Made by a program: the position numbers and the translations under genes. A stretch of DNA of 64,000 nt from Pseudobdellovibrionaceae bacterium (lineage in GTDB: Bacteria > Bdellovibrionota > Bdellovibrionia > Bdellovibrionales > Bdellovibrionaceae), in the NCBI GenBank assembly GCA_019637955.1, contig JAHBUS010000001.1, forward strand, positions 682,001-746,000, in the 5' to 3' direction. Within the stretch, counting starts at the first letter, position 1; each line of letters begins with the position of its first letter. Shown piece after piece: positions 1 through 64,000 of this stretch. The notes beneath the pieces were generated by a model. The model was not told where the DNA came from. It worked only from the letters and a program-made list of their open reading frames with translations, and ran no database searches.

Positions 1-2
1 GA

Positions 3-335
3 AGCTGTGAGCTCGTCTTTGACCTGACGGCGGTCACGCAGGGACGAGCGCTCGCCCAGGTGTCGGCGAAAACTCGATTTTTTAACAGCTCAACCGAACA
101 TTGCGAGCGCAAGGCGGAGGCGATTTTTCAAAAAACAGGACGGGTCACCGAAGGACTCACCGGCGATCAGCAAGCCTCGGTCGAGTTTCAATTCGAAGCC
201 GAACGTCAGCGTCTCACCGTCCAATCCCGGTCGCTCGGCTGGGGATCGAACTCAAACGAGAACCTCGATGCCTGCCTCGCCGAGACCCTCTTGATTGTGG
301 ATCTCGAAGACGCCCCAGGCCCTGCAGCATTGTGA
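3..335 (+). CDS. C-terminal end of an unknown protein (5' truncated)
   Basis: The frame is open from the left edge of the window to a TGA at 333-335, so the true start lies upstream. A GTG at 60 is in frame but has no clear ribosome site. The visible part alternates short hydrophobic and polar stretches and carries three cysteines, which would suit the beta-rich end of an exported protein. The competing frame at 101-397 is arginine-rich and looks like a G+C-driven shadow. I do not recognise the family. The 150 bases to the next gene hold no convincing terminator. Confidence 0.5.
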   Translation, partial: SCELVFDLTAVTQGRALAQVSAKTRFFNSSTEHCERKAEAIFQKTGRVTEGLTGDQQASVEFQFEAERQRLTVQSRSLGWGSNSNENLDACLAETLLIVDLEDAPGPAAL

Positions 336-485
336 ACCTGTCTCAGGTCCTCGTTCTGGCCCTTGCTTCTCGAGATGAGACGCCCTCTTTGCCCTGAAAT
401 GTTCTGAGGGGTTCCACAATTGATGAACAGTGTTGAACTAACCTGGATCCAGGCAAACAAATTTTACTGAAGGATCGGGGTCTTT

Positions 486-2243
486 ATGTTGTTCCGAATC
501 ATCGCCGTTGCGCTGCTCTTGCTCGCGGTACTCACGGTTTCACCCGTCTTCGCTCAGAACATGTGGGGCACGGGAATGTACGGCGGGATGCAAGGGTGCG
601 GGCAGCAACCGCAGATGAGCGATGAGGCCTCTGGGGTCAAGGAAGAGATTCAAGAACTCGCCAAAAACCTGAAAGAAGCCAAGTCGGACTTGAGCCGACT
701 CAAATCGAAGATCGCCACCCTCAAGTCAGGCGTTTCGTCGGCGAAAGATCTTTTTAAATTGACGGGCTTTGAGAGCGAAGCGTTCTCGACCATCGAAAAC
801 CACATCACCGGCGGCTACTCCTGCCAGAGTTATCAACGAGTCAGCTGCAGTGAGCGCGAAGCGGCGGCCAACCAACCTCCATCGCCCCCGCCCGCGCGCA
901 ATGGAACGCCACAGGGTGATCCCTGCGCAAGCGCAGGCTCCCTGACCTCCCCGTCTCCGTTCGCACCTGAGGTCTGGTCAAGATCTTGCGCCGGTGGTGG
1001 TCAACTTCGCGCGTCCATTTGCGATCAAAACGTGAACCGGGCGCGGGGATACAATAGCGAGTCTTGCCGTAAGTACCTATCGACTTGGATGGAAAAACAA
1101 AAAGAACTGCGTGAAAGCGAGACCAAAATCGCCGAGCTCGAAGCCCGCGTGAAAGAATTCGAAGCGCAGGCAAAAGTAAAAAAGAATGAACTTCGCGATG
1201 CGCTCAAAGAAGCCCAGCGTTCGGGCACCGAGGGGGGCTGCATTGAATGCATGCTCACTGGAAATGGTGGCCGCGGCGGAGGCCCTCAACAACAGCAACG
1301 CAGTTCGGGCTGGGAAGTCGCCACCAATGTCGCCTTGGGTTTAGGTTCGATGTACCTCGGCAACCAACTGCAAAAGTACCAAACAGATCAGAACGCGAGA
1401 CTCGGCTATCCGACACAGAGTTACCCCACGCTTGGCTATGGAATGCCGTATTTCCAAGGAGCTCTTTACGGTGCGCTGGGCGGCGGCACCTCGCAGGGCA
1501 CGTTCGCCTGCGGCGGTACGATGAACGGCAACAGCATCGGCGGCGCCTTTGGGTATCCGCAGAACATGTACGGCCAATCCAGCGGCGGCATGATGATGTC
1601 GGGCATGGGCAACATGTATGGCATGGGAATGATGGGCGGCATGATGATGAGCAACCCCATGATGGGCATGATGTCTAACGGGATGATGACGTCAGGCATG
1701 GGCATGATGAACGGAATGGGAATGATGTCCAACGGCATGACGATGTCAGGCCTGGGTATGATGAACGGGATGGGTATGATGTCCAACGGCATGATGATGT
1801 CAGGCCTGGGCATGATGAACGGAATGGGAATGATGTCCAACGGAATGATGATGTCAGGCCTGGGTATGATGAACGGGATGGGAATGATGTCTAATGGAAT
1901 GATGATGTCAGGTGGATTTGATCAGACTTCGATGCAGATCCAGCAGCAGATGATGCAACTCCAAATGCAGCAATACCAGCAGCGCACGCAGGCGCAAATG
2001 GCGGGTTATCAAACCATCATGGGACTTTCCACCGAGATGCAAAGCCTTCAGTACAGATACCAGCAGGCTTTGATGAATATTCAAACGGGTGGCTACCTTG
2101 GTTACGGGCTGACCGGATCGGGCCTCAATACGGTCGGAACGACGAGTATCTACTCCAATGGCCTCGTCCTCCCGGGCCAAACGACAACCGTTCCCACAAC
2201 ACTTTATCCCAACACGACCACCACGATCCCCAGCTATCGCTAA
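486..2243 (+). CDS. secreted coiled-coil protein with Met/Gly tandem repeats
   Basis: The 585-residue product starts with a clear signal peptide ending near AQN (residues 1-24), so it is exported. Residues about 50-85 and 195-245 are Lys/Glu/Leu-rich and likely coiled coil, with several cysteines between them that could form disulfides. Residues about 350-480 are extremely rich in Met, Gly, Ser and Asn, built on an 18-residue unit with core GMMSNGMMMSG. A Gln/Met-rich stretch and a Thr/Pro-rich tail follow. The start is the ATG at 486, preceded by a G-rich stretch (472-480). A strong terminator follows directly. Met-rich repeats occur in some copper-binding and some adhesive proteins, but no family is recognised and a metal or surface role is only a guess. 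Confidence 0.88.
   Translation: MLFRIIAVALLLLAVLTVSPVFAQNMWGTGMYGGMQGCGQQPQMSDEASGVKEEIQELAKNLKEAKSDLSRLKSKIATLKSGVSSAKDLFKLTGFESEAFSTIENHITGGYSCQSYQRVSCSEREAAANQPPSPPPARNGTPQGDPCASAGSLTSPSPFAPEVWSRSCAGGGQLRASICDQNVNRARGYNSESCRKYLSTWMEKQKELRESETKIAELEARVKEFEAQAKVKKNELRDALKEAQRSGTEGGCIECMLTGNGGRGGGPQQQQRSSGWEVATNVALGLGSMYLGNQLQKYQTDQNARLGYPTQSYPTLGYGMPYFQGALYGALGGGTSQGTFACGGTMNGNSIGGAFGYPQNMYGQSSGGMMMSGMGNMYGMGMMGGMMMSNPMMGMMSNGMMTSGMGMMNGMGMMSNGMTMSGLGMMNGMGMMSNGMMMSGLGMMNGMGMMSNGMMMSGLGMMNGMGMMSNGMMMSGGFDQTSMQIQQQMMQLQMQQYQQRTQAQMAGYQTIMGLSTEMQSLQYRYQQALMNIQTGGYLGYGLTGSGLNTVGTTSIYSNGLVLPGQTTTVPTTLYPNTTTTIPSYR
1665..1913 (+). repeat. 54-bp tandem repeat encoding GMMSNGMMMSGLGMMNGM
   Basis: Four full 54-base units start at 1665, 1719, 1773 and 1827, with a partial fifth at 1881. 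The period is a multiple of three, so units can be gained or lost in frame. The units differ mainly at third codon positions and at a few Met/Thr or Leu/Met exchanges. Confidence 0.9.
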
Positions 2244-2248
2244 AAAAG

Positions 2249-2280
2249 AAAAAGCCCGCTCTTTCGAGCAGGCTTTTTTT
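2249..2280. terminator. bidirectional rho-independent terminator
   Basis: A hairpin pairs AGCCcGCTC with GAGCaGGCT around a TTTC loop and is flanked by an A-run on the left and a T-run on the right. It lies between the convergent ends at 2243 (+) and 2307 (-), so it can serve both genes. Confidence 0.9.
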
Positions 2281-2306
2281 GAAAGGCTTCGAATTTTCGA
2301 TCTTGC

Positions 2307-3887
2307 TTAGAACACCGAGAATTGGGTGTTGGCGCGGATCGCGGCGTTGTGACCGTAAACATCCGTCGTGAAGCGAATGATCTGATCGCTGCCGTAGTGG
2401 CTGGTGATCGGGAGCATGTACACGGGGATCGTGTTTTTCACTTCAACGGGAGTCTCTTTATCCAAGACTTCGCCAGGGCGAACCACGTGGTTCTCGATGG
2501 CCATGCGGTCCCACTTGGTTCCCGCCAAGATGTACTCGGCGAGATCGATGGGTTTTTCAACCCGCACGCAGCCCGAGCTGCGCAGACGGTTCTCTTCGTT
2601 GAAGAGGTCGCGCTCGCCGGTGTCGTGCAAGTAGATCGCTTCGCCATTCGTGAGGGCGAACTTCACCACGCCCAAGGCGTTGTAGTAGTTCGGCATCTGA
2701 CGGATGTAGAACCCGTTGCCGCTCGACGACGTGATGTTGTGCCAGTCGATTTGCGAGGGGCTGTAGCGGGTGCGGAAGTTCTCGCTCACAACGATGAAGT
2801 TGTTTTGCGCGAAGTAGTTCTCCACTTCCCAGTAACCGAGATTGCGGATGATCTCGACTTTATCCTTGATGAAGACCGTCGGGGGAACGGTCCAGTAAGG
2901 ATTCAAGATGACTTGGTAGATCTTGTCCTGCATCGAAGGCGTTTTGCGCTCGACGCGGCCGTTGATCGTTTTGAAGTTGAAAACCACGGGGTTGGCTTGG
3001 CTGCGATCGATCAGCAAGAAGTTCGAGAACGCGAGGTTCACGAAGATGTAGCGGCCGGTCGGATCTTGCGGGAGCCAACGGATTTTTTCGAGATCCGCAC
3101 GGACCTGCTCGATGCGCTCCGTGAGCGGCGTCTCGAGATATTTCTGAGTCGCGCCGCCAGGAGAAACCACGACGTCGGGTTTCATTTTCAGCTGGCGCTG
3201 AACATCGGCCACGGCCGCAGCGGTTTGCTCGTCAAAGCGCGCGTCCATATTGTCGATCTTAAATCCCAACAGAGCCAAGCGGGCCTTGAGTTTCGAAACC
3301 GCGGGGTCGGTCACGCCCATTTTCAAGGGCTTTTTGAACGTGCCGATGGGAGCCCAAGCGTCGGTGCGCTGGATCTCTTTCAAGCGGTTCAACAAGCGCA
3401 CGAGCATGCGGTAGTCGATGATTTGCGGGGCCAGCAAGTTGACGAGAGTCTCGTTGGAACCGGCCGACTGCGCCACCGCCGCGCGGATTTTTTCGTCCGA
3501 CAGCGATTTTTTGGTGAAGCGAATGTCGCTCGAAACTTCGGCGCCGCTCAGGCGGCCCGTGTAGAGCTGACGAGCGATCGCGTTGAAGAGCGGCATCACG
3601 GCCGCGCGAGCCTGCTCAGGAGCCATCATGCGAACTTGGTTGATCGTCATCTGTTCAGACGAGGTGATAAACAAGCCATGGGCTTCGGGCACAGTGGCGA
3701 CAAAGTCGATCATCTGTGCGAGCTCTTCAGCTTTGAGGTCCGCCCAAGGGTCCACTCGCGGAGTGGGAGAAGGGCGCGCCGGGGCTGGCGTTCCAGGTCG
3801 TCGGGCTGTCTGAGCGCGGGCCGTCGCGGCTGCCGCCATGATCAGAACAGATCCGAGTAAAACAGCGTTACGCAGGTTGCGATTCAT
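2307..3887 (-). CDS. L,D-transpeptidase, YcbB/LdtD-like
   Basis: This 526-residue exported protein has a signal peptide (residues 1-26, ending ARAQ), an alpha-helical region, a peptidoglycan-binding-like segment around residues 190-255, and a C-terminal YkuD catalytic domain. The catalytic residues appear as H421 in YLHDTGERDLF and C440 in RSSGCVRVE, matching the family's S-x-G-C signature. Such enzymes make 3-3 crosslinks in murein or attach proteins to it. Length and domain order resemble E. coli YcbB. The start is the ATG at 3887 after a purine-rich GGGGGATTATCC. In a predator this could serve self- or prey-wall remodelling, which is inference. Confidence 0.92.
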   Translation of the reverse strand: MNRNLRNAVLLGSVLIMAAAATARAQTARRPGTPAPARPSPTPRVDPWADLKAEELAQMIDFVATVPEAHGLFITSSEQMTINQVRMMAPEQARAAVMPLFNAIARQLYTGRLSGAEVSSDIRFTKKSLSDEKIRAAVAQSAGSNETLVNLLAPQIIDYRMLVRLLNRLKEIQRTDAWAPIGTFKKPLKMGVTDPAVSKLKARLALLGFKIDNMDARFDEQTAAAVADVQRQLKMKPDVVVSPGGATQKYLETPLTERIEQVRADLEKIRWLPQDPTGRYIFVNLAFSNFLLIDRSQANPVVFNFKTINGRVERKTPSMQDKIYQVILNPYWTVPPTVFIKDKVEIIRNLGYWEVENYFAQNNFIVVSENFRTRYSPSQIDWHNITSSSGNGFYIRQMPNYYNALGVVKFALTNGEAIYLHDTGERDLFNEENRLRSSGCVRVEKPIDLAEYILAGTKWDRMAIENHVVRPGEVLDKETPVEVKNTIPVYMLPITSHYGSDQIIRFTTDVYGHNAAIRANTQFSVF

Positions 3888-3994
3888 GGATAATCCCCCT
3901 TTGGATTAATGAAACTGACGCAACGTGTAATACAGTTGACGCGGAATGGCAAATTCCGTCACGACTCTGCAATCTTTACAGGTAAACCGCGGAC

Positions 3995-5884
3995 TTAGCG
4001 GCCCGAAGGGAAATACAGTTTGTTGTCCCAAAGTCCCTGGCTGAAGTACTGCCGGGTGGCCTCGAGCTTTTTGAGAAGATCGGCGCGAACCTGCGGATCT
4101 TCCACCTCTTTTGCGGGCTCGGGGGGCTTTAAAGACAGATGGTCCTCAAGGGCATACAGATGAACGTCGCCCTTGCCGTCCATGGTGAGACGGTGGGTCT
4201 TCTCCACCAGCGTGTAAAAACCCTCCGATTGAAAGACCACGTACCGGTCGCCCGCGCGAAAAACCGAGCGGCCCATCAGATTGTGCGAGGCAAAGTCTTG
4301 ACCCAAAAAGTCGAGCACCGAAGGAATGAGATCGATGTGCTGAACGGGTGCTTTGGTGTCGATCGCGGGCCACTTCGAAATGGCCGGATGAAAAAAGATC
4401 AGCGGCACCCGGTACTGTCCGAGTTCATTTTGATAACGGGGGCGCACCGGCTTGTAGGTGTGATCGGCCGTGATGATAAAAAGCGTGTCTTGATACCAAG
4501 GTTCTTTTTCGGCCGCCTCGAAAAACTTGCGAAGCGCGCCGTCGGTGTAGCCGATCACCTCGTGGATCTCATTCGTTCCCTTGGGGTACACGCCTTGCGC
4601 GCCCGCCGGCACTTTAAACGGATTGTGCGAAGTCAGCGTGAAGGCCACCGCGGTGAAAGGCGTCTGCTGCGTGCCGATCTCTTTGACCATGTTTAAAAGA
4701 AAGGGCTCGTCCCAGATGCCCCACGTACCGTCGTGATCGCCTTTGTCGGGATACTCGTTCGCACCGTAATAGCGCTGGATCCCCGCGCTCTTCATAAACT
4801 GATCGAAGTACATCGTCCCGTTGTCGCCACCGTGGTAAAAAGCCGACGAGTAGCCGTAGGACCCAAGGATCGTCCCCCAACCGTAAAAGGTGTTGGTCGC
4901 GTACTGCGAGCTGATGAAAGGCTCGGACATCAACGCGGGCACGCCGCCCAAAAGCGAAGCGATGCCTTCAATACTGCGTCGGGCGTTGGCAAAGGCATTG
5001 GTGAACAAAAGTCCGCGCTGCGAGATCTCGTCTAAAAAAGGCGTGTAGCCTTTGTCTCCGTGCGGGCTCCCCATGTGATCCAGCGTGAAGCTCTCGAGAA
5101 TCAAGACCACCACGTTTTGCGGCTTTCGCGGCCGCAGGGCCTGGATCATCGACTCTCCCGGGAGCGCGCCGTTCATCAACGCGAGCATCTCCTCATCGGG
5201 CATGAACTTCTCGCGCGGCAGTCCCGCGCGGCGAAGCGATTGAATCAACGAGAAGCTCGAGTTGAGAGTCAGTTGATTGAGAACGGGATTGGCAAAAACC
5301 TGCGCGTGCGCGAAGCCGATGGGCTTTTTCTGCAAACCCCCACGCGCCGCGATCACCAATACGATCAGAGCGGCGAAACCCATCACGAATCTCGGCGCGC
5401 GCGAGAACCGCGGCGCCACCCGTGCGCACCGGCGCGTCCACCACCAAGAGGCCACCAGATAAACGAGCATCAAGAGCGTGCTGATCGAAAGCAGCGGAAT
5501 GTACTCGAGAATCGTCGCCCAGAACTTTCCTTTGACCTCGGCCGCGATCAAGAACGACTGCACGTTAAAGCGACGGCCGGTGAACTGAACGTACTCCACT
5601 TCGCCAAGATTCAGGATCAAGAACGGAACGTTCAGAAGAGCGAACAAAAAAGCGGCCGGCCGGCGCACGTCTCTCCCCGCCACCAAGCCGAGGGTCATCA
5701 AGATCAGGGCGGGAATCGTGAGAATCGCGATCACGCTCAAATCGAAGCGAAGCCCGTAGATGAACGTTAAAAAGAGATCGCCGCCCGGAAGGCCCTGATA
5801 GAGGCTTTGATTCCAAACCAGGAAAAGCAGACGGATCGCGGAGTAAAAGAGCAGCGTAAAAAAAATGAGACCCGCAAAGAGCAT
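3995..5884 (-). CDS. membrane sulfatase-fold transferase (LTA synthase family)
   Basis: Five hydrophobic segments fill residues 1-165, followed by an extracytoplasmic alkaline-phosphatase/sulfatase-fold domain, the architecture of lipoteichoic acid synthase and phosphoglycerol or phosphoethanolamine transferases. The metal-ligand motif VLILESF, a candidate Ser nucleophile in RRSIEGIASLLGG, and ITADHTY near residue 470 are visible. At 629 residues it matches that family's size. The nucleophile is Ser where LtaS has Thr. A Gram-negative owner would more likely use it for glycan or lipid decoration than for teichoic acid; the substrate is unknown. The ribosome site before 5884 is weak. Confidence 0.85.
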   Translation of the reverse strand: MLFAGLIFFTLLFYSAIRLLFLVWNQSLYQGLPGGDLFLTFIYGLRFDLSVIAILTIPALILMTLGLVAGRDVRRPAAFLFALLNVPFLILNLGEVEYVQFTGRRFNVQSFLIAAEVKGKFWATILEYIPLLSISTLLMLVYLVASWWWTRRCARVAPRFSRAPRFVMGFAALIVLVIAARGGLQKKPIGFAHAQVFANPVLNQLTLNSSFSLIQSLRRAGLPREKFMPDEEMLALMNGALPGESMIQALRPRKPQNVVVLILESFTLDHMGSPHGDKGYTPFLDEISQRGLLFTNAFANARRSIEGIASLLGGVPALMSEPFISSQYATNTFYGWGTILGSYGYSSAFYHGGDNGTMYFDQFMKSAGIQRYYGANEYPDKGDHDGTWGIWDEPFLLNMVKEIGTQQTPFTAVAFTLTSHNPFKVPAGAQGVYPKGTNEIHEVIGYTDGALRKFFEAAEKEPWYQDTLFIITADHTYKPVRPRYQNELGQYRVPLIFFHPAISKWPAIDTKAPVQHIDLIPSVLDFLGQDFASHNLMGRSVFRAGDRYVVFQSEGFYTLVEKTHRLTMDGKGDVHLYALEDHLSLKPPEPAKEVEDPQVRADLLKKLEATRQYFSQGLWDNKLYFPSGR

Positions 5885-5909
5885 ACGGGTCTAAATTAAC
5901 CGAAGCGCC

Positions 5910-5929
5910 AGGCCGCTGTCATGCGGCCT
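5910..5929 (-). terminator. possible terminator hairpin
   Basis: Perfect 7-bp stem AGGCCGC/GCGGCCT with a six-base loop, ten bases beyond the stop at 5940 on the minus strand. There is no T-run, so intrinsic termination would be weak. Confidence 0.35.
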
Positions 5930-5939
5930 TGGGTCAGGA

Positions 5940-6893
5940 TCACCCGCGGCGACCGCGGGCTTTGAGTTTGACTTGAGAAGGCTGACGGACTTGGGGGTTC
6001 GCCGAGAAGTTGAACTTCACTTCAACCAGGCCTTGCTGAATAAAGACGCGGCGGACGATCCCATCAAAATTGAAATTGTTCACGACCGTGTCACCCACGC
6101 AGATGCCCTGCACGCAGTTGAGGTCTTCCCAGCTCGATTGCTGAACGGGAGGCGTGATGACCACAGGTCCACCACCCGGGGTGATGTCGATCGGCGGAGG
6201 GAGCGCAGGCGCCGTCCCGGGCTGAGTCGGGCGCGTCGTTGCGGGGGGCGCAACCACCACGGGCGGAGTGGGACGGTTCGTTTGCGGAATCACGACCGTC
6301 GGCTGGTGCGGCTCGAGCGGCAAACCGGCTTGCGAAGAACCCGGACGCAGGCCATCTGGAGGACGAACGGCATAAACGGGTTTGGGGGTCGCATCGCCAA
6401 CGGCCGTCGCATCTCCGGTCGCGTAAGAACCCAAGATCGCGGGCTCAGTGATCGCGCCGAAGAAGATCGTCACGCTCGCGATGCTCGAACGGCCCACGAC
6501 ATTCAGGGCCGCGGTGTCCACTCGGCGTTCCAAGTTCTTCAGTTCAACTTTGGCCTCACCGCCGGGTTTGGCGAACACATCCGGATCGGTCTCAACCGAG
6601 CTGGAATCCACGATTTGATTGTTGACGACCAAATAAGCCGCCGCGCCGCCGATGTGAGATTTCATCATCACTTCAACGCGGTTCAAGTCGAAACTCGGCA
6701 GGTTTTGCAGAACCGAGTTCTGACGCTTGGCCTCGTTCAAAAGATCGAGCGTCGCAACCTGATCGCCATTGCGGGTGCCGCGTTGAAGCTTTTCAAGCTT
6801 CAGACTCAGCTGCGTGAGGGGCTCGGCCAAGGCGGTATCCGCCAGCAAGAGACCGAGAAGAACGGGAGTGATTTGTTTGATCATCGCTTTCAT
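5940..6893 (-). CDS. secreted Pro-rich protein with a C-terminal SH3-like domain
   Basis: I take the ATG at 6893, because GGTTGGAG precedes it and the product then begins with a signal peptide ending DTALAEP. Upstream in-frame codons would overlap the neighbouring gene heavily. The 317 residues comprise a folded N-terminal region (about 30-170) with alternating strands, a Pro/Thr/Gln-rich linker (about 180-250), and a compact C-terminal domain with two cysteines in CVQGICVGD followed by beta-strands. That end looks like a small barrel. It lies eight bases after the peptidase-like gene at 6902-8860 and probably shares its transcript. No function is recognised. Confidence 0.82.
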   Translation of the reverse strand: MKAMIKQITPVLLGLLLADTALAEPLTQLSLKLEKLQRGTRNGDQVATLDLLNEAKRQNSVLQNLPSFDLNRVEVMMKSHIGGAAAYLVVNNQIVDSSSVETDPDVFAKPGGEAKVELKNLERRVDTAALNVVGRSSIASVTIFFGAITEPAILGSYATGDATAVGDATPKPVYAVRPPDGLRPGSSQAGLPLEPHQPTVVIPQTNRPTPPVVVAPPATTRPTQPGTAPALPPPIDITPGGGPVVITPPVQQSSWEDLNCVQGICVGDTVVNNFNFDGIVRRVFIQQGLVEVKFNFSANPQVRQPSQVKLKARGRRG

Positions 6894-6901
6894 CTCCAAC
6901 C

Positions 6902-8860
6902 TCAAAGCGCTTCCAAAGCGCGGCGAATATTGAATCTCGACGTGACGTCTTTCGAATCGCGGGCCTGCGCCTCGCTCATGCGTTTCACATCGCCCAGCGA
7001 GTAGCCCATGACTTCCGTGGGATCGCGAACCGTCTGGTTGCGCAGGAACTGCGTGAACTCGTACCACTGGGCCTTGTCCGCGGTCTCAACGCACGAGCGG
7101 AGTTCGGCTTGAGAGCGGGCGCCCCAACGGCGCTCGGGACAGAAATAAGGATCGAACGAGAGTTTCGTCACGCGCGCCAGTGCCGTGGTGAGGCTCATAC
7201 GAACCTCTTGGCGCTGGGTGTTCTGGTACGAGATGCGGCACGACGAATCGACCTCGTGGTACACCTTGATCAAGTCGCGCTTCAAGTTGTCGCCTTGGTA
7301 CGTGTAGAACGGATCCTTGCTAATGACTTTCGTCATGTAGTCTTTGGCGTCGTCGATCAAATCCAGCACCCGCTTACGAATGCGCAAGTCGCGGCCCGGA
7401 GTCGAGTACGCTTCCCACTCCCCGTCGGCGCCGTAGATATTGCGGGGCAGATTGGCGGGGTGCGAGCGGTTGTGCAAGCCGCTCTCGATCGCGGTCTGGA
7501 CCGAACGCGTGCGTTCTTGAATGTCGGTGCAAAGACCCATCATTTTGTCGCGGAATTTTTTAACCGGGTCGACACGGTAGACGTTGTCGGCCAAACGACG
7601 CTCGATGAAGTCGAAGTAGTTCAGACTCTTGCCTTGATGCGAGAACTTGCCTTTTTTCCAATCCCAATCGGGTGAGGGCTCGCTGCCGTAGTACTGCTCG
7701 GCCGAAGCATCGGGAATCTCCGCATCCGTTTTGAACACGAAGCGGCCCGAGGTGATCGTGCCATCACGCGCGACTTTCGCATTCACAACTTTGAACGGAC
7801 GCCAGTTTTTGAAACCGCCGCCCTGAAAGGGGTTCGAACGCATGTACTCGCGCGAGAACACGCCGCGGGTGACCGAGTTGTCGGGGTGGGCGTCGATGTA
7901 TTTCACTTCGCCCTCTTCGGTGACGTCGTAGACCAAGGCCACGTGACCGGTCACTTTATAGAGAACCGTTCCGGGCTTGATCGAATCGCGCGTGATCGCG
8001 GGGCTGTAGAAATCAGGCTGAACGTCGCCGTTCGTGTGGAACATGCGGTAGGTTCCCGACGAGACGACGTCTTGGATTTGGCGGACCATGCTGTAGTAGT
8101 CGCGGGCGGCGCCGCCCGAGTGGGGAACGTTGTTGCGGCTGGTAGGACGGTTTCCGTTGAGAGAGTAACGGATGTCCTTGAGCGACTCTTCGAATTTAGC
8201 GAGATTGCCCTTGGCCTCTTCTTCCAGGCGGCGCTTGGCGATGTTGGCTTCTTGCTCCGCCGACAACGGATTGGGCTGAAAGCCCCAGACCGATGAGTAC
8301 GGCAGTTTGTTTTTATACGCGAAGTAAGCGCGCATCGTGGCGGGGAAATCGGCGCAATCCGAGTAGTGCACGCCATCCAGATCAAGATCGTCACGGTAAG
8401 GGTTGGCTTCGCTGATGATGCAAGTATCGAAGGTGTTGCACTTGGATTCGCCGATCGCTTTGACGAACGATTGCCATTTGAGTTCGTCCTGCTCGCTCCA
8501 CTCGGTCTTGGTCACTTTCCAAGGAGCGGAGGGCTGCTGGGGAATGCAGCGCAGGTACTTGGCGTCGCTGATCACGAAACGCATCATGAGGTTGCCATCA
8601 ACCGTCATTTCCTGACGGCGAAAGTTCGAACAATAAACGCGGGGGTCTCGGGATTTGGACGGATCTTCAACATTATCGCGGTCTTCACGTTCGTCCTGGA
8701 AGTCGTCTTGCTGAGGCAAAATGACCTGGGGTTGGTACCGTTGATAACGGGGGGTCTGGCGAAGAGGACGGCCGAACCAATCGAATTGTGCGAGTGCCGA
8801 TGGGCCGCTCATCAAAAGCAGTCCCGACGCCATCATTGCCCAAATGCGAACCGTAACCAT
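6902..8860 (-). CDS. exported papain/NlpC-like cysteine hydrolase (putative)
   Basis: From the ATG at 8860, preceded by GGGAG, the product is 652 residues with a signal peptide ending SALAQF. A possible catalytic triad is spread over the middle: a Cys in YSDCADFPATMRAYFAY, a His in VTGHVALVYDV, and an Asp/His in YIDAHPD. That order (Cys in a helix, then His in a strand, then Asp) is typical of papain-fold amidases such as NlpC/P60 or CHAP proteins. The C-terminal 200 residues are helical and unassigned. If the call is right it cleaves peptide or amide bonds in the envelope or in prey. The family assignment is inference from motif order only. Confidence 0.78.
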   Translation of the reverse strand: MVTVRIWAMMASGLLLMSGPSALAQFDWFGRPLRQTPRYQRYQPQVILPQQDDFQDEREDRDNVEDPSKSRDPRVYCSNFRRQEMTVDGNLMMRFVISDAKYLRCIPQQPSAPWKVTKTEWSEQDELKWQSFVKAIGESKCNTFDTCIISEANPYRDDLDLDGVHYSDCADFPATMRAYFAYKNKLPYSSVWGFQPNPLSAEQEANIAKRRLEEEAKGNLAKFEESLKDIRYSLNGNRPTSRNNVPHSGGAARDYYSMVRQIQDVVSSGTYRMFHTNGDVQPDFYSPAITRDSIKPGTVLYKVTGHVALVYDVTEEGEVKYIDAHPDNSVTRGVFSREYMRSNPFQGGGFKNWRPFKVVNAKVARDGTITSGRFVFKTDAEIPDASAEQYYGSEPSPDWDWKKGKFSHQGKSLNYFDFIERRLADNVYRVDPVKKFRDKMMGLCTDIQERTRSVQTAIESGLHNRSHPANLPRNIYGADGEWEAYSTPGRDLRIRKRVLDLIDDAKDYMTKVISKDPFYTYQGDNLKRDLIKVYHEVDSSCRISYQNTQRQEVRMSLTTALARVTKLSFDPYFCPERRWGARSQAELRSCVETADKAQWYEFTQFLRNQTVRDPTEVMGYSLGDVKRMSEAQARDSKDVTSRFNIRRALEAL

Positions 8861-8995
8861 AGTCACTCCCGTCGAAAAAAGCGTGCACACACGCCCTTAG
8901 GGGGCTTTAAAGCGAAACCAGGGCCATCGCCCGCCCGCCTGAACTCAAACCTAACCGGCCCCCGCCCCCCGCCCGGGTGGCTAAAGTTTTGACGG

Positions 8996-9024
8996 TTGAC
9001 GTTCTGGGGCGCCGTTCGGTATTT
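8996..9024 (+). promoter_or_regulatory. possible promoter of the bolA-grxD pair
   Basis: TTGACG at 8996 and GTATTT at 9019 are 17 bases apart. Transcription would then begin at or very near the bolA start codon, implying a very short or absent leader; the lack of a good ribosome site before 9032 fits this. The match is moderate. Confidence 0.3.
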
Positions 9025-9031
9025 GAGTTCC

Positions 9032-9265
9032 ATGTCGCCCGAACAAATGATTGAACGCCTGAAATCGCATTTTCCCAACGCCCAGATCGAGGTCTATGAC
9101 CTGACCGGGACCCAGAACCATTGGGAGGTCGCCGTGGAATCCAGCGCCTTCAAGGGTCAATCGCGCATTCAGCAGCACCAATCGGTGATGGCGGCTTTTG
9201 GGCCCGAGCTGAAAACGGGCGAAGTGCACGCGCTTTCAATCAAAACCAAAGTGAAAGAGGACTAA
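9032..9265 (+). CDS. BolA family protein (IbaG/BolA-like)
   Basis: The 77-residue product begins at the ATG at 9032 and has the BolA fold pattern, with an invariant-type His in RIQQHQSVMAAF and a preceding GQSRI. BolA proteins bind monothiol glutaredoxins and coordinate a [2Fe-2S] cluster together, acting in Fe-S trafficking or iron sensing. The next gene, one base away, encodes exactly that partner, a strong contextual confirmation. A longer in-frame start at 8996 would add an unconserved extension and is not used. Confidence 0.9.
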   Translation: MSPEQMIERLKSHFPNAQIEVYDLTGTQNHWEVAVESSAFKGQSRIQQHQSVMAAFGPELKTGEVHALSIKTKVKED

Positions 9266-9266
9266 G

Positions 9267-9572
9267 ATGGACACCAAAGCACGCATCGAACAAATTCTGA
9301 GCGAAAACCCCGTTGTCTTGTTCATGAAAGGCACGCCCAACTTCCCTCAGTGCGGCTTCTCGGCCCGCGCGACGGCGATTCTTCAAGACCTCGGCGTCAC
9401 CTTCCACTCGGTGAACATCCTCGAAGACCAAGAACTGCGCGAAGGCATCAAGGCCTACGGCAACTGGCCCACGATCCCTCAGCTCTACATCAAAAAGCAG
9501 CTGGTTGGCGGTTCGGACATCATGATGGAGATGTACCAATCGGGCGAACTGCAAGAAGCTCTGAAAAACTAA
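9267..9572 (+). CDS. grxD: monothiol glutaredoxin, Grx4 family
   Basis: The 101-residue protein has the diagnostic CGFS active site (FPQCGFSAR, Cys29), the glutathione-binding WPTIPQLYI and GGSDI motifs, and the normal length of bacterial GrxD. Grx4-type proteins bind a glutathione-ligated [2Fe-2S] cluster and pass it to acceptors or to BolA. It begins one base after the bolA stop with a ribosome site inside the bolA end (GAGGAC), so the two are translated as a pair. A strong terminator follows. Confidence 0.95.
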   Translation: MDTKARIEQILSENPVVLFMKGTPNFPQCGFSARATAILQDLGVTFHSVNILEDQELREGIKAYGNWPTIPQLYIKKQLVGGSDIMMEMYQSGELQEALKN

Positions 9573-9606
9573 CGATTCCCGACTTTTTAAAAAGTATCGA
9601 GATCAA

Positions 9607-9640
9607 AACAAAAAGGCCCTCAAGGGGCCTTTTGTTTTTT
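9607..9640. terminator. bidirectional terminator between grxD and the vWA gene
   Basis: The hairpin AAAGGCCC-TCAA-GGGGCCTTT is followed by TTGTTTTTT on the plus strand and by TTTTTGTTTT on the minus strand. It separates the convergent ends at 9572 and 9665. Confidence 0.88.
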
Positions 9641-9664
9641 GGAGTGTCTTTTTTTCCGAAGGTC

Positions 9665-10672
9665 TTAGCTTCCGCTGGGGAAGGTCGCGGCTTCGTAGTA
9701 CACGTTCACTTTGGTGCCGTTCGGCTGAACCGACCACTCGATCTCGTCGCCCAGAATGAGAGCGTTGCGAGCGGGATCAAAGATCCAACCTTTTTTGTAA
9801 TCTTGCGGAATGATCTGCGAACCGAAGCTGACCTGGATCGTCTCGGGGATCGGCGGCCGGCTGAGGTAGATCACGTTTCCGATGAAGCGCACCAGGTCGT
9901 CGGCGATGGTCGAAATGCGATCACCAAACTGCGGATCGCAAAGCGAGAACACGTTTTTTCCCGCGTTCGGCATCATGCCCAAGAAGCTTTCGATCTTGGT
10001 CGGATTGCCTTCGTCGCGCGAGCAGTTGTTCACGCCCGTGGGAACCACGACGCCGTAACCGATGAACTTCTCCTTGCGGCCCTTGAGGCTGAGCATGAAG
10101 TCGAACATGTCTTGCGCGCTCATCGAGCTCTGATCCTCGGCATCCGTGATGAACACAACGGCCAAGTGAGCATTGGGTCGGTAGAAACCGGCGTTCTCGC
10201 CCGTCACCAAAGGTGCGCTCAGGGCGGCGCGGATCGGGTCAAAAACCTTTTCGGTCGCCGAGCCATTGGTGCCCACGCGCAGGGCGCGCGAAAGAACCTG
10301 AATCAAGTTGGGCGTTGAGCGTTCAACGAAGGTGGGCGTTCCCATCAAACGGCCGCAGCAGGGACTGCCGCTCCACCCGCCATCCATCGACGTGTTCACG
10401 ACCCCGATGTGGTAGTCGATGTTGGCGCGTTTGGTGAACGCGGCCAAGAAGCGGTCGATGTTGCGGATCAAGTTCGTTTGGTGGGTCGACATACTTCCGG
10501 AGTCGTCGACCACGAACAGAATGTCGACCTGGGGATCGAAGACTTCGGTGCCCCCGTCCGTATCGACCTTCTCGTTCTGATCGTTCGGCTTGGGAATCAA
10601 GTGGTTCGCCTCGGGCGAGCACGCGCCCAGGGCCAAGAATCCAAAAACCAAAACCGATAGCAGGCGTTTCAT
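9665..10672 (-). CDS. vWA-domain lipoprotein of the gliding-type operon
   Basis: The ATG at 10672 follows GAGGTG and gives 335 residues with a lipoprotein signal (LGAC, Cys18). A von Willebrand A domain begins near residue 48; its MIDAS metal site is visible as DDSGS (56-60), with later conserved strands such as AVVFITDAED. vWA domains bind protein ligands through a divalent cation, so this is probably an envelope-anchored adhesion or assembly subunit. It is the last gene of the 20351-to-9665 operon, starting two bases after the preceding stop. A pair of cysteines in GSPCCG is notable. Its exact partner is unknown. Confidence 0.87.
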   Translation of the reverse strand: MKRLLSVLVFGFLALGACSPEANHLIPKPNDQNEKVDTDGGTEVFDPQVDILFVVDDSGSMSTHQTNLIRNIDRFLAAFTKRANIDYHIGVVNTSMDGGWSGSPCCGRLMGTPTFVERSTPNLIQVLSRALRVGTNGSATEKVFDPIRAALSAPLVTGENAGFYRPNAHLAVVFITDAEDQSSMSAQDMFDFMLSLKGRKEKFIGYGVVVPTGVNNCSRDEGNPTKIESFLGMMPNAGKNVFSLCDPQFGDRISTIADDLVRFIGNVIYLSRPPIPETIQVSFGSQIIPQDYKKGWIFDPARNALILGDEIEWSVQPNGTKVNVYYEAATFPSGS

Positions 10673-10674
10673 GA

Positions 10675-12285
10675 TCACCTCTTCACCTGGCAGGCTTTTT
10701 TAACGTCGACTTTGTAATTCGAAAGTTCGTCAAACCAGACTTCATTGTTCGCCACGGGGAACTTCATGACATCTTGGCTGCTCGAGCCCGTGGTGCCGAC
10801 TTTCACGTCGCCGCCGCCGGTGGCTTTGGCCTTGGCGAGTTTGTCCGCCAAAGATGTTTGCTGAAGAACCTCGGCTTCCACGATGTGCATTTTGGCCAAG
10901 ATCTTACGCGTGTCCTCGACTTCGTTTTTCGCCATCTCTTGAACGCGCGCGAGCGTGGCCGATTTGGCCATGCGGGCACGGCCCATGAGAGACTGCTTCA
11001 AATTCTCGAACGACGCTTGCAATCCGGTTTGCGCCAGCGATTTGGCGTAGAGCTCTTCGGCCACTTTCGCCTCGCGCTCCAGATCGGCTTGAGCTTTTGA
11101 AAGCTCGCGCAGACGCTGATCGCGGGTGATCTGACGGGGCAGACTTTGCGAGTCTTTGCCGAGCTCTTCCCACTTCACTTGACGGGTGCGGACCTCGTTG
11201 ATCACGCGGGTGACCGCGGGAGTCTCGGGCTCTTGCGCGAGTTTTTTCAAAGCCTCGGTGCGGCCTTTGAACTGCTCGGGGAAAGCCTGCAGGCTCTTCA
11301 CGACGCCGGGGTAATCGCAAACTTTGAGCTGCGCAAGCGCGCGCACGAAGTAGCTTTCTGCACCCACTTGACCTTTGAACACGGGGTTCACCAGGGTCTG
11401 CGTGATTGCGAGCGCGTTTTGCGGCTCACCCTTACGGATGAACGACCACGCGGCCTCCTCTTGAGCGTCCAACCAGTAGTCAGAGCCCTTGGGGATTTTG
11501 TTGTAGTAGCGGATCGAAGCGTCGAAGTAACCGTTCTGGAACAAGAGGCGCGCGGCCGTCAGGTTCAAAAGGTCTTGCGACACGGGGCTGTTCTTGGTTT
11601 TCAAGAGAGCGGCCATGATCTTGGCGGCTTGATCGGGCTGATCGCCGAGCGAGTACGCCAAAGCCAAGTTCCACTCAACCAGCGCACGCTCCACCGAGTC
11701 GGTCGGTGCACGTTTCGAGAGGGCCTCGAGATCTTTGATGCCTTGCTTTTGCGTCACCTGACGGGTTTTGGCTTTCACTTCGTAGTTCAGACCGAAGATC
11801 TCGGTCCAAGCGTCGTTCCAGCTCAGGAGCGCGATTTTCCACGCGGGGTGGTTTTCGTTCGCGGCCTCTTTGAACAGGCTGAGCAAATGAAAGTGGATCT
11901 TCTTGGGCTCGCGAGTCGCGAAGAGCTCTTCAAGACCGGTCGTTGTCAGACCGCTTTTGAATTTGAGCAGAGCGCGCAAAGCCTGACCGTTGGCCGAGCG
12001 GTCAAACGCCGTTCCGCCAAAGGCCGATTGGTACTGAAGCAAGCCTTTGTCCCACTGCGCTTGTTCCAAAAGGCGGAAGAACGCGTTTTGTTCCGAGGTG
12101 GGGCGCCCGTCTTGAAGACTGCGAAGCGTGTCGACCAGAAAGCTCTGCTCGCGCGCGGTTTTCACTTCGGCCGCTCCCGCCGACGGCTTGCTGCCGCCGT
12201 CGAGCAGGCTCTCAAGATCTTCGGCCGCAAAAGCCGGAGACGTGAGCGCGAGCGCCGAAGCCAGGTAAAGGGCTCGTTTCATCAT
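10675..12285 (-). CDS. periplasmic TPR-like protein of the gliding-type operon
   Basis: The start at 12285 is chosen because ATG overlaps the upstream TGA (ATGATGA). The 536-residue product then begins with a signal peptide ending PAFAAED. The body is almost entirely helical, with alanine/leucine repeats typical of tetratricopeptide or Sel1-like arrays, including LEQAQWDKGLLQYQ, FQNGYFDASIRYYNKI and EEAAWSFIRKGE. A Lys/Arg/Glu-rich helical segment lies near the C-terminus. In Myxococcus, TPR proteins such as GltE/AglT sit in the periplasm between motor and outer membrane. I infer a similar scaffold role. Confidence 0.86.
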   Translation of the reverse strand: MMKRALYLASALALTSPAFAAEDLESLLDGGSKPSAGAAEVKTAREQSFLVDTLRSLQDGRPTSEQNAFFRLLEQAQWDKGLLQYQSAFGGTAFDRSANGQALRALLKFKSGLTTTGLEELFATREPKKIHFHLLSLFKEAANENHPAWKIALLSWNDAWTEIFGLNYEVKAKTRQVTQKQGIKDLEALSKRAPTDSVERALVEWNLALAYSLGDQPDQAAKIMAALLKTKNSPVSQDLLNLTAARLLFQNGYFDASIRYYNKIPKGSDYWLDAQEEAAWSFIRKGEPQNALAITQTLVNPVFKGQVGAESYFVRALAQLKVCDYPGVVKSLQAFPEQFKGRTEALKKLAQEPETPAVTRVINEVRTRQVKWEELGKDSQSLPRQITRDQRLRELSKAQADLEREAKVAEELYAKSLAQTGLQASFENLKQSLMGRARMAKSATLARVQEMAKNEVEDTRKILAKMHIVEAEVLQQTSLADKLAKAKATGGGDVKVGTTGSSSQDVMKFPVANNEVWFDELSNYKVDVKKACQVKR

Positions 12286-13034
12286 AGCAACCATCCCATT
12301 TGCACCGAGGCCAGTGCGAGGTCCAAGTTGATCGGGCCGTTGAAATAAGACGCTTCGTAGCGCTGGTACGCCATCTCGAGGCGCGTGCTGAACCGAGGGG
12401 TGAACCAAAGGCCCACGCCGCCGCCGCCAGTGTACGTCGAGGTCGAACCCGAGCTCAATTGAACTTGGCCCGCACCGAGCATCACGTAAGCATCGAACTG
12501 CACGACCGAAGAATCCAGCCAGTTGATTTTACCGTAGATCGGCGACCAGTTGACCAAGGCGAGCGCCTCGCTCTTGGGGTAGTTGATCTCGGGGATCACG
12601 GCCGACGGGTTGTTCGGATCTTTGAGGTACTCTTGGTAAGCGCGCTCGGTCATCGCCTCGCCTTCGGGAGTCAGGCGGTTGTACGACGACTTGTATTTGG
12701 CACCGAACGCCCAGCGGGGCGTGAGGTGGTAGTACACGTTGAGGCCCAAGTTCTGCGTGCGCACATACGTGTCGCCGCCAAAAGTGCCGGCGAATTCGGG
12801 CGCGATCTCAAAACGATTGCGAAGGCTCACGGTGCGCGACTGCACCACGGTGGTTTCGACTTCGGGGTTCAGGGCCTGCGCTTTTTCGAGCAGGATCTTA
12901 TTTCCGCCGAGACCGTCGAAATCATCTTCCGACGCGATGGCTGCGGCAGGTGCGGGCGCCGCGCTCTGAGTCTCAGGAGCCGCCAGGGCCAGGCTCGACA
13001 ACAGGGACAAAGTCAGCAAGAGAGATTTGTTCAT
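12282..13034 (-). CDS. outer-membrane beta-barrel protein of the gliding-type operon
   Basis: The 250-residue product has a signal peptide (residues 1-18, ending LALAAP), an Ala/Pro stretch, then alternating amphipathic strands with aromatic girdles such as YVRTQNLGLNVYYHL, WAFGAKYKSSY and FSTRLEMAYQRYEA, and a C-terminal strand. This is the pattern of a small barrel like those encoded with AgmX/PglI proteins; GltA, GltB and GltH of Myxococcus are barrels of this kind. The ATG at 13034 directly abuts the preceding TAA, and GGATCC acts as the likely ribosome site. Confidence 0.85.
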   Translation of the reverse strand: MNKSLLLTLSLLSSLALAAPETQSAAPAPAAAIASEDDFDGLGGNKILLEKAQALNPEVETTVVQSRTVSLRNRFEIAPEFAGTFGGDTYVRTQNLGLNVYYHLTPRWAFGAKYKSSYNRLTPEGEAMTERAYQEYLKDPNNPSAVIPEINYPKSEALALVNWSPIYGKINWLDSSVVQFDAYVMLGAGQVQLSSGSTSTYTGGGGVGLWFTPRFSTRLEMAYQRYEASYFNGPINLDLALASVQMGWLL

Positions 13035-14234
13035 TTAGTTGGATCCTTTCACGGGTGTCGGCGAAGGAGTGGGGGCCGGGAGCGCTTTGACTTTCACGCG
13101 CAGGGTGAACATGCGAGTCGACGTTTGGGTGTCCGAACGATCGGAGTTGCGGCCGGTGGCGTTCAGGTTCCAAGCGAAGTTCTGCTCACTCGCGGTTCCC
13201 GTGGGAACCCAGCGAAGCGCGCAGCTCAAAACACCGGGACGGGCCGCTTGGCAGCGGATATCGGCGCCTGCGGGGAGCGTGCTAGCGAGCTGCACGTCGA
13301 TCATCGCCTCGCCTTTTTCGTCAAAGACGAGAAAGGGAACGACGTTTTCTTGACCGGGCGTGAGCTCGGCGGTCTCAACCCAAGAGATATTGAGGTTCGA
13401 GAGCTTCGTGTAAACTTTGGTTGAGAAGTTCGCATCGACGCTCGATTGATTGAAGCGGTTCACCGCACGCAAGCGGAAGCCCGCCATGTCCGACCCTGAG
13501 GTGAACTCGGTGTTGTTCAGACGGACCGTCACGCGGTAGGTCCACTCTTTTTTAATCGGGTCATTCGAAGACACCTGCACGATCGTGTAGGGCGCCAGCG
13601 ACTTGGTGTTGAGCACCGTCGGCGGGAAGATCAAAAGCGAAGGTCCGTCACCCACGTCCGAACCACCATCGGGATCGTAGACAACCACGTTGAGCGAGGT
13701 GTCCGCGCCTTCACGCACCAGCGCGTTCGGGCTGGTGTTGGTCACCGACTTCACTTCGGGCAAAGACATTTTGCGGTGAACGATCACGTTCACTTCGGTC
13801 TGTCCCAAAAGTTGAGGGCGGTCGGGATTGGCGGGTGTGGCGATACTGTGAATCACCAAACGCATTTCGCGGTAAGTGCCATCAAAGACCGTCCCTTTGG
13901 GCGGCATCCACTTCATGACGCCGGTCGCGGGGTCGAACGTCGCCCCGGGAAAGGCGTCGATGTTGGCGATAAAGGTTTCTTCCAATTTGTAGCCGGGCTC
14001 GAGCACGGTCACGTTAAACTGCAAAGAGTCTTCGCGGTCTTCCATGAACGAGGCGTTCTGCGGTCCGCGCACCAAAACTTTTTCGGTGGGCTGAGGCTTG
14101 TCCGGCTTTTGCTGCGGCGGAATGCCTTCACGGATGGGATCGGGTTGGCCCGCGAGCGGATCTTGTTCAAATTTGAGCGAGCAGCCCGCTGTCATCAAGC
14201 CCGCGACAACCGCGAGCATCAAAAAGTTTTTCAT
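13035..14234 (-). CDS. lipoprotein with cadherin/Ig-like periplasmic domains
   Basis: The product (399 residues) carries a lipobox MTAGC (Cys18). Repeated patterns such as FNVTVLEPGYKLEE, FDPATGVMKWMPP and LNVVVYDPDGGSD resemble the strands of cadherin-like or putative Ig domains in bacterial surface proteins. The phrase FDPATGVMKWMP is typical of cadherin-like repeats. It ends in a Pro/Ser/Thr tail. It lies between the TonB-like gene (four-base gap) and the barrel gene (no gap), suggesting it bridges the periplasm or is displayed at the outer membrane as part of the same machine. Confidence 0.83.
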   Translation of the reverse strand: MKNFLMLAVVAGLMTAGCSLKFEQDPLAGQPDPIREGIPPQQKPDKPQPTEKVLVRGPQNASFMEDREDSLQFNVTVLEPGYKLEETFIANIDAFPGATFDPATGVMKWMPPKGTVFDGTYREMRLVIHSIATPANPDRPQLLGQTEVNVIVHRKMSLPEVKSVTNTSPNALVREGADTSLNVVVYDPDGGSDVGDGPSLLIFPPTVLNTKSLAPYTIVQVSSNDPIKKEWTYRVTVRLNNTEFTSGSDMAGFRLRAVNRFNQSSVDANFSTKVYTKLSNLNISWVETAELTPGQENVVPFLVFDEKGEAMIDVQLASTLPAGADIRCQAARPGVLSCALRWVPTGTASEQNFAWNLNATGRNSDRSDTQTSTRMFTLRVKVKALPAPTPSPTPVKGSN

Positions 14235-14238
14235 TCAA

Positions 14239-15363
14239 TCACCCCTGTCCTGATCTTCTGAGTGTAAACGGATAGCTCACTTTGACGTCCACGCCGCCAT
14301 CGGGAAGCGGAAACTTCCACGATTTGAGGCGCATGACGATACAATCTTCAACGGTTTTCGCTTTGAGCGTGGTGCTGGCGACCGAAGCCTCTTTCACCAT
14401 GCCATTGCCGCCGATCGTGAAATCGACAGCCACGCGCCCGTTCAAAGTCGCATCGCTTTGCAGACCTTGCTCGTAACAGAAACGAACTTGGCCTTGGTTG
14501 CGGTTGATGACGGCCGCGATTTGATCGCGGTCGAGACCTTTGGCCACGCTGGCCTCCGCGCCCAGCGGAATCGCGCTCACGCCGGTCGAGCCGGTCAGCG
14601 CGAGTTTGCCGTAACCGGCTTCGCCGCCGCCTTTACCTTTGGTTCCATAGCCGCCCGCGCCTTGAACATTCGCGCCCGCACCCAAAGGAGCGGAGACGAT
14701 GCCCTTGGCGTAGAGCGAGGTCTGCGTGCCGCCGCTGCCTTGCGTGCCGCCAAGACCGGGGCCCGCGGTGGTTTGAGCCGCGCCTAAATTCAGGCCGCCG
14801 CGCTGTTTGCTCGAGTTCAAGCTGCCCAGGGCCGAAAGGGCGCCCATGCGTTTGATCGAAGCGGTTTTGGTCGCGGTCTTGTTAACGGCGTCATTGGTGG
14901 CCGTGGCCGTGACGACCGTTTTCGGCGTCGGCGGCTTGACCATGGATTTCACGATTTTGACAACTTGCTGTTGAAGCTCTTCTTCACGCTTGGGCGTCAT
15001 CTCGGCGACATTGCGCAAAGCCCCCAGCAGCGAGAAGACCATCAGACCCAAGATCGCCATCGTGAAGTACAGAACGCGGCGGTCTTCGTCGCGGTCGCCT
15101 TCGTCTTTGACGGTCTCGCCGACATTTTCGATCAGGCTCAGGTGACCAAGCTCACCGACGAGCAAGGGCTTCTTGTTCAAACCGTCGCGACTCAGTTCGC
15201 CGAGCGATTCGAACGCGATTTTCTTTTTCTGGAGCGCCTCGGTGTTGTTGACGAGCTCCAGACGGCGGGTGTCGGCGCGGCGGATGACTTGAACGGGTTC
15301 ACCCGACCAAGCAAACGCGCGCAAGACGCGGCCTTCATTGTCTTGCAGAACGAGTTTTTCCAT
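14239..15363 (-). CDS. AgmX/PglI C-terminal domain protein (TonB-like transducer)
   Basis: A cytoplasmic N-terminal region of about 145 residues precedes a single membrane helix (VLYFTMAILGLMVFSLLGAL). A Lys/Thr/Pro stretch, a Gly/Ala/Thr-rich linker and a C-terminal TonB/TolA-like domain of about 95 residues follow. The C-terminal domain holds the conserved cysteine pair in VRFCYEQGL and VEDCIVMRL and the core GRVAVDFTIGGNG, hallmarks of the AgmX/PglI (GltJ/GltG) family. These proteins couple the TolQ/TolR-type motor to periplasmic and outer-membrane parts. The start overlaps the preceding stop by one base (TAATG). No FHA domain or zinc finger is evident, unlike some relatives. Confidence 0.9.
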   Translation of the reverse strand: MEKLVLQDNEGRVLRAFAWSGEPVQVIRRADTRRLELVNNTEALQKKKIAFESLGELSRDGLNKKPLLVGELGHLSLIENVGETVKDEGDRDEDRRVLYFTMAILGLMVFSLLGALRNVAEMTPKREEELQQQVVKIVKSMVKPPTPKTVVTATATNDAVNKTATKTASIKRMGALSALGSLNSSKQRGGLNLGAAQTTAGPGLGGTQGSGGTQTSLYAKGIVSAPLGAGANVQGAGGYGTKGKGGGEAGYGKLALTGSTGVSAIPLGAEASVAKGLDRDQIAAVINRNQGQVRFCYEQGLQSDATLNGRVAVDFTIGGNGMVKEASVASTTLKAKTVEDCIVMRLKSWKFPLPDGGVDVKVSYPFTLRRSGQG

Positions 15364-15626
15364 TAGTCACGCTCCGCGGAGTTTTCGAGACGGTCTTTAA
15401 AATCGGTGCGAACGCCGATGAGCGCATCGAGAACTTTGTCTTCTTCGACGGTGGTCACCGACTCATCCGAGAAGTGGTACTTCCCTTGAACGAGCAGGTC
15501 TTCGAAGCTGTGCTCGGTCTGCGACGAACCGATCGCGGTTTTGGTTTTCTCTTGAGGAGCGGCCGACGGTGCGGCCACAGCTCCAGCAGAGAACAAAAGC
15601 ATCGAGGCGAGGATCATCTTGATCAT
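15363..15626 (-). CDS. small exported protein of the gliding-type operon
   Basis: The 87-residue product starts at an ATG overlapping the upstream TGA and preceded by AGAGG. It has a signal peptide (ending AVAAPSAA), then an acidic mature part including FEDLLVQGKYHFSDE and VLDALIGVRTDFKDR. No family is recognised. The fixed position between the long TPR gene and the TonB-like gene, with overlaps on both sides, argues for a structural or chaperone role in the same complex rather than an independent function. Confidence 0.78.
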   Translation of the reverse strand: MIKMILASMLLFSAGAVAAPSAAPQEKTKTAIGSSQTEHSFEDLLVQGKYHFSDESVTTVEEDKVLDALIGVRTDFKDRLENSAERD

Positions 15627-18604
15627 TGTTTAACCTCTTGGACAGGCTCCGCGGTGGGTAAGGACTTGAGGCGGCCCTCAAGATACTGAACCATCGCGAA
15701 GTTTTTTGATTTCTTTTCAAGTTCCAGCAAACGATTCGCGGCCGAGCGGTCCAGAGGACTCTGGCGAACGGCCTCGCGCGCAGCTTGCAGCTCTTTCACG
15801 TCGGGCAGACCCAAGACGCTTTGCGAGTTTTTTGCTTCAAGACCGGCGAAGAACGCCTGATCGGCTTCGGGAGCCGCGACTTTGAGAGCCGCGAGCTCTT
15901 GCGCGATCAAAGTGCGGAACTCCGCACCCTCTTGAACCGACTTTTCGAGATCGGCCTTCCAGTTGGAACCCGACCAGAACTCTTTCACTTTGCTCTGAGC
16001 CTGCTCCGCCTTGATCTTAAAGGGCGAGGCTTGCTGACTCAGGATCTGCATGTACTCCTGCTCCTCTTCGGGCTTCAGGCCTTCGGGCATCGGAAGCGAC
16101 ATCAACTCTTGGTAAAAACGGTCCGACTCACGCGCAACGAGATCGATGGTCACGAGCTGCGACGTCCAGTCCCCGCTTTGAATCGCACCCGCCGCCATTT
16201 TTTCGGCCTTGGTCAACTCGGCGGCGCGGTCCTTGATGCTTTTGCCCAGCGTTTTCTGGTTCTTCGAATCGATTTGCATCCCGGCGAGCTTGGCTTTTTG
16301 CGCGTTGTACTCTTTCAAGAGTTGAACGCGGGTCAAAAGACGGCCCCAATTGGTGTTTTGCACTTTGGTGTCGCTCGACGCTTTTTTCAGAATCTGATCC
16401 GTGGGCGTTTTGCTGTAAGCCTCGGTGTACAACCGCGCGAGCAAGTCGGGCGCCTGATCGAGGATCGACTTTTGCGCCTGGATCTCTTTCACGGGGTCAT
16501 TGCTCCGACGAACGATCTCGGACGCCACCGCTTGGCGCGCTTCGGGATCTTTGGTCGTTTTGATGTACTGCTGATAGAGCGGCATGGGGTTTTGACCTGC
16601 CAGATCCGCGTAGATCGCCAGCTTCAGCGTTTTTTGCTCGGGCGCTTGATCTTTGAGCTGCATTTGCGACGTCGCGGTGTAGGCACCGGCGAAATCCAGC
16701 TTCAGCTCCGAGAGCCAAGCTTTGCGGCCCAGCGCGAACTCGCGGTCTTCAGGCTTCAAATCTTTTTGCGCCAGAAGATCATCGGCCGCGTTGCGAGCGA
16801 CGTCGAACTGACGTGTCTTCTCGGCCAGGATCAATTTGTTCTTCAAGTAGATCACGCGGTCCGAAGCCGAAGCTTCGCGCGCGTTGAACTGACCCAAGAC
16901 CGCGAGGGCGGCGGCGGGGTCATTGGGAGCCAAGGCGGCCGAGCGCGAGAGCAGGGCTTTCTGCCCGACTTGATTGAACTCTAAGGCGTTGTCTTTAAAA
17001 GCGCCGGCGTAGTCTTTGGACCAAGCGATCATCTTGTCTTCGTCTTTGAGCATGCCCAAAGCATCGAGCGAAAGATCCGCCGCTTGTTTGCGAACAGCTT
17101 TATTGCCCTTAGGATCCAGCGCGAGCTTGCGCATCTCTTCCGAGGCGAGCGCGTACTGATTTTGATCGTAAAGACGTTTGGCTTTTTGGTACGAAACTTC
17201 AAAGGTCTTGGTGCCTTTGCGGGTCTCTTTGACGTACAGGTCTTGCGCGCGCATCAAGAGCGCGTCATCTCCCGACGCTTCGGCATTCTCGATATTGGTG
17301 AGAAGCGCGACTTCGAGTTTGTCGTCAGTAGAGCCGGCCGTTTTGGCATCGGGCTTCTGAGTTTTGATCGCCGCCACGGCCGCCTCTTGACGGGCCATCG
17401 CGGTTTTCCAGTCTTTGAGCTCGCGGGCCACTTGCGCGCCCCACAGGTTCATTTCGACGTCGTTCGGAATGGCTTCGAGGTACAAACCGTAAGCCTTCGA
17501 GAGCTCAGCCGTGGGGGCTTTTTTCTCGGCTTGGTTCCACACCACGATAAATTGGCGGTACAGCTTTTGCGATTCGCCGCAATCGGCTTTGCCGCAGCCT
17601 TTGAGTTCTTTCCAGAGAGCGGTCGCCGACTCCATGTCTTGCAGAGCCAAGTCACGGGCACCCGTCTCCAAGAGCAAGGGCGCACGGTGGAGCAAGACTT
17701 CGAGGCGCTCGGCGGGAGCCGATTGATGGCCATAAACGAAGTTCCAAACCATCAACGCTTCTTTTTTGCGGCCCACGCGCTCGGCTTCCGCCGCGAGCAG
17801 GGTCACGTTCGAAACGCGGGTGTTCTCGGGACTCAGCGTGAACAACTGTTCAACATCGGCCTTTTCGAGATTTTTCTTCGACAGGAAGGTCGCCAAGTCG
17901 CGGCTCACTTCCTCTTTAAATTGAGGATCGATTTGGTTCGAAGCCACGCCCGTGCGGGTGAGCAAAGCGGGCGTTTTCAAAATCGTGATCAGCTCTTGGG
18001 TCGCACCGTTGATATCGCCCAAGTTGAACGAGCTCCAAGCACTTCGGTACGCGGCCAGGCCACGCGACGAGGCGGTCGGGATTTTGAGAACTTCTTGGTA
18101 GCCTTTGCGGGCTTCGGCGAATTGGTTCTTTTTGAAAGACATTTCGGCCAAAGACAAAGAGGCCTCGGCGCGGGCGTTCGGGTCCTGCGCTTCGTTGGCG
18201 ATCTTGCCATAGAACGAGCGGGCTTCGGTTTCGTTGCCGGTCATCTGATAGAGGTGGCCCAGTTGGATCATCACTTTGCCGCGATTCGCCGCCGGAACGC
18301 GGTCCAAAACGTCGCGGTACAAGCGGATGGCTTTTTCGCGGTCTTTTTGACCCGCGGTGCAGGTCGTACAACCTTGCTCCAGTTCGGCCATCGAGTTGAC
18401 TCGCGCACGCTCGGCGAGCAGGTCGGCCAACCGCAAGGTCACCGACACTTTCGACGAGTCATTGGGAGCCAGGCTCATGTTCACTTGGCTGAGTTTGTCG
18501 ATCAAGAGATCGCGGCTTCCCGAATCCATCTGAGCGGAAACGGCAAATGACGACAAGGTGATTGCCGCCACGAGCAGAGAACGGTGTGTGAGTTTAATTT
18601 TCAT
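15623..18604 (-). CDS. long periplasmic TPR protein (AgmU/GltD-like)
   Basis: The 993-residue product has a signal peptide ending AVSAQ and is otherwise nearly all helical. TPR-like units recur, such as EKAIRLYRDVLDRVPAANRGKV, LGHLYQMTGNETEARSFYGKI and AEMSFKKNQFAEARKGYQEV. A Cys pair (CTTC) lies near residue 80 and another near KGCGKADCG. Long exported TPR proteins (AgmU/GltD in Myxococcus) are central periplasmic parts of Glt complexes, and length, export signal and neighbours agree with that role. The start has GGGGCTTAGGG upstream. The assignment to AgmU in particular is inference. Confidence 0.88.
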   Translation of the reverse strand: MKIKLTHRSLLVAAITLSSFAVSAQMDSGSRDLLIDKLSQVNMSLAPNDSSKVSVTLRLADLLAERARVNSMAELEQGCTTCTAGQKDREKAIRLYRDVLDRVPAANRGKVMIQLGHLYQMTGNETEARSFYGKIANEAQDPNARAEASLSLAEMSFKKNQFAEARKGYQEVLKIPTASSRGLAAYRSAWSSFNLGDINGATQELITILKTPALLTRTGVASNQIDPQFKEEVSRDLATFLSKKNLEKADVEQLFTLSPENTRVSNVTLLAAEAERVGRKKEALMVWNFVYGHQSAPAERLEVLLHRAPLLLETGARDLALQDMESATALWKELKGCGKADCGESQKLYRQFIVVWNQAEKKAPTAELSKAYGLYLEAIPNDVEMNLWGAQVARELKDWKTAMARQEAAVAAIKTQKPDAKTAGSTDDKLEVALLTNIENAEASGDDALLMRAQDLYVKETRKGTKTFEVSYQKAKRLYDQNQYALASEEMRKLALDPKGNKAVRKQAADLSLDALGMLKDEDKMIAWSKDYAGAFKDNALEFNQVGQKALLSRSAALAPNDPAAALAVLGQFNAREASASDRVIYLKNKLILAEKTRQFDVARNAADDLLAQKDLKPEDREFALGRKAWLSELKLDFAGAYTATSQMQLKDQAPEQKTLKLAIYADLAGQNPMPLYQQYIKTTKDPEARQAVASEIVRRSNDPVKEIQAQKSILDQAPDLLARLYTEAYSKTPTDQILKKASSDTKVQNTNWGRLLTRVQLLKEYNAQKAKLAGMQIDSKNQKTLGKSIKDRAAELTKAEKMAAGAIQSGDWTSQLVTIDLVARESDRFYQELMSLPMPEGLKPEEEQEYMQILSQQASPFKIKAEQAQSKVKEFWSGSNWKADLEKSVQEGAEFRTLIAQELAALKVAAPEADQAFFAGLEAKNSQSVLGLPDVKELQAAREAVRQSPLDRSAANRLLELEKKSKNFAMVQYLEGRLKSLPTAEPVQEVKQ

Positions 18605-18660
18605 CCCTAAGCCCCCTCAGACCCCGGTGCGGCTACGGGCCGCGCCGGCATTTGGATGTG

Positions 18661-19158
18661 TTACTTCGCGAGAACAGCGAAACGAATGTCGCTAAACCCC
18701 GCGTGCGCACAGGCCAAAACAATTTGATTCAAGAATTCGTATTTCACGCGGCGGTCAGCTTGGACCGTCACGATCCCCGGAAACTCCGCGCCCGAGCGCT
18801 CCGCCGAAAACTTCTGACGAAGCTCCAGCAGTGCCGCCACGAGGCCATCGCCCGACACGGTTTTGTCTTCGAGGTAGATTTGCCCCTCTTCAACCTTCAC
18901 GACGGGGTTGCGCTCCAAAAGCTCGGTCAGCGCCGCTTTCGGCAGCTCGGTGTCTTTACCGATCGACAAGAGGTCACCCGTGCTCGAAAAGCTCATGAGC
19001 AAGAAGATCACCAAGATCGAAAACGCATCCACGAGCGCCGTCAAAAGAAGATCGGACGCCATGTTGCGCTTGTGTTCGTGTCCTTTGGGATTCAAGAGCG
19101 AACCCGACGCCAACTGGCCGGTCAGGGTGCTCTGTCCAAGAACGCTTTGATTCATCAT
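18661..19158 (-). CDS. TolR/ExbD-type motor subunit (AglS-like)
   Basis: The 165-residue protein has a cytoplasmic N-terminus, one membrane helix (about 38-58) and a periplasmic domain of the ExbD/TolR type. The proton-binding Asp of the family appears as D44 in LLTALVDAFSILVIF. The N-terminal extension of about 30 residues is longer than in E. coli TolR. GGGAG precedes two adjacent ATG codons (19158 and 19155). It follows another ExbD-like gene and a TolQ-like gene, the same one-plus-two arrangement as AglR-AglQ-AglS, in which the Q/S pair lines the proton channel. Confidence 0.92.
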   Translation of the reverse strand: MMNQSVLGQSTLTGQLASGSLLNPKGHEHKRNMASDLLLTALVDAFSILVIFLLMSFSSTGDLLSIGKDTELPKAALTELLERNPVVKVEEGQIYLEDKTVSGDGLVAALLELRQKFSAERSGAEFPGIVTVQADRRVKYEFLNQIVLACAHAGFSDIRFAVLAK

Positions 19159-19182
19159 ATATCTATCTCCCGTCGAAACGGC

Positions 19183-19641
19183 TTAGAGAGGAACGACGCC
19201 GAGGTCGTTCAGTCCCGCTTTTTTAAAACGGTCCATCAGATCGATAATGGTTTCGTAAGACGTCTGCGCTTTGGGTTGGATCAAGGCCGTTCGCAAATCA
19301 GGCTCGGACTCTTTCATCTTCGCCATGACTTGATCGAACTGTTCGGCGTTGACCGCACCATCGCTGCCCGCTGCGATCGTCAATTTTCGCAAGCCAGCAG
19401 GGAGTCTCGAGGCGTCTTTCGCTTCGAGGGTGAGGTCCCCTTTTTCGCCCATGAAAACCCAAATGATGGGTTTCTTTTCCGTCTCGGCCGCCGGCTGCCC
19501 GCCGACCGCTTGTTTGACGTTCATGGTACCGATGTTGAGCCAAACGGCCGTGAGCAACAAGAAGCAGATGCAAACCGAAAGCAAATCGATGAACGGAACC
19601 AAGTTCAATTCAAAATCGAGATGTTTGGTGGGTTTGCGCAT
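19183..19641 (-). CDS. TolR/ExbD-type motor subunit (AglQ-like)
   Basis: A short basic N-terminus precedes a membrane helix with the family Asp (D19 in LNLVPFIDLLSVCICF), followed by a periplasmic domain of about 115 residues; total length is 152. The motif NLVPFIDLL is the classic ExbD/TolR signature. The ATG overlaps the TolQ-like stop by one base (TAATG), so the two are translationally coupled. Having two ExbD paralogues with one TolQ is characteristic of Agl-type engines. Confidence 0.93.
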   Translation of the reverse strand: MRKPTKHLDFELNLVPFIDLLSVCICFLLLTAVWLNIGTMNVKQAVGGQPAAETEKKPIIWVFMGEKGDLTLEAKDASRLPAGLRKLTIAAGSDGAVNAEQFDQVMAKMKESEPDLRTALIQPKAQTSYETIIDLMDRFKKAGLNDLGVVPL

Positions 19642-20351
19642 TACGCGTTCGCTTCCCGGCTCGACTCAGATCCTTTGCCATTGGCGCGGAACGAAGTGAA
19701 ACCAGCGGGTTCATACGTGTAGCTGAGCCAGTTGAACGCTTTCAAAGCCGCGGTGTTGAGATCTTCCGACAAGATCGTCGCGCGGTTCTGCAAAATCGCG
19801 TAGGCGATCAACGCCGGGATGGCGGCGATCAGACCGTAAGCGGTACAGTTCATCGCTTCCGAGATACCGGCCGCGAGCAAAGCCGCTTTTTCGGCGGGAG
19901 CCGCGAAGGCAACGGCCGCGAACGACTGGATCATGCCCGTGATGGTTCCGAGCAGACCCATCAGAGTCGCGACGTTCCCGAGCATGGTCAAGAAACCGGT
20001 GCGGCGGTCGATGAGAGCGTTTTCGTGAATGAGGACTTCGTCCATTTTGCCTTGGATCTCTTCTTTGCCGCCGAGGTTTTTAGCGGTCTTTGCGCCCACC
20101 AGAACCGCGCGTGCGACAGGCTGAGTGCCTTCCATGGCTTGGGCTTTCTCGACAACCGACGAAATCTCGCCGCGGCGAACGGAGTCTTCAAAGCTCATGA
20201 CCACTTCGCCTTGGTTGGCTTTGCGTTTCACGAACAGAGCGTAAACGCGCTCAACGATGATTGAGATCGAGACGATTTGGATGACCATGATCGGGTACAT
20301 CCAGATACCGCCGTGTTGGAAAGCGACTGCGATTTTCGACAAAAACTCCAT
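19641..20351 (-). CDS. TolQ/ExbB/MotA-type motor subunit (AglR-like)
   Basis: This 236-residue inner-membrane protein shows the ExbB/TolQ plan: one helix near residues 15-35, a cytoplasmic region, then two helices including the conserved LMGLLGTITGMIQSF and AMNCTAYGLIAAIPALIAY. The Thr/Gly-rich motif lines the proton path with the Asp of the ExbD partners. It is the first gene of the ten-gene operon and has a strong GAGGGGGAG ribosome site. Power from the proton gradient would be passed to the TonB-like, TPR and barrel proteins encoded downstream. Confidence 0.94.
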   Translation of the reverse strand: MEFLSKIAVAFQHGGIWMYPIMVIQIVSISIIVERVYALFVKRKANQGEVVMSFEDSVRRGEISSVVEKAQAMEGTQPVARAVLVGAKTAKNLGGKEEIQGKMDEVLIHENALIDRRTGFLTMLGNVATLMGLLGTITGMIQSFAAVAFAAPAEKAALLAAGISEAMNCTAYGLIAAIPALIAYAILQNRATILSEDLNTAALKAFNWLSYTYEPAGFTSFRANGKGSESSREANA

Positions 20352-20662
20352 GTGTTCTCCCCCTCACCCAGATCGACAGAAGTCTGACGTAAACTTGACT
20401 AAGATCTAGATGTCGGCCTCAAGTGCCTCATAAAAATCAAAGGCGGTCCACACGAAATTAAAAAGTTTTTAGAAATTTTGTTCATGCGAGATATAAGCGA
20501 AACAGATGTGCGTGAAGTTTACGCAAGCCGTCTCACCCTCCGCTCGCTCGAAGGCCAAGGCAAATCGCGCCAATTTGCGCGAACGCACAAACAATCTTAC
20601 AGAAAATGAAATGAACTTTTGGCGATGCGTCTTAGCGGCCTCAAACGCGCGGCAAATCCTAG
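20352..20662. other. intergenic region upstream of the motor operon
   Basis: These 311 bases carry no gene I can support. They must hold the promoter of the minus-strand operon starting at 20351, but I see no convincing -35/-10 pair. A perfect dyad TCGCGC-CAATTT-GCGCGA lies at 20565-20582, close to the end of the oxidoreductase gene. The stretch at 20430-20500 is A+T-rich. Confidence 0.5.
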
Positions 20663-21646
20663 TTACAAGCGGCTTTTGGCGGTTTCGTATTCTCGACGAA
20701 ACTTCTCGATGATTTCGCGAACGCTCAAAATATCGTCCACAAGTCCCACGCTTTGGCCCGCGCTCCAAACCGTCTTCCAAGTCACGCCGGTGGCCGCCTT
20801 TTCGAGCGACTGCATTCCCATATAATGAATGAGCGGAACGACGTACTTTTTGGCGTGTTTGTTCTCTTTGAGCGTTTTGAGGTACCAGGGTAGATCGAGC
20901 CCAATCTTGTCGATGTAGGGAGTGCGAATCACCGCTGCGGGCGTTCCCGACATGCGGGTCGTCATGACAATGTCTTCGGGGGATGAATTCACGACCGCCT
21001 CTTTGTAGCTCTGATCCACGCCCGCCTCGGTGCTGGCGATAAAACGGGTGCCCACGCTCACGCCGCTGGCGCCGAGCGCGATCGCGGCGGCCATTTGCTC
21101 GCCGGTGGCGATACCGCCCGCCGCCAAAATCGGAATTTTGAGTTTGGTTTTGAGCCACGGAATCAAAACCAAAGGCGAAATCGGCCCCGCATGCCCTCCC
21201 GCGCCCGACGACACCGCGATCACGCCGTCCGCGCCCATGTCTTCGACTTTGAGCGCGTGCTCCAGGTTGGTCACGTCGCAAAAGACCTTGGCGCCATTCT
21301 TATGGGCCTCTTTGATCACCTCTCGCGGCGAACCGAGCGAGGTGATGAACATGTTCACGCCCGCGTCGAGCGCCATCTTCAGGTCGTCTTTTTGCCGGGT
21401 GTTGCTCTTATTGACGATGATGTTCACGCCGATCGGCTTCTGGGTGCGCGCGCGCATCTGTTCGAGCGCTTTTTTGTACTCTTCGAGGGGACGGTAATTC
21501 AGCGCCGGAAAGGTGCCCACCGCACCCGCCTCCGAACCTTCTACGACCATGTCGACATTGCTCACCAAAAACATGGGCGCAACGACCAAGGGCAAGTCGC
21601 AGCCCATCAAACGTGTGAAGTCGGTTTCGATTTTTGTCATGGCCAT
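20663..21646 (-). CDS. nitronate monooxygenase-like flavin oxidoreductase
   Basis: The 327-residue protein is a TIM barrel of the 2-nitropropane dioxygenase/nitronate monooxygenase family. Visible signatures are LVVAPMFLVS at the N-terminus, SSGAGGHAGP near residue 148, the phosphate-binding AAGGIATGEQ near 175, and GVSVGTRFIAS. Such enzymes bind FMN and oxidise nitronates or act as enoyl-ACP reductases (FabK); the two are hard to separate by eye. GGGGAG precedes the ATG at 21646. It is monocistronic and points away from the DUF2892 gene. Confidence 0.9.
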   Translation of the reverse strand: MAMTKIETDFTRLMGCDLPLVVAPMFLVSNVDMVVEGSEAGAVGTFPALNYRPLEEYKKALEQMRARTQKPIGVNIIVNKSNTRQKDDLKMALDAGVNMFITSLGSPREVIKEAHKNGAKVFCDVTNLEHALKVEDMGADGVIAVSSGAGGHAGPISPLVLIPWLKTKLKIPILAAGGIATGEQMAAAIALGASGVSVGTRFIASTEAGVDQSYKEAVVNSSPEDIVMTTRMSGTPAAVIRTPYIDKIGLDLPWYLKTLKENKHAKKYVVPLIHYMGMQSLEKAATGVTWKTVWSAGQSVGLVDDILSVREIIEKFRREYETAKSRL

Positions 21647-21715
21647 CGTGTCTCCCCTTTCGAGAGCTTGGCAGATTTTATGGACCCTTGCAAAAAAATG
21701 TGGGAGCTTTATTCT

Positions 21716-21928
21716 GTGAAGATTAACCTTGCCCTTTGGGACCGGATTTTACGCTACTTATTGGGAGTCGTGCTCTCGACATGGGCCGTCGCGGGCGGAC
21801 CTTGGTGGTGCTTTTTCGGTTTGTACCTTCTCATCACGGCGGCATGGGGACTGTGCCCTCTTTATGGCCTTATGAAGTTCAGGACGTACCATGACAAGTT
21901 CCAACTCAAGAGGCGCGAAACTCTCTGA
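21716..21928 (+). CDS. DUF2892 small inner-membrane protein
   Basis: I choose the GTG at 21716 because GGGAG lies nine bases upstream; the ATG at 21698 has no ribosome site. The 70-residue product has two hydrophobic segments (about 12-30 and 33-50) and the family's CPLYGLM motif near the end of the second, as in YgaP-type membrane domains where it often accompanies rhodanese domains. The end overlaps the Hpt gene by 38 bases in another frame. The role of the family is unclear. Confidence 0.75.
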   Translation: MKINLALWDRILRYLLGVVLSTWAVAGGPWWCFFGLYLLITAAWGLCPLYGLMKFRTYHDKFQLKRRETL

Positions 21929-22253
21929 GGTCTTGGCCGAACTCAAGGCCGAGTACCGACAAAAGTTTCCGGAAAAGCTCGCCAAACTGCGGGCTCTGCA
22001 CGCCGGTCAAGACTGGCCCGCGCTCAAAGAGGAATTCCATAAACTCAAAGGCACCGGCCGCACCTACGGCTACCCCGAGGTGTCGCAGCTGTGCGAGGCC
22101 CTCGAGCAGCTCTGCGGCAAACCCTCGGTTTCGGCATCTTTGGTTGAAAAGTGCTTCCCGGTGTTCGAAAAGATGCTGACGGCTTGGCAGGACGGACATC
22201 TGTACGACCTGTCGCTGAACGAAGACGCCCAAGAGATTCTTGAAGGAGCTTAG
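21891..22253 (+). CDS. histidine phosphotransfer (Hpt) protein
   Basis: This 120-residue all-helical protein carries the Hpt signature around H50 (EEFHKLKGTGRTYG), followed by a second helix with CEALEQL. The His would accept a phosphoryl group from a receiver domain and pass it on in a phosphorelay. It stands alone, with no kinase or receiver fused or adjacent. It overlaps the DUF2892 gene by 38 bases and is followed after three bases by an FAD oxidase, so the three are likely co-transcribed. Confidence 0.87.
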   Translation: MTSSNSRGAKLSEVLAELKAEYRQKFPEKLAKLRALHAGQDWPALKEEFHKLKGTGRTYGYPEVSQLCEALEQLCGKPSVSASLVEKCFPVFEKMLTAWQDGHLYDLSLNEDAQEILEGA

Positions 22254-22256
22254 ACG

Positions 22257-23639
22257 ATGAACGCGCTCAATGATTTGGCTTCGATCTTTCCGGCCGACCG
22301 CCTCAAAACGGACGCCGAGTCTTTGCAGTACTACGGCAAAGACTGGACGACTTATTTCGATGTCAAAGCTTCGGCCATCGTGTTTCCGCTCTCGACCGAA
22401 GAGGTGCAAAAGCTCGTGCGCTGGGCCCGCGCGAACAAATTTGCGTTGGTCCCCTCGGGCGGACGCACGGGCCTGAGCGGCGCGGCCGTCGCGACCCAAG
22501 GTGAGGTCGTCGTGTCGTTCGAAAAGATGAACCGCATTCTCGAATACGATCCTATCGATTCGACCGTTCGGCTCGAGCCCGGCGTGATCGTCGAAGAGTT
22601 GCAGCAGTACGCCGCCGAAAAAGGCCGCTACTACCCGGTCGACTTCGCCGCGCGCGGCTCGGCCCATATCGGCGGCACCATTGCCACCAACGCGGGCGGC
22701 ATTAAAGTTGTTCGTTACGGCGTGACGCGCGAATGGGTCACGAGCCTGAAAGTCGTGACCGGCACCGGCGAGATTCTTGAGCTCAATCAATCTCTGGTTA
22801 AAAACAACACCGGCTTTGATCTTCGCCACCTGTTTATCGGCAGCGAAGGGACGCTGGGTTTCATCGTCGAGGCGACCATGAAACTGGCCCCGCCGCCACC
22901 GGAATTGCGTGTGCTCTTGCTCGCTTTGCCGGATCTGGACGCGGTGATGAAGGTGTTCGCGGAGTTCCGCAACTCGTGCGTGCTCAGCGCGTTTGAAATG
23001 TTCTCGGACAAAGCGCTCGCCAAAGTCATGCAGGGGACGGGACTGCCCGCGCCGCTCCCGACTGCGAGCCCCTACTACGTGGTCTGCGAAGTCGAAGCGC
23101 CCACCGAGGACGCCGAAACCCGCGCGCTCGGCGCCTTTGAAAAGTGCATGGAAGAGGGCTGGGTCGTTGACGGCGCGCTCGCGAGCTCGGCCGAACAGGC
23201 CAAGACGTTTTGGCGCTACCGCGAAGACATCTCCGAATCTTTGGCAAAGTATTCGCCCTACAAAAACGACATCGCGGTTCGCATTTCAAAAGTGCCCGCA
23301 TTCTTGAGCGCGCTCGAGGGCCTGCTCGGAAAATCGTATCCCACGTGGGAGGTCATCTGGTTTGGCCACATCGGCGACGGCAATCTGCACGTGAACATCT
23401 TGCGACCCGCGGGGATGAGCAAAGAGGAATTCGTGAAAGAGTGCCGCAAGGTCGATGCGCTTGTTTTTGAAAGCATCCAGCAGGCGCACGGCTCGATCAG
23501 CGCCGAGCATGGCGTGGGCCTCACGAAAAAACCGTTCTTGCAGTACACCCGGGCTCCCGGCGAAATCGCCCTTATGCGCGGAATGAAACAGAGCTTTGAT
23601 CCCGACCGCATCATGAATCCGGGCAAGATCTTCGACTGA
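22257..23639 (+). CDS. FAD-linked oxidase (GlcD / D-2-hydroxyacid dehydrogenase family)
   Basis: The 460-residue protein has the FAD-binding type 4 domain (VPSGGRTGLSGAAV near 62-75, RGSAHIGGTIATNAGG near 137-152, IGSEGTLGF near 197). A C-terminal FAD-linked oxidase domain has HIGDGNLHVN and AEHGVGLTKK. This is the plan of glycolate oxidase GlcD, D-lactate dehydrogenase and D-2-hydroxyglutarate dehydrogenase. With SerA encoded nearby, which can make D-2-hydroxyglutarate as a side product, the last is an attractive but unproven substrate. It starts three bases after the Hpt stop. Confidence 0.92.
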   Translation: MNALNDLASIFPADRLKTDAESLQYYGKDWTTYFDVKASAIVFPLSTEEVQKLVRWARANKFALVPSGGRTGLSGAAVATQGEVVVSFEKMNRILEYDPIDSTVRLEPGVIVEELQQYAAEKGRYYPVDFAARGSAHIGGTIATNAGGIKVVRYGVTREWVTSLKVVTGTGEILELNQSLVKNNTGFDLRHLFIGSEGTLGFIVEATMKLAPPPPELRVLLLALPDLDAVMKVFAEFRNSCVLSAFEMFSDKALAKVMQGTGLPAPLPTASPYYVVCEVEAPTEDAETRALGAFEKCMEEGWVVDGALASSAEQAKTFWRYREDISESLAKYSPYKNDIAVRISKVPAFLSALEGLLGKSYPTWEVIWFGHIGDGNLHVNILRPAGMSKEEFVKECRKVDALVFESIQQAHGSISAEHGVGLTKKPFLQYTRAPGEIALMRGMKQSFDPDRIMNPGKIFD

Positions 23640-23651
23640 GGGGTTTTTGAG

Positions 23652-23719
23652 AGGGGCCGACGCAGAGAGGCCCCTGACCAAAACCTCAACAACCCGGGGT
23701 CCTCGAGCCCCCTTTTTAT
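23652..23719 (+). terminator. terminator region after the FAD oxidase
   Basis: A 7-bp stem AGGGGCC/GGCCCCT (23652-23675) is followed by a GGGG/CCCC hairpin around CTCGAG and then CTTTTTATT. The second hairpin has the T-run; both stems are short. Confidence 0.45.
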
Positions 23720-23759
23720 TGCATCTCAGCTGGTCCGTTTGTCGCAAAAGCCTAGATCC

Positions 23760-24074
23760 ATGAAGGTTTTCGCGATATTCGCCCTTATTTTAGGCATGAG
23801 CCTCTCGGCGCAGGCCCAGGAACCCCAGGTTTTTAATCTGTCGAAAACCTATCGGATTCTGACGATCCGAACGATTTCGCCCAATGGGCCTTCGGAAACC
23901 TACAAAGAGGCGATCCGCTCCAACACCGACCGCACCTGCGCGCTCGTGGTGCAAATGTGCGAGATGGCCGTGGGCAAGCAGTGCGTTCGCATCGCGACGA
24001 GCCTGATCAACTCCGAATCCAATGCCGCCATCACGACCTACCAGGTCGAATGCCAGGCGCGCCAAATTAAGTAA
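23760..24074 (+). CDS. small exported cysteine-containing protein
   Basis: From the ATG at 23760 the 104-residue product has a signal peptide ending LSAQAQE. The mature part holds four cysteines (in RTCALVVQMCEMAV, GKQCVRI and VECQAR), suggesting two disulfides in the periplasm. An earlier in-frame start at 23739 would spoil the signal peptide. No family is recognised. A second small exported protein follows 50 bases later. Confidence 0.7.
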   Translation: MKVFAIFALILGMSLSAQAQEPQVFNLSKTYRILTIRTISPNGPSETYKEAIRSNTDRTCALVVQMCEMAVGKQCVRIATSLINSESNAAITTYQVECQARQIK

Positions 24075-24124
24075 TTCACAACCAGTTTAAAAGAGGATAT
24101 CTCGGGGCCTCAACGGAGGTTTCG

Positions 24125-24433
24125 ATGAAATCCAGTCTTCTCATCGCTTTGCTTTTCACAGGCTTGTCGGCGCACGCGGGCCTGAAACCGATCACCGATG
24201 TTTACGAATGCGACAATCTCACGTCGGGCGACTATTTTCATTTGATCGTTGAGATCGATGTCGACGACTCGCGCGAATCTTTCATCGAAACTTCGGCCGG
24301 CCGTCAGGAGATCGAAACATCGTCTTACCGCTTGGTTCGTCTTGGCAGCGGCGGCGAATGGCAAATGATCTTGAACGGACGCGCCGACGAAATCGCCTGC
24401 CGTTACGATGCGAGCCGCAGCACCAACGAGTGA
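24125..24433 (+). CDS. small exported protein
   Basis: A strong GGAGG stands seven bases before the ATG at 24125. The 102-residue product has a signal peptide ending SAHAGL. The mature region is predicted beta-rich, with one Cys near each end (YECDNL and IACRY), which could form a single disulfide closing a small barrel. No family is recognised. It lies convergent to serA. Confidence 0.75.
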   Translation: MKSSLLIALLFTGLSAHAGLKPITDVYECDNLTSGDYFHLIVEIDVDDSRESFIETSAGRQEIETSSYRLVRLGSGGEWQMILNGRADEIACRYDASRSTNE

Positions 24434-24446
24434 TCGACTAACAATG

Positions 24447-24461
24447 CGCACCTTTGGTGCG
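24447..24461. terminator. inverted repeat between convergent genes
   Basis: Perfect 6-bp stem CGCACC/GGTGCG with a TTT loop, between the stops at 24433 (+) and 24463 (-). It has no T-run; it may act as a weak transcription end. Confidence 0.3.
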
Positions 24462-24462
24462 A

Positions 24463-25668
24463 CTATCCCACCACGCGGGTTCGGATCGACCGTGCGAGCT
24501 TTCCGATTTCTTCGCCCAAGGGAGCCGCGTCCGCGCGCTCCACATCCATCAAAAGATAACCGATTTTTGGGTCTGTCGAGAGTGTTTGCGCCAAGATGTT
24601 GGCGCCAAACTTCGAAACGGCCGAATTGATCTCACCCAAGACCCCGGGCTCATTGCGGTGCACGTTCAAAATCCGGCGCGAGCCTTGCGCGCGCGGCAGA
24701 TCCACCTGCGGAAAATTCACCGCGCCGAGCGTGGAGCCGGTCGCGATAAAGCGGCTAAAACTCTCGGCGACTTCGATGCCGATGGCGTACTGGGCCTCTT
24801 CGGTGCTGCCGCCGATATGGGGTGTGAGAATCACGTTCGAAAGACCTTGCAGAGGTGAGGTGAACTTGTCTTTGTTCGAAGCGGGCTCCTCCGGAAACAC
24901 GTCCATCGCGGCGCCGCCCAGATGTTTGTCTTTCAGTGCCTGCGCAAGATCTTCGATATCAACGACGGTGCCGCGTGAGGCGTTGATCAAAAACGCGCCC
25001 TTTTTCATGCGTTGAAGCTCCTTGCTCGAAATCATGTCTTTGGTCTGCGGCGTTTCGGGAACGTGCAAGGTGATGAAATCCGCTTTTTGTAAAAGCTCAT
25101 TCAAATTCGCGCAGCTCGAAGCATTGCCGAGCGGCAGTTTTTTGATCACGTCGAAGAAAATCACCTTCATGCCCATGGCTTCGGCCAGCACGCTCACCTG
25201 ACTGCCGATGTGACCGTAGCCCACGATCCCCACGGTTTTGCCGCGCACTTCGCGCGAGCCTTCGGCGGACTTCATCCAGCCGCCTTGATGCGCGAGCGTG
25301 TTGCGATCTCCGAGCTGACGTGACAGCGCGATCATCTCGGCAATGACCAGCTCCGCTACGCTGCGGGTGTTGGAGTGGGGCGCATTGAAAACCGGGATTC
25401 CCAGGTAATTGGCACAGGCCAGATTCACTTGATTGGTGCCGATGCAAAAGCAGCCGATGCTCATCAAGTTCGGATTGGCCTTCAGAGCCTTTTCAGTCAT
25501 TTCGGTTTTGCTGCGAATGCCGAGAACATCGTAATTCGGAAGCAGCTCGCAGAGTTCTTTTTCATCGGGCGCGTGCGCCAAGCGGGTCACGACGGCGCCG
25601 AGATCTTGCAAAATAGTTTGGGCCACGGGGTGGATATTTTCGACGAGAAGAATCCGGGTGTTTTGCAT
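24463..25668 (-). CDS. serA: D-3-phosphoglycerate dehydrogenase
   Basis: The 401-residue protein has the full E. coli-type layout. It has a substrate-binding start and GTNQVNLACANYLGIPVFNAPHSNTRSVAE-type sequence near residue 95. The NAD motif GIVGYGHIGSQVSVLAE lies near 150, catalytic Arg and Glu in NASRGTVVD and downstream, His in LTPHIGGSTEEAQ, and an ACT domain at the end (VHRNEPGVLGEIN). It makes 3-phosphohydroxypyruvate, the first step of serine synthesis, and the ACT domain normally binds serine for feedback control. I use the ATG at 25668; an upstream start at 25701 would add an unconserved tail. The ribosome site is weak. Confidence 0.95.
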   Translation of the reverse strand: MQNTRILLVENIHPVAQTILQDLGAVVTRLAHAPDEKELCELLPNYDVLGIRSKTEMTEKALKANPNLMSIGCFCIGTNQVNLACANYLGIPVFNAPHSNTRSVAELVIAEMIALSRQLGDRNTLAHQGGWMKSAEGSREVRGKTVGIVGYGHIGSQVSVLAEAMGMKVIFFDVIKKLPLGNASSCANLNELLQKADFITLHVPETPQTKDMISSKELQRMKKGAFLINASRGTVVDIEDLAQALKDKHLGGAAMDVFPEEPASNKDKFTSPLQGLSNVILTPHIGGSTEEAQYAIGIEVAESFSRFIATGSTLGAVNFPQVDLPRAQGSRRILNVHRNEPGVLGEINSAVSKFGANILAQTLSTDPKIGYLLMDVERADAAPLGEEIGKLARSIRTRVVG

Positions 25669-25777
25669 GGAGAAATTCTGACACAAAACGCGAGGGAACA
25701 CATGAGTGTTTAGACTGGGACGCCCCGCAATAACCCTCGATTTTCGAATGAGAAACGGTGATGGTTAAAAGCTGAAT

Positions 25778-27127
25778 ATGAACTCTAGTTTTTCGCTCCT
25801 CATCGTTGATGATGATTCTTTGGTGGCCGACACTCTCGCACTTGCTCTGCGCAAGTCGGCGTGGCGCACGGTTCATGCCTCCAAAGTGAGCGAAGTCCCC
25901 CATGAAGGCAGCTTTCAGGCCGCGTTTGTCGACATGCACTTGACCGGCGATCTGACGAAAGCCGAAGGACTTGAGGTTTTGTCAGGATTGCGTGAGCGCT
26001 TTCCGCTGGCCGAATTGGTGGCAATGTCGGGCGATATGGATCTGGGACTCATGGAAAAATGCCTGAGTCAGGGCGCCAAGAAATTTATCGCCAAACCTTT
26101 AGCGCTCGATGAGGTCACCGCCACGCTCGAAAAGATCGAGGCCTTGTGCCGCATGCGCGAGATCGAGCACCGCCCGGATGCGGATCATGCGCAATGGATC
26201 GGCCGCTCGCGCACGAGCGAAGGCCTCAAAGAACAAGTCGCACAGCTTCGCGGTGAGCGCGGACCGATTTTAATCGAAGGCGAAACCGGCACGGGTAAAG
26301 AAGTGGTGTCGAGACTTTTGCACCAACAAGACCCCACCCGTCCGTTCATCCCGGTGAATATCGGCGCGATTCCGGATGCCTTGTTTGAATCCGAACTTTT
26401 TGGACACGTCAAAGGGGCCTTCACCGGTGCGGATCAAATGAAGGTGGGCCTGGCCGAGGCGGCCAATGGCGGCGATCTGTTTCTGGACGAGATCGAAGCG
26501 TTGCCCCTCCACCAACAAGTCAAGCTGCTCCGTTTTCTGGAGAGCGGCGAAGTTCGCAAAGTTGGCGGTAAAGACGTGATCAAATCGCGCGTGCGCGTGA
26601 TCGCGGCGAGCAATCAAAATCTCGATCAGCTCGTCAAAGACGGAAAGTTCCGCGAAGATCTTTTGTACCGACTCAAATCCAAACGTTTGCAGCTCCCGCC
26701 TTTGCGCGAACGATTGGACGACGTCGTGGACCTGGCCACTTACTTTTTGTCGCAGGAACGCCCGCGCTCGAACAAAACGTTCACGCCGGCGGCGCTCGAG
26801 GCTCTTAAAGATTACGGCTGGCCCGGCAACGTGCGTGAACTCAAGCGCGTGTGCGAGCAGCTCTCGCTCACCAGCCCCTTGCCGATGATCCGCCCCGAGG
26901 ACGTGCGCAAGATCTTGGCGGTCGATGATGCGGGCGGCAGCCGTCCCGGGTTTAACCTGAAAGACGGCAAAGGCCTGCAAGAAAAACTTGATGATTTCGA
27001 GGCGGCACTGATCCAGCACGCCTTGAAAGAAATTGGCGACATGGACCGCACCATCGAGGTGCTCAAAACGTCGCGCAGCAGTTTGTATAAAAAAATTAAA
27101 GATTATGGACTTGAGGTGCCCTCATGA
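25778..27127 (+). CDS. sigma-54-dependent response regulator (NtrC family)
   Basis: The 449-residue regulator has three domains: an N-terminal receiver with phospho-acceptor D52 (FVDMHL) and the acidic DDD at 11-13; an AAA+ domain with Walker A GETGTGKE (168-175), the sigma-54 contact loop GAFTGA (213-218) and Walker B LFLDE (234-238); and a C-terminal Fis-type helix-turn-helix (IEVLKTSRSSLYKKIKDYG). It should activate RpoN promoters when phosphorylated. No kinase gene adjoins it. Its stop overlaps the start of the CdsA gene (ATGA), so a regulator and phospholipid enzymes share a transcript. Confidence 0.94.
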   Translation: MNSSFSLLIVDDDSLVADTLALALRKSAWRTVHASKVSEVPHEGSFQAAFVDMHLTGDLTKAEGLEVLSGLRERFPLAELVAMSGDMDLGLMEKCLSQGAKKFIAKPLALDEVTATLEKIEALCRMREIEHRPDADHAQWIGRSRTSEGLKEQVAQLRGERGPILIEGETGTGKEVVSRLLHQQDPTRPFIPVNIGAIPDALFESELFGHVKGAFTGADQMKVGLAEAANGGDLFLDEIEALPLHQQVKLLRFLESGEVRKVGGKDVIKSRVRVIAASNQNLDQLVKDGKFREDLLYRLKSKRLQLPPLRERLDDVVDLATYFLSQERPRSNKTFTPAALEALKDYGWPGNVRELKRVCEQLSLTSPLPMIRPEDVRKILAVDDAGGSRPGFNLKDGKGLQEKLDDFEAALIQHALKEIGDMDRTIEVLKTSRSSLYKKIKDYGLEVPS

Positions 27128-28044
27128 ATGGAGCTTGGAGTTCGCCGATTTACCGCGAAACCGCTTTGATCGTTCTGTCGTTTATTTTTGTCTCGGGACT
27201 GATCGTCTACTTTCTCCGACAGAAGAACTACTACTTCATCGTGTCTTGGGCTTCGATTAAAAGCTGGCTCTTCGTGGCGCCGATCTTGTTCGCGCTCTTG
27301 GGCCTGCCGGAGCCTTGGCCGCTCGTTGTCTTGACCTGCATCGCGCTTTTGGGCGCGAAGATCTTTTTTCAACTCATGGGGATGTACCACCGCAGTTATT
27401 TCGTGATGATCTGCTACGCCGGGATCATTGCGCTCGGCGCCTGCGTTTGGTTCAACCGCCTGGATATCTACAACCTCTTGCCGATGATCGTGTTGGGCGT
27501 GAGCCTGTTCGTGCCGCTGGTGCGCAACAACTACAAACGCATGATCCAGTACATCTCGCTCACGACATTGGCCTTTGTCCTGTTGGGCTGGTCGTTCATG
27601 CACTTGGGCTTGATCCTGCGATTTCCGAGCGGGATTTACGAGGTCATGTACCTGATCATCCTGACCGAGTTCTGCGACAACACGAACCTCGCGATCTCGC
27701 GCTACTTCAACCGCTGGAAGCTCTTCGACCGCATCGACACCAAACGCTCGCTCGAATCGACCTTTATCGCAGCCGCGATCACCATCGCGCTCGCGTTCGC
27801 GATGCGCCACTTGCTCCCCGACCGTTCGCAGATCTATTGGCTGACGTCGGGCCTCGTGGCCGCCATCGGCGGCTTGTTCGGTGATTTGGTGATGACTGTG
27901 ATCCGCCGGGATGCCGGAATTAAAATCGTCGGCGCCTTTATCTTGGGCCGCGGCGACTTCTTGCACCGGGTGGACCGCCTGATCTTTGTGGCGCCGTTTT
28001 ACTACTACATCATGGATTACCTCCATACGGTGCACCACTTATGA
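27124..28044 (+). CDS. cdsA: phosphatidate cytidylyltransferase (CDP-diacylglycerol synthase)
   Basis: This 306-residue inner-membrane protein has about eight hydrophobic helices and the C-terminal CTP-transferase signature: SLESTF, then GLFGDLVMTVIRRDAGIK, then GRGDFLHRVDRLIF. The reaction converts phosphatidic acid and CTP to CDP-diacylglycerol, the branch point for all bacterial phospholipids. Placement before plsC, whose product makes the phosphatidic acid, agrees. Starts overlap both neighbours by four bases. The signature is slightly divergent (RRDAGIK for the usual KR-x-K-D). Confidence 0.88.
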   Translation: MNGAWSSPIYRETALIVLSFIFVSGLIVYFLRQKNYYFIVSWASIKSWLFVAPILFALLGLPEPWPLVVLTCIALLGAKIFFQLMGMYHRSYFVMICYAGIIALGACVWFNRLDIYNLLPMIVLGVSLFVPLVRNNYKRMIQYISLTTLAFVLLGWSFMHLGLILRFPSGIYEVMYLIILTEFCDNTNLAISRYFNRWKLFDRIDTKRSLESTFIAAAITIALAFAMRHLLPDRSQIYWLTSGLVAAIGGLFGDLVMTVIRRDAGIKIVGAFILGRGDFLHRVDRLIFVAPFYYYIMDYLHTVHHL

Positions 28045-28823
28045 GAGATTGGGACTACGAAAACGAGCAGTGGACAAAACTGCCCGACCATCTCAAGCAC
28101 TTGCCTCTGTTTACGCGGCATTTGGACATGTTCTCGATCGCCGTGCGCGCGGTTTGGGCCGTGATCCTCAAAGTGTGGTTCTTTCAGTTTTACATTCGAC
28201 TTAAAGTGGTGGGCGATTACGGCCCCGTTTACAAACAGTACCCACGCCTTTTGATCATCTCGAACCACGCCTCGCACCTGGACGCGGTCTCGATCGCGGC
28301 CAGCATCCCCGCCAAGTACTGGATCAATCTCTACATCGCGGCGGCCAAAGATTATTTCTTCACCAACCCCGTGTTCACGTTTTTTTCGAAGCACTGCTTG
28401 GGCGCGATCCCGATCGACCGCAAAGACAAGCGCGGCGAAGCGATCCGCTTGATCACGACTTTGCTCTCGGAGCTGCCGCGCATGTGGCTGATCTTGTTTC
28501 CGGAGGGCACGCGCAGCAAAGACGGCAAGATCCACGACTTCAAGCGGGGCGTGGCGATCTTCGCCGAGCGCACGCAAACGCCGATTTTGTACCTTTATCT
28601 CGAGGGCAACAGCGAGCTGTGGCCCAAGGGCGCGCCGTTCGCGAAACCCGGCAAGCTGATCATCCACGTCGGTCCCGTCAAGCAGCCCGCCCCGATCGAA
28701 GAGATCTACGCCGACTACAAAAAATGGGTCATGGGCATCAACCCCCACGCCTTCGATCAGGCCGAAAACCCCGAATGGCACACCGGCGCTCCCAACCCCG
28801 AAGCCCCGCAAGTCGTCGAATAG
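28041..28823 (+). CDS. plsC: 1-acyl-sn-glycerol-3-phosphate acyltransferase
   Basis: The 260-residue protein has the HX4D catalytic motif (NHASHLD, H76 and D81), the substrate motif FPEGTRSKDG near residue 155, and a hydrophobic N-terminal helix. It adds the second acyl chain to lysophosphatidate at the membrane. It follows cdsA with a four-base overlap, forming a regulator-cdsA-plsC transcript. An inverted repeat GCTGCTA/TAGCAGC lies just downstream at 28827-28850 without a T-run. Confidence 0.93.
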   Translation: MRDWDYENEQWTKLPDHLKHLPLFTRHLDMFSIAVRAVWAVILKVWFFQFYIRLKVVGDYGPVYKQYPRLLIISNHASHLDAVSIAASIPAKYWINLYIAAAKDYFFTNPVFTFFSKHCLGAIPIDRKDKRGEAIRLITTLLSELPRMWLILFPEGTRSKDGKIHDFKRGVAIFAERTQTPILYLYLEGNSELWPKGAPFAKPGKLIIHVGPVKQPAPIEEIYADYKKWVMGINPHAFDQAENPEWHTGAPNPEAPQVVE

Positions 28824-28866
28824 GTAGCTGCTACATTTTGGTCTAGCAGCGCATCAAGGAGGAACG

Positions 28867-29757
28867 ATGGACATTCAGAAAGCGTCTCTAAAAATTGGTG
28901 ACTACCAGATTTGTCCCGTGCCCACCGGCCAATTCGGCCTCGATGGCGGTGCGATGTTCGGCACGGTTCCCAAAGTTTTATGGGAGCAGAGCAATCCTCC
29001 GGACGAGAAGAACCGCATTCCGATGGAGGCCCGCGCACTTCTGCTGAAAGGTTCGAAGCACAAGATTTTGATCGACACGGGAAATGGCTCTGACTTTGTG
29101 GCCAAGTACGGCGACAAAGTGGGCGGTAAGTTCTCGGAGATTTATGCCGTTGATCAAAACGGTCCGAGCCTTTTGAAATCTCTCGCGGGTCACGGCGTGA
29201 AACCTGAAGACGTCACCCACGTGATCCTCACCCACTTGCACTTTGACCATGCGGGCGGCGCGACCACCGAAAAGAACGGCGAGATCGTCGCCACCTTTCC
29301 GAAGGCCAAATATTATGTTCAGCGCGCGAACTTCGAGACCGCGACCAAACCCAACATCCGCGAAAAAGCGAGCTACCTCGCGCCCAATTTTGAGCCTTTG
29401 ATGAAAGCGGGCGTTCTCGAGCTCTTGGATGGCGACAAGGCCGATCTGCTTCCCGGCGTTTCGGTGCAAGTTTCGAACGGCCACACCCGAGGTCAGCAGG
29501 TGGTCAAAGTGAGCGATGGAACAAACACGCTGCTTTATTGCGGCGACGTGATCCCGACCAGCTCGCACGTGCGTCTGCCGTGGGTGATGGGGTATGACTT
29601 GGAACCTTTGCGTTTGATCGAGGAGAAGGCGACGTTCTTAGAGCCGGCCTCTTCAGAAAACTGGTATTTGTATTTCGAGCACGACCCGTACTGCGACGCC
29701 GCGACGGTCGAAAAGAAGGGTCCCGACTTCAAGGTCAAGGACCGCTTTCATCTTTAG
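28867..29757 (+). CDS. metallo-beta-lactamase-fold hydrolase (lactonase-like)
   Basis: The 296-residue cytoplasmic protein has the zinc motif HLHFDHAGG (123-131), an early Asp in ILIDTGNGSD, a later His in SNGHTRGQ, the bridging Asp in LYCGDVIP, and a final His in YFEHDP. This arrangement is shared by AiiA/AttM-type lactonases and many other MBL enzymes. The substrate cannot be read from the sequence. AAGGAGGAACG gives a strong ribosome site. Its stop overlaps the convergent esterase stop. Confidence 0.88.
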   Translation: MDIQKASLKIGDYQICPVPTGQFGLDGGAMFGTVPKVLWEQSNPPDEKNRIPMEARALLLKGSKHKILIDTGNGSDFVAKYGDKVGGKFSEIYAVDQNGPSLLKSLAGHGVKPEDVTHVILTHLHFDHAGGATTEKNGEIVATFPKAKYYVQRANFETATKPNIREKASYLAPNFEPLMKAGVLELLDGDKADLLPGVSVQVSNGHTRGQQVVKVSDGTNTLLYCGDVIPTSSHVRLPWVMGYDLEPLRLIEEKATFLEPASSENWYLYFEHDPYCDAATVEKKGPDFKVKDRFHL

Positions 29758-30635
29758 TTTTGCGCGAGCGGGTCGCGCAGCTGCGCGATCATGAAATCTT
29801 GCCAGGCTTTCGAGTCAAAGCTGCAGTGATTGCCGCTGACGTCTTTGTTCTGAACCGCGATGTTGCGCAAAATTGAGCGAGTCTTCCATTCGGCGGAGCC
29901 TTCATTGAAACCCAAACCGTCTTGCTGCCCGACCGACACGAAAAATGTCTGCGTGTCGAAACGTCCCTGCGACAAAAACTGAAACGGGTTGTTGGCATCC
30001 CAAGTGGCCCGGTCCGGAAACTCGCGTTCAAACACACGCACGACCGCATTAAAAAATGTCACGTTCAAGTAAGCTTTGTGACGGGCGCGGTACGCCGCGA
30101 GCTGTGCTTGATCAAAGGGATCGATCGGGAGCAGAGCCGGGCAAATCAAACTCACGCTCGCAAACTGCGCGGGGGCTTCGGCCACCAAGCGCGACGAATT
30201 GTGCCCGCCCATCGAAAAACCAACGATGTGGCGGCTCACCTGCCCGCTCGAACCCAAAGCCTGCTCGACCTGCGGAAGCGCGGCCAGCACTTCGCGCGCG
30301 TTGTTTTTAAGAATCCCCTGAGGCCCGGTCGAAAGACCGATGATCAAAGGCGCCTCGGCCCCAAAGCGCTGGCGCAGGGCCTGGCCCAGCTGCACGACGG
30401 GACCGCGGGTGTTGACGAAATCCGCGTCACCAAAAATGCCATGAAAGACGTAGATGATCCGCGAGGAGTCCACTTGGGCCCCCTCGGTGGATTGCACGCA
30501 GTAACGAAGCGCGGCCGAAGCCAGGGTGAGGTCGCGGCAGACCGGCGTGTAGACTTGAGAGGCCCGAGCCAGGCTCATCCCGACGAGGTGAATGCCAAGG
30601 ACCAGGAGGACCGATTTCCAGAGTTTTGCTGTCAT
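29754..30635 (-). CDS. exported alpha/beta-hydrolase esterase
   Basis: From the ATG at 30635, with GGA nine bases upstream, the 293-residue product has a hydrophobic signal segment ending LARASQ. The oxyanion motif YVFHGIFGD near residue 65 and the nucleophile elbow GFSMGGHNSS near 140 are the marks of the esterase D/PHB-depolymerase-like family; a catalytic His likely lies in GNHCSFDSKAW near the end. It probably hydrolyses esters in the periplasm or outside. The ATG at 30644 lacks a ribosome site and is not preferred. Confidence 0.82.
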   Translation of the reverse strand: MTAKLWKSVLLVLGIHLVGMSLARASQVYTPVCRDLTLASAALRYCVQSTEGAQVDSSRIIYVFHGIFGDADFVNTRGPVVQLGQALRQRFGAEAPLIIGLSTGPQGILKNNAREVLAALPQVEQALGSSGQVSRHIVGFSMGGHNSSRLVAEAPAQFASVSLICPALLPIDPFDQAQLAAYRARHKAYLNVTFFNAVVRVFEREFPDRATWDANNPFQFLSQGRFDTQTFFVSVGQQDGLGFNEGSAEWKTRSILRNIAVQNKDVSGNHCSFDSKAWQDFMIAQLRDPLAQN

Positions 30636-30708
30636 AGAGTCCATCCTACGAAAACGGCGGGAGAACTCAACGACAGCACCGCGTTACCCGCTAAAAAGCA
30701 GGGTCTTT

Positions 30709-30738
30709 TTGACCGCCAACCGGGAATCTTGCTATTGA
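30709..30738 (+). promoter_or_regulatory. sigma-70-type promoter of tRNA-Arg
   Basis: TTGACC and TATTGA are separated by 18 bases, and the implied start lies about five bases before the mature tRNA 5' end. Confidence 0.5.
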
Positions 30739-30749
30739 TCAAAGCCAGC

Positions 30750-30826
30750 GGTCCCGTAGCTCAGCTGGATAGAGCAACTGCCTTCTAAGCAGTAGGTCCC
30801 TCGTTCGAGTCGAGGCGGGATCGCCA
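30750..30826 (+). tRNA. tRNA-Arg (anticodon UCU)
   Basis: A complete cloverleaf can be drawn: acceptor GGTCCCG pairing with CGGGATC, D-stem GCTC/GAGC, anticodon stem ACTGC/GCAGT with loop CTTCTAA (anticodon TCT at 30784-30786), a T-arm containing TTCGAGT, discriminator G and an encoded CCA. It decodes AGA and AGG. An A+T-rich islet begins right after the CCA, a common integration pattern, though no duplicated tRNA 3' end was found downstream. Confidence 0.97.
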
Positions 30827-30873
30827 ATTTACATCTAATATACTTTGGTAGTTTAATAACTATCTGTCTAAGT

Positions 30874-30903
30874 TTGACGAAACGCAATTTTCGATTCAAT
30901 ACT
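30874..30903 (+). promoter_or_regulatory. possible promoter of the DUF262-HEPN pair
   Basis: TTGACG at 30874 is followed after 17-18 bases by CAATAC/AATACT within an A+T-rich leader, about 40 bases before the GTG at 30942. Confidence 0.4.
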
Positions 30904-30941
30904 TTAACAAGCAACGATCAATAATTTAGAAAGAAGTCACC

Positions 30942-32039
30942 GTGGCTAAGGCTACTCTAAAAAAGAAAACAGTAGACTCCGTTGAGAAGGCAGAAACTAT
31001 CGCCTTCTTTCAAGAGGATACTAATGAACAACCTCCGTCAGACGTCATTGCTTACAATGAACTTCGCTCCTGCGCGGATCTTTACAGAATGTTTACTTCG
31101 GGCAGACTTCAAATTAAACCCGATTTTCAACGCGACATTGTTTGGAGCTCCCCCCAGCAATCTCGATTTGTAGATTCGCTAATTAAACAATTACCGATTC
31201 CAAGCCTATGCTTTAGCTTGGATCACGAGTCTCAAAAATGGCTCGTTATTGATGGACTTCAACGAATCAGTACCATAATTAAATTTCTATCGAAAGAAGA
31301 ATGGTCAATATCCGGCATTGAAGACATTGATCCTGAGATCGCAGGCCGGTCGAATTTGGAAATCAAAAAAGATTCGTCAGTTTTGTACAGCAGGCTTGAG
31401 AATCTCACCATTCCCATCACAGTTCTTCGGTGTGATCTAAGAAAAAAGTCTCATTCAAACTATTTATTCACAATTTTTCACCGTCTCAATACGGGCGGTA
31501 TGCGTCTTAATAACCAGGAAATTAGAAACGCAATTTTCAACGGTCCTCTGAATGAACTGCTTAAAGAGTGTAACAAGTATGAGCCTTGGCGAATTCTAAT
31601 GAGCATAAAAAGCGATAAGACTTACCGTTATAAACGCGAAGAACTCATCTTAAGGTTCTTCGCATTCTACAACAATAGCGATCAATACAACGGAAAATTG
31701 GCGAATTTCTTAAATGAGTTTATGCGCGATCATAAAAACCTATCAGAGCTAAAACGAAAGCAATGGAAGGGTTTATTTGTGAGATCTATCGACTGCATTT
31801 CCAATGCGGGCTTGGTTAAGTTAAATTCCGAGCCTAATGCAGTAGTAGAAGCTTTGCTTTACGGGATTGCGAAAAATATTGACCACGTTGAAGAGCTCGC
31901 ACCCTCAAAATTCAAAAAACAATACGTAAGCTTGAAGGCCTTTTCTGAATTTCAAGATGAAAATTTGCGAAACGACTTGAGCAACCGGATTAAACTATTG
32001 CGTCGGCTTACCGTGGCAGAGACTCTTTTCGAGAATTAA
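30942..32039 (+). CDS. DUF262 (GmrS/ParB-like) protein of a putative defence pair
   Basis: The 365-residue product shows the DUF262 core: LQIKPDFQRDIVW (56-68), an SLIKQLPIPSL segment (79-89), VIDGLQRIST (102-111, where the family usually has DGQQR), and FHRLNTGGMRLNNQEIRNA near 175. In GmrSD-type IV restriction enzymes this domain is an NTP-using partner of a DUF1524 HNH nuclease. Here no DUF1524 is present; instead a HEPN-motif gene follows after one base. The start is GTG at 30942 behind AAAGAAG. G+C is clearly lower than in the flanking genes (24 of 60 bases at 31621-31680), pointing to transfer. Confidence 0.92.
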   Translation: MAKATLKKKTVDSVEKAETIAFFQEDTNEQPPSDVIAYNELRSCADLYRMFTSGRLQIKPDFQRDIVWSSPQQSRFVDSLIKQLPIPSLCFSLDHESQKWLVIDGLQRISTIIKFLSKEEWSISGIEDIDPEIAGRSNLEIKKDSSVLYSRLENLTIPITVLRCDLRKKSHSNYLFTIFHRLNTGGMRLNNQEIRNAIFNGPLNELLKECNKYEPWRILMSIKSDKTYRYKREELILRFFAFYNNSDQYNGKLANFLNEFMRDHKNLSELKRKQWKGLFVRSIDCISNAGLVKLNSEPNAVVEALLYGIAKNIDHVEELAPSKFKKQYVSLKAFSEFQDENLRNDLSNRIKLLRRLTVAETLFEN

Positions 32040-32040
32040 T

Positions 32041-32550
32041 ATGCTTCCATATGCACGTGCATTGAACACTCTTCGGAAATTGGAATCTGATTTTCAGGCA
32101 GCAGCTCGAAACGATGATCGCATATTTGCGTGCAAACTTGCGACACTAGAAGCATGTGGATGGATTGAGGAATCTTTCGATCTTGTTTTTTATAAATTTT
32201 CCTTAAGAAGAATATCGAGTCTGTCCGCACAATCCGACCTAAGGACCATGGTAAACAAGAATTTTGGATTTCATTTTGATAAGCATATTCGCAAGAATAT
32301 CCTAACTCCTCTATTAGGATGCATACTCGCAGAGGTATTTGAATCAAAACTCGATGCTGCGCTTTTAATCCCTATGAAGGCATCATTAGGTACCCTTAAG
32401 CTCGAAAGAGACAAATTAGCACATACATATACCAAAGGTGTGACACCAAATATCAACTCTCCGACTGTTACAATTGGGCACTTCAACACCGTTAGGCAGG
32501 GCCTAGGTGATTTTGAAACAAAACTTTTGAGCGCTAGGCTCAAAATTTAG
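32041..32550 (+). CDS. HEPN-domain protein (putative ribonuclease toxin/effector)
   Basis: This 169-residue, mostly helical protein carries an R-x4-H motif, R123 to H128 in LERDKLAHTY, at the start of a C-terminal helix, the active-site signature of HEPN ribonucleases. Cys31, Cys39 and Cys94 lie outside it. The gene begins one base after the DUF262 stop, shares its low G+C, and ends ten bases before the convergent LysR stop. Pairing with DUF262 suggests a defence or toxin unit in which the first protein senses or restrains the second. The HEPN assignment rests on the motif and helix pattern only. Confidence 0.72.
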   Translation: MLPYARALNTLRKLESDFQAAARNDDRIFACKLATLEACGWIEESFDLVFYKFSLRRISSLSAQSDLRTMVNKNFGFHFDKHIRKNILTPLLGCILAEVFESKLDAALLIPMKASLGTLKLERDKLAHTYTKGVTPNINSPTVTIGHFNTVRQGLGDFETKLLSARLKI

Positions 32551-32560
32551 ACCGTCGCCG

Positions 32561-33457
32561 CTAAACGGAGCGCGCTAACAGCCGACGAGACTCCGCCGCT
32601 AAGAAATCGGCCTCGTCGCGGTCGCAGTTGGTTTGGCTGACGACATAGATCTGGTGAGTTCCATCATCGCGAGACGTTCCGTCCGTGGGGATTTCGATCA
32701 AATCTGAAGACCTCATGGCGACTCGCTTGGGTAAAACCGACGCGATCGCGCCGCTGGCGGTGGCGGCCCGAAGTGTTTCGAAGCTCTCGCTCAAGATGCT
32801 GGGCTTGGCCGTTCCCAGCCGTTTTAAAAATCGAGTGTAGTATCGAGGTAAACCGTCTTTCGAAGGCGAGAGCGACCCCAAGCCCAACTTTTCGATGGCT
32901 TTCGCCGCGCTCATCGAACCGTGGCGGGCCGACACGTAAAGACCTAAGCGGTCTTCGCCCACTGCGATCGCGTACAGGCGGCTCAGGTCGTCGACTTCCG
33001 TGATCAAGGCCGAGCACAGTTCGCCTTTACGGACCATCGTTAAAAGCTGGCCCGTGCGGTTGACGCGAATGCCGAGCTTTAGACCCGGCATTTTCTCGCG
33101 CAGAGAATGGATCAATCCCGGCAGGATCTCGACCGCGAGGCTTTCGTAGGTTCCGAAGTTGAGCCAGGACAGCGCCGGCACCGGGTGGTGAATCCGTTCA
33201 TTCAGACGATCAAACACTTCAAAGGCCGGGCGCACGGCCGCTAGCAGCGAGAGCGCGTCTTCGGTTGGCAAGACGGTGCCGCGCTCGCGGATGACCAGGC
33301 TTTTGCCCACGTTTTTCTCAAGAGCCGCCAGGGACTGCGACACCGCGGAGGGCGAGATTTTGGCTTTGGCCGCCGCGCTCTTGAGACTCCCCGATTTGAC
33401 GATAAGGTCCAAGAGCCAGATTTTTTTGATTTGATCAATGTGAAGATCGTTTTTCAT
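32561..33457 (-). CDS. LysR-family transcriptional regulator
   Basis: Starting at the ATG at 33457 (AAGGTCGG upstream) the 298-residue protein has an N-terminal winged helix-turn-helix (SGSLKSAAAKAKISPSAVSQSLAALE) and a periplasmic-binding-protein-like effector domain (LNFGTYESLAVEILPGLI onward). The recognition helix has the usual S-x-S-A-V-S-Q pattern. Its ligand and targets are unknown. The gene diverges from nothing; the minus-strand DM13 gene lies upstream and is separated by a terminator. Confidence 0.92.
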   Translation of the reverse strand: MKNDLHIDQIKKIWLLDLIVKSGSLKSAAAKAKISPSAVSQSLAALEKNVGKSLVIRERGTVLPTEDALSLLAAVRPAFEVFDRLNERIHHPVPALSWLNFGTYESLAVEILPGLIHSLREKMPGLKLGIRVNRTGQLLTMVRKGELCSALITEVDDLSRLYAIAVGEDRLGLYVSARHGSMSAAKAIEKLGLGSLSPSKDGLPRYYTRFLKRLGTAKPSILSESFETLRAATASGAIASVLPKRVAMRSSDLIEIPTDGTSRDDGTHQIYVVSQTNCDRDEADFLAAESRRLLARSV

Positions 33458-33509
33458 GGCCGACCTTACACCGCCACAGGTGGATAAGAAACACTTCATT
33501 TCAAAATTA

Positions 33510-33543
33510 GAAAATCGAAAGGCCCCAGCCTCGCCGGGGCCTT
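33510..33543 (-). terminator. rho-independent terminator of the DM13 gene
   Basis: Stem AAGGCCCC/GGGGCCTT with TTTCGATTTTC after it on the minus strand, seven bases past the stop at 33550. Confidence 0.82.
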
Positions 33544-33549
33544 GCCAGT

Positions 33550-33960
33550 TCAGGGAAGGTCCGCCACGCCGAAATCCACATGGAACTTGGCGCAATAGAT
33601 CGAAACTTGGTTAAAAGCTCTCAGCTCCTCAGCCGTGAGCGCGAGTTTGTACTCCTGGCGTCCGCGCGGGGCCTGCAGCGGCTCGACCACGAGCATCTGC
33701 GCCGGGTTTTGACGGTCACGCAAAAGAACGCGAAGGTCCGGTCCCGTTTGGCTTTCGAAATCGTCGTTCAAAACCAAGTAAAGCCCGTCCGTGCGCGTCT
33801 CTACGAAAACGGCACCTGTGACACGGTGATTGCCCACCGAGACAAACTCACCGGGAGCCGCCAGCGCGCGCGCCGACTCGGACGAACTGGATTGGGCGCA
33901 GGCCACTTGACCCACGGCTAGGGACAACATGGCGATCAAAGCGAGCATCGAATTCTTCAT
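33550..33960 (-). CDS. exported DM13-domain protein
   Basis: The 136-residue product has a signal peptide; Cys21 in QVACAQ may be a lipidation site, though the lipobox is imperfect. The rest fits the DM13 domain: GNHRVTGAVFVETR, LVLNDDFESQTGPDLRVLL, GRQEYKLAL, and VSIYCAKFHVDFGVADL with its near-invariant Cys. DM13 domains are proposed to act in electron transfer or redox sensing and are found in secreted proteins. GGAGG precedes the ATG. It is transcribed alone. Confidence 0.88.
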   Translation of the reverse strand: MKNSMLALIAMLSLAVGQVACAQSSSSESARALAAPGEFVSVGNHRVTGAVFVETRTDGLYLVLNDDFESQTGPDLRVLLRDRQNPAQMLVVEPLQAPRGRQEYKLALTAEELRAFNQVSIYCAKFHVDFGVADLP

Positions 33961-34041
33961 AAAACCTCCTCGGGCCCAGGGCCTCTGTCGGTCAACTTAG
34001 TCGCGAAGGCCCGCCCTGTCTTGGCAAGCCTGCCTAAACTC

Positions 34042-34434
34042 TCAGATCAGTTTTTCTTCATCGGGGCGGGAGACGACCCGAAGCACGCACTCCTGGCGTG
34101 CCAGCTCGGTGAGCGCGCCGAGCTGGTGCAGCCGGTGCATGTCGATCACGACTTGCACGCTGTTCCACTTGGCCCTCTCGACCAGGCCCAAAAGACCCAT
34201 CTGCTCAAAATGCGATTCAAGACCCATCACGTAGCGATCAAAGTTGTCGACCGCCAGAAACACGGCCCAGTACCGGCGCAAAAAATGCTCCCGAGGTAAA
34301 AGATTCGCCGCCATTGTTGAGCGCGCGGGAGAGTCCGCAAAGATCTGGAGCAGCTGATAAAAGAATTTCGAGATCCCCTCGGTGTCCGTCTCCTGAAGCG
34401 AGGGCACCCAAGTCTTAAGGTCATCGGTGCTCAT
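34042..34434 (-). CDS. unknown helical partner of an XRE regulator
   Basis: The 130-residue protein is mostly helical with aromatic-rich segments (KFFYQLLQIF, FLRRYWAVFLAVDNFDRYV) and no signal peptide. Its ATG overlaps the end of the upstream helix-turn-helix gene (ATGA), so the two are coupled. No family is recognised. A two-gene unit of this size could be a toxin-antitoxin or phage-derived control pair, but there is no catalytic motif to support that. Confidence 0.68.
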   Translation of the reverse strand: MSTDDLKTWVPSLQETDTEGISKFFYQLLQIFADSPARSTMAANLLPREHFLRRYWAVFLAVDNFDRYVMGLESHFEQMGLLGLVERAKWNSVQVVIDMHRLHQLGALTELARQECVLRVVSRPDEEKLI

Positions 34435-34784
34435 AGAGGGCCTCCTTTTTTGGGACTCAGCCGGCGCAGCTCGATCGCAAAAAGACCGTTGAGGACGGGC
34501 TCGCGTTCAAAATCGAACCCCTCCAGAATGGCCCGCTCCGTGCGGGCATTGACACCGGTCAGAAGAAACTGAAAATCGACGTGCAGCACTTCAGACAGAC
34601 GAAGCACCGCCGCTAGATCCGTCGGCGAAGTTCCCGACACCCACCCATGCATCGTGGAGGTCGACACCCCGATCAACTTGGCCGCGTGGGCCGCACTGAG
34701 ATTTCTCTCTTTCAGGAGAAGCGAGAGATTTTTGGCAAAGACTTCGTTGGATTCTTTTTTTGATCGTTTTCTCACGCTTTTCAT
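34431..34784 (-). CDS. XRE-type helix-turn-helix regulator
   Basis: A basic N-terminus (RKRSKKES) leads into a Cro/CI-type DNA-binding domain at residues 17-70: LSLLLKERNLSAAHAAKLIGVSTSTMHGWVSG, then LAAVLRLSEVLHVDFQFLL. The C-terminal 40 residues are unassigned. Total length is 117 residues. It is upstream of and overlapping the unknown 130-residue protein, and probably regulates that unit itself. Confidence 0.86.
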   Translation of the reverse strand: MKSVRKRSKKESNEVFAKNLSLLLKERNLSAAHAAKLIGVSTSTMHGWVSGTSPTDLAAVLRLSEVLHVDFQFLLTGVNARTERAILEGFDFEREPVLNGLFAIELRRLSPKKGGPL

Positions 34785-34880
34785 TTAATCATCCGTCGGC
34801 CAAAGATCATCTCGAATCCGAGAGATCGCATTGCAATCCGGAGTTCCGTAAAAGCGCTCGATTTAAACGTCTCAGAGCGA

Positions 34881-34908
34881 AGAGCCATCCGAAAGATCGG
34901 ATGGCTCT
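34881..34908 (-). terminator. strong hairpin after the DUF2239 gene
   Basis: A perfect 12-bp stem AGAGCCATCCGA/TCGGATGGCTCT with loop AAGA lies about 30 bases past the stop at 34940. There is no T-run on either side, so it may be an RNA-stabilising 3' structure rather than a classic terminator. Confidence 0.5.
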
Positions 34909-34939
34909 GACCGCAAGCGTTCAAATCAAATAAATTTTT

Positions 34940-35539
34940 TTATTTTAGTCGGGCCGGCTTCCCGTCAAAGGCCCCTTGCGCGAGGCGCTTGACGTGCTTT
35001 TGCACGCCCTTCGGCCATTTCGAGATCAACAGCTCAAAGAGAGAACCGTCGTTTTTGTACAGCGCACGCAATGCCTCCTCGTAATGAGGAAGATCCCCTG
35101 CAATCACCGTCATGAACTTGTACGTCGTCTCTTTGGCTTGCTCGGGCGTCACCGCCGTGTCCGCCGTCTTCATCGCCTCGTCAATCAAAGTCCGCACCGT
35201 GGCCGAGCCGCCGCCCGGCTGCAGCGCCAACCACTCCCAATGCTTTGGTAAAAGTGTGAGCGGTTTGGACGTCACGCCAAGCTTGGGCCGGCCGGGCCCC
35301 GCAGCGGCCGGCGCACTTTCTTGAAATTTGGCCCGGTAGCGCTCGATCACGTCACCAAGATCACCGCGCCAATCGACCTCAAACTCTTTGCCCGAACTGA
35401 AATCAAAAACGCGCAGCTCGTTGCGGATCTGCTTCATGTCGAGATTTTTTAAAGACGAGAGCACCTCGAGAAAGGCGCCCTCGCGCTGCACTTCGGAGCC
35501 GAGAAAAGCCATGCATTTGCGGTTCGAAAGAATTTCCAC
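34940..35539 (-). CDS. DUF2239 family protein
   Basis: The 199-residue protein matches DUF2239 by its central GRPKLGVTSKPLTLLPKHWEWLALQPGG block and helical C-terminal half with DEAMKTAD and HYEEALRALY. The domain resembles a ribbon-helix-helix-containing regulator, but its role is unknown. GTG start with a full AAGGAGG ribosome site eight bases upstream. It is monocistronic, with its own promoter and a 3' hairpin. Confidence 0.88.
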   Translation of the reverse strand: MEILSNRKCMAFLGSEVQREGAFLEVLSSLKNLDMKQIRNELRVFDFSSGKEFEVDWRGDLGDVIERYRAKFQESAPAAAGPGRPKLGVTSKPLTLLPKHWEWLALQPGGGSATVRTLIDEAMKTADTAVTPEQAKETTYKFMTVIAGDLPHYEEALRALYKNDGSLFELLISKWPKGVQKHVKRLAQGAFDGKPARLK

Positions 35540-35566
35540 CTGATGCCTCCTTGATAAGACATCTGT

Positions 35567-35595
35567 AGAATACCAGACTATTTTTATGTATGTAA
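35567..35595 (-). promoter_or_regulatory. sigma-70-type promoter of the DUF2239 gene
   Basis: On the minus strand, TTACAT and TATTCT are separated by 17 bases, with a start about 20 bases before the GTG at 35539. Confidence 0.5.
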
Positions 35596-35654
35596 TATTA
35601 ATCTATCTATTTTTGATGCTTTTAAAAAAGCTCTCTGATTTCGCTAGGTTCCCA

Positions 35655-36335
35655 TCACACGATCCGGTAACCGACGCCCGGCTCGGTGATCAGATGCTGG
35701 GGATTGGCCGGATCTTTTTCGATTTTCTTGCGCAGGTGACCCACGTAAATCCGCAGGTAATGCGTTTGATCCTTGGCGCCCGGCCCCCAAATTTCACTCA
35801 GCAGCTGCGTCTGCGGCACCACCCGTCCGGCCTGGCGCACCAATCGAGACAGAACCTCGTACTCGGTGGCGGTGAGCTTCACCACCACCCCATCGACCTT
35901 GACTTGGTGATGGCTCAGATCCACTTCGAGCGGTCCGGATTTAAAAACGGGCATGGCCTCTTGCGCCTGCGTCTGCCTCAAAGCCGCACGGATGCGCGCC
36001 ATCAACTCGGGCAGGCTGAAGGGTTTGGTCAGATAATCGTTGGCGCCCGCATCCAGAAGCTCCACCTTCGAGGCCTCATTGTCGGACACGGTCAAAATCA
36101 GAATTGGAATCGTGGTCCATTCGCGCAGTTTTTTTAAAACGTCAAGACCTCCCATATCGGGAAGCCCCAGATCCAAAATGATCAGATGAGGGTGCGACTC
36201 CTCCGCCGCCAACAGTCCCCGGCTGGCCGCACCGGCCTCGAACACTTGAAAGCCTTGGGCACTCAGGTTCATCCGCAAAAGATTTCGAATCGCGGGCTCA
36301 TCATCGATGATGAGGATCTTTGTCTTGCTCTCCAT
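35655..36335 (-). CDS. kdpE: KdpE response regulator
   Basis: The 226-residue OmpR-type regulator has a receiver with acidic pocket DDE (11-13) and phospho-acceptor D55 (IILDLGLPD), and a C-terminal winged helix ending with the conserved YIRGVGYR-like VGHLRKKIEKDP and GVGYRIV. It activates the kdp operon under potassium limitation. The ATG overlaps the kdpD stop by one base. As last gene of the operon it makes the system self-reinforcing. Confidence 0.95.
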   Translation of the reverse strand: MESKTKILIIDDEPAIRNLLRMNLSAQGFQVFEAGAASRGLLAAEESHPHLIILDLGLPDMGGLDVLKKLREWTTIPILILTVSDNEASKVELLDAGANDYLTKPFSLPELMARIRAALRQTQAQEAMPVFKSGPLEVDLSHHQVKVDGVVVKLTATEYEVLSRLVRQAGRVVPQTQLLSEIWGPGAKDQTHYLRIYVGHLRKKIEKDPANPQHLITEPGVGYRIV

Positions 36336-39016
36336 TAAGACCTCTCGCTGGCCGGCTGATTGCCGCCCGTGGGCAGATCCATCCAGAAAATCGCGCCGCC
36401 GTCCGCGGCGTTTTTGACGTGCACGGTTCCTTGATGGGCTTCAACGATCCCGCGCACGATCGAGAGCCCAAGCCCCGTGCCGCCGGCGGGTGTTCCGGGT
36501 ACGCGGTAAAACTTGTCGAAAAGATGCGGCAACGACGCCTCCGGAATCCCGGGACCGTGATCGCGCACCGAAATTTGCAACCGGCCCGCACTCACACCGG
36601 CGCGAAGAACGATCTCGCCCGTTGGCGGCGTGTAAAGCAACGCGTTCATCACCAAGTTCGAAAGGGCATGCTCCAAAAGGCGGAAGTCGATGCGCACCAA
36701 GGGCAAATCGTCCGGCACTTCGGTGCGCACGTGGCGGGTTTTGAGCTGGGGCGCGAGTTTTTGCTGAACCACGCCGAAGAGATCGCGCAAATCCTCCCAC
36801 TCCAACTTGGGCGCGAGCCTTCCTGAGTTGAGCCGGGTCATATCCAAAAGATTTTCGATCACGCGGTTAAGACGGTCGCTCGCGCCGATCAGTTCACCCG
36901 CGAGTCCTTTGACATAAGCGTCGTCTTTGGGCCGGTTTTCATCGTGAAGCGCCGTGGCCGCTCCCATCACCACCGTCAGCGGCGTGCGCAGCTCGTGCGA
37001 AATGGAGCTCAGCAATGTCTGATGCAGCTTTTCGGACTCTTCGAGCTGGCGGGTCTCGCGGACCTTTTCTTCGAAGTACGTTTTTTCGAGAGCGACCGCG
37101 AGCTGCCGGGCGATCGCGTACAAAAGATTTTCTTGCTCCAAGCTCAGAGCCCGTCGTCGCCGGGGACGGAACGCCAAAATTCCCACCGGAAACTGCGAGC
37201 CTTGCATCGGTAAAAATAAAGAGTCGGCCTGCGCCAGCGTATCGGTTGACCATCCGGCTTTTCGGCCCGCATTGATCGCCCACTCGGCCACCGCGAACTC
37301 TTTATCACTGATCAGAATCGCGTGAGCCGCGCCCGCCCCCCGCTCGAGGCGCCCATCATCGCCCCGCAGAAAGACGCCCACGTCCCCATCCAGCAAACGG
37401 CCCAGGCGCTCGTTGATCTTGATGAGGCTTTCTTTTTGATCGCGCGAGGCGGCCAGATCCTGCGAAATTTCGTAAAGAGTGTTGGTGCGCTCTTCGCGCT
37501 CCCGGAGCATGCGTTCATGTCCACGGATCCGGTTGGTCAAGATGCCCACGATCGCGGCCACCAGGACGAACGCCAGGCTCATGAAGGCATCTTCGGGGGT
37601 CGAGATGGCAAACGTCAGGCGCGGCGGAATAAAAAAGAAATTCCAGCCCAAGGCACTCAGCACCGCCGCGAAAAGCACGGGGCCCATGGTGCTCACCATG
37701 CCCACGGTCAAAACGCCGAGCAAAAAGAAGAACGCGACGGCCCGGTAACCCATCACCGGCTCGACCATGGCGCTCAGAAACGCGACGCCCGCTAAAAACC
37801 AAAACGTGTTCCAGTACGGAAGCGGGCCCGTAAAGCCCGGCAGGCCGCGCTTCCACCAATTGAGGGGCAGGCGTGCCGAGCGGTGCCGGATTACATGGAC
37901 GTCGATGTCGGGAGTTTCGCGCACCATCCGGTCGAGCAGCGTGCCGCCATAGAAATGATCGCGAAAGAACCGGCGGATCGGACGGCCCACCACCATCTGC
38001 GTGACATTTTTTTGGCGCGCGATCCGGCGAAGGGCCCCCGCCAGATTCAAGTCGGAGGTGGTCACGATCTCGGCGCCCAGTTCGCGCGCGAGCTGAATGT
38101 TGCGGCTCAGCTGCGCTTGATCGGCGTCGTTCAACGGCAAACCCGTCTCGACGTGCACCGCGATCCAGGGGGCCTCGAGATTGTAAGCCAGCCGGCGGGT
38201 GGTGCGGATCAAGCTCTCGGAGTGTGGGCTGTGACTGATCGCCACCAGCAAACGCTCATTGGTCTGCCACGGACTCTTTCCGACTCGCATGTCGCCGAAG
38301 CGTTGAAGGTCTTGATCCACGCGTTCGGCGGTCAAGCGCAGCGCGATCTCGCGAAGAGCAGTCAAGCGGTCTTCTTTAAAAAAATGATCGGCCGCGCGCT
38401 GGGCCTTGTCGCCCAAATAAACTTTGCCCTCACGAAGGCGCTTGAGAAGCTCGGAGGGCGCGATGTCTACCAACTCCACTTGCGAGGCCCGGTCGAGAAT
38501 CGAATCCGGCACAGTTTCACGGATGGAGATCTGCGCGATCGCCTCCACCGACTCTTTACGGCTCTCGAGATGCTGAATGTTGAGCGTGGAGTAGACGTCG
38601 ATCCCTTGATCCAAGATTTCAAGAACGTCTTGATAACGTTTGGGATGGCGGCTTCCGGGTACATTTGAATGAGCCAGCTCATCCACCAAAACCAGGGAGG
38701 GCCGAAGACTTAAAATCGCATCCAGGTCCATCTCGTCGAGCTTGGTGTCTTTATAATCCACCTGCCGCCGAGGCAGGATTTTCAGCCCCTCGAGCAGAGC
38801 CGCCGTTTCGCAGCGGCCATGCGTCTCGATAACGCCCACCAAAACGTCGCGGCCCTCGGCCTGACGTGCATGTGCGGCTTTGAGCATCGCGTAGGTTTTG
38901 CCGACGCCCGCAGACATTCCCAAAAACAACCGCAAGCGCCCCCGGTTCGGGGCGCTCTCTTCAGCCTTGACGGCTTTGAGCAATTCATCGGGATCGGGGC
39001 GTTCGTCGTCGATCAC
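36335..39016 (-). CDS. kdpD: KdpD osmosensitive K+ sensor kinase
   Basis: At 893 residues this is a full-length KdpD. It has an N-terminal KdpD domain with Walker A GMSAGVGKT (33-41), a universal-stress-like domain (LVAISHSPHSESLIR region), and four membrane helices of the DUF4118 type near 400-490. A GAF-like region precedes HisKA with phospho-His H674 (SHELRTPL) and an ATPase domain with NALLYTP, DHGPGIP and GTGLGLSI. It senses K+ and turgor and controls KdpE. It starts at a GTG overlapping the kdpC stop. Confidence 0.96.
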   Translation of the reverse strand: MIDDERPDPDELLKAVKAEESAPNRGRLRLFLGMSAGVGKTYAMLKAAHARQAEGRDVLVGVIETHGRCETAALLEGLKILPRRQVDYKDTKLDEMDLDAILSLRPSLVLVDELAHSNVPGSRHPKRYQDVLEILDQGIDVYSTLNIQHLESRKESVEAIAQISIRETVPDSILDRASQVELVDIAPSELLKRLREGKVYLGDKAQRAADHFFKEDRLTALREIALRLTAERVDQDLQRFGDMRVGKSPWQTNERLLVAISHSPHSESLIRTTRRLAYNLEAPWIAVHVETGLPLNDADQAQLSRNIQLARELGAEIVTTSDLNLAGALRRIARQKNVTQMVVGRPIRRFFRDHFYGGTLLDRMVRETPDIDVHVIRHRSARLPLNWWKRGLPGFTGPLPYWNTFWFLAGVAFLSAMVEPVMGYRAVAFFFLLGVLTVGMVSTMGPVLFAAVLSALGWNFFFIPPRLTFAISTPEDAFMSLAFVLVAAIVGILTNRIRGHERMLREREERTNTLYEISQDLAASRDQKESLIKINERLGRLLDGDVGVFLRGDDGRLERGAGAAHAILISDKEFAVAEWAINAGRKAGWSTDTLAQADSLFLPMQGSQFPVGILAFRPRRRRALSLEQENLLYAIARQLAVALEKTYFEEKVRETRQLEESEKLHQTLLSSISHELRTPLTVVMGAATALHDENRPKDDAYVKGLAGELIGASDRLNRVIENLLDMTRLNSGRLAPKLEWEDLRDLFGVVQQKLAPQLKTRHVRTEVPDDLPLVRIDFRLLEHALSNLVMNALLYTPPTGEIVLRAGVSAGRLQISVRDHGPGIPEASLPHLFDKFYRVPGTPAGGTGLGLSIVRGIVEAHQGTVHVKNAADGGAIFWMDLPTGGNQPASERS

Positions 39017-39588
39017 GGAGTGGATCCTTTTCCAAATTCGCGGTCCAAGGCGCTGTTCAGCCGGAGCAGATTGATGCGCTCTTCACCCAGAAGTCCAAGC
39101 TGCCGTCCCTGCGAGAGCTGGTCAACCAATTGATGCACACGTTCTTCCGAAACGCCGCGCGCCTGAGCGACCCGTTTGATTTGGTAGCGCGCTCCCTCCG
39201 GGCTGATCTCGGGGTCCACGCCGCTGGCCGACGCCACGAGAAGTTCGCCGGGAACCGCACCCGGACCGTGCGCCGCTTTCATTTTGGCCTCACGCTCCTG
39301 GATTTGTTTCTTCAGATTGGGGTTGATCGGACCTAAGTTGGTTCCGCCTGAAGGCTGCGGGTTGAAATCGATGCCCGAAGGACGTCCCCAGAAATAACGC
39401 TCGGATTCGAACTTCTGTCCGATCAACTCGGAGCCGCGAGTTTGGCCCTGCTCTTGGATCAAGCTGCCTCCCGCCTTGGCGGGAAAAACCGCCCAGCCCA
39501 GGCCCGCCACCAACAGTGGGTAACCCAAACCCAGCACCAAGGTCATCAAGATCATCAAACGCAAAGAACTCAAAAAGGTTTTCATCAC
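39013..39588 (-). CDS. kdpC: KdpC subunit of the K+-transporting ATPase
   Basis: The 191-residue protein has one N-terminal membrane helix (about 8-30) and the periplasmic KdpC domain: GSELIGQKFESERYFWGRPS, SGGTNLGPINPNL, VASASGVDPEISPEGA, and a final LLRLNSALD. The last motif is shared by most KdpC proteins. It lies ten bases after kdpB and overlaps kdpD. It stabilises the KdpA-KdpB complex. Confidence 0.96.
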   Translation of the reverse strand: MMKTFLSSLRLMILMTLVLGLGYPLLVAGLGWAVFPAKAGGSLIQEQGQTRGSELIGQKFESERYFWGRPSGIDFNPQPSGGTNLGPINPNLKKQIQEREAKMKAAHGPGAVPGELLVASASGVDPEISPEGARYQIKRVAQARGVSEERVHQLVDQLSQGRQLGLLGEERINLLRLNSALDREFGKGSTP

Positions 39589-39597
39589 CGTCTCCTT

Positions 39598-41682
39598 TTA
39601 CGCCCAGCCCAGGGCCGAAATCACGAGATCGATCACTTTGATGCCCACGAAGGGAACCACCAGACCGCCCATGCCATAAATCAACAAATTGCGGCGGAGC
39701 AGGCTCGAAGCCGAGAGCGCTTTGTAACTCACGCCTTTCAGCGCGAGCGGAATCAGCGCGATGATGACAAGCGCATTGAAGATCACGGCGCTCAAGATCG
39801 CGCTCTGCGCGGACGCAAGTCCCATCACGTTCAGGGCCGCCAAGGGCCCCCGCGCTTCTCCGGCGGTTAAGTACAGCGCGCCGAAGAGCGCCGGCAAGAT
39901 CGCGAAGTATTTCGCCACGTCGTTGGCGATGCTAAACGTGGTGAGCGAACCTCGGGTCATCAGCAGCTGCTTTCCGATCTCGACAATTTCGATCAACTTG
40001 GTCGGATTGCTGTCGAGGTCCACCATGTTGCCGGCTTCGCGCGCGGCCTGCGTGCCGGTGTTCATCGCCACGCCCACATCCGCCTGCGCGAGCGCGGGCG
40101 CATCGTTCGTGCCGTCGCCCGTCATCGCAACCAAGTGGCCGCTCGCCTGCTCGTCACGGATGCGCTTGAGTTTGGCTTCGGGAGTGGCCTGCGCCATGAA
40201 ATCGTCGACGCCCGCTTCGGCCGCGATCGCCGCCGCCGTCAGTGGGTTGTCGCCCGTGATCATCACCGTGCGGATGCCCATGCGCCTGAGTTCGGCGAAG
40301 CGCTCGCGGATCCCGCCTTTGACGACGTCTTTCAGCGCGACGACGCCCAGGATCTCCGCGTTCTCGCACACGACGAGGGGTGTTCCCCCCTGTTTCGCCA
40401 CGCGCTCGATCAAAGGCTCGATCTCGGCGGGCACACGGCCGCCGAGCGCAACAATGTGCGCCTTGATCGCATCGCCCGCACCTTTGCGGATCGCGATCTT
40501 TTGTCCTTTGTCGTTCAACGTGTCCACGCCGCTCATGCGCGTTTGCGCGGAGAACGGCAAGAATTGCGCGTCTTGAGGATGGATGTTCTGCGCGCGAAGA
40601 CCGTGCCGCTCTTTGGCCAGCACCACGATTGAACGTCCTTCGGCCGTCTCATCCGCCAGCGATGACAACTGCGCCGCCGAGGCCAAGCGCTCGGACGACA
40701 CACCCGGGAGCGGCCAGAAATCCGAGGCCATGCGATTGCCGAGAGTGATGGTTCCTGTTTTATCCAGAAGCAAAACATCGATATCGCCCGCAGCCTCAAC
40801 CGAGCGTCCACTGGTGGCGATGACGTTGCGACGGACCAAGCGGTCCATGCCGCTGATGCCGATCGCGCTGAGAAGGCCCCCGATCGTCGTCGGAATCAGG
40901 CAGACCAAAAGGGCGATCAGCACCGGGACGGTGACGATCGACGAGAGGTCCTGACCCGAGGCCGAAGCCCCGTAAACCGAAAAGAATTTCAGCGTCGCGA
41001 CGGCCAGAACAAAAATCAAGGTGAGCCCGATGAGCACGATGCTCAGGGCGATCTCGTTCGGCGTTTTTTGCCGCTCGGCCCCTTCAACAAGGGAAATCAT
41101 CCGGTCCAAAAAGCTCGAACCGGGCTCGGCCGTGATGCGAATCACCAAACGGTCCGAGAGGACCCGCGTTCCGCCGGTGACGGCGCTGCGATCGCCGCCG
41201 CTCTCACGGATCACCGGCGCGGACTCACCCGTGATCGCCGACTCATCGACGCTGGCGATGCCTTCGACGACTTCGCCGTCGCCCGGAATCACGTCACCCG
41301 ACTCGCAAACGACCTGATCCCCTTTGCGCAGCTGACTGGCGGACACTTGGCTTTCGACGCCCGATTTTAAAAGCCGGGCCTGTGTCGACGAGCGCGTTTT
41401 TCGCAAAGACTCCGCTTGGGCTTTGCCGCGGCCCTCGGCCACGGCCTCGGCAAAATTGGCGAACAGCACCGTGAACCAGAGCCACAGCGCGATCTGCCCT
41501 TCGAACCCGCGCGAGCCCGCGCCCCAACCGAAGACCGCGTAGGCCGTCGTGAGAACCGCGCCGATTTCGGTGATGAACATCACGGGGTTTCTGATTTGCA
41601 CGCGAGGATCCAGCTTGAGAAAGGAGTCTTTCAGCGCCATCAAAAGAAGATCGGATTGAAGGATGTTTTGATTTTTTGCCAT
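39598..41682 (-). CDS. kdpB: KdpB catalytic P-type ATPase subunit
   Basis: This 694-residue P-type ATPase has the phosphorylation motif DKTGTIT with D307, the same position as in E. coli KdpB. It also has the TGES actuator motif (151-154), the ion-path CLIPTTIGG, and the hinge [20 protein letters not shown]. It hydrolyses ATP to drive K+ import through KdpA. A perfect AAGGAGGA ribosome site precedes the ATG at 41682. Confidence 0.98.
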
Positions 41683-41691
41683 AAGTCCTCC

Positions 41692-43383
41692 TTAAAGTGA
41701 CTGCCCACGAATCATCATCATGTGCTCGACGATCGGTCCCAGCGAGAGCGCCGGAATGAAGGTCAAAGCGCCGACGATCAAGATGACGGCGATGAGAAGC
41801 CCGCCGAAAAATGCCGAGTCGGTCTCGAACGTTCCCGCCGAGGGGGGCGCGGGCGGTTTCACCGCCAGACTTCCCGCCGCCAGCAGAATCGGCACGATCA
41901 CGGCAAAGCGCCCGATGAACATCGCCACCGCCAGCATCAAATTGTAGTAAGGCGTGTTGGCATTCAGCCCCGCGAACGCACTGCCATTGTTGGCGGCGGC
42001 CGAGGTGAATGCGTACAAAATTTCGCTGAACCCGTGAGGTCCGGTGTTGGCGAGCGAGGACAGGCCTCCTTCGACCACGGCCGAGATCGCGGTCCCCGCC
42101 AGAATGCACGCGCAGGGCGCAAGCACGGCAAGGATCACCATCGTCATCTCACGCGACTCGACTTTTTTGCCCAGGTACTCGGGTGTGCGCCCGACCATCA
42201 GGCCCGCGATGAACACCGTGAGCAAAACAAAGAGGAGCATTCCGTACAAACCAGCCCCCACGCCGCCGAAAACGATTTCACCCAGCATCATGTTGAGCAT
42301 CGCGATCCCGCCCGAGAGGGGCGAGAGCGAGGAGTGAAGGGCGTTGATCGCGCCGCAAGACGCCGAGGTGGTCACGTTCGAAAACAGTACGCTGTTGAAA
42401 ACGCCGAACCGGGTCTCTTTTCCTTCCATCATGCCGGTCAGGCCCATCACGCCGTTGGGAGTGAATTCCGACCAGAGCGAGAGCAGCGTCATCGACACGA
42501 AAAGGCTCATCATCACGCCGAAGAGAACCCAACCATGTCTTCGCGCGCGGGTGATGGTCCCGTAGGTGTAAGTCAGTGCCGCCGGGATCAGCAGGATCGA
42601 AAACATCTGAATGAAGTTTGACAGGGGCGTCGGGTTTTCGAACGGAAATGCCGAGTTGGCATTGAAAAAGCCACCGCCGTTGGTGCCGAGCATCTTGATC
42701 GAAACCTGCGACGCCGCGGGTCCCATCGGAATCAGTTGACTGCCGCCTTCCAGAGTCGCCACCTGCACGTAGGCCGAAAAGTTTTGCACCACGCCTTGGC
42801 CGATCAGGAAAAGGGCGTACAAAACCGAGCACGGAAGCAAAATGTAGACGGTGACGCGAACCAAGTCGGCCCAGAAGTTGCCGATGGTTCCTGTCGAGCG
42901 CGCCGCGATGCCGCGTGCGACCGCAACCGCAACCGCGATCCCGACCGCGGCGCTCAAAAAGTTTTGCACCGTGAGCGCGGTCATCTGCGTGAGATAACTC
43001 ATCGTCGTCTCGCCGGCATAACCCTGCCAGTTCGTGTTGGTCACGAAACTCACCGCCGTGTTCAAGGCCGAGTGCCAGGAGACCGCACCCAATCCCTGCG
43101 GATTCAGCGGCAAAAGGCCTTGCAAGAGTTGCAGCGCGAAGACGAACGCGATTCCCAGAAGATTAAAGACCATCAGCGACGTGACGTACTGGCGCGCCGT
43201 CATCGACGTCGCCGCGTCCACACCGCCGAGACGGTAACTCAGGCGCTCCAAAAAGCCCAAGGGGCGCAAGAGAAGGTGCTTTTCTCCCGCCATCACTTTA
43301 GCGATGAAGCTTCCCATCAATGGCGTCGCCGCCACCAACAATCCAAGAAATAAAATGAGCTGAGCCCAATCAAAGACCGTCAT
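41692..43383 (-). CDS. kdpA: KdpA potassium-translocating subunit
   Basis: The 563-residue membrane protein is the channel-like subunit of the Kdp pump (about 557 in E. coli), with ten predicted helices. The selectivity-loop motifs typical of KdpA are visible: VTNTNWQGYAGE, GTNGGGFFNANSA, TTSASCGAINA and SAAANNGSAFAG. It begins nine bases after the kdpF stop behind AGGAGG. Confidence 0.98.
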   Translation of the reverse strand: MTVFDWAQLILFLGLLVAATPLMGSFIAKVMAGEKHLLLRPLGFLERLSYRLGGVDAATSMTARQYVTSLMVFNLLGIAFVFALQLLQGLLPLNPQGLGAVSWHSALNTAVSFVTNTNWQGYAGETTMSYLTQMTALTVQNFLSAAVGIAVAVAVARGIAARSTGTIGNFWADLVRVTVYILLPCSVLYALFLIGQGVVQNFSAYVQVATLEGGSQLIPMGPAASQVSIKMLGTNGGGFFNANSAFPFENPTPLSNFIQMFSILLIPAALTYTYGTITRARRHGWVLFGVMMSLFVSMTLLSLWSEFTPNGVMGLTGMMEGKETRFGVFNSVLFSNVTTSASCGAINALHSSLSPLSGGIAMLNMMLGEIVFGGVGAGLYGMLLFVLLTVFIAGLMVGRTPEYLGKKVESREMTMVILAVLAPCACILAGTAISAVVEGGLSSLANTGPHGFSEILYAFTSAAANNGSAFAGLNANTPYYNLMLAVAMFIGRFAVIVPILLAAGSLAVKPPAPPSAGTFETDSAFFGGLLIAVILIVGALTFIPALSLGPIVEHMMMIRGQSL

Positions 43384-43392
43384 GACCGCCTC

Positions 43393-43476
43393 CTAAAATT
43401 GTTCCGGGTGAAAAAGCGCGTACACCAAATATCCGAGAATCATCAGGGTGAGCGTGCCGAGCAGGGTGATTTCCAT
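43393..43476 (-). CDS. kdpF: KdpF, 27-residue membrane peptide of the Kdp pump
   Basis: Reading by hand, an ATG at 43476 behind AAGAGGCGG opens a 27-residue frame ending at TAG 43393-43395. The peptide is one hydrophobic helix with the core LGYLVYALFHPEQF, close to the LGYLVYAL...EAF end of E. coli KdpF. It sits in the canonical position before kdpA. KdpF stabilises the complex in the membrane. Confidence 0.88.
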   Translation of the reverse strand: MEITLLGTLTLMILGYLVYALFHPEQF

Positions 43477-43487
43477 AAATCCGCCTC

Positions 43488-44642
43488 TTAAAATTGGTAA
43501 AGAAGGGCCGCCGTGAACGACTCTTGATGGTTGATCGCGGTGGTGCCGTCGGCATCCACAAAAAAGCCTTCACCGTCACTTTGATCGCGCCGCGCTTCGA
43601 GGCGCGTTTCGAAAGATTCGTCCAAACGCCAAGCGGCGGTCAGGGTCGCGCCTTGAAGTTTTTGGCGCGACGCCACTCCCGGCGTGGGGTTGAACCCGCT
43701 CAAGGCAAACCCGTCCGACCCATCGAAGATCTCAAAGCGAGGGCTAAGATAAAAATTTTCGACCGGCGACCATTTCAAGTAAAGAGCGGCGGCGGACCAG
43801 CGCGCATCGGCGCCCGCGAGCGCTTCTTTCTCTTGGCCAAAAACAACGTCGCCCGCAAAAATCAAAGACGACGTGGCCGTCCAGCTCGCGTTCATTTCGT
43901 GAACATCGCGGCGCTGACGGCTTTGCGCGGACTCGCTGCCGCCCAAGTAATTGTAAACAAGCGACAAGGCGTCGTTCGCCGCCCAATTTGCGCTCAGACC
44001 CAAAGTCGACTGCGTGTTTCGCTCCTGCGAGAGCCGCCCGTCCCAGGCATTCAACAAAAGCAGTGTCGTCGTGAACTTCGAAGGAACCCACGCGTAGTTG
44101 ACGCTGAGGCCCTGATGCCAGAACGGAATCGCATAATTAAAGAGAAAGCCGCGCGAGACCTGCCAATTGTCTTGCGTCTTGGTGACCTCAAAACCCACGG
44201 GGGTGTAGAACTTGCCCGCGGTCACGGTTAAGTTTTCGAAGCGCTCGGGCTGATAAGACACGAAGGCCTGCGCGACGTTCTTGGTCGGCTCGTGGGCCTC
44301 GTTCGCCGCATCGGCCGGGGTGACCAGCTGCGTGTTTCCCGCGAGGACATCGGCCATCATGCCGAACATCAGGTCCATTCGAAACGTGACCTGTTTGTGT
44401 TTTTTGAGAATCGAAATCTCGGCCGAATTGAGAACCCACTGATTGTGAAGCCGGTCAAAAGAGCGCCCTTCAATCTCGTTGGGTCCCAGCGTGCTGGAAC
44501 CGCCAAGAGGCCGGTGCGCCTGGGGGCTGGTTTGGTAATACACATCCAAAGATCCTTTGATTTGCAAATCACCGTTGTTGAGAGAAGTTTGCGCTTGGGC
44601 CCCCAAGGGCGCGAGCAAAGACATCACGAGTGGGATCAACAT
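43488..44642 (-). CDS. OmpL/BBP2-like outer-membrane porin at the head of the kdp operon
   Basis: From the ATG at 44642 (AAGGAG upstream) the 384-residue product has a signal peptide ending GAQAQ and a long run of amphipathic strands with aromatic belts, such as VTFRMDLMFGMMADVL, NLTVTAGKFYTPVGFEV and YAIPFWHQGLSVNYAW, ending in a terminal Phe (LLYQF) as in porins. It resembles the putative beta-barrel porin-2 family. Only 11 bases separate it from kdpF, so it is probably co-induced to admit K+ through the outer membrane. Confidence 0.86.
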   Translation of the reverse strand: MLIPLVMSLLAPLGAQAQTSLNNGDLQIKGSLDVYYQTSPQAHRPLGGSSTLGPNEIEGRSFDRLHNQWVLNSAEISILKKHKQVTFRMDLMFGMMADVLAGNTQLVTPADAANEAHEPTKNVAQAFVSYQPERFENLTVTAGKFYTPVGFEVTKTQDNWQVSRGFLFNYAIPFWHQGLSVNYAWVPSKFTTTLLLLNAWDGRLSQERNTQSTLGLSANWAANDALSLVYNYLGGSESAQSRQRRDVHEMNASWTATSSLIFAGDVVFGQEKEALAGADARWSAAALYLKWSPVENFYLSPRFEIFDGSDGFALSGFNPTPGVASRQKLQGATLTAAWRLDESFETRLEARRDQSDGEGFFVDADGTTAINHQESFTAALLYQF

Positions 44643-44920
44643 AGAAGACTCCTTTTCAGTCACGGCTCATCATGCGGTGAGGGGGAATAAAAAATCCGTA
44701 AAGGCCCGAAAAAAAGCAGCGCCGCTGTCCCGAGTCGAGATGGGCTTCCACAATTGACCGGCAAAGATGCTTAAACGTTCGGCATTACGCCTTTGGTTCG
44801 GCCCAGTTTCTGCCAGGGCGCAAACGGCTTCGACAAAAGTCATAAAACATCGCTGATTTTGCGACTTTAGCCCCCGACCCAAGAGCCGAAAAGAACTCCA
44901 TCACACCATGGAGGTCTCTC

Positions 44921-45652
44921 GTGAATAAGCTCAACGGATGGCGTTTTCTTCTCGCAGCCGCCACGACTCTCTCGCTCGCAGCCTGTGCTCCCGGACAATC
45001 GGTTCTTCCCGACGATCCTGAGAACGAACCCACCAACGGTTCTCTCGAACAACCCGCGCCTTCGGTTCCTCAAGCCGATGAGCCCACTCCCGCCGCTGGC
45101 GATAGCGCGAGCATCTTGGCCAAGTACGATCACTTGGATCCCAACCGCCAAGTGCCCACGGACCTTTTGAAAAAAGCGGTTCTTTACTACGATCAGAACT
45201 ACAGCAAGATCGCCAACAAAACGTACCTCTCGGTCATCGACTTCAAAAAGAAGTCCTCTCTGCCCCGCTTCTTCATCATCAACATGAACACCGGCGCGGT
45301 GTGGGCGATCCGCACGGCTCACGGCAAAAACTCGGACCTCAATCACGACGGTTATGCCGACAGCTTCAGCAACACCTCGGGTTCGAACCAGAGTTCGCTC
45401 GGCGTCTACCGCGCGGCCGAAACCTACAGCGGCAGCCACGGCCTCTCGCTGCGCTTGGACGGCTTGTCTTCGACCAATTCGAACGCCCGCGCGCGCGCCA
45501 TCGTGATCCATGGCGCGGACTACGTTCAAGAGTCGAACGTGATTCAGGGCCGCAGCTGGGGCTGCCCCGCGGTTTCGATGGGAAATCGCACCGAAGTCAT
45601 CAACCGCCTCAAGGGCGGTTCGATCATCTACGCCGGCCTCTCGGGCCAGTAA
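44921..45652 (+). CDS. lipoprotein L,D-transpeptidase-like protein (YkuD-like murein family)
   Basis: GTG start behind GGAGG; the 243-residue product has a lipobox SLAAC (Cys22), a Pro/Glu linker (about 30-60), and a catalytic domain with H197 (IVIHGADY) and C215 (RSWGCPAVSM). This is the layout of the murein L,D-transpeptidase catalytic domain family, which is distinct from the YcbB-like enzyme at 2307-3887. It would act on peptidoglycan from the membrane. A strong hairpin follows the stop. Confidence 0.9.
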   Translation: MNKLNGWRFLLAAATTLSLAACAPGQSVLPDDPENEPTNGSLEQPAPSVPQADEPTPAAGDSASILAKYDHLDPNRQVPTDLLKKAVLYYDQNYSKIANKTYLSVIDFKKKSSLPRFFIINMNTGAVWAIRTAHGKNSDLNHDGYADSFSNTSGSNQSSLGVYRAAETYSGSHGLSLRLDGLSSTNSNARARAIVIHGADYVQESNVIQGRSWGCPAVSMGNRTEVINRLKGGSIIYAGLSGQ

Positions 45653-45683
45653 GCTTTCGGAACAACGTCGTTTTGTCACTTTC

Positions 45684-45713
45684 AGGGGACGCTCGAAAAG
45701 CGTCCTCTGTCTA
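45684..45713 (+). terminator. terminator after the L,D-transpeptidase-like gene
   Basis: Stem AGGGGACGCT/AGCGTCCTCT around a short GAAA-type loop, followed by a weak T-rich CTGTCTATTT. Confidence 0.6.
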
Positions 45714-45837
45714 TTTCATGAACAGATAAATTCTGCCAAAAACGCATCCGTTGGAGCCCGCCAAGGCCCAGGACTCGCATGAGCCTTCTTCAACCCGAGA
45801 TGCGCCCCAGAGGGGGCGCGAGAAGAAGGATGCGACG

Positions 45838-46680
45838 ATGACAACGGCTCTCAAAGCCCTGATGGTCCTGACCCTCCCCCTGATTTCAAGCCTGGCCATG
45901 GCCCAAGGTTCGGGCGGCCTGTACAACTCGTACAAACTTCAATTCACCAATGACGAAAACTACACCTTCAAGGGCGATCTCTACACCATCGCCAGCCACG
46001 TAGATGACGGTTGGGACACGGGCAAAGCCTCGTTCGCCGGCACCCGCCGTTTGATTGATTTTTCGAAAAGTAAAGTGATCACCCGCTTCGGATTCGTCAG
46101 CCACTACGGCGGCGGCAAACAAGAGTTCACGCAAGACGATATGACTTTCATCGCCGACTCGGCCGCCGGCTCTCACCGCTTTGCCTTTACCCAAGCCAAA
46201 GGGTTTTACATCGCGGGCGGAAATCTCACGCTGTGTTTGTGCGAAGTGCTGCGCGATTTGATCCACGGAACCGAAGGCTCCACCATCGCGACTCAGAATT
46301 TCGTGTTGGTGAGCGACGCCGTGTATGACGACGAATCGTACTACCCTTCACGCATCGGTTCGCCCGAAGCCAGCCCCAAATTCAATCTGGCCCAGCTTGA
46401 GCGCGCCAGCGGCGTGACCGACGAAGTCCTTGCCGAATACATGCACGAGCGCGTGATCGGAAAGTACGGCGTTTTCTGCGCGGGTCAAAACTATTACCGC
46501 CATGCCGACATCAATCCTGCCGACTACACGTTTGAAGTGTACCGCGGAACCAAATTAATTTCGAAAGTGGGAACCAAGGGCCGCCTGATCCGATTGATCG
46601 TGGCCCCGACTCAAGATCTGGAGACCGTCAGCCAGGCTTTCGGTCTCGACAAGCACTACCCGGTCAACAACCCGTTCTAA
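45838..46680 (+). CDS. exported protein of unknown function
   Basis: The ATG at 45838 follows AAGGA and gives a 280-residue product with a signal peptide ending LAMAQG. The mature region alternates strands and loops, with cysteines in LCLCEVLRD and VFCAGQNYY, and no recognisable motif. A perfect GCGCCCC-AGAG-GGGGCGC hairpin (45802-45819) lies just upstream of the ribosome site and could modulate translation. It is convergent with, and overlaps by four bases, the next gene. Confidence 0.75.
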   Translation: MTTALKALMVLTLPLISSLAMAQGSGGLYNSYKLQFTNDENYTFKGDLYTIASHVDDGWDTGKASFAGTRRLIDFSKSKVITRFGFVSHYGGGKQEFTQDDMTFIADSAAGSHRFAFTQAKGFYIAGGNLTLCLCEVLRDLIHGTEGSTIATQNFVLVSDAVYDDESYYPSRIGSPEASPKFNLAQLERASGVTDEVLAEYMHERVIGKYGVFCAGQNYYRHADINPADYTFEVYRGTKLISKVGTKGRLIRLIVAPTQDLETVSQAFGLDKHYPVNNPF

Positions 46681-47771
46681 TGAGCGGGTTCATGACAGAG
46701 AGGGAACGCATTGATCAAGCGGAGCAAGTGCTCAAAGCGGCGCTCCCCGGCTTTTTGATAATCTTCATCTAAATACGACGGGTGAAAGCTGAGCGAAGCT
46801 TCTTTGGCCCAGTCTTTTTGCCGCTGCAAAATCATCTCGCTCAAACATTGGCGCGCCAGCGGCGACTTCATGCGGTTGTCGCGGAAGGGCGCCCAGTAGC
46901 GCGAGAATCCGCGCCAGGGACCCGTCGACTCAGGTCCGAGATCCACGGTGATCGCCTGATCGCGCTTCATGATTTGGCTCATCATCCGGATCGCGCAGCC
47001 CATGTTTTTACGCCAGTCGAAAAGATCGTCCTGCGTTTGGATCATCGTGCAGCCGTATTTTCGGTCGCGCGACGACACGATCGAAAGCTGCATCACGCCC
47101 GTGCTGAACACGTGCTCACGCTCGCTCGAGAGTTGGGTTTCGTAAAGAACCGTCGAGATGTCGAACGAGCTCTCGTGCTCGGCCAAAACCGAGAACAAAC
47201 GCGCCCAAAAAGCCAAGCGGTCATCGCTGTCGAGCTTCTCGTAGCGAGGACAATAGTACTTGATGTCTTTGGGAACCGTTTCGATCAAAGCTTGGCCATC
47301 GGCGCGCAAGGTTTCGATCAAGAAGGCCGTCCAAGTTTTGGGATGGCTGAGTTTGCGCCAAGGATAGCCGTGCCACAGAGGCAAGAGAGCGGGCGAACCT
47401 TTTCCGGCCAAAGCTTCATCCAAAACCAAAAGTCCCACGGTGTTCGGCTCGGCGCCGTCCACGGGCAGCGTGAGCGGCGGTTTGGGATTCGGCGGGCGGC
47501 TCGGCGTGGGTGACGGCTTCGGTGTGGGTTTGGGGGTCGGCGCCGGAACCACGGGTGTGGGCTGCACTTGGGGCGGGACCGGAGTCGGGCTGGGTGTGGG
47601 CGTAAAGACCGGACGCGGCGGGGGCGTGGGGACCGGCGTCGGAACTGGCGTCGGTGTCGGCGTGGGAAGGCAGGCCGGGTTCAAAGGTTTCGGCAAAACG
47701 ATCGGTGGGCGCGCTTGGGCCGCCAAACCAAAGACCATCAATGAACACAGCGAAACGAAGGACCATTTCAT
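46677..47771 (-). CDS. exported protein with Pro/Thr linker and lysozyme-fold-like domain
   Basis: From the ATG at 47771 (AGGTG upstream) the 364-residue product has a signal peptide ending QARPP. About 75 residues of Pro/Thr-rich linker follow (PTPTPTPVPTPVP-type repeats), then a globular domain. Within it LAEHESSFDIS and STGVMQLSI recall the catalytic Glu and the G-x-MQ-hydrophobic motif of lytic transglycosylases, with cysteines in YYCPRY, YGCTM and NMGCAIR. I infer a murein-cleaving role, but the domain is divergent. Confidence 0.78.
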   Translation of the reverse strand: MKWSFVSLCSLMVFGLAAQARPPIVLPKPLNPACLPTPTPTPVPTPVPTPPPRPVFTPTPSPTPVPPQVQPTPVVPAPTPKPTPKPSPTPSRPPNPKPPLTLPVDGAEPNTVGLLVLDEALAGKGSPALLPLWHGYPWRKLSHPKTWTAFLIETLRADGQALIETVPKDIKYYCPRYEKLDSDDRLAFWARLFSVLAEHESSFDISTVLYETQLSSEREHVFSTGVMQLSIVSSRDRKYGCTMIQTQDDLFDWRKNMGCAIRMMSQIMKRDQAITVDLGPESTGPWRGFSRYWAPFRDNRMKSPLARQCLSEMILQRQKDWAKEASLSFHPSYLDEDYQKAGERRFEHLLRLINAFPLCHEPAH

Positions 47772-47926
47772 ACGCACCTACCCGACCCGCAAACCTTCCA
47801 AAACAGGTGCCGCCCTCTCTCGAAATGGGGGTTCTTCGAGACCGCCGACCTTGAACAAATCACCGGGACGTCAAAACCTTGGACAGCCCATTTGGCGGGT
47901 GCCATGATTTTGAAACAGGAGTTTGC

Positions 47927-48241
47927 ATGAAAACACGATGTCTCGTTCTTTCGGTTTTGGCCCTCACCGCGATCAGCTGCGCGAACAAAAGTCCCCGCAC
48001 GCCCGCGAACACCGATCGTAACGCCGCTCACTGCCAAGTGGCCGCGCAAAAACTCATTCACGATTGGTTCAAAGGGCAAATGGCCGTTGGCTGCGAAGTG
48101 CGCGGCGTGACGCCTTCGGAGCCCTACATGATCGAAGACTACAGTTGTTCGGTTCAAGGCACCGGCATGAACACCAACATGAACGCGCGCATGAAGTTCG
48201 ACACCGTGACCCGCGAGTGCATGGCGATTTCGAACCGCTAA
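47927..48241 (+). CDS. small lipoprotein
   Basis: AGGAG precedes the ATG at 47927. The 104-residue product has a lipoprotein-type signal (AISC, Cys18) and three further cysteines (AAHCQV, VGCEV, YSCSV plus RECMA near the end) in a beta-rich region. No family is recognised. It is the first of three same-strand genes; the next begins 11 bases after its stop. Confidence 0.76.
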   Translation: MKTRCLVLSVLALTAISCANKSPRTPANTDRNAAHCQVAAQKLIHDWFKGQMAVGCEVRGVTPSEPYMIEDYSCSVQGTGMNTNMNARMKFDTVTRECMAISNR

Positions 48242-48251
48242 CTTGAGCGTC

Positions 48252-48683
48252 ATGAGCGCTTGGATCTCGTTTTTCTCGTTTCTTTTTCCGTCTTGGAAGT
48301 TCTTCAACCGAACCGGCACCGTGTTTCGTCTCGAGGCGCGGTGGGAGAACGGCGGCGACTGGTCGCGCGTTTTCGCGCGCGAGGAGCTCCGATTTCGTTG
48401 GATGTCGCTCTTGGCCGACGCCGACCGCCTCAAACACCTTCTCGCCCACTCACTGGCGGAGAGACTCGCGCAAGATCTCAACGAGATGACGGCGCCCGCC
48501 TCCCGGCTCGACTCGAATGAGCACTTGAAGCTGCTCGCCGAACTGATCGCCTCCTTGCCACGCACCCAAGACCCGCGCTGGGTGCAAGTGCGGCTGCTGG
48601 CCTGCAATCCTCACCGAGGAGACACGACGTTCGATCTTTTCTTTGAATCAGAGCCCTTGGCACTTGCCGAGGTGCGCGTATGA
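48252..48683 (+). CDS. unknown protein paired with an HTTM-like membrane protein
   Basis: I use the ATG at 48252; a TTG nine bases earlier is possible. The 143-residue product opens with an aromatic segment (WISFFSFLFPSWKFF), then basic and acidic helices (RFRWMSLLADADRLKHLLAHSL) and a short beta C-terminus. It resembles the small soluble partners often encoded beside HTTM-domain proteins, but I cannot name the family. Its stop overlaps the following start (ATGA), showing translational coupling. Confidence 0.68.
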   Translation: MSAWISFFSFLFPSWKFFNRTGTVFRLEARWENGGDWSRVFAREELRFRWMSLLADADRLKHLLAHSLAERLAQDLNEMTAPASRLDSNEHLKLLAELIASLPRTQDPRWVQVRLLACNPHRGDTTFDLFFESEPLALAEVRV

Positions 48684-49432
48684 CATCCTCATTCGCCTTG
48701 GTGATGACGGCGGGCCTGCTCTGGTGGTCTTTACTTTGGCAGGCGGTGGAAGAGCGCCGCTTTTTTAAAACTCTGCCCCTGTCTTCGTGTTCGCCCTCGA
48801 ATCTCATCGCGATGACGGAAGGCCTGATCGTGCTCGCGATCGCCCTTGTCCTTCCCATGGGCGCGGAGCTCAAAAGCGCCGCGATCCTTTTTGGCGCCGC
48901 GGGCCTTTTGATCGACCGGATCCACATGCGCTGGCGCTTTCGGGGTCCGCTGTCGGGCGGCAGTGACTCGATCACTCTTCTGGCTTTAACTTGCGTCACC
49001 CTTGCCGCCGGAGCGGACGTCTTTGGATTCGATCCGCGCATCGGCGAAATCGCGCTGGCCTATTTGGGACTGCAAGCGGTTCTGTCCTACGTGATGGCAG
49101 GACTTGCAAAACTCAAATCAAGCGACTGGCGGAGCGGGCGGCTCCTTCACGACATTGCGTTTTTGAGTCCCTACCCGGTCCCCCCGGCGCTTCAGAATTT
49201 TTTGCGTGATCGCCGTCCATCCTTCTTGAGGCTGATCGCCTGGACCGTTCTTCTTTTTGAATTGAGTTTTGCGTTCGTCATTCTTGATTTGAGATGGCTG
49301 CTCTGTTGGCTGGCGCTCGCGTTCGCGTTTCATTTTTTGAACGCGCTGGTGTTGGGCCTGAACCGTTTCACCTGGGCCTGGCTGGCCGCTTATCCGGCCG
49401 TCGTCTTTTTGGCATCGAAGATTCAGTCTTGA
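48680..49432 (+). CDS. polytopic membrane protein, HTTM/VKGC-like
   Basis: The 250-residue product has six to seven hydrophobic helices. The segment LSYVMAGLAKLKSSDWRSGRLL is typical of the HTTM (horizontally transferred transmembrane) family related to vitamin K-dependent gamma-carboxylase, where AGLAKL-x-W-x-G recurs. It overlaps the preceding gene by four bases. If it is a true relative it may modify or move a small molecule in the membrane, which is speculation. Confidence 0.75.
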   Translation: MTSSFALVMTAGLLWWSLLWQAVEERRFFKTLPLSSCSPSNLIAMTEGLIVLAIALVLPMGAELKSAAILFGAAGLLIDRIHMRWRFRGPLSGGSDSITLLALTCVTLAAGADVFGFDPRIGEIALAYLGLQAVLSYVMAGLAKLKSSDWRSGRLLHDIAFLSPYPVPPALQNFLRDRRPSFLRLIAWTVLLFELSFAFVILDLRWLLCWLALAFAFHFLNALVLGLNRFTWAWLAAYPAVVFLASKIQS

Positions 49433-49439
49433 AAAAGAG

Positions 49440-49464
49440 AAAGCCGGCACAAGGCCGGCTTTCA
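49440..49464 (+). terminator. terminator after the membrane-protein gene
   Basis: Stem AAAGCCGGC/GCCGGCTTT with loop ACAAG begins eight bases after the stop. The plus-strand T-run is only three bases; the minus-strand side is richer (TTTCTCTTTTT). Confidence 0.6.
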
Positions 49465-49604
49465 TAAAGAACAACAAGTTTTTTTATAGATTGATCGGTT
49501 CAATCATGACGATTTGACGATCATTCATTCATAAGTGGTCAGTCTTCAATCAAAACAGTCGCCTGACTCCGGTCTGGAGTGTAGCTTCGTTTCGAACTGA
49601 CGAC

Positions 49605-49784
49605 TTACTTCTTAAAAGTCTTGTTGTCTTGCGAATGCTCGAGCTTATCACCAGCATTGCGAATCGCATTGCCAACTTTAGGAGCTCCCGCATCCGAAAT
49701 TTTTTCTCCCACGCGCTCGATTTTATCGCCGAGTTTGTGAGAGATGGTTTCTTTCTTCTGATTCAGATCTTTTTGTACAGTCAT
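49605..49784 (-). CDS. 59-residue hydrophilic protein
   Basis: Found by hand: ATG at 49784 with AAGGGAG seven bases upstream, TAA at 49605-49607. The peptide is charged and amphipathic with two similar halves, around HKLGDKIERVGEKISDAG and KVGNAIRNAGDKLEHS, resembling small stress-related proteins such as CsbD- or YtxH-like peptides. A hairpin ACTCC/GGAGT lies downstream near 49567. No family can be assigned firmly. Confidence 0.72.
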   Translation of the reverse strand: MTVQKDLNQKKETISHKLGDKIERVGEKISDAGAPKVGNAIRNAGDKLEHSQDNKTFKK

Positions 49785-50087
49785 TAGAGACTCCCTTCAT
49801 CATTCTTGTTCTCCTTTACTACAACAACCGTTCCAACCGCCGCGCGCCGCTCATTTGCTTTTCGCGCCTCTGGCGCGAGGATTCGGGGGACATCCGCCCG
49901 ATGCACGGGGCACGCTGACGCCTGTCCTTTTTCGCCTTCTGGTGCCACTCTCCACCGCACATCGCGACATCTCGAAGCAGATGTGTGCTCGCACATAAAA
50001 GTCGGAGCCACACCGGCTCTGTTCGGGTGGCACGTCGATTGCCTAGACCTAAGTCCGTGTCTAACCACAACAGCCTTAGGAGGCAGA
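49785..50087. other. intergenic region without a supported gene
   Basis: About 300 bases between divergent small genes. Open frames exist on both strands, but none has a ribosome site and normal composition. A perfect CGCGCC-TCT-GGCGCG hairpin sits at 49863-49877. Promoters for both flanking genes must lie here, though I cannot fix them. Confidence 0.4.
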
Positions 50088-50528
50088 ATGAAAAAAATGA
50101 TTCTCACACTCGCAGCGGTTTCGGCATTTGCGACGTCGGCAGCATGGGCCCAATCCGATGACGGATTTCAAAGCGCAGAGCAATACGCATCGGAGCAACA
50201 AGTCTTTGAATTGGAGCCGGGCGCGATGAGCGCGCAAGATGTGCAAGCGCTGCAAACATCTGAGGCGGCCACCTCTGGAAATACCACTTATGGACGCGGT
50301 GACGATCTCGCTCGCGGCATCATCGGTGGAATTATCGGCGTGATCGCGGATCAATACGACCGGGGCCATCGTGATCGCGGCTACCGTGGCCAAGTGACTT
50401 GCTTTGCGCAGAATCGACGCGGCGAAACCTTCCGCGCTGTCGGCAACCGCGCCCGCCCCGCCCAGCAAGCCGCTCTTAATAAGTGTTACCGTGTTTCGCG
50501 AGACTGCCGCCCCGCGGGCTGTCGATAA
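50088..50528 (+). CDS. exported glycine-zipper protein with cysteine-rich tail
   Basis: TTAGGAGG precedes the ATG at 50088. The 146-residue product has a signal peptide ending AWAQSDD, a glycine-zipper-like segment ARGIIGGIIGVIAD (about 80-95) that could insert in or cross a membrane, a Arg/Asp-rich stretch, and a tail with four cysteines (VTCFAQ, NKCYRVSRDCRPAGC). Glycine-zipper exported proteins are often outer-membrane-associated. Function unknown. A clear terminator follows. Confidence 0.8.
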   Translation: MKKMILTLAAVSAFATSAAWAQSDDGFQSAEQYASEQQVFELEPGAMSAQDVQALQTSEAATSGNTTYGRGDDLARGIIGGIIGVIADQYDRGHRDRGYRGQVTCFAQNRRGETFRAVGNRARPAQQAALNKCYRVSRDCRPAGCR

Positions 50529-50557
50529 GCGCTTCATAAACTTTATGTTATTGAGCA

Positions 50558-50590
50558 AAGGGCGGGTCGCAAGACTCGCCCTTGTCATTT
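50558..50590 (+). terminator. terminator after the glycine-zipper gene
   Basis: Eleven-pair stem AAGGGCGGGTC/GACTCGCCCTT with a GCAA loop (one G-T pair), then GTCATTTGTC. Confidence 0.65.
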
Positions 50591-50765
50591 GTCATGACTC
50601 TGAGAAACGGGGAATTGTTTCTACGCGTTGAGGGAAAAAAGCCGATCACGCACAGCTCATCCCTTGTTTGTTTCGATTTTGTCATGGTCCTGCGTTTGCA
50701 ATTTGACCCCGCTGTGACATGAACGTTTCGCAACTTTGCGAGAATCACTAACAGGAGGAACGCGT

Positions 50766-50966
50766 ATGAAACAACAACAGCCCGCACAAAATGCAGCTGG
50801 AAAAAATCAATCTGTCGATTCGAAAGACTCGTCTTTCAAACGGACAGATGAAACACGGCGCGATTCGAGCCGCAGCGATATGGGCTCTCCTTCATCGGAA
50901 CGCCCCGAGCGCTCACAGCGCGACACAACGAGCGGCTCGACGAGCCAACGTCAAGGCACTCGCTAA
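50766..50966 (+). CDS. 66-residue disordered hydrophilic protein
   Basis: A full AGGAGG ribosome site precedes the ATG at 50766. The product is almost entirely Gln, Ser, Arg, Asp, Lys and Thr with no hydrophobic core, so it should be intrinsically disordered, like small stress or desiccation peptides. It has its own leader with a TCGCA-ACTT-TGCGA hairpin (50728-50741) and a strong terminator, which supports it as a real transcript. Confidence 0.7.
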   Translation: MKQQQPAQNAAGKNQSVDSKDSSFKRTDETRRDSSRSDMGSPSSERPERSQRDTTSGSTSQRQGTR

Positions 50967-51010
50967 TCTCTGAGGACCCTTCCTCAGTCTTTAGATCGAG
51001 ACTTGATTGC

Positions 51011-51050
51011 AAAAAGGTCGAACTCTGAGAGTTCGGCCTTTTTCTTTTCG
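51011..51050 (+). terminator. rho-independent terminator
   Basis: Long stem AAAAAGG-CGAACTC / GAGTTCG-CCTTTTT with a TGA loop and trailing TTCTTTT, after the 66-residue gene. Confidence 0.85.
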
Positions 51051-51104
51051 TTCTTGTTCACTCCATTCTTGCCAGATGGCAAATAAACAAGTGCAATCCT
51101 AAGC

Positions 51105-51854
51105 ATGAGAACATCCAATCCCGCCCTGTCCGAATCCACGTTTCAAAACTTTTCGACCGCTGGGGACCAGACCACGATGACCATCCAAGGCACCGTGCTG
51201 AAGAGCTTCTTGCTCATCTTTTTGGTGATCGCGAGTGCGGCCTTGTCTTGGTCCAAGGCGTTTCCCGATGGTTGGGGCGCCGACGTCGCCCCCGTGATTC
51301 CGGTTTGGTATTTACCCGCCATCATCGGCGCTTTCATCGTGGCCCTCGTCATCATCTTTAAGAAGAACACGGCTCCCCTTTTGGCCCCGGTCTACGCGGT
51401 TCTCGAAGGCGCCACGCTCGGAGCCCTGTCCGCACTTTTTGAATTTCGCTATCCCGGCATCGTGGTGCAAGCGGTGCTCGGGACTTGCGGCACCTTCTTG
51501 GCGCTGCTGCTGGCCTACCAATCGGGTTTGGTCAAAGCGACCGAGAATTTCAAATTGGGCGTGGTCGCGGCCACGGGCGGAATCGCCCTGGTTTACGTGA
51601 TCAACTTTGTGATGAACTTCTTCGGGATGAGCGTGCCTTATTTGCACGACGGCGGACCGATCGGCATCGGCCTCTCGGTGTTTATCGTGATTGTCGCGGC
51701 CCTGAATCTGGTTCTGGATTTTGACTTCATTGAAAAGGGCGCCGAGCAAAACGCGCCCAAATTCATGGAGTGGTACGCCGCCTTCGGACTCTTGGTCACC
51801 TTGATCTGGCTGTACCTGGAGATTCTGCGCCTTCTCGGCAAGAGCCGAAAGTAA
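51105..51854 (+). CDS. Bax inhibitor-1/YccA family membrane protein
   Basis: The 249-residue protein has seven predicted helices and family segments such as PVYAVLEGATLGALSALFE, QAVLGTCGTFLALLLAYQSG and LNLVLDFDFIEKGAEQNAPKFMEWYAAFGLLVTLIWLYLE-type sequence near the end, where the paired Asp residues (about 207 and 209) form the pH-sensing latch in BI-1 homologues. It likely acts as a Ca2+ leak or membrane-stress protein. A dyad TTGCCA-GA-TGGCAA (51069-51082) lies 23 bases upstream and may be an operator. Confidence 0.93.
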   Translation: MRTSNPALSESTFQNFSTAGDQTTMTIQGTVLKSFLLIFLVIASAALSWSKAFPDGWGADVAPVIPVWYLPAIIGAFIVALVIIFKKNTAPLLAPVYAVLEGATLGALSALFEFRYPGIVVQAVLGTCGTFLALLLAYQSGLVKATENFKLGVVAATGGIALVYVINFVMNFFGMSVPYLHDGGPIGIGLSVFIVIVAALNLVLDFDFIEKGAEQNAPKFMEWYAAFGLLVTLIWLYLEILRLLGKSRK

Positions 51855-51857
51855 AGA

Positions 51858-53387
51858 TCAGACGCCGAGCGCTTTGAGCAGCTCCCCTCCGAAGCGCTCG
51901 ATTTTCACCTCGCCCAATCCGTAGATCCCGACGAGGTCGTCACTGGCCTGCGGGTTTTTCTGCGCGATCTGACGGATCGTCTTGTCGCTAAAAATCACGA
52001 ACGCGGGCACGTCGAGCTCCAGCGCCTTGGCCTTGCGCCAATCTTTGAGCAGTTCGAAGCGCATTTGATCCTCGTTGCTCCAAGGTCCATCGAAAGTTTC
52101 GGTCTTTTTCTTTTTGCGCAAGCGCGAGGCCAATGAAGGCGCTTTTAGGGGCCGCTTCACTTTGCGCTCAGAGGTCGGCGCGCACGAATCGCAGTGGCCG
52201 CACGAGCGGATGCGCTGCGAATCTTGGTAGTACGTGAGAATCTCGCCGTGACGGCACTCACCGCCCTCGGCGTAATCGGTCAAAGCGTTGAGCGTGTTCC
52301 AACGCGAGCGCTTGATCTCGGGCGGCGCCTCGGAGCTGGTGATAAAAAAAGATTGAAGACCTTTGTCTTTGGTCGTGTAGAGCATCACGCAGGTCGACGG
52401 CAATCCATCGCGCCCCGCACGGCCCATCTCTTGGTAAAGCGAATCGATGTTGCCGGGCATATTGAAATGCACCACCAGCCGCACGTCGGGATGATCAATC
52501 CCCATCCCGAACGCGTTGGTCGCCACCAAAATTCGGTCTTTGCCGTTTTCGTAATCGGCCTGCACGCGGCTGCGCTCGTCACTCGCCAGCCCCGCATGGT
52601 AACGGTTGACGCCTGCAAACCCCGCACGGGTGAGCTCCTGCGCGACCTGCTCGGTGACTTTGCGCGTACCGCAGTACACGATCACGCGCCCTTGCGGGAA
52701 TTGCTCGAGCGCGGATTTTAGAAGATCGAACTTGGCCTCTTCGTCCTCGCAGGATTCGACTTGGAAATAAAGATTGGGACGGTAAAATCCGTGGACGTGA
52801 CGAGCCGGCTTTTGCAGGCCGAGCGCGCGGGCGATATCGGCCAGCACCAGCGGCGTCGCCGAGGCCGTGAGCGCGAGCACCGGTACGTCGGGACGAAGCG
52901 CCTTGAGAACTTTGAGCTGCGCGTACTCTTGACGGAAATCGTGCCCCCACTGCGACACGCAGTGGGCTTCGTCGACCGCGAACAGCGCGATCTTGCGCCC
53001 CATGATCCAGCGCTGAAAGCCCTCTTTCTGCACGCGCTCCGGCGAGAGGTACAAAACAAACGCACCGCCCGCCGAGATCTGCGCGAACACTTGGCGCTTC
53101 TCGTCCTCACTTTGACCCGAGTGCAAGCACCCCGCCGGAATCCCGCGGCGCTTAAGACCCGAGACCTGGTCTTTCATCAAAGAAATCAGCGGCGAGATGA
53201 CGATGACAAGCTCACCCTTCACGACGGCCGGGAGCTGGTAGCAGAGAGATTTGCCCCCGCCGGTCGGCAGAACGGCCAACACGTCTTGAGATTTCAAGAC
53301 GGACTGCAAAATTTCGAGCTGTCCCTTGCGAAAAGACGGCAGACCGAACTTGTCAGATAAAATTGATTCGACAGAAGCGCTCATCAT
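51858..53387 (-). CDS. recQ: RecQ-type DNA helicase
   Basis: From the ATG at 53387 the product is 509 residues: a helicase core with Walker A LPTGGGKSLCYQLP, DEAH box AVDEAHCVSQWGHDFR and motif VI FNMPGNIDSLYQEMGRAGRDG. The RecQ zinc site follows (GGECRHG plus SCGHCDSC). A C-terminal HRDC-like domain (FVIFSDKTIRQIAQKNP) completes it. The winged-helix RQC part between zinc and HRDC looks much reduced compared with E. coli RecQ (about 610 residues). It unwinds DNA in recombination repair. The ribosome site is poor; the 3' end nearly meets the YccA gene. Confidence 0.92.
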   Translation of the reverse strand: MMSASVESILSDKFGLPSFRKGQLEILQSVLKSQDVLAVLPTGGGKSLCYQLPAVVKGELVIVISPLISLMKDQVSGLKRRGIPAGCLHSGQSEDEKRQVFAQISAGGAFVLYLSPERVQKEGFQRWIMGRKIALFAVDEAHCVSQWGHDFRQEYAQLKVLKALRPDVPVLALTASATPLVLADIARALGLQKPARHVHGFYRPNLYFQVESCEDEEAKFDLLKSALEQFPQGRVIVYCGTRKVTEQVAQELTRAGFAGVNRYHAGLASDERSRVQADYENGKDRILVATNAFGMGIDHPDVRLVVHFNMPGNIDSLYQEMGRAGRDGLPSTCVMLYTTKDKGLQSFFITSSEAPPEIKRSRWNTLNALTDYAEGGECRHGEILTYYQDSQRIRSCGHCDSCAPTSERKVKRPLKAPSLASRLRKKKKTETFDGPWSNEDQMRFELLKDWRKAKALELDVPAFVIFSDKTIRQIAQKNPQASDDLVGIYGLGEVKIERFGGELLKALGV

Positions 53388-53472
53388 CGTTTTATTCTCA
53401 TTCCAGAGCCGCCGGTGCTGCAAAAGAGCTCCAACGACAAACCTGCGACCGGCCGGAAACGGAGAACATACC

Positions 53473-53922
53473 ATGACGGCACACGGACCTGAAGTCACAG
53501 ATCGAGAACTCACCGATATATTGTCCCGTGGCAAACGCATTTGCGTGATGGGCCTGAGCCCCGTGCCCGCAAGGCCCAGCTACGGCGTGACCCGCTACAT
53601 GATTTCGCATGGTTACGAGATCTATGGCGTGCGCCCGGCCTCGCCGCCTGAAATCTTGGGCCGCCCGGCCTTTGAGTCTTTGGCGCAAGTCGAGGCCGAC
53701 ATCGACATTTTCGACATCTTCCGCAACGCCGACGCGGTTCCAGAAGTGGTTGAAGAGATCGGTATGTGGATGCAGAAACACCCACGCCCCAACGGACCCA
53801 AACGCGTGCTGTGGCTGCAAGAAGGCGTGGGCCATGCCATCGCAGAAAAGCGGGCCCGCGAATTGGGCCTCGAGGTCGTTTCGGATCTTTGCATTTTAAA
53901 AGAACACGCGCGCCTGATCTAG
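53473..53922 (+). CDS. CoA-binding domain protein (YccU-like)
   Basis: The ATG at 53473 follows CGGAG. The 149-residue Rossmann-fold protein has ICVMGLSPVPARPSYGVTRYM at the nucleotide-binding start, VRPASPPEILGRPAFESL, and DIFDIFRNADAVPEVVEE, all typical of the CoA-binding YccU/YneT family related to succinyl-CoA synthetase. The catalytic partner is absent, as usual; the role is unclear. It is divergent from recQ and convergent with the histone-fold gene. Confidence 0.9.
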   Translation: MTAHGPEVTDRELTDILSRGKRICVMGLSPVPARPSYGVTRYMISHGYEIYGVRPASPPEILGRPAFESLAQVEADIDIFDIFRNADAVPEVVEEIGMWMQKHPRPNGPKRVLWLQEGVGHAIAEKRARELGLEVVSDLCILKEHARLI

Positions 53923-53933
53923 ATTTTTTGGTC

Positions 53934-54419
53934 TTATTTTAGGTGCTTCAAAAAACCGAGGTCGCGGTCCATCACGGTCTTGCGGCCATCGGCGCGGGCG
54001 TTGTCGATTGCGCGGTTGCAGATCACGCGCAAATGTTCGGACAGAACATCCATCACCGAGGCCGATGTGTTCATGTCCCCGCGAGCTTGAATGTAATCTT
54101 TCATGCGCGACGCGATCACGAGCACCTCTTGGGGCCCGGTGCTGGTCGAAACTTTGACCGCGCCGCTCGAGACGGCCGCCGTGGTTTCGGGACGAACGAT
54201 GATGCGATTTTTTGCGGGAGCGGTCATTTCCACCGCGGCGGCATCGCGGTGGCGCGCGCCCGGCAGATGCGTTTCAAAACAGGGGATCGAACAAAACACG
54301 TAGCCCGTGCGCTGACCATTGCAGGTCGAAACACTGCACACGTAATACGTCTGACCGAAGCCGATGGTTTTTTTGCAAACACTGCATTTTTTCCAGCCAT
54401 CGGCTGCCATTTGTTCCAT
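53934..54419 (-). CDS. zinc-finger and histone-fold fusion protein
   Basis: I choose the ATG at 54419, seven bases after AAGGAG; a GTG at 54458 would overlap the upstream gene. The 161-residue product has an N-terminal domain with six cysteines (12, 15, 28, 33, 43, 47) spaced like a zinc-binding module, a Thr/Ser/Ala linker (about 60-95), and a C-terminal histone fold (about 98-157). The fold shows helix VIASRMKDYIQARG, the long helix MDVLSEHLRVICNRAIDNAR, and the histone end RKTVMDRDL, in which R146, T148 and D153 match the R-T-D pattern of archaeal HMf histones. It likely binds DNA or protein in chromosome organisation. Bdellovibrio is known to use histones. Confidence 0.85.
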   Translation of the reverse strand: MEQMAADGWKKCSVCKKTIGFGQTYYVCSVSTCNGQRTGYVFCSIPCFETHLPGARHRDAAAVEMTAPAKNRIIVRPETTAAVSSGAVKVSTSTGPQEVLVIASRMKDYIQARGDMNTSASVMDVLSEHLRVICNRAIDNARADGRKTVMDRDLGFLKHLK

Positions 54420-54429
54420 GCCCTGCTCC

Positions 54430-54909
54430 TTAAGCCACCGAAAGAATGCGGTACTCACGCATCTGTTCGTTGATTTCGATATCGGCCGTATCGCCGACTT
54501 TAAGTCCCAGTAAGGCCTCGCCCAGCGACGAGTGCGGCGTGATGACCTGAACCATTTGGCCTTCGAAATTGAGATTGACGCCGCCGCCTTTGGGCATGAT
54601 CAAGACCAAACTCTTTTTGCCTTTGGATTCGACCTGCACCAGCGCGGTCGCCGAAATCACGTCTGTTTTAGAAAAAGTCTTGAATTCCGCCGTTTTGAAC
54701 ATCGAGAGAACCTCGTCGATCTCACCGGCACGTTTGGACTGCGCGCCCGCCAGGTAGGAGGATTCAAGCGCGAAGGTGTCGTACTCGTTCTCGGGCTTGC
54801 TCTCTTCGTGCGTGGCGGCCTCGTAAGTGGCTCGGGCGGCGCGAATGAGGGCCTCGAGCTCTTGCTCCAAGCTTGCGATAAGGGCCGTGACCAAGGCTTT
54901 TTTGTCCAC
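54430..54909 (-). CDS. GreA/GreB-family transcription factor
   Basis: GTG start at 54909 behind GGAG. The 159-residue protein has a helical N-terminal coiled coil including the acidic stretch ESKPENEYDTFALESSYLAGAQSKRAGE, as in the Gre hairpin, and a C-terminal FKBP-like GreA_B domain (FEGQMVQVITPHSSLGEALLGLKVGDTADI). Gre factors rescue backtracked RNA polymerase, but diverged members bind polymerase for other purposes. Ten bases separate it from the histone-fold gene, so the two are co-expressed. Confidence 0.86.
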   Translation of the reverse strand: MDKKALVTALIASLEQELEALIRAARATYEAATHEESKPENEYDTFALESSYLAGAQSKRAGEIDEVLSMFKTAEFKTFSKTDVISATALVQVESKGKKSLVLIMPKGGGVNLNFEGQMVQVITPHSSLGEALLGLKVGDTADIEINEQMREYRILSVA

Positions 54910-55059
54910 ACGAACTCCAGTTCCAACTGATGGCTTCTCAAGCGTACCTTGAAGCAGGAATCCGTCAAGATTCGAAAAAACCTCGCCTTTTGGGGGGCGG
55001 GGCGCTATGTAGGGGCCGCCGGAACGCCGGCCGCCGGAACCCCCTTGAAAGGACAAGTC

Positions 55060-55998
55060 GTGACTCTCAAAGCTACGCTCCTGCCCCTGCTTTTCGCCGC
55101 CAGTCTGGGCGCACAAGCCCAAACAACGAGCCTCGCACCCACAACGGAGTCCTCGCCCGCCAGCGGCGAAACCAAAGCCGTTATCGGCGAGGTTTTGACG
55201 AATAAAAAGTTTCAAGACGACTACACCCTGACCGACGCGAAACTTCGCGCCGACGATGGTTCGCTCTCGCGCTACTCGCTGCGCACGAACCTCTCGTACT
55301 ACGGCCCCACTCTGAATGACCTTGAGGCCAAAGATCAGCCCAACCCCGATGGTTCCGTCGGCAGCTACGCGACCGCCCTGGGGGGCTCGCTTGGTCTTCG
55401 CATCCGTCTCAACCCCACGCAGACCATCAGCATGGGCACGGGCCTCAAAGCGATCTACCCCTTCCACGGGATGGAGCGTTTCGACATGAACGATCCCTAC
55501 ATGTCTTGGGACATTGCTTCGCGCTTTTGGGGCGTTCAAATGCGCAACTCTCCCGGTTTTAGCATCGTGACGGTGCCCAATTACACCAAGGTCGGCGAGT
55601 TCGCGACCTTCGATTATAAGAATTCTTTGGTTTATGACCTCGGAAAATCGGGCGCGGCGATTGGTTTCGACACCTCGTTCGGCTACTTCTTTTACAACCG
55701 CGGTTACGAGCGTCGTGACGGCAAAGCCGCGCGCAACAACCTCTCGTTCTCCCCCAACGTGAAGTACAACATCTCCGATAAACTCAACGTCAACACGTCG
55801 GTGAGCATGAGCTTCTGGAATCCTCGCGAATCCGCGAGCCCGTGGATCATGTGGAACCGCTCGGTGACTCAGAGTCTGGGTCTTGGCTACTCGTTCCGCC
55901 GCGACATTTACTTGAGCCCTTACTTGCGCATGTACCCGAGCCGCCTGGCTGCGGACACAACAACTTTCAATTTATCCGCGATCCTGTCCGTCCTCTAA
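55060..55998 (+). CDS. outer-membrane beta-barrel protein
   Basis: I use the GTG at 55060, preceded by AAAGGA and giving a signal peptide that ends GAQAQT; longer in-frame starts add an unlikely leader. The 312-residue product has regular amphipathic strands rich in Tyr, Phe and Ser, such as LSRYSLRTNLSYYGP, LGGSLGLRIRLN and YSFRRDIYLSPYLRMY, ending LSAILSVL. The family is unknown; a barrel of about 12 strands is likely. A strong terminator follows. Confidence 0.78.
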   Translation: MTLKATLLPLLFAASLGAQAQTTSLAPTTESSPASGETKAVIGEVLTNKKFQDDYTLTDAKLRADDGSLSRYSLRTNLSYYGPTLNDLEAKDQPNPDGSVGSYATALGGSLGLRIRLNPTQTISMGTGLKAIYPFHGMERFDMNDPYMSWDIASRFWGVQMRNSPGFSIVTVPNYTKVGEFATFDYKNSLVYDLGKSGAAIGFDTSFGYFFYNRGYERRDGKAARNNLSFSPNVKYNISDKLNVNTSVSMSFWNPRESASPWIMWNRSVTQSLGLGYSFRRDIYLSPYLRMYPSRLAADTTTFNLSAILSVL

Positions 55999-56025
55999 TT
56001 TGTTCTTATCTGAGCCATCATCATG

Positions 56026-56060
56026 AAACCGTCTCGATTCGAGACGGTTTTGTTCTTTTT
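56026..56060 (+). terminator. rho-independent terminator
   Basis: Stem AAACCGTCTC/GAGACGGTTT with a GATTC loop and TGTTCTTTTT, 28 bases after the barrel gene. Confidence 0.88.
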
Positions 56061-56120
56061 GGGTGAACGTTCAGAGGATCATCACTTAAGTCTGGCTCAA
56101 AATATGTCGAAATAGTGGGT

Positions 56121-58841
56121 ATGCAACACCGGGGCAACCACCTCATTTGGCGCAACCAACGCGGAAACACGCTTTTAACCGTTCTGATGCTGACGGCGGC
56201 GGTTTCGATTGGGTTTTTCTTTCTCTCCGATCAAGTCGTGATGCAGAAAAAGCAGATCGAGAAAAATGCCTCGACGCTGCAACTGCGCATGGGCCTGCAC
56301 TCGGCGATTGATTACGTTCTTTTTGGAATTAAGCAGCGCTGGTGTTTTCAGAAAAGCCTCATGCCTGATGACGCTTGTGACTTACATCACCCCTCTAGTG
56401 TTGAGAGGCTTTTGATCTCATCGCAACAAGAGTCTTTTATCCAAGGCCTTGTTACCGCCGGCAAACTTCCGAGCAGCGCCGTCCCCAACCCACTTAAACT
56501 GACGGGATTTCGAATTCCTGTCGATATTAAAGACCTCACTCAAAAGCATCCCCTCTACACGATCATTTCCAGAATCAAGTCTTCGGACTTAAAATACATT
56601 GTTGTGGACGTCAAACGAGATGGGAACACAGCCCTTCCGACTGCCGGTCGCGAAGTTTACCTCCGCATCACCGTCACTCTTTCTTCGGATCAAGAGGGCA
56701 CTCCTTTGATGTACGGAACATATCCACTCACTGCTAGTACTTTTGCCAGTGTTCATCCCCGTGAAGTCGGCTCATTCGCGATGATCGTGGCCGGCGACCT
56801 GCGGTTGGATCAACTTCCAGCCTCGCAAGGAGATGTTCAATTCAAGCCGGTCGCGGGCAGAGGCGCTTTGGCCGGATCGACTGGACTTATTTTTGAAAGC
56901 CCCGTCTTCGTGAATCGAGATGTCCATCTTCCTTTCTCGACAAATGGAACGCGCGACAATGGTGATGCTGTGTACACGCCCGTCACATTTGCGGACAAAG
57001 TTTTTATGGGTGACGGACGAATTTTTGAAAACAAGCGGGCCTACGCGCCCAAGAAACCCGGCGCGCCGGGAGAACAATTTTGGACAGACAATAAGCTGTT
57101 CGGCGGGTTCATGAAAGGAATCGAGAATGACGGCGCTCGCGACGCGGGTCTCGACTTTGTCGGAAAACTTGATTCGAATAGGACCGGAGTTGATACTAGC
57201 CTGGCCGAACGCTGCGCGATCGACAATCTCTACAGAACGGACAGAAATTTCATACAAAAAGCCGTGCTCCGGGCGGAGCCGCTCTCTCTGTCATCACCGT
57301 CAACCTATCGACTTGATCTCAGTCATGATATTTCATTCTCGATTCAGCAAAACAATGCAGAAAACCCGATTGCCGGAAATCCTGCCTGGAAGGGCACGGG
57401 AAAATCGATTCACAATGGCGAAAACAAGAAGCCGATCATGGAAGTTGAAACAGAAGTCGATGGGCAAAAGGCGATCAGTCGAATGACCTTCGATACGACC
57501 GTTGTGCTCACCAAACAGGTGCGAGATGTCACGCAAGAAATTAACAACCAAACAATGACTCTGGCTGGGCTCAAGAATGATCTCGATAAGAAAAAAAAGG
57601 ATCTCGCGCGCGAGCAGGACGACCTAAAAGACAAACAAGAGGATCTCGCCAAAGAAGAAAACAAAACGCCAAAGAACCAAAGCAAAATTGACAGGCTTAA
57701 AAGAGACGTCAAAGATGCAGAAGACGATGTCGACAAGGCCGTGCGTGCCGTTGCGACGGCGCAAAGCAACTATGATAAAGCCGTCGCAAATCTTAATGAT
57801 TTGCGAGAAATCGAAAAAAATCCTCTCGAAATCACGATCAAGACGATGCAGGTTGATGCGAACGGGCGCCACCAGCCTCATTTAGTGGACCTGCAGATCT
57901 CATTTAAAAACTTAAGTAGCCTTAGAAGATCAGACGGGTCGTATGCGCAGCCTAGTTTTCAAGTTCGGACTTATGATGCTACTTTCACCAACAGCGCACC
58001 AGACCCAAGAACGTCGCCCAATCCAAGACTCAATGGTTACTTGAGCTACGCCTACAATGGTTCGACTCTGTTGGCACCCGATGGGATCTCTTCGACCAAA
58101 ACGGGAGCCCCTGTTGCTTCGCAGACGAGTCGAAATGACGTGGCCTCCTTGGCCGCGCAATGCAATTCGCAGTCTTATGCGACAAGCGGATCTGCCTTTG
58201 GTGCGGCGGCCTGGGATTATTCGTTTGCCGGCAGTTCTCGTGTCTCTTGGAACTTTGCACAGAATGACAATAGCGGGAACGTCGAGCACCTAGATCCGAT
58301 TCTCGATAGTTACGAGTTTTTCTCGGGCAATGCTCGCCCTGTGCCCGGTGTTGCGAAATTTCAGGTGAGGTCTATTGTCGGAACTTGCCTCGTCAAAAGC
58401 AGCGCCACCTTCATCACAGGATTTTTCACATGTGATCATCTCATTATTGAGCCCCGTTCGCAGCCACTGAGGATCATTGGAACATTCATCCTCTCGAAAA
58501 TAACAATTGATCCGTCGGCGTACACTGCAGGTATTCGCTGGAGCTCAATCTACGCGCCTCAAGCTCTTTCTGAACTTCGTGCCGCAGGAGTCCTAGCCCC
58601 AAGGTCGGCGGCCGCGTGTGGAGCGACCAGTACTCCTATTTGGCATCCACTGCCATCGATCACGGAGACAGCAGATCGCTATTCGTGTTCGCCAATCGCT
58701 CTGCGAGCAAAGGCCGATCCTTTTACTTGGACAACAATTGATCCGGACTGCGGTTATGTCGGGACGGCTCCGGTCACCACATGCAAGCGTCGTCTCGTTC
58801 GGTACTTCGTCATCGAACAGAGCCGGGAGTCTGGTTTATGA
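56121..58841 (+). CDS. large GspK/PilX-like pseudopilin with an internal coiled coil
   Basis: The ATG at 56121 gives 906 residues. Near the start, NQRG-NTLLTVLMLTAAVSIGF resembles a prepilin cleavage site and helix, with Gly before the cut but Thr instead of Glu at mature position 5, as in GspK/PilX members. The exported body contains a long Lys/Asp/Glu coiled coil at about 475-565 (NDLDKKKKDLAREQDDLKD-type sequence) and late Cys-containing segments (CLVKSS, FFTCDH, SAAACG, DPDCGY). It overlaps the next pseudopilin gene by four bases. A GTG at 56115 is an alternative start. Confidence 0.8.
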   Translation: MQHRGNHLIWRNQRGNTLLTVLMLTAAVSIGFFFLSDQVVMQKKQIEKNASTLQLRMGLHSAIDYVLFGIKQRWCFQKSLMPDDACDLHHPSSVERLLISSQQESFIQGLVTAGKLPSSAVPNPLKLTGFRIPVDIKDLTQKHPLYTIISRIKSSDLKYIVVDVKRDGNTALPTAGREVYLRITVTLSSDQEGTPLMYGTYPLTASTFASVHPREVGSFAMIVAGDLRLDQLPASQGDVQFKPVAGRGALAGSTGLIFESPVFVNRDVHLPFSTNGTRDNGDAVYTPVTFADKVFMGDGRIFENKRAYAPKKPGAPGEQFWTDNKLFGGFMKGIENDGARDAGLDFVGKLDSNRTGVDTSLAERCAIDNLYRTDRNFIQKAVLRAEPLSLSSPSTYRLDLSHDISFSIQQNNAENPIAGNPAWKGTGKSIHNGENKKPIMEVETEVDGQKAISRMTFDTTVVLTKQVRDVTQEINNQTMTLAGLKNDLDKKKKDLAREQDDLKDKQEDLAKEENKTPKNQSKIDRLKRDVKDAEDDVDKAVRAVATAQSNYDKAVANLNDLREIEKNPLEITIKTMQVDANGRHQPHLVDLQISFKNLSSLRRSDGSYAQPSFQVRTYDATFTNSAPDPRTSPNPRLNGYLSYAYNGSTLLAPDGISSTKTGAPVASQTSRNDVASLAAQCNSQSYATSGSAFGAAAWDYSFAGSSRVSWNFAQNDNSGNVEHLDPILDSYEFFSGNARPVPGVAKFQVRSIVGTCLVKSSATFITGFFTCDHLIIEPRSQPLRIIGTFILSKITIDPSAYTAGIRWSSIYAPQALSELRAAGVLAPRSAAACGATSTPIWHPLPSITETADRYSCSPIALRAKADPFTWTTIDPDCGYVGTAPVTTCKRRLVRYFVIEQSRESGL

Positions 58842-59302
58842 AAAATTCCAACCTCAAATCTCAGTCCGGATTTTCAATCGTCGAAACGATTGTAGCGGCA
58901 GCCATCGGTATCATTGTGATCTCGGGTCTGATTACGGGCGCTTACTACATTCGTAAGATGTCCAGCACTGTTCAAATCAGAAGTACCGAAGAAAAACAAA
59001 TCGCACAGGTTATTGAGAATATTCGATCCTCTATCGAAACGTACCAAATTACCTACAACGATGACGACGCAACCCCTGAAGACACTCGCGAGGCCGCTCT
59101 GAAAATTGAAAATCTTCCGATGGCCTGGAGCGCCGACGTGATCACCACGGCCCAGGAATGCAAGAATTGTCCGGGTCGATTTGGTTTTGTGATTCAGCCA
59201 TTCGAGAGGATGCGTGGACTTTACCTGGTCACGCTGCGCCTGACTCATATCGAATGGTCCGAGGGGTCGAAAGACTATCAATTTGTGGTGAGCGTCCGAT
59301 GA
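58838..59302 (+). CDS. type IV pilin-like minor pseudopilin
   Basis: The 154-residue protein has a short basic leader and the prepilin site QSG-FSIVETIVAAAIGIIVISG, with Phe at +1 and Glu at +5 after cleavage by PilD-type peptidase, then a soluble domain containing one CKNC pair. It would be added to a pilus or type II-like pseudopilus. Four-base overlaps with both neighbours show a coupled operon. Confidence 0.9.
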   Translation: MKNSNLKSQSGFSIVETIVAAAIGIIVISGLITGAYYIRKMSSTVQIRSTEEKQIAQVIENIRSSIETYQITYNDDDATPEDTREAALKIENLPMAWSADVITTAQECKNCPGRFGFVIQPFERMRGLYLVTLRLTHIEWSEGSKDYQFVVSVR

Positions 59303-60255
59303 AAAATCAACGTGGTCTAACAATGATCGAAGTCGCGATCGCCATGGGGATTTCCGCCGTTGTTCTTGCGGTCGCCATGACTTCGCTCTTTCAACTCACC
59401 AAGAATCAAAATGACCTCTCAAATAAAGTTGCCGCGACCGTTGATGCCCTGTTGGGAGAAAATTCGATCTTTGTCGACCTCAGAAATATCGAGCCTTCTT
59501 TCAATAACGTCACAACTTTATCGGATGAAGGCTTGGCCTTCTTTGATTTCTATCCGGATGTCCCAGAGGCAATGGTTAAGGCAAAAAAAAGGACCATTAC
59601 TCTCAGCCTAAGCGGAACGACCGAGTTCGTGTTTCTCCAAACGGACTTAGGGGCTGGTCCCATGCTGGTTTACGACCCCGTTCTGGCCTACGACGTGGGA
59701 CCGCCGCCCAATGATCCTAGGACCGCAGCTTCTTTAAGTTATTCGTCCCTCAATAAAAACGGTGCGGTTATCAACCAACAGCCAGGTCTCTGGAGCCAAG
59801 GAAAAACTCTTCTGCTGGACACGCCCGTACGCATTCGTCCAACCGTGAACGGCGGCATCGATCTCATGACACCGCCAAGATCCCCCATATTCGTCGGTCG
59901 AGTCAGCGGAAATAATCTTCTCAGCGACACCGCGATAAATGAGCGCCTCAACACAACTCACCCGGGAACAGGCGTTCTCATTCAGAGTCCTGACTTGTTT
60001 TTGAGAACCATTCCATCAATGGGTGGAGGCAGTTCTTATGTCCGAATTCGACCTGTCCGCATTGTTCGCTACTATCTCGAAAAGCAGCCGGACTCGAAAT
60101 ATCCGAATGCGGCCATTCTTAAAAAGACAGTCTATGCGGACGGTGCCTACTCCGCTCCGTTTGTTATCATGGATCAAATCAAGACAATCCAGTTTCAACG
60201 TGAGACGGTGACGCAAAAAGTAATGACGTTTTCGATCGAAAAAGCAGGACAATAG
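59299..60255 (+). CDS. minor pseudopilin (GspJ/PilW-like)
   Basis: The 318-residue product begins MKNQRG-LTMIEVAIAMGISAVVL, a classic class III cleavage site with Glu at +5. The long soluble domain suits GspJ/PilW-type minor subunits, which sit with a K/X-type subunit at the tip of the fibre. The GspK-like protein, the I/V-like protein and this one form a plausible tip complex. Confidence 0.9.
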   Translation: MKNQRGLTMIEVAIAMGISAVVLAVAMTSLFQLTKNQNDLSNKVAATVDALLGENSIFVDLRNIEPSFNNVTTLSDEGLAFFDFYPDVPEAMVKAKKRTITLSLSGTTEFVFLQTDLGAGPMLVYDPVLAYDVGPPPNDPRTAASLSYSSLNKNGAVINQQPGLWSQGKTLLLDTPVRIRPTVNGGIDLMTPPRSPIFVGRVSGNNLLSDTAINERLNTTHPGTGVLIQSPDLFLRTIPSMGGGSSYVRIRPVRIVRYYLEKQPDSKYPNAAILKKTVYADGAYSAPFVIMDQIKTIQFQRETVTQKVMTFSIEKAGQ

Positions 60256-60275
60256 AACGTGAGGGGGATTTTCCA

Positions 60276-61514
60276 ATGAAAGCATTTATTTTGGCCGTGA
60301 TGACGGTGGCTGCCATTCCCGTCTGGGGACAAACGACAAACAGCTTACGGATGCCCACAACGGTCAACTCGACAGGTGGAGGCGGCGATGTCGCGCCGAT
60401 CCCGTCGGCCGCAAGCATCACGCGGACCTATCAAGATAAGGTCGTCGTTCGAATTCACAATCAATGCTTCGGCACAAATCTTCGAGCGGTGAGCAACCCT
60501 GTTTCTCCCAATGGACTGATTGTGGCGAGAATGAATTTAAATCTGAATGGCGCGGATACTACTATCGGCGTTACTTATCCCGGCCTAACTGCCGAAAACG
60601 GTCGCGGCTTTCAAACGGCGCAGGCTATTGCCAAAGAACTCGTGGTCGGACCTGAAAACTCCACCGCTTCGGTCTTTGGCAATGTCGTCACCATGGTCAT
60701 TCCCTTAACGGTGACTTCGACAACGCACACCGATGGTACCGTGACCGTGAGCCAAAATCGGATATCGGTGACCAATCCGACTTTTGATCAAGATATCAAT
60801 TGCGGCTCAGGTGGTTTATTTGCCCTGTTCGGCATGGGGTGTGGGCCTTACATGGGTCAGGCTGGGCGGCTGTCCGGCGACATCGGAACTCCGATTGTCG
60901 CGGCCGACAGTTCAGCCGTTGACATCACCGCGAGCTTCCCTGGTGAAAATGGCTTCTGCGGCGGATACTTCTCGCCGCTCATGGTTTTTATGGATGAAAA
61001 ACGACCTGACTTTACCGGGGCTTCAGACTTTCCTCTCTACGCTTTTGGCAAAACGGCCTGGCCCGAAGCTGGCTCTCCTGGACACTTCATTGCTATGGAT
61101 CGCGATGGAAATGGGAAAATCGATAAAGCTGACGAATTGTTCGGGGACAATCAGACGTACAAAAACGGCTTCGAGGCCCTCGCGGCTCTCGACTCCAACA
61201 AAGACGGTTGGATCACGTCGAAAGATAAAGATTTTAAAAAGCTTGTTCTTTGGAACGACAAGAACGGCAACGGAAAAACCGACAAAGGCGAAGTCGTGAA
61301 GCTCTCGACCGTGGTCGAGAAAATCTCGCTGGCCTACACCAAAGGGCATGTTCGGCCCATCGGGCTCTACGCCGAGGAGCGCGAAAAATCGATCGTGATT
61401 CTTAAAGGCGGTAAAAAAGTCGAAGTCGTGGATATGTGGTTCGCGCCCGCGCTTCGTAGCAACGAGAAGCTGAGCGACAATCGAAAACCCGCGTCCGCGG
61501 AGCCCGGCAAGTAA
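60276..61514 (+). CDS. secreted calcium-motif (EF-hand-like) protein
   Basis: GAGGGGG precedes the ATG at 60276. The 412-residue product has a signal peptide ending VWGQTT and, in its C-terminal third, three DxDxNG-type calcium loops: DRDGNGKIDKADELFG, DSNKDGWITSKDKDF and DKNGNGKTDKGEV. This triplet is seen in dockerin- and RTX-associated domains of secreted bacterial proteins. It lies 20 bases after the last pseudopilin gene, so it may be a fibre-tip adhesin or a substrate of the same export apparatus, comparable in logic to PilY1. Confidence 0.85.
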   Translation: MKAFILAVMTVAAIPVWGQTTNSLRMPTTVNSTGGGGDVAPIPSAASITRTYQDKVVVRIHNQCFGTNLRAVSNPVSPNGLIVARMNLNLNGADTTIGVTYPGLTAENGRGFQTAQAIAKELVVGPENSTASVFGNVVTMVIPLTVTSTTHTDGTVTVSQNRISVTNPTFDQDINCGSGGLFALFGMGCGPYMGQAGRLSGDIGTPIVAADSSAVDITASFPGENGFCGGYFSPLMVFMDEKRPDFTGASDFPLYAFGKTAWPEAGSPGHFIAMDRDGNGKIDKADELFGDNQTYKNGFEALAALDSNKDGWITSKDKDFKKLVLWNDKNGNGKTDKGEVVKLSTVVEKISLAYTKGHVRPIGLYAEEREKSIVILKGGKKVEVVDMWFAPALRSNEKLSDNRKPASAEPGK

Positions 61515-61549
61515 TCGCTTCCACGGGATTCTCATAAATTGAAACAATT

Positions 61550-61580
61550 GACGAGGGTCCAATAGGACCCTCGTCTCATT
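61550..61580 (+). terminator. strong hairpin terminator after the EF-hand gene
   Basis: Perfect 11-bp stem GACGAGGGTCC/GGACCCTCGTC with an AATA loop, then TCATTTGG; the T-run is weak. Confidence 0.6.
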
Positions 61581-61582
61581 TG

Positions 61583-61661
61583 GAGACACTTAAGAGAGCC
61601 GCCGAAGGCGGCACGGGCCAACAGCTGGTCCGGTCGAGTATTTCGCGGTTATATGTGTCTC
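61583..61661 (+). ncRNA. possible structured leader RNA (three-way junction)
   Basis: GAGACAC (61583-61589) can pair with GTGTCTC (61655-61661), enclosing two further stems: GCCGCC-GAA-GGCGGC (61598-61612) and GGGCCA-ACAGC-TGGTCC (61615-61631). The remaining loop could pair by CCGGT with ACCGG at 61664-61668. The arrangement lies about 55 bases before a lipoprotein start. It matches no riboswitch class I can recall; the evidence is base-pairing alone. Confidence 0.35.
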
Positions 61662-61714
61662 AAACCGGGAACGCTCCTTCATTTCGCCAATAATCTTACC
61701 GATATAAAGATTGT

Positions 61715-64000
61715 ATGAACAGAACGTACTTGGAACGTGGAAATTTCTCAACGCGCCTCTTGATGCTTCTCGCGACCGCCGTTGCGCTGTCGGGCTGTAG
61801 TATTAAGGGAGCAATCGATGAACTGACGTCATCTACTCTTGATGCCACTTCCAGCAAGATCGAGTCGCTGAACAACGACGCGAACTTGATCGCGGACAAT
61901 CAGTATCACGAAGCCGTGAAGGTCACTCTCTTCACCGCCTCGTCCTCACCCAAAGAGAACACCCGCCCGGAACTGCTTGTTCAAGGTGACGGTCAAAACG
62001 AATACCGCTGTAACGTTTCGGATTCGCAAGGGGTCGCGCACTGCTCGATCTCGTCGGACCGTCCCGGCATCAAACTCATCCGTCTCAAAGGTTTGAACAT
62101 CCGCAATATCGTGGCGCTGACCTTCTTCGACCACAACTCGGAAGTTCACCCGCTCGATCCCAATGGCAATCCGCTTCCCGACGGCGTCACGCCCGTTTTG
62201 GTCGGTAACGGCCAGAACTCGACGCAAATTCAAGTGGTCATCCGCGATGGCAATGGCAATCCCATCGCCGGTCAAACTCCCATTCTTCAAGTCACCGGAG
62301 GCTCCGGAAGCGCGCAAGTCTCTTGCACGCCATCGAATGCCTCGGGCATTTCGACCTGCACGATCACCGACGACGTGAGCAATACGCCCAGTCCGATCCC
62401 GCCGATCGTCGTTCACTACATTTTCCCGCCCATGCAAAACGGCACGACGATCAACGTCCAAGCACCTGATCTGATTCCGATCAAACTGCGCGCGGAAACG
62501 CACCCGAACGGTGCCAATGCTTCGACCGTTTCGAACCCTTCTGCACGCGCGCAAGTCAATGTCATGGTGACGGACGGAAGCGGCAACCCCGTCGCGGGTC
62601 AAACCCCCGTTTTGGGTATTAATCCCTCAAGCGGTTCGAGCTCGATCTGCTCGGTCACCAACGCCTCCGGTCTGTCATCTTGCTATATCACCAGCACGGC
62701 CGTGGGCACGAAGACGATTTCGGTCACTTCACCCGCGGGAATCACGGACACCCTCAATGTGGTGTTCGGCGCTCCCAACACTTACGTTCCGCCCGTCACC
62801 GCTCCCGCGGATGGCCACACGCCCGTGGCCGTTCAGATCCCTTTGATCGATGGCAGCGGCAACCCCATCGTGGGTCAAACTCCCGTTCTCAATATCCAGC
62901 CTCCCGGCAGCGAGTACGTTTGTACGCCCTCGAACGCGAGCGGCATCGCGACTTGCTTTATCACGAGCCCGAATCCTGGCACCGTCACCATCGAAGTGAC
63001 CTCGCCTGCGGGTGTTCAAGATCCCGATCACTCGGTTGTCTTTACTCCCGTGACCGGTGACAACGCTCCTCACAACCCGGCGACGGGTGAGGATGCGGTT
63101 CATTTGCCCATTCACCTGGTGGATTCAAACGGCAACCCCATCGTGGGTCAAACTCCCGTTCTGGACATCCAGCCTCCGAATGGCACCACTTATGTGTGTA
63201 CGCCTTCGAACTCGCAAGGTCTGTCGGACTGTTACATCACCAGCACCACGCCTGGCGATAAAACTGTGACCGTCACCAACCCGGCAATGCCTGGTTCGAC
63301 GACGATCAGCTTCGATCCTCCGACTTCGCCTCCCGTGACCACGGCTCCTGCCGATGGGCATTCGAGCGTGACCATCACGCTGGATCTGATTGTCGGCGGT
63401 TCGCCCGTCGCCAACGTGATTCCCACCCTCAGCATCTCGCCGTCCGCAGGGACGACGTACTCGTGTATTCCGTCAAACTCGCAGGGCCGTACTTTCTGTA
63501 TCATCGAGAGTTCGGTTCCGGGTCCGAAGACCATCACCGTGCTCACTCCCGCAGGCGTGACCGATACCGCCAGCGTGAACTTCACGTCGCCCAATGACGT
63601 GACCGAGCCTGTTCCCGCCGATGGCGTGACTCCTCTGGTTGTTCCCGTCATGCTCGTTGATGGCAGCGGCAATCCGATCGTGGGTCAAACACCCGTCTTG
63701 AGCATTTCGCCTTCGTCGGCCGGTATCACTTATGTGTGTACGCCTTCGGATTCGACGGGCCGTTCAATGTGTTCGATCTACAGCACCACTCAAGGCGACT
63801 TTACGTTCACCGTGACGTCTCCGGTGGGTGTGACCGAGTCCTTCCCGGGCCACTTCGGTGACAATGCTTCACCGGTGACCGGCCCCTCTTCGAGCACGAT
63901 CGTTCCGGCTGACGGCTCCAGCCGTCACGTGATCACCGTCAATATGGTGAATGGATCGGGTCAGCCCGCGCCTGGCACCATCCCGCAAGCAACCGTGAGC
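61715..64000 (+). CDS. lipoprotein with tandem Ig-like (Big-type) repeats, 3' truncated
   Basis: The frame opens at ATG 61715 and stays open to the window edge (762 codons), so the C-terminus is missing. A lipobox ALSGC (Cys28) anchors it to a membrane. From about residue 178 on, Ig-like units of 90-110 residues recur, each starting near DGSGNPIVGQTPVL and containing a Cys pair in YVCTPSNASGIATCFI followed by VTSPAG. The pattern recalls Big_1/invasin-type domains of adhesins. At least six units are visible. It probably extends from the surface as a stalk. The ribosome site is weak. Confidence 0.92.
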   Translation, partial: MNRTYLERGNFSTRLLMLLATAVALSGCSIKGAIDELTSSTLDATSSKIESLNNDANLIADNQYHEAVKVTLFTASSSPKENTRPELLVQGDGQNEYRCNVSDSQGVAHCSISSDRPGIKLIRLKGLNIRNIVALTFFDHNSEVHPLDPNGNPLPDGVTPVLVGNGQNSTQIQVVIRDGNGNPIAGQTPILQVTGGSGSAQVSCTPSNASGISTCTITDDVSNTPSPIPPIVVHYIFPPMQNGTTINVQAPDLIPIKLRAETHPNGANASTVSNPSARAQVNVMVTDGSGNPVAGQTPVLGINPSSGSSSICSVTNASGLSSCYITSTAVGTKTISVTSPAGITDTLNVVFGAPNTYVPPVTAPADGHTPVAVQIPLIDGSGNPIVGQTPVLNIQPPGSEYVCTPSNASGIATCFITSPNPGTVTIEVTSPAGVQDPDHSVVFTPVTGDNAPHNPATGEDAVHLPIHLVDSNGNPIVGQTPVLDIQPPNGTTYVCTPSNSQGLSDCYITSTTPGDKTVTVTNPAMPGSTTISFDPPTSPPVTTAPADGHSSVTITLDLIVGGSPVANVIPTLSISPSAGTTYSCIPSNSQGRTFCIIESSVPGPKTITVLTPAGVTDTASVNFTSPNDVTEPVPADGVTPLVVPVMLVDGSGNPIVGQTPVLSISPSSAGITYVCTPSDSTGRSMCSIYSTTQGDFTFTVTSPVGVTESFPGHFGDNASPVTGPSSSTIVPADGSSRHVITVNMVNGSGQPAPGTIPQATVS
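62858..62889 (+). repeat. 32-base exact repeat in the Ig-like gene, copy 1
   Basis: Identical in sequence to 63131-63162; both encode GNPIVGQTPVL. Nucleotide identity suggests recent duplication or gene conversion between units. Confidence 0.85.
63131..63162 (+). repeat. 32-base exact repeat in the Ig-like gene, copy 2
   Basis: Identical to 62858-62889, spaced 273 bases (91 codons) from it, the length of one domain unit. Confidence 0.85.

What the first reader, a model, noticed from the sequence alone, without database searches (positions are those of the whole stretch)
9665..20351. Ten-gene Agl/Glt-like trans-envelope motor operon
One TolQ-like, two TolR-like, an AgmX/PglI-type transducer, two TPR proteins, a small exported protein, a cadherin-like lipoprotein, a barrel and a vWA lipoprotein are joined by overlaps or tiny gaps. 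The content matches Myxococcus gliding machines, but the vWA protein and the 87-residue protein are not standard named parts.
Basis: partly seen in the sequence, partly recalled or inferred. Interest (0 to 1): 0.72.

Follow-up and report, generated by a model that had tools for sequence, protein, structure and literature searches.

The report
Gliding-motor operon carrying its own adhesin
Ten tightly packed genes encode a proton-driven machine spanning both membranes, of the kind some bacteria use to glide, together with what looks like the surface adhesin it would pull on; it matches a set of genes already known in the predatory bacterium Bdellovibrio, and the candidate adhesin is the interesting part.

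Summary
In detail: ten minus-strand genes (9665-20351), gaps -4 to +56 nt. The order AglR-ExbD-ExbD-GltD-GltF-GltG-Ig lipoprotein-barrel-GltC-vWA lipoprotein recurs in 23 of 23 distinct outside loci of this clade with room to show it. It is an Agl/Glt-type system, not Tol-Pal or Ton: the genome has a separate Tol operon and the TolQ-like gene groups with Bdellovibrionota Agl genes. It is the ortholog of B. bacteriovorus Bd2368-Bd2377, a published 'gliding cluster' whose proteins rise at prey exit (PMC12546842). Two reader points change. The 87-residue protein is GltF/CglF-like. The vWA protein is no stray extra but a conserved lipobox-bearing MIDAS protein with a predicted integrin-I fold, homologous to the invasion adhesin Bd0875. 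My reading: the motor drives this adhesin along the surface; identities and orthology are shown, adhesion and force transfer inferred. Against a fixed exit role, only 31 of 66 family genomes carry this type. New member of a known kind.

The parts
19641..20351 (-). AglR-like (TolQ/ExbB/MotA family) proton-channel subunit, 236 aa
   Evidence: Pfam MotA_ExbB 2.2e-24 over cut-off; groups with the HD100 Bd2377-position gene, 93/81 support
19183..19641 (-). AglQ/S-like ExbD/TolR protein 1, 152 aa
   Evidence: Pfam ExbD 4.5e-17 over cut-off; Asp in the TM helix read from sequence
18661..19158 (-). AglQ/S-like ExbD/TolR protein 2, 165 aa
   Evidence: Pfam ExbD 1e-13 over cut-off
15623..18604 (-). GltD-like exported TPR protein, 993 aa
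   Evidence: TPR hits below cut-off; family HMM matches the TPR protein of the Anaeromyxobacter Glt cluster, 97 bits
15363..15626 (-). GltF/CglF-like small exported protein, 87 aa
   Evidence: NCBIfam CglF 8.1e-5, below cut-off; family HMM hits Anaeromyxobacter CglF, 28 bits, itself over the CglF cut-off; shared FED motif region
14239..15363 (-). GltG-like TonB/TolA-type transducer, 374 aa
   Evidence: NCBIfam GltG 2.5e-40 (below equivalog cut-off), myxo_SS_tail 5.8e-32 over cut-off
13035..14234 (-). lipoprotein of tandem Ig/cadherin-like domains, 399 aa; no Myxococcus counterpart found
   Evidence: Cys18 invariant in 10 of 10 rows; model pLDDT 83.2, pTM 0.58; Foldseek to protocadherin-15 and Ig chains
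12282..13034 (-). GltA/GltB-type outer-membrane beta-barrel, 250 aa
   Evidence: NCBIfam TIGR04565 OMP_myx_plus 6.4e-29 over cut-off
10675..12285 (-). GltC-like exported TPR protein
   Evidence: NCBIfam GltC 5.9e-21, below equivalog cut-off, residues 237-533 only
9665..10678 (-). vWA/MIDAS lipoprotein, candidate surface adhesin, 337 aa; last gene
   Evidence: Pfam VWA 9.6e-5, just below cut-off; CglD 2.9e-12, MIDAS adhesin 6.8e-10, both below cut-off; MIDAS and lipobox residues in 29 of 29 rows; I-domain fold Z 16.3
9611..9633 (.). inverted repeat with T-rich tails on both strands, candidate terminator after the operon
   Evidence: 24 terminator-like sites found, 20.2 expected by shuffling, so weak

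Best explanation
This is an Agl/Glt-type trans-envelope force machine orthologous to B. bacteriovorus Bd2368-Bd2377. AglR with two ExbD-type proteins forms a proton-driven inner-membrane motor. GltG, anchored in the inner membrane with a TonB-like C-terminus, carries the work into the periplasm. GltD, GltF and GltC relay it to an outer-membrane barrel. The final product, a MIDAS lipoprotein, is the adhesin pulled along the surface, with the Ig-type lipoprotein as link or co-adhesin. The cell uses it for surface gliding, most likely during escape from spent prey. Shown by sequence: component identities, order, orthology, MIDAS and lipobox conservation. Inferred: complex formation, surface exposure, ligand binding, and gliding as the output.
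For: Family hits. Ten-gene order in 23 of 23 outside loci with room. Ortholog in HD100 at the place of Bd2368-2377: AglR 68%, GltG 55%, vWA 42%. HD100 exit-phase rise: 9 of the 10 tags are in the paper's over-4-fold table (PMC12546842). In the sister operon, transposon hits in aglR (Bd1481) and in Bd1483, a cluster gene at the vWA's place, both weaken biofilm predation (PMC2277423; position). vWA: MIDAS D-x-S-x-S plus D and lipobox Cys in 29 of 29 rows, I-domain fold, homology over most of its length to Bd0875, whose MIDAS is needed for normal invasion (PMC11003981). M. xanthus Glt recruits the vWA protein CglB (review PMC13104615).
Against: No gliding phenotype of this cluster was found in the papers read. 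Luciano 2011 preferred Bd0828-0838 as the gliding machine. Deleting Bd1483 gave normal invasion. Only 14 of 24 genomes of the Bdellovibrio-type genus carry this type. GltG, GltC and CglF hits are under NCBI's equivalog cut-offs. No GltE-like gene sits in the locus. The usual MIDAS threonine position is not conserved.
Confidence: 0.7

Rival explanations
1. The machine moves or assembles a surface polymer (like the Myxococcus Nfs spore-coat system) rather than the cell; the vWA protein holds that polymer.
For: Nfs proteins are the closest homologues of Glt and do a non-motility job (PMC3169522); HD100 keeps four such operons with different expression times (PMC2797640).
Against: No polysaccharide or coat gene lies in the operon; the sister operon's aglR transposon mutant points to biofilm predation.
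Confidence: 0.15
2. It is a Tol-Pal or Ton-type envelope or uptake system.
For: AglR matches the TolQ (3.7e-23) and ExbB (7.6e-18) models, both below cut-off; the 2010 paper called these 'tonB-like/agl' operons.
Against: The genome has separate TolQ, TolA and TolB genes over cut-off in one operon, with a TolR just under it. Agl and core-complex genes are split from TolQ/ExbB/MotA at 99/99, on long branches. No TonB-dependent receptor is in the operon; GltG and OMP_myx_plus hits are specific to this kind.
Confidence: 0.04
3. The motor part is right, but the vWA protein is an assembly factor or force sensor facing the periplasm, not an adhesin.
For: vWA folds also serve non-adhesive complexes (TFIIH rows at Z about 14); whether CglB and CglD face outward was unknown in 2015 (PMC4488436).
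Against: Homology to Bd0875, which was detected on the predator surface at the prey junction; metal-site residues kept in 29 of 29 rows.
Confidence: 0.2

Closest known systems
B. bacteriovorus HD100 gliding cluster Bd2368-Bd2377
   Same: Same ten genes in the same order; AglR 68%, ExbD 56-58%, GltD 43%, GltF 56%, GltG 55%, barrel 47%, GltC 42%, vWA 42% identity.
   Different: Only sequence divergence; the Ig lipoprotein is down to 27%.
HD100 clusters Bd0411/0412-0421, Bd1473-1483, Bd0828-0838
   Same: Agl motor, GltD, GltG, barrel and GltC. The first has the same ten genes with its own vWA; the second has a vWA gene upstream of aglR.
   Different: The third has two barrels, a gap where GltE would be, a longer GltG and no vWA hit.
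Myxococcus xanthus AglRQS-GltA-K machine
   Same: Motor trio, GltC, GltD, GltF, GltG and a barrel; recruits a vWA adhesin, CglB.
   Different: Split over three clusters there; GltE, GltH, GltI, GltJ, GltK not seen in this locus; the window GltG is shorter (374 against 640 aa); here vWA and Ig lipoproteins are in the operon.
MIDAS adhesin Bd0875
   Same: hhalign probability 98.8 over 283 columns; lipobox and D-x-S-x-S.
   Different: Bd0875 is outside the operons; Ser stands where all 29 operon-linked rows have Glu.

Membership tests
Agl/Glt-type system (Luciano core: AglR,Q,S, GltD,E,G,C) | one TolQ-like and two TolR-like genes side by side | tested here: met
Agl/Glt-type system (Luciano core: AglR,Q,S, GltD,E,G,C) | GltG with AgmX/PglI C-terminal domain | tested here: met
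   myxo_SS_tail 109.7 bits against cut-off 40; GltG equivalog 138.7 against 650, not reached
Agl/Glt-type system (Luciano core: AglR,Q,S, GltD,E,G,C) | GltC and GltD | tested here: met
   GltC 5.9e-21, below equivalog cut-off; GltD by HMM match to the Anaeromyxobacter Glt cluster, 97 bits
Agl/Glt-type system (Luciano core: AglR,Q,S, GltD,E,G,C) | GltE in the cluster | tested here: not met
   GltD and GltF overlap by 4 nt, nothing between them; GltE elsewhere in the genome not searched. So filed as a relative of the core, not as a full copy of it
Agl/Glt-type system (Luciano core: AglR,Q,S, GltD,E,G,C) | drives gliding | not testable with these tools
   needs mutants
NCBI equivalogs GltG, GltC, CglF, CglD | curated whole-protein cut-off | tested here: not met
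   138.7/650, 74.8/450, 22.6/90, 45.2/400 bits
Ten-gene Bdellovibrionota Agl/Glt clade (with Bd2368-2377) | ten genes in this order | tested here: met
Ten-gene Bdellovibrionota Agl/Glt clade (with Bd2368-2377) | AglR groups with the Bd2368-2377 AglR | tested here: met
   93/81 support, 92% of bootstrap trees
Tol-Pal | TolQ/TolR over equivalog cut-off with TolA, TolB, Pal | tested here: not met
   window genes below cut-off; a Tol operon lies elsewhere
Ton system | TonB and receptor | tested here: not met
   TonB_C 17.6 bits against 24.6; tonB_Cterm 27.1, at its cut-off; no receptor in the operon
MIDAS adhesin (NF052240) | equivalog cut-off 700 bits | tested here: not met
   38.6 bits
MIDAS-type vWA lipoprotein | D-x-S-x-S and distal D, lipobox Cys, I-domain fold | tested here: met
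MIDAS-type vWA lipoprotein | canonical MIDAS Thr | tested here: inconclusive
   position 142 varies; Glu143 in 29 of 29 operon-linked rows

The most novel reading that the evidence does not exclude
In Bdellovibrionota each ten-gene Agl/Glt operon is a self-contained gliding machine with its own captive MIDAS adhesin. Predators keep several such machines and change them between stages of life in prey, so that the adhesin, not the motor, sets what the cell grips. This would fill the adhesin gap that a 2026 review lists as open.
Probability: 0.4. Interest if true: 0.72.

Novelty: new member of a known kind. Interest (0 to 1): 0.46.

Why it matters
A 2026 review says the gliding motor, adhesins and force path of Bdellovibrio are a major open challenge (PMC13104615). 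The operon gives a concrete, testable list: a motor, a transducer, an outer-membrane route and one adhesin candidate, kept together in 23 of 23 loci. It also links two separate literatures, gliding clusters and MIDAS invasion adhesins.

Tried and rejected
Tol-Pal/Ton origin: rejected. Idea that the vWA gene is a stray neighbour: rejected; 0 of 62 other AglR loci (L044-L106 without L046, vWA HMM, flanks as held) have one, so the linkage is a feature of this clade, not of all Agl/Glt loci. Idea that the ten-gene type is essential for intraperiplasmic life: weakened. G008, a 2,657,893-bp single contig that I take for the epibiotic B. exovorus JSS (size recalled), has none of this clade and, in the one locus read, the Bd0828 type. 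But 10 of 24 genomes of the Bdellovibrio-type genus also lack the window type. NF033763 was guessed to be CglB; it is TraB, so that search told nothing. MglA: two PF00025 matches in the genome, one of them read as a small GTPase; identity as MglA not confirmed. The promoter scan found no sigma-70-like site. The vWA tree does not recover the window type as one clade (2 changes, one L034 row inside), so strict co-inheritance of vWA and motor is only roughly shown.
Full report
Check of the observation. The ten ORFs are present at 9665-20351 on the minus strand, packed with gaps of -4 to +56 nt. Profile searches identify a MotA/TolQ/ExbB protein, two ExbD proteins, a GltG-type transducer with the AgmX/PglI tail, an OMP_myx_plus barrel, a GltC-type protein, TPR repeats in the 993-aa protein, and a vWA protein. 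Several of these hits are below NCBI's strict equivalog cut-offs (GltG, GltC, CglF, CglD), so the window genes are relatives of the Myxococcus parts, not the same equivalogs.

The 87-residue protein hits the CglF (GltF) model at 8.1e-5, and its HD100 ortholog at 2.6e-7. An HMM built from the Bdellovibrionota genes finds the Anaeromyxobacter CglF gene at 28 bits, and that gene is over the CglF cut-off. The C14-type GltF-position protein of HD100 had no CglF hit at E <= 0.01, so this part diverges fast. M. xanthus GltF is 89 aa and is listed between GltE and GltG (PMC3169522, section 6 read); here it lies between GltD and GltG. The vWA protein hits CglD and the Bdellovibrio MIDAS adhesin model.

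Orthology. That fits the four published operons, given as Bd0412-0420, Bd0828-0838, Bd1473-1483 and Bd2368-2377 (PMC2797640, passages). The window locus matches the 2276-kb locus gene for gene. Ten genes fit the ten tags Bd2368-2377; that Bd2368 is the vWA and Bd2377 the AglR is my inference from order. It agrees with the 2025 proteome table, where the four proteins flagged as secreted (2369, 2370, 2373, 2374) fall on GltC, barrel, GltF and GltD. The window genome also has a second ten-gene locus matching the 392-kb one, and three further Agl/Glt loci, five in all.

Conservation. Among loci whose AglR falls in this clade or the related Oligoflexia group, 23 distinct outside loci had room for the whole operon and 23 of 23 show all ten genes in order. 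Eight more (L027, L029, L031, L033, L036, L041-L043) run off their contig. Three own-genome copies and two duplicates were left out of the count. I chose the G-handle loci by GltG length, not by vWA presence. The HMMs were trained on most of these loci; BLAST with own-genome queries alone gave nearly the same calls, the cadherin-like gene in L124 and two genes in L046 being found by HMM only. The window type, judged by AglR identity of 59% or more, is in 31 of 66 family genomes; 41 of 66 have the sister types, 51 of 66 either.

Phylogeny. In a 53-row AglR tree the window gene groups with its type (93/81), inside a ten-gene clade (99/98). Own TolQ, ExbB-like and MotA fall outside at 99/99, with a long-branch warning. 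The same genome has TolQ, TolA and TolB over cut-off and a TolR just below, in one operon.

The vWA protein. AlphaFold2 gives mean pLDDT 76.6. Its best matches are integrin I-domains (5hj2_A, Z 16.3, 189 residues, rmsd 3.3); other vWA proteins such as TFIIH subunits reach Z 14, so the fold alone does not show adhesion. Lipobox Cys, D-x-S-x-S and the distal Asp are present in 29 of 29 operon-linked rows (28 distinct) and in both Bd0875-type rows. Glu143 is in 29 of 29 operon-linked rows and Ser in the two Bd0875-type ones. Profile comparison with the HD100 Bd0875 gene gives probability 98.8 over 283 columns. Bd0875 needs its MIDAS for normal invasion and sits at the predator-prey junction (PMC11003981, passages). 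In the sister operon, Bd1481 (aglR) and Bd1483 transposon mutants both had weaker biofilm predation (PMC2277423, passages); deletion of Bd1483 left invasion normal.

Mechanism. By homology the AglR/ExbD trio is a proton motor, and GltG interacts with AglR in M. xanthus (PMC3169522). In M. [quoted passage not shown] the primary paper is not held). I infer the same layout here, with adhesin and Ig lipoprotein encoded in the operon.

Function in the cell. The HD100 cluster rises at prey exit. It was also up in host-independent growth but not at 30 minutes of predation. Exit by gliding depends on cGAMP from Bd0367 (PMC9140294, passages). These make exit gliding the best guess; no direct test of this cluster was found in searches, whose listings I read, with passages of the papers named.

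Novelty. The cluster is published as a gliding cluster. In those same searches I found no statement that a MIDAS lipoprotein is its constant last gene; the text seen calls Bd2368 only 'gliding cluster homology', and one paper names bd3099 as a vWA gene of the gliding clusters. Hence new member of a known kind, with an interesting adhesin lead.

Noticed in passing
G000 C14 (L014/L025/L138), C3 (L016), C1:399 kb (L017), C1:861 kb (L018): Four more Agl/Glt loci in the same genome; the L018 type (781-aa GltG-like ORF) has no obvious counterpart among the HD100 matches listed.
   Followed up: partly
window 10250-10252 (vWA residue 143): A glutamate beside the usual MIDAS threonine position is invariant in 29 of 29 operon-linked vWA rows but Ser in both Bd0875-type rows; it may alter metal or ligand binding.
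   Followed up: partly
L025:14878-16194: The C14-type vWA protein carries an insertion of about 35-45 residues that the window type lacks, perhaps akin to the cap described for Bd0875.
   Followed up: no
G008 (2,657,893 bp, taken for B. exovorus): No ten-gene-clade AglR, one Bd0828-type locus with two barrels: a possible link between the ten-gene type and life inside prey, but one genome only.
   Followed up: partly
window 2307-5884: An L,D-transpeptidase gene and a sulfatase-family gene next to each other on the minus strand.
   Followed up: no
window 36335-39016: KdpD-type sensor kinase gene.
   Followed up: no
G000:C14:68061-68465: OmpA/TraB-like match with one in-frame TGA, close to the C14 Glt locus.
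   Followed up: no

What the first reader, a model, noticed from the sequence alone, without database searches (positions are those of the whole stretch)
53934..54909. Histone fold fused to a six-cysteine zinc-type domain, co-encoded with a GreA-like factor
The C-terminal 60 residues match the histone fold, with the R-T-D end motif of HMf-type histones, and the N-terminus has six cysteines spaced for zinc. The gene sits ten bases after a GreA/GreB-family gene. Bacterial histones are rare and Bdellovibrio histones are single short domains, so a fusion transcribed with an RNA-polymerase-binding factor hints at a link between chromatin and transcription.
Basis: partly seen in the sequence, partly recalled or inferred. 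Interest (0 to 1): 0.85.

Follow-up and report, generated by a model that had tools for sequence, protein, structure and literature searches.

The report
ZZ-type zinc-finger bacterial histone
The gene is real and encodes a zinc-binding-type module joined to a DNA-binding histone domain, but this combination was already described in 2023-2024 (as Bd3044 and 'ZZ histones'), and its placement beside a transcription-factor-like gene was found in no other genome, so that link is probably chance.

Summary
Window 53934-54419 (minus) encodes 161 aa: an N-terminal module with six Cys and two His, a flexible linker, and a C-terminal histone fold 48% identical to the genome's own HBb-type histone (solved HBb: E 5e-14; Foldseek TM-score 0.89 to HBb). 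It starts ten bases after a divergent GreA/Gfh1-like gene (54430-54909).

The interpretation mostly fails on novelty and linkage. The architecture is the published 'ZZ histone' class (Schwab 2024), already seen in Bdellovibrio as Bd3044. Six cysteines plus two histidines match the published C4 + C2H2 scheme, and the module's predicted fold independently finds eukaryotic ZZ domains first. The GreA-like neighbour is absent from all other ZZ loci examined. Both genes are common in the class but lie apart, and their presence is not associated (P = 0.29).

Two things are not mentioned in the papers I read. The ZZ module also occurs with no histone fold (22 of 40 loci in a deliberately biased sample). 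ZZ histones are patchy even within the genus-level group that probably holds Bdellovibrio (7 of 24 genomes). Most likely the protein is a low-abundance DNA-bound adaptor: the histone dimer holds DNA and the ZZ module binds an unknown partner.

The parts
53934..54419 (-). ZZ histone gene (161 aa, P0001), orthologue of B. bacteriovorus Bd3044
   Evidence: ORF and ribosome-binding site; family alignment; HBb match
54213..54395 (-). ZZ-type zinc module, residues 9-69: C12-x2-C15-x12-C28-x4-C33-x9-C43-x3-C47-x3-H51-x5-H57
   Evidence: C12, C15, C28, C33, C47, H51, H57 invariant in 77 sequences, C43 in over 90%; Foldseek top hits are ZZ domains
54129..54212 (-). low-confidence, poorly conserved linker, residues 70-97
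   Evidence: pLDDT 50-62 over residues 71-100; mean pairwise identity 22% for residues 67-97
53937..54128 (-). HBb-type histone fold, residues 98-161, with R146-K147-T148 and R152-D153
54430..54909 (-). GreA/Gfh1-like gene (159 aa, GTG start, P0002), fourth Gre-family paralogue in the genome; ten bases upstream of the ZZ histone; not a conserved partner
   Evidence: PF01272; Gfh1 best solved match; four paralogues; neighbour not conserved
53476..53922 (+). convergent CoA-binding-domain gene (PF13380) on the downstream side

Best explanation
It is a ZZ histone, an orthologue of Bd3044. Shown by sequence and predicted structure: an HBb-type histone fold that keeps HBb's DNA-contact residues, joined by a flexible linker to a treble-clef ZZ-type module with a full C4 + C2H2 ligand set. 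Inferred: the histone part dimerises and binds or bends DNA without sequence specificity, as HBb does, while the zinc module docks a partner protein (eukaryotic ZZ domains often read free N-termini or tails), so the protein is a low-abundance DNA-tethered adaptor rather than bulk chromatin. Co-transcription with the GreA-like gene is a local arrangement without evidence of shared function.
For: HBb match E 5.4e-14, TM-score 0.89. Eight of ten HBb DNA-contact residues (list in PMC11317129) are kept or conservatively replaced: S104, R105, K107, N117, S119, K147, T148, R152; T8 to A103 and K16 to Q111 are changed. The ZZ part is at least as conserved as the histone part (mean pairwise identity 62% against 58%, linker 22%), so both are selected. 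The ZZ model's best PDB hits are p62, BIG and HERC2 ZZ domains. The published ZZ-histone definition and low expression and abundance of the B. bacteriovorus ZZ histone come from PMC11390915. ZZ exists without the histone, so the module has its own function.
Against: No DNA binding, metal content or partner has been measured for any ZZ histone in the papers read. Foldseek E-values for the ZZ part are weak (best 0.024). Schwab et al. report that the eukaryotic ZZ peptide-pocket residues are not conserved and think binding to other histones' tails unlikely. The net charge of the histone part is only about +2, though that of the genome's HBb is +1.
Confidence: 0.6

Rival explanations
1. One reading: ZZ histone and GreA-like factor form one functional module linking chromatin to the elongating RNA polymerase.
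For: Ten-base gap and a ribosome-binding site overlapping the upstream stop codon, so co-transcription is likely in this genome.
Against: No GreA-like gene in 29 other ZZ loci of the class, in 80 named-genome loci with up to 6 kb flanks, or by profile search over all ZZ loci held (only the window's own locus hits). Presence is not associated across 144 genomes (42/59 against 52/85, P = 0.29). In two other genera the GreA-like gene sits next to recQ instead.
Confidence: 0.06
2. The ZZ histone works through heterodimers with HBb, bringing the zinc module to HBb-covered DNA as a histone variant.
For: Most ZZ genomes in the class also encode a separate HBb, and the folds are 48% identical in this genome.
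Against: Schwab et al. report that only 50% of proteomes with a ZZ histone have a second histone, so it cannot be general; not tested here (no multimer prediction available).
Confidence: 0.2
3. The protein is chiefly a protein-binding zinc adaptor; the histone domain serves as a dimerisation device and DNA binding is vestigial.
For: The ZZ module persists without any histone fold in 22 of 40 sampled loci. Low net charge of the histone part.
Against: DNA-contact residues are strongly conserved across 77 fused proteins.
Confidence: 0.12

Closest known systems
ZZ histones (alpha3 histone family; Schwab et al. 2024, PMC11390915), type example D0LYE7 of Haliangium ochraceum; Bd3044 of B. bacteriovorus
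   Same: N-terminal ZZ-type module with C4 and C2H2 sites and a C-terminal bacterial-dimer-like histone fold; 65-70% identical to the protein of the genome whose length fits HD100 (L013)
   Different: Only the GreA-like upstream gene is peculiar. The second C4 pair is C-x3-C in the sequences here, whereas the paper names C51 and C53; I could not check D0LYE7 itself.
HBb (Bd0055; PDB 8cmp, 8fvx, 9f0e, 9ezz)
   Same: Histone fold, RKT and R-D clamp, most DNA contacts
   Different: HBb is a single short domain without a zinc module
Eukaryotic ZZ domains (p62, BIG, PRT1, HERC2, p300)
   Same: Closest solved folds to the N-terminal module, cross-brace Cys/His pattern
   Different: Weak similarity (E 0.02 or worse); peptide pocket reported not conserved
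Gfh1/GreA-family factors
   Same: The upstream gene belongs to this superfamily; Thermus Gfh1 is the best solved match
   Different: Altered coiled-coil tip (EESKPENEYDT in place of the canonical GDISENAEY seen in this genome's own GreA); function not established

Membership tests
ZZ histone (alpha3 family) | N-terminal ZZ-type domain with two zinc sites, C4 and C2H2 | tested here: met
   Eight ligand positions conserved; model resembles ZZ domains. Zinc itself not testable here.
ZZ histone (alpha3 family) | C-terminal bacterial-dimer-like histone fold | tested here: met
   E 5.4e-14 to HBb, TM-score 0.89
ZZ histone (alpha3 family) | RKTxxxxD-type loop/clamp motif | tested here: met
   R146 K147 T148 R152 D153
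ZZ histone (alpha3 family) | alpha2 shortened and alpha3 truncated to 3-4 residues | tested here: inconclusive
   Model gives alpha2 of 24 residues but alpha3 of about 10; C-terminal length varies among relatives
ZZ histone (alpha3 family) | single-gene transcription unit, as reported for alpha3 histones | tested here: not met
   Here probably second gene of a two-gene unit; a reported tendency, not part of the structural definition of the class
ZZ histone (alpha3 family) | binds zinc and DNA | not testable with these tools
   Needs purified protein
GreA/GreB superfamily (upstream gene) | C-terminal GreA_GreB domain over Pfam cut-off | tested here: met
   31.3 bits against cut-off 26.9
GreA transcript-cleavage factor (upstream gene) | scores above the NCBIfam GreA cut-off; canonical acidic coiled-coil tip | tested here: not met
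   31.8 bits against cut-off 139; tip motif diverged

The most novel reading that the evidence does not exclude
The ZZ module is an old, independent adaptor of Bdellovibrionota and related bacteria that gains or loses a histone fold, so ZZ histones are a DNA-tethered version of a widespread bacterial peptide-reading protein, perhaps reading free protein N-termini as eukaryotic ZZ domains do.
Probability: 0.15. Interest if true: 0.65.

Novelty: new member of a known kind. Interest (0 to 1): 0.3.

Why it matters
It extends a small, experimentally untouched class of bacterial histones to another genome, and removes a tempting but unsupported chromatin-transcription link. The finding that the zinc module often stands alone gives a direct way in: identify what the stand-alone module binds, then ask what the histone adds.

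Tried and rejected
Conserved operon partner: neighbour clustering over 148 ZZ loci found no recurrent neighbour; the only large clusters were the ZZ gene itself and overlapping shadow frames. GreA link: rejected. Family models: PF00808 misses the gene and no Pfam zinc family reaches its cut-off for the window protein. Viral relatives: two IMG/VR contigs carry only the histone part. A promoter scan found nothing. Number of solo/fused switches: the minimum is 5 on a 65-column tree, but starred branches force only 1, so repeated switching is suggested, not shown. Myxococcota could not be sampled by whole-genome search.

Full report
What is there. On the minus strand, 54419 down to 53934, the window holds a 161-codon gene with an ATG preceded by AAGGAG. 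A GTG start further upstream (54458) would overlap the upstream gene and is not supported by the aligned relatives, nearly all of which begin close to the same place. The upstream gene, 54909-54430, ends ten bases before it and encodes a 159-aa GreA/GreB-superfamily protein. Downstream lies a convergent CoA-binding-domain gene. Co-transcription of the two minus-strand genes is therefore likely, though the promoter scan found no site.

Histone part. phmmer against all PDB chains gives HBb of Bdellovibrio bacteriovorus at E 5.4e-14 over residues 98-155. A profile of 77 relatives gives 7.2e-19 and also picks up archaeal histones, more weakly. AlphaFold2 on that alignment gives helices 103-114, 120-143 and 151-160 at high confidence, and Foldseek puts HBb first with TM-score 0.89. 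The genome's own HBb orthologue lies elsewhere (contig 10, 48% identical). HBb's ten main DNA-contact residues are listed in PMC11317129. By alignment eight are kept or conservatively replaced here; T8 and K16 correspond to A103 and Q111. DNA binding is therefore likely but inferred.

Zinc part. The ligand pattern is C-x2-C-x12-C-x4-C-x9-C-x3-C-x3-H-x5-H. All positions but C43 are invariant in 77 sequences from Bdellovibrionota, Myxococcota and others; C43 is Asp in L022 and L093. The region is as conserved as the histone fold or more so (62% against 58% mean pairwise identity; linker 22%). No Pfam zinc family passes its cut-off for the window protein. The module's own AlphaFold2 model (mean pLDDT 83.5) finds eukaryotic ZZ domains first (p62, BIG, HERC2, PRT1), at weak E-values from 0.024. 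This was obtained independently of the published assignment and agrees with it.

Known or not. Schwab et al. 2024 (PMC11390915) define ZZ histones as exactly this architecture and note one in B. bacteriovorus HD100 with low expression. Hocher et al. 2023 (PMC10627809) list Bd3044 as the longer second histone, present in 37% of Bdellovibrionota. The search with the ZZ module gives 59 of 144 genomes of the class (my count from the table), which fits. L013 comes from a single-contig genome of 3,782,950 bases, which I recall as the length of HD100, so it is probably Bd3044 itself. The window gene is a further member of this class.

The GreA-like neighbour. It is not conserved. None of 29 other class loci, none of 80 named-genome loci with flanks up to 6 kb, and none of the other ZZ loci held under a family profile has one. 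The GreA-like gene occurs in 94 of 144 class genomes but apart from the ZZ gene. Presence is not associated (42 of 59 genomes with ZZ against 52 of 85 without; tallied by hand; Fisher P = 0.29). In G002 and G030 it lies beside recQ, which is also near it in the window, so the GreA-like/recQ neighbourhood is probably older and the ZZ gene came in beside it. No other genome of this genus was among those searched, so the age of the pairing cannot be judged. Schwab et al. also state that alpha3 histones are generally single-gene units. The genome has three other Gre-family genes, and this one is a divergent paralogue whose best solved match is Gfh1.

An unexpected point. A search with the ZZ module alone hits 174 of 369 Bdellovibrionota genomes, nearly always once each. 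Of 40 loci then fetched, chosen to over-represent short reading frames and distant families, 18 carry the histone fold and 22 do not, within the 2-3.7 kb fetched around each. Among the solo forms some are barely longer than the module (about 75 codons), and a second group has a short tail ending in ILRR-like residues. In the tree the solo forms need at least five changes, but the alignment is too short to force more than one. The papers I read do not mention solo forms. They argue that the module has a function of its own.

Distribution and essentiality. In the genus-level group that probably holds Bdellovibrio (g4), 7 of 24 genomes have the ZZ module, and many of the others are complete single-contig assemblies. 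A review (PMC11318664) says that bd3044 is essential. The passages of the primary paper that I read describe deletion attempts only for bd0055. The patchy distribution argues against general essentiality.

Mechanism. Most likely the histone fold dimerises and grips DNA in the HBb manner, while the zinc module, on a flexible linker, binds an unidentified partner. This makes a low-abundance adaptor rather than a packaging protein. The fold, ligand set and residue conservation are shown (fold by sequence match and prediction); dimerisation, DNA binding, zinc binding and partner binding are inferred.

Noticed in passing
L180-L199, L208, L214 (for example L180, ORF of 78 codons on the minus strand): Stand-alone ZZ modules without any histone fold in several Bdellovibrionota families; one group carries a short tail ending in ILRR-like residues.
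   Followed up: partly
L022:1495-2019(-); L093:1712-2317(+): Asp replaces the otherwise near-invariant fifth cysteine (C43) of the zinc module.
   Followed up: no
G000 whole genome (window 53934-54419; L002): Pfam PF00808 finds no histone in a genome that encodes two, so family-model annotation under-reports bacterial histones.
   Followed up: yes
L121, L123: The GreA-like gene lies directly beside recQ in two other genera, as it nearly does in the window.
   Followed up: partly
genus-level group g4: ZZ module present in only 7 of 24 genomes of the group that probably holds Bdellovibrio, at odds with a review's statement that bd3044 is essential.
   Followed up: partly
L034, L035: Two IMG/VR contigs encode an HBb-like histone domain (43-45% identical), consistent with the published phage histones.
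   Followed up: no
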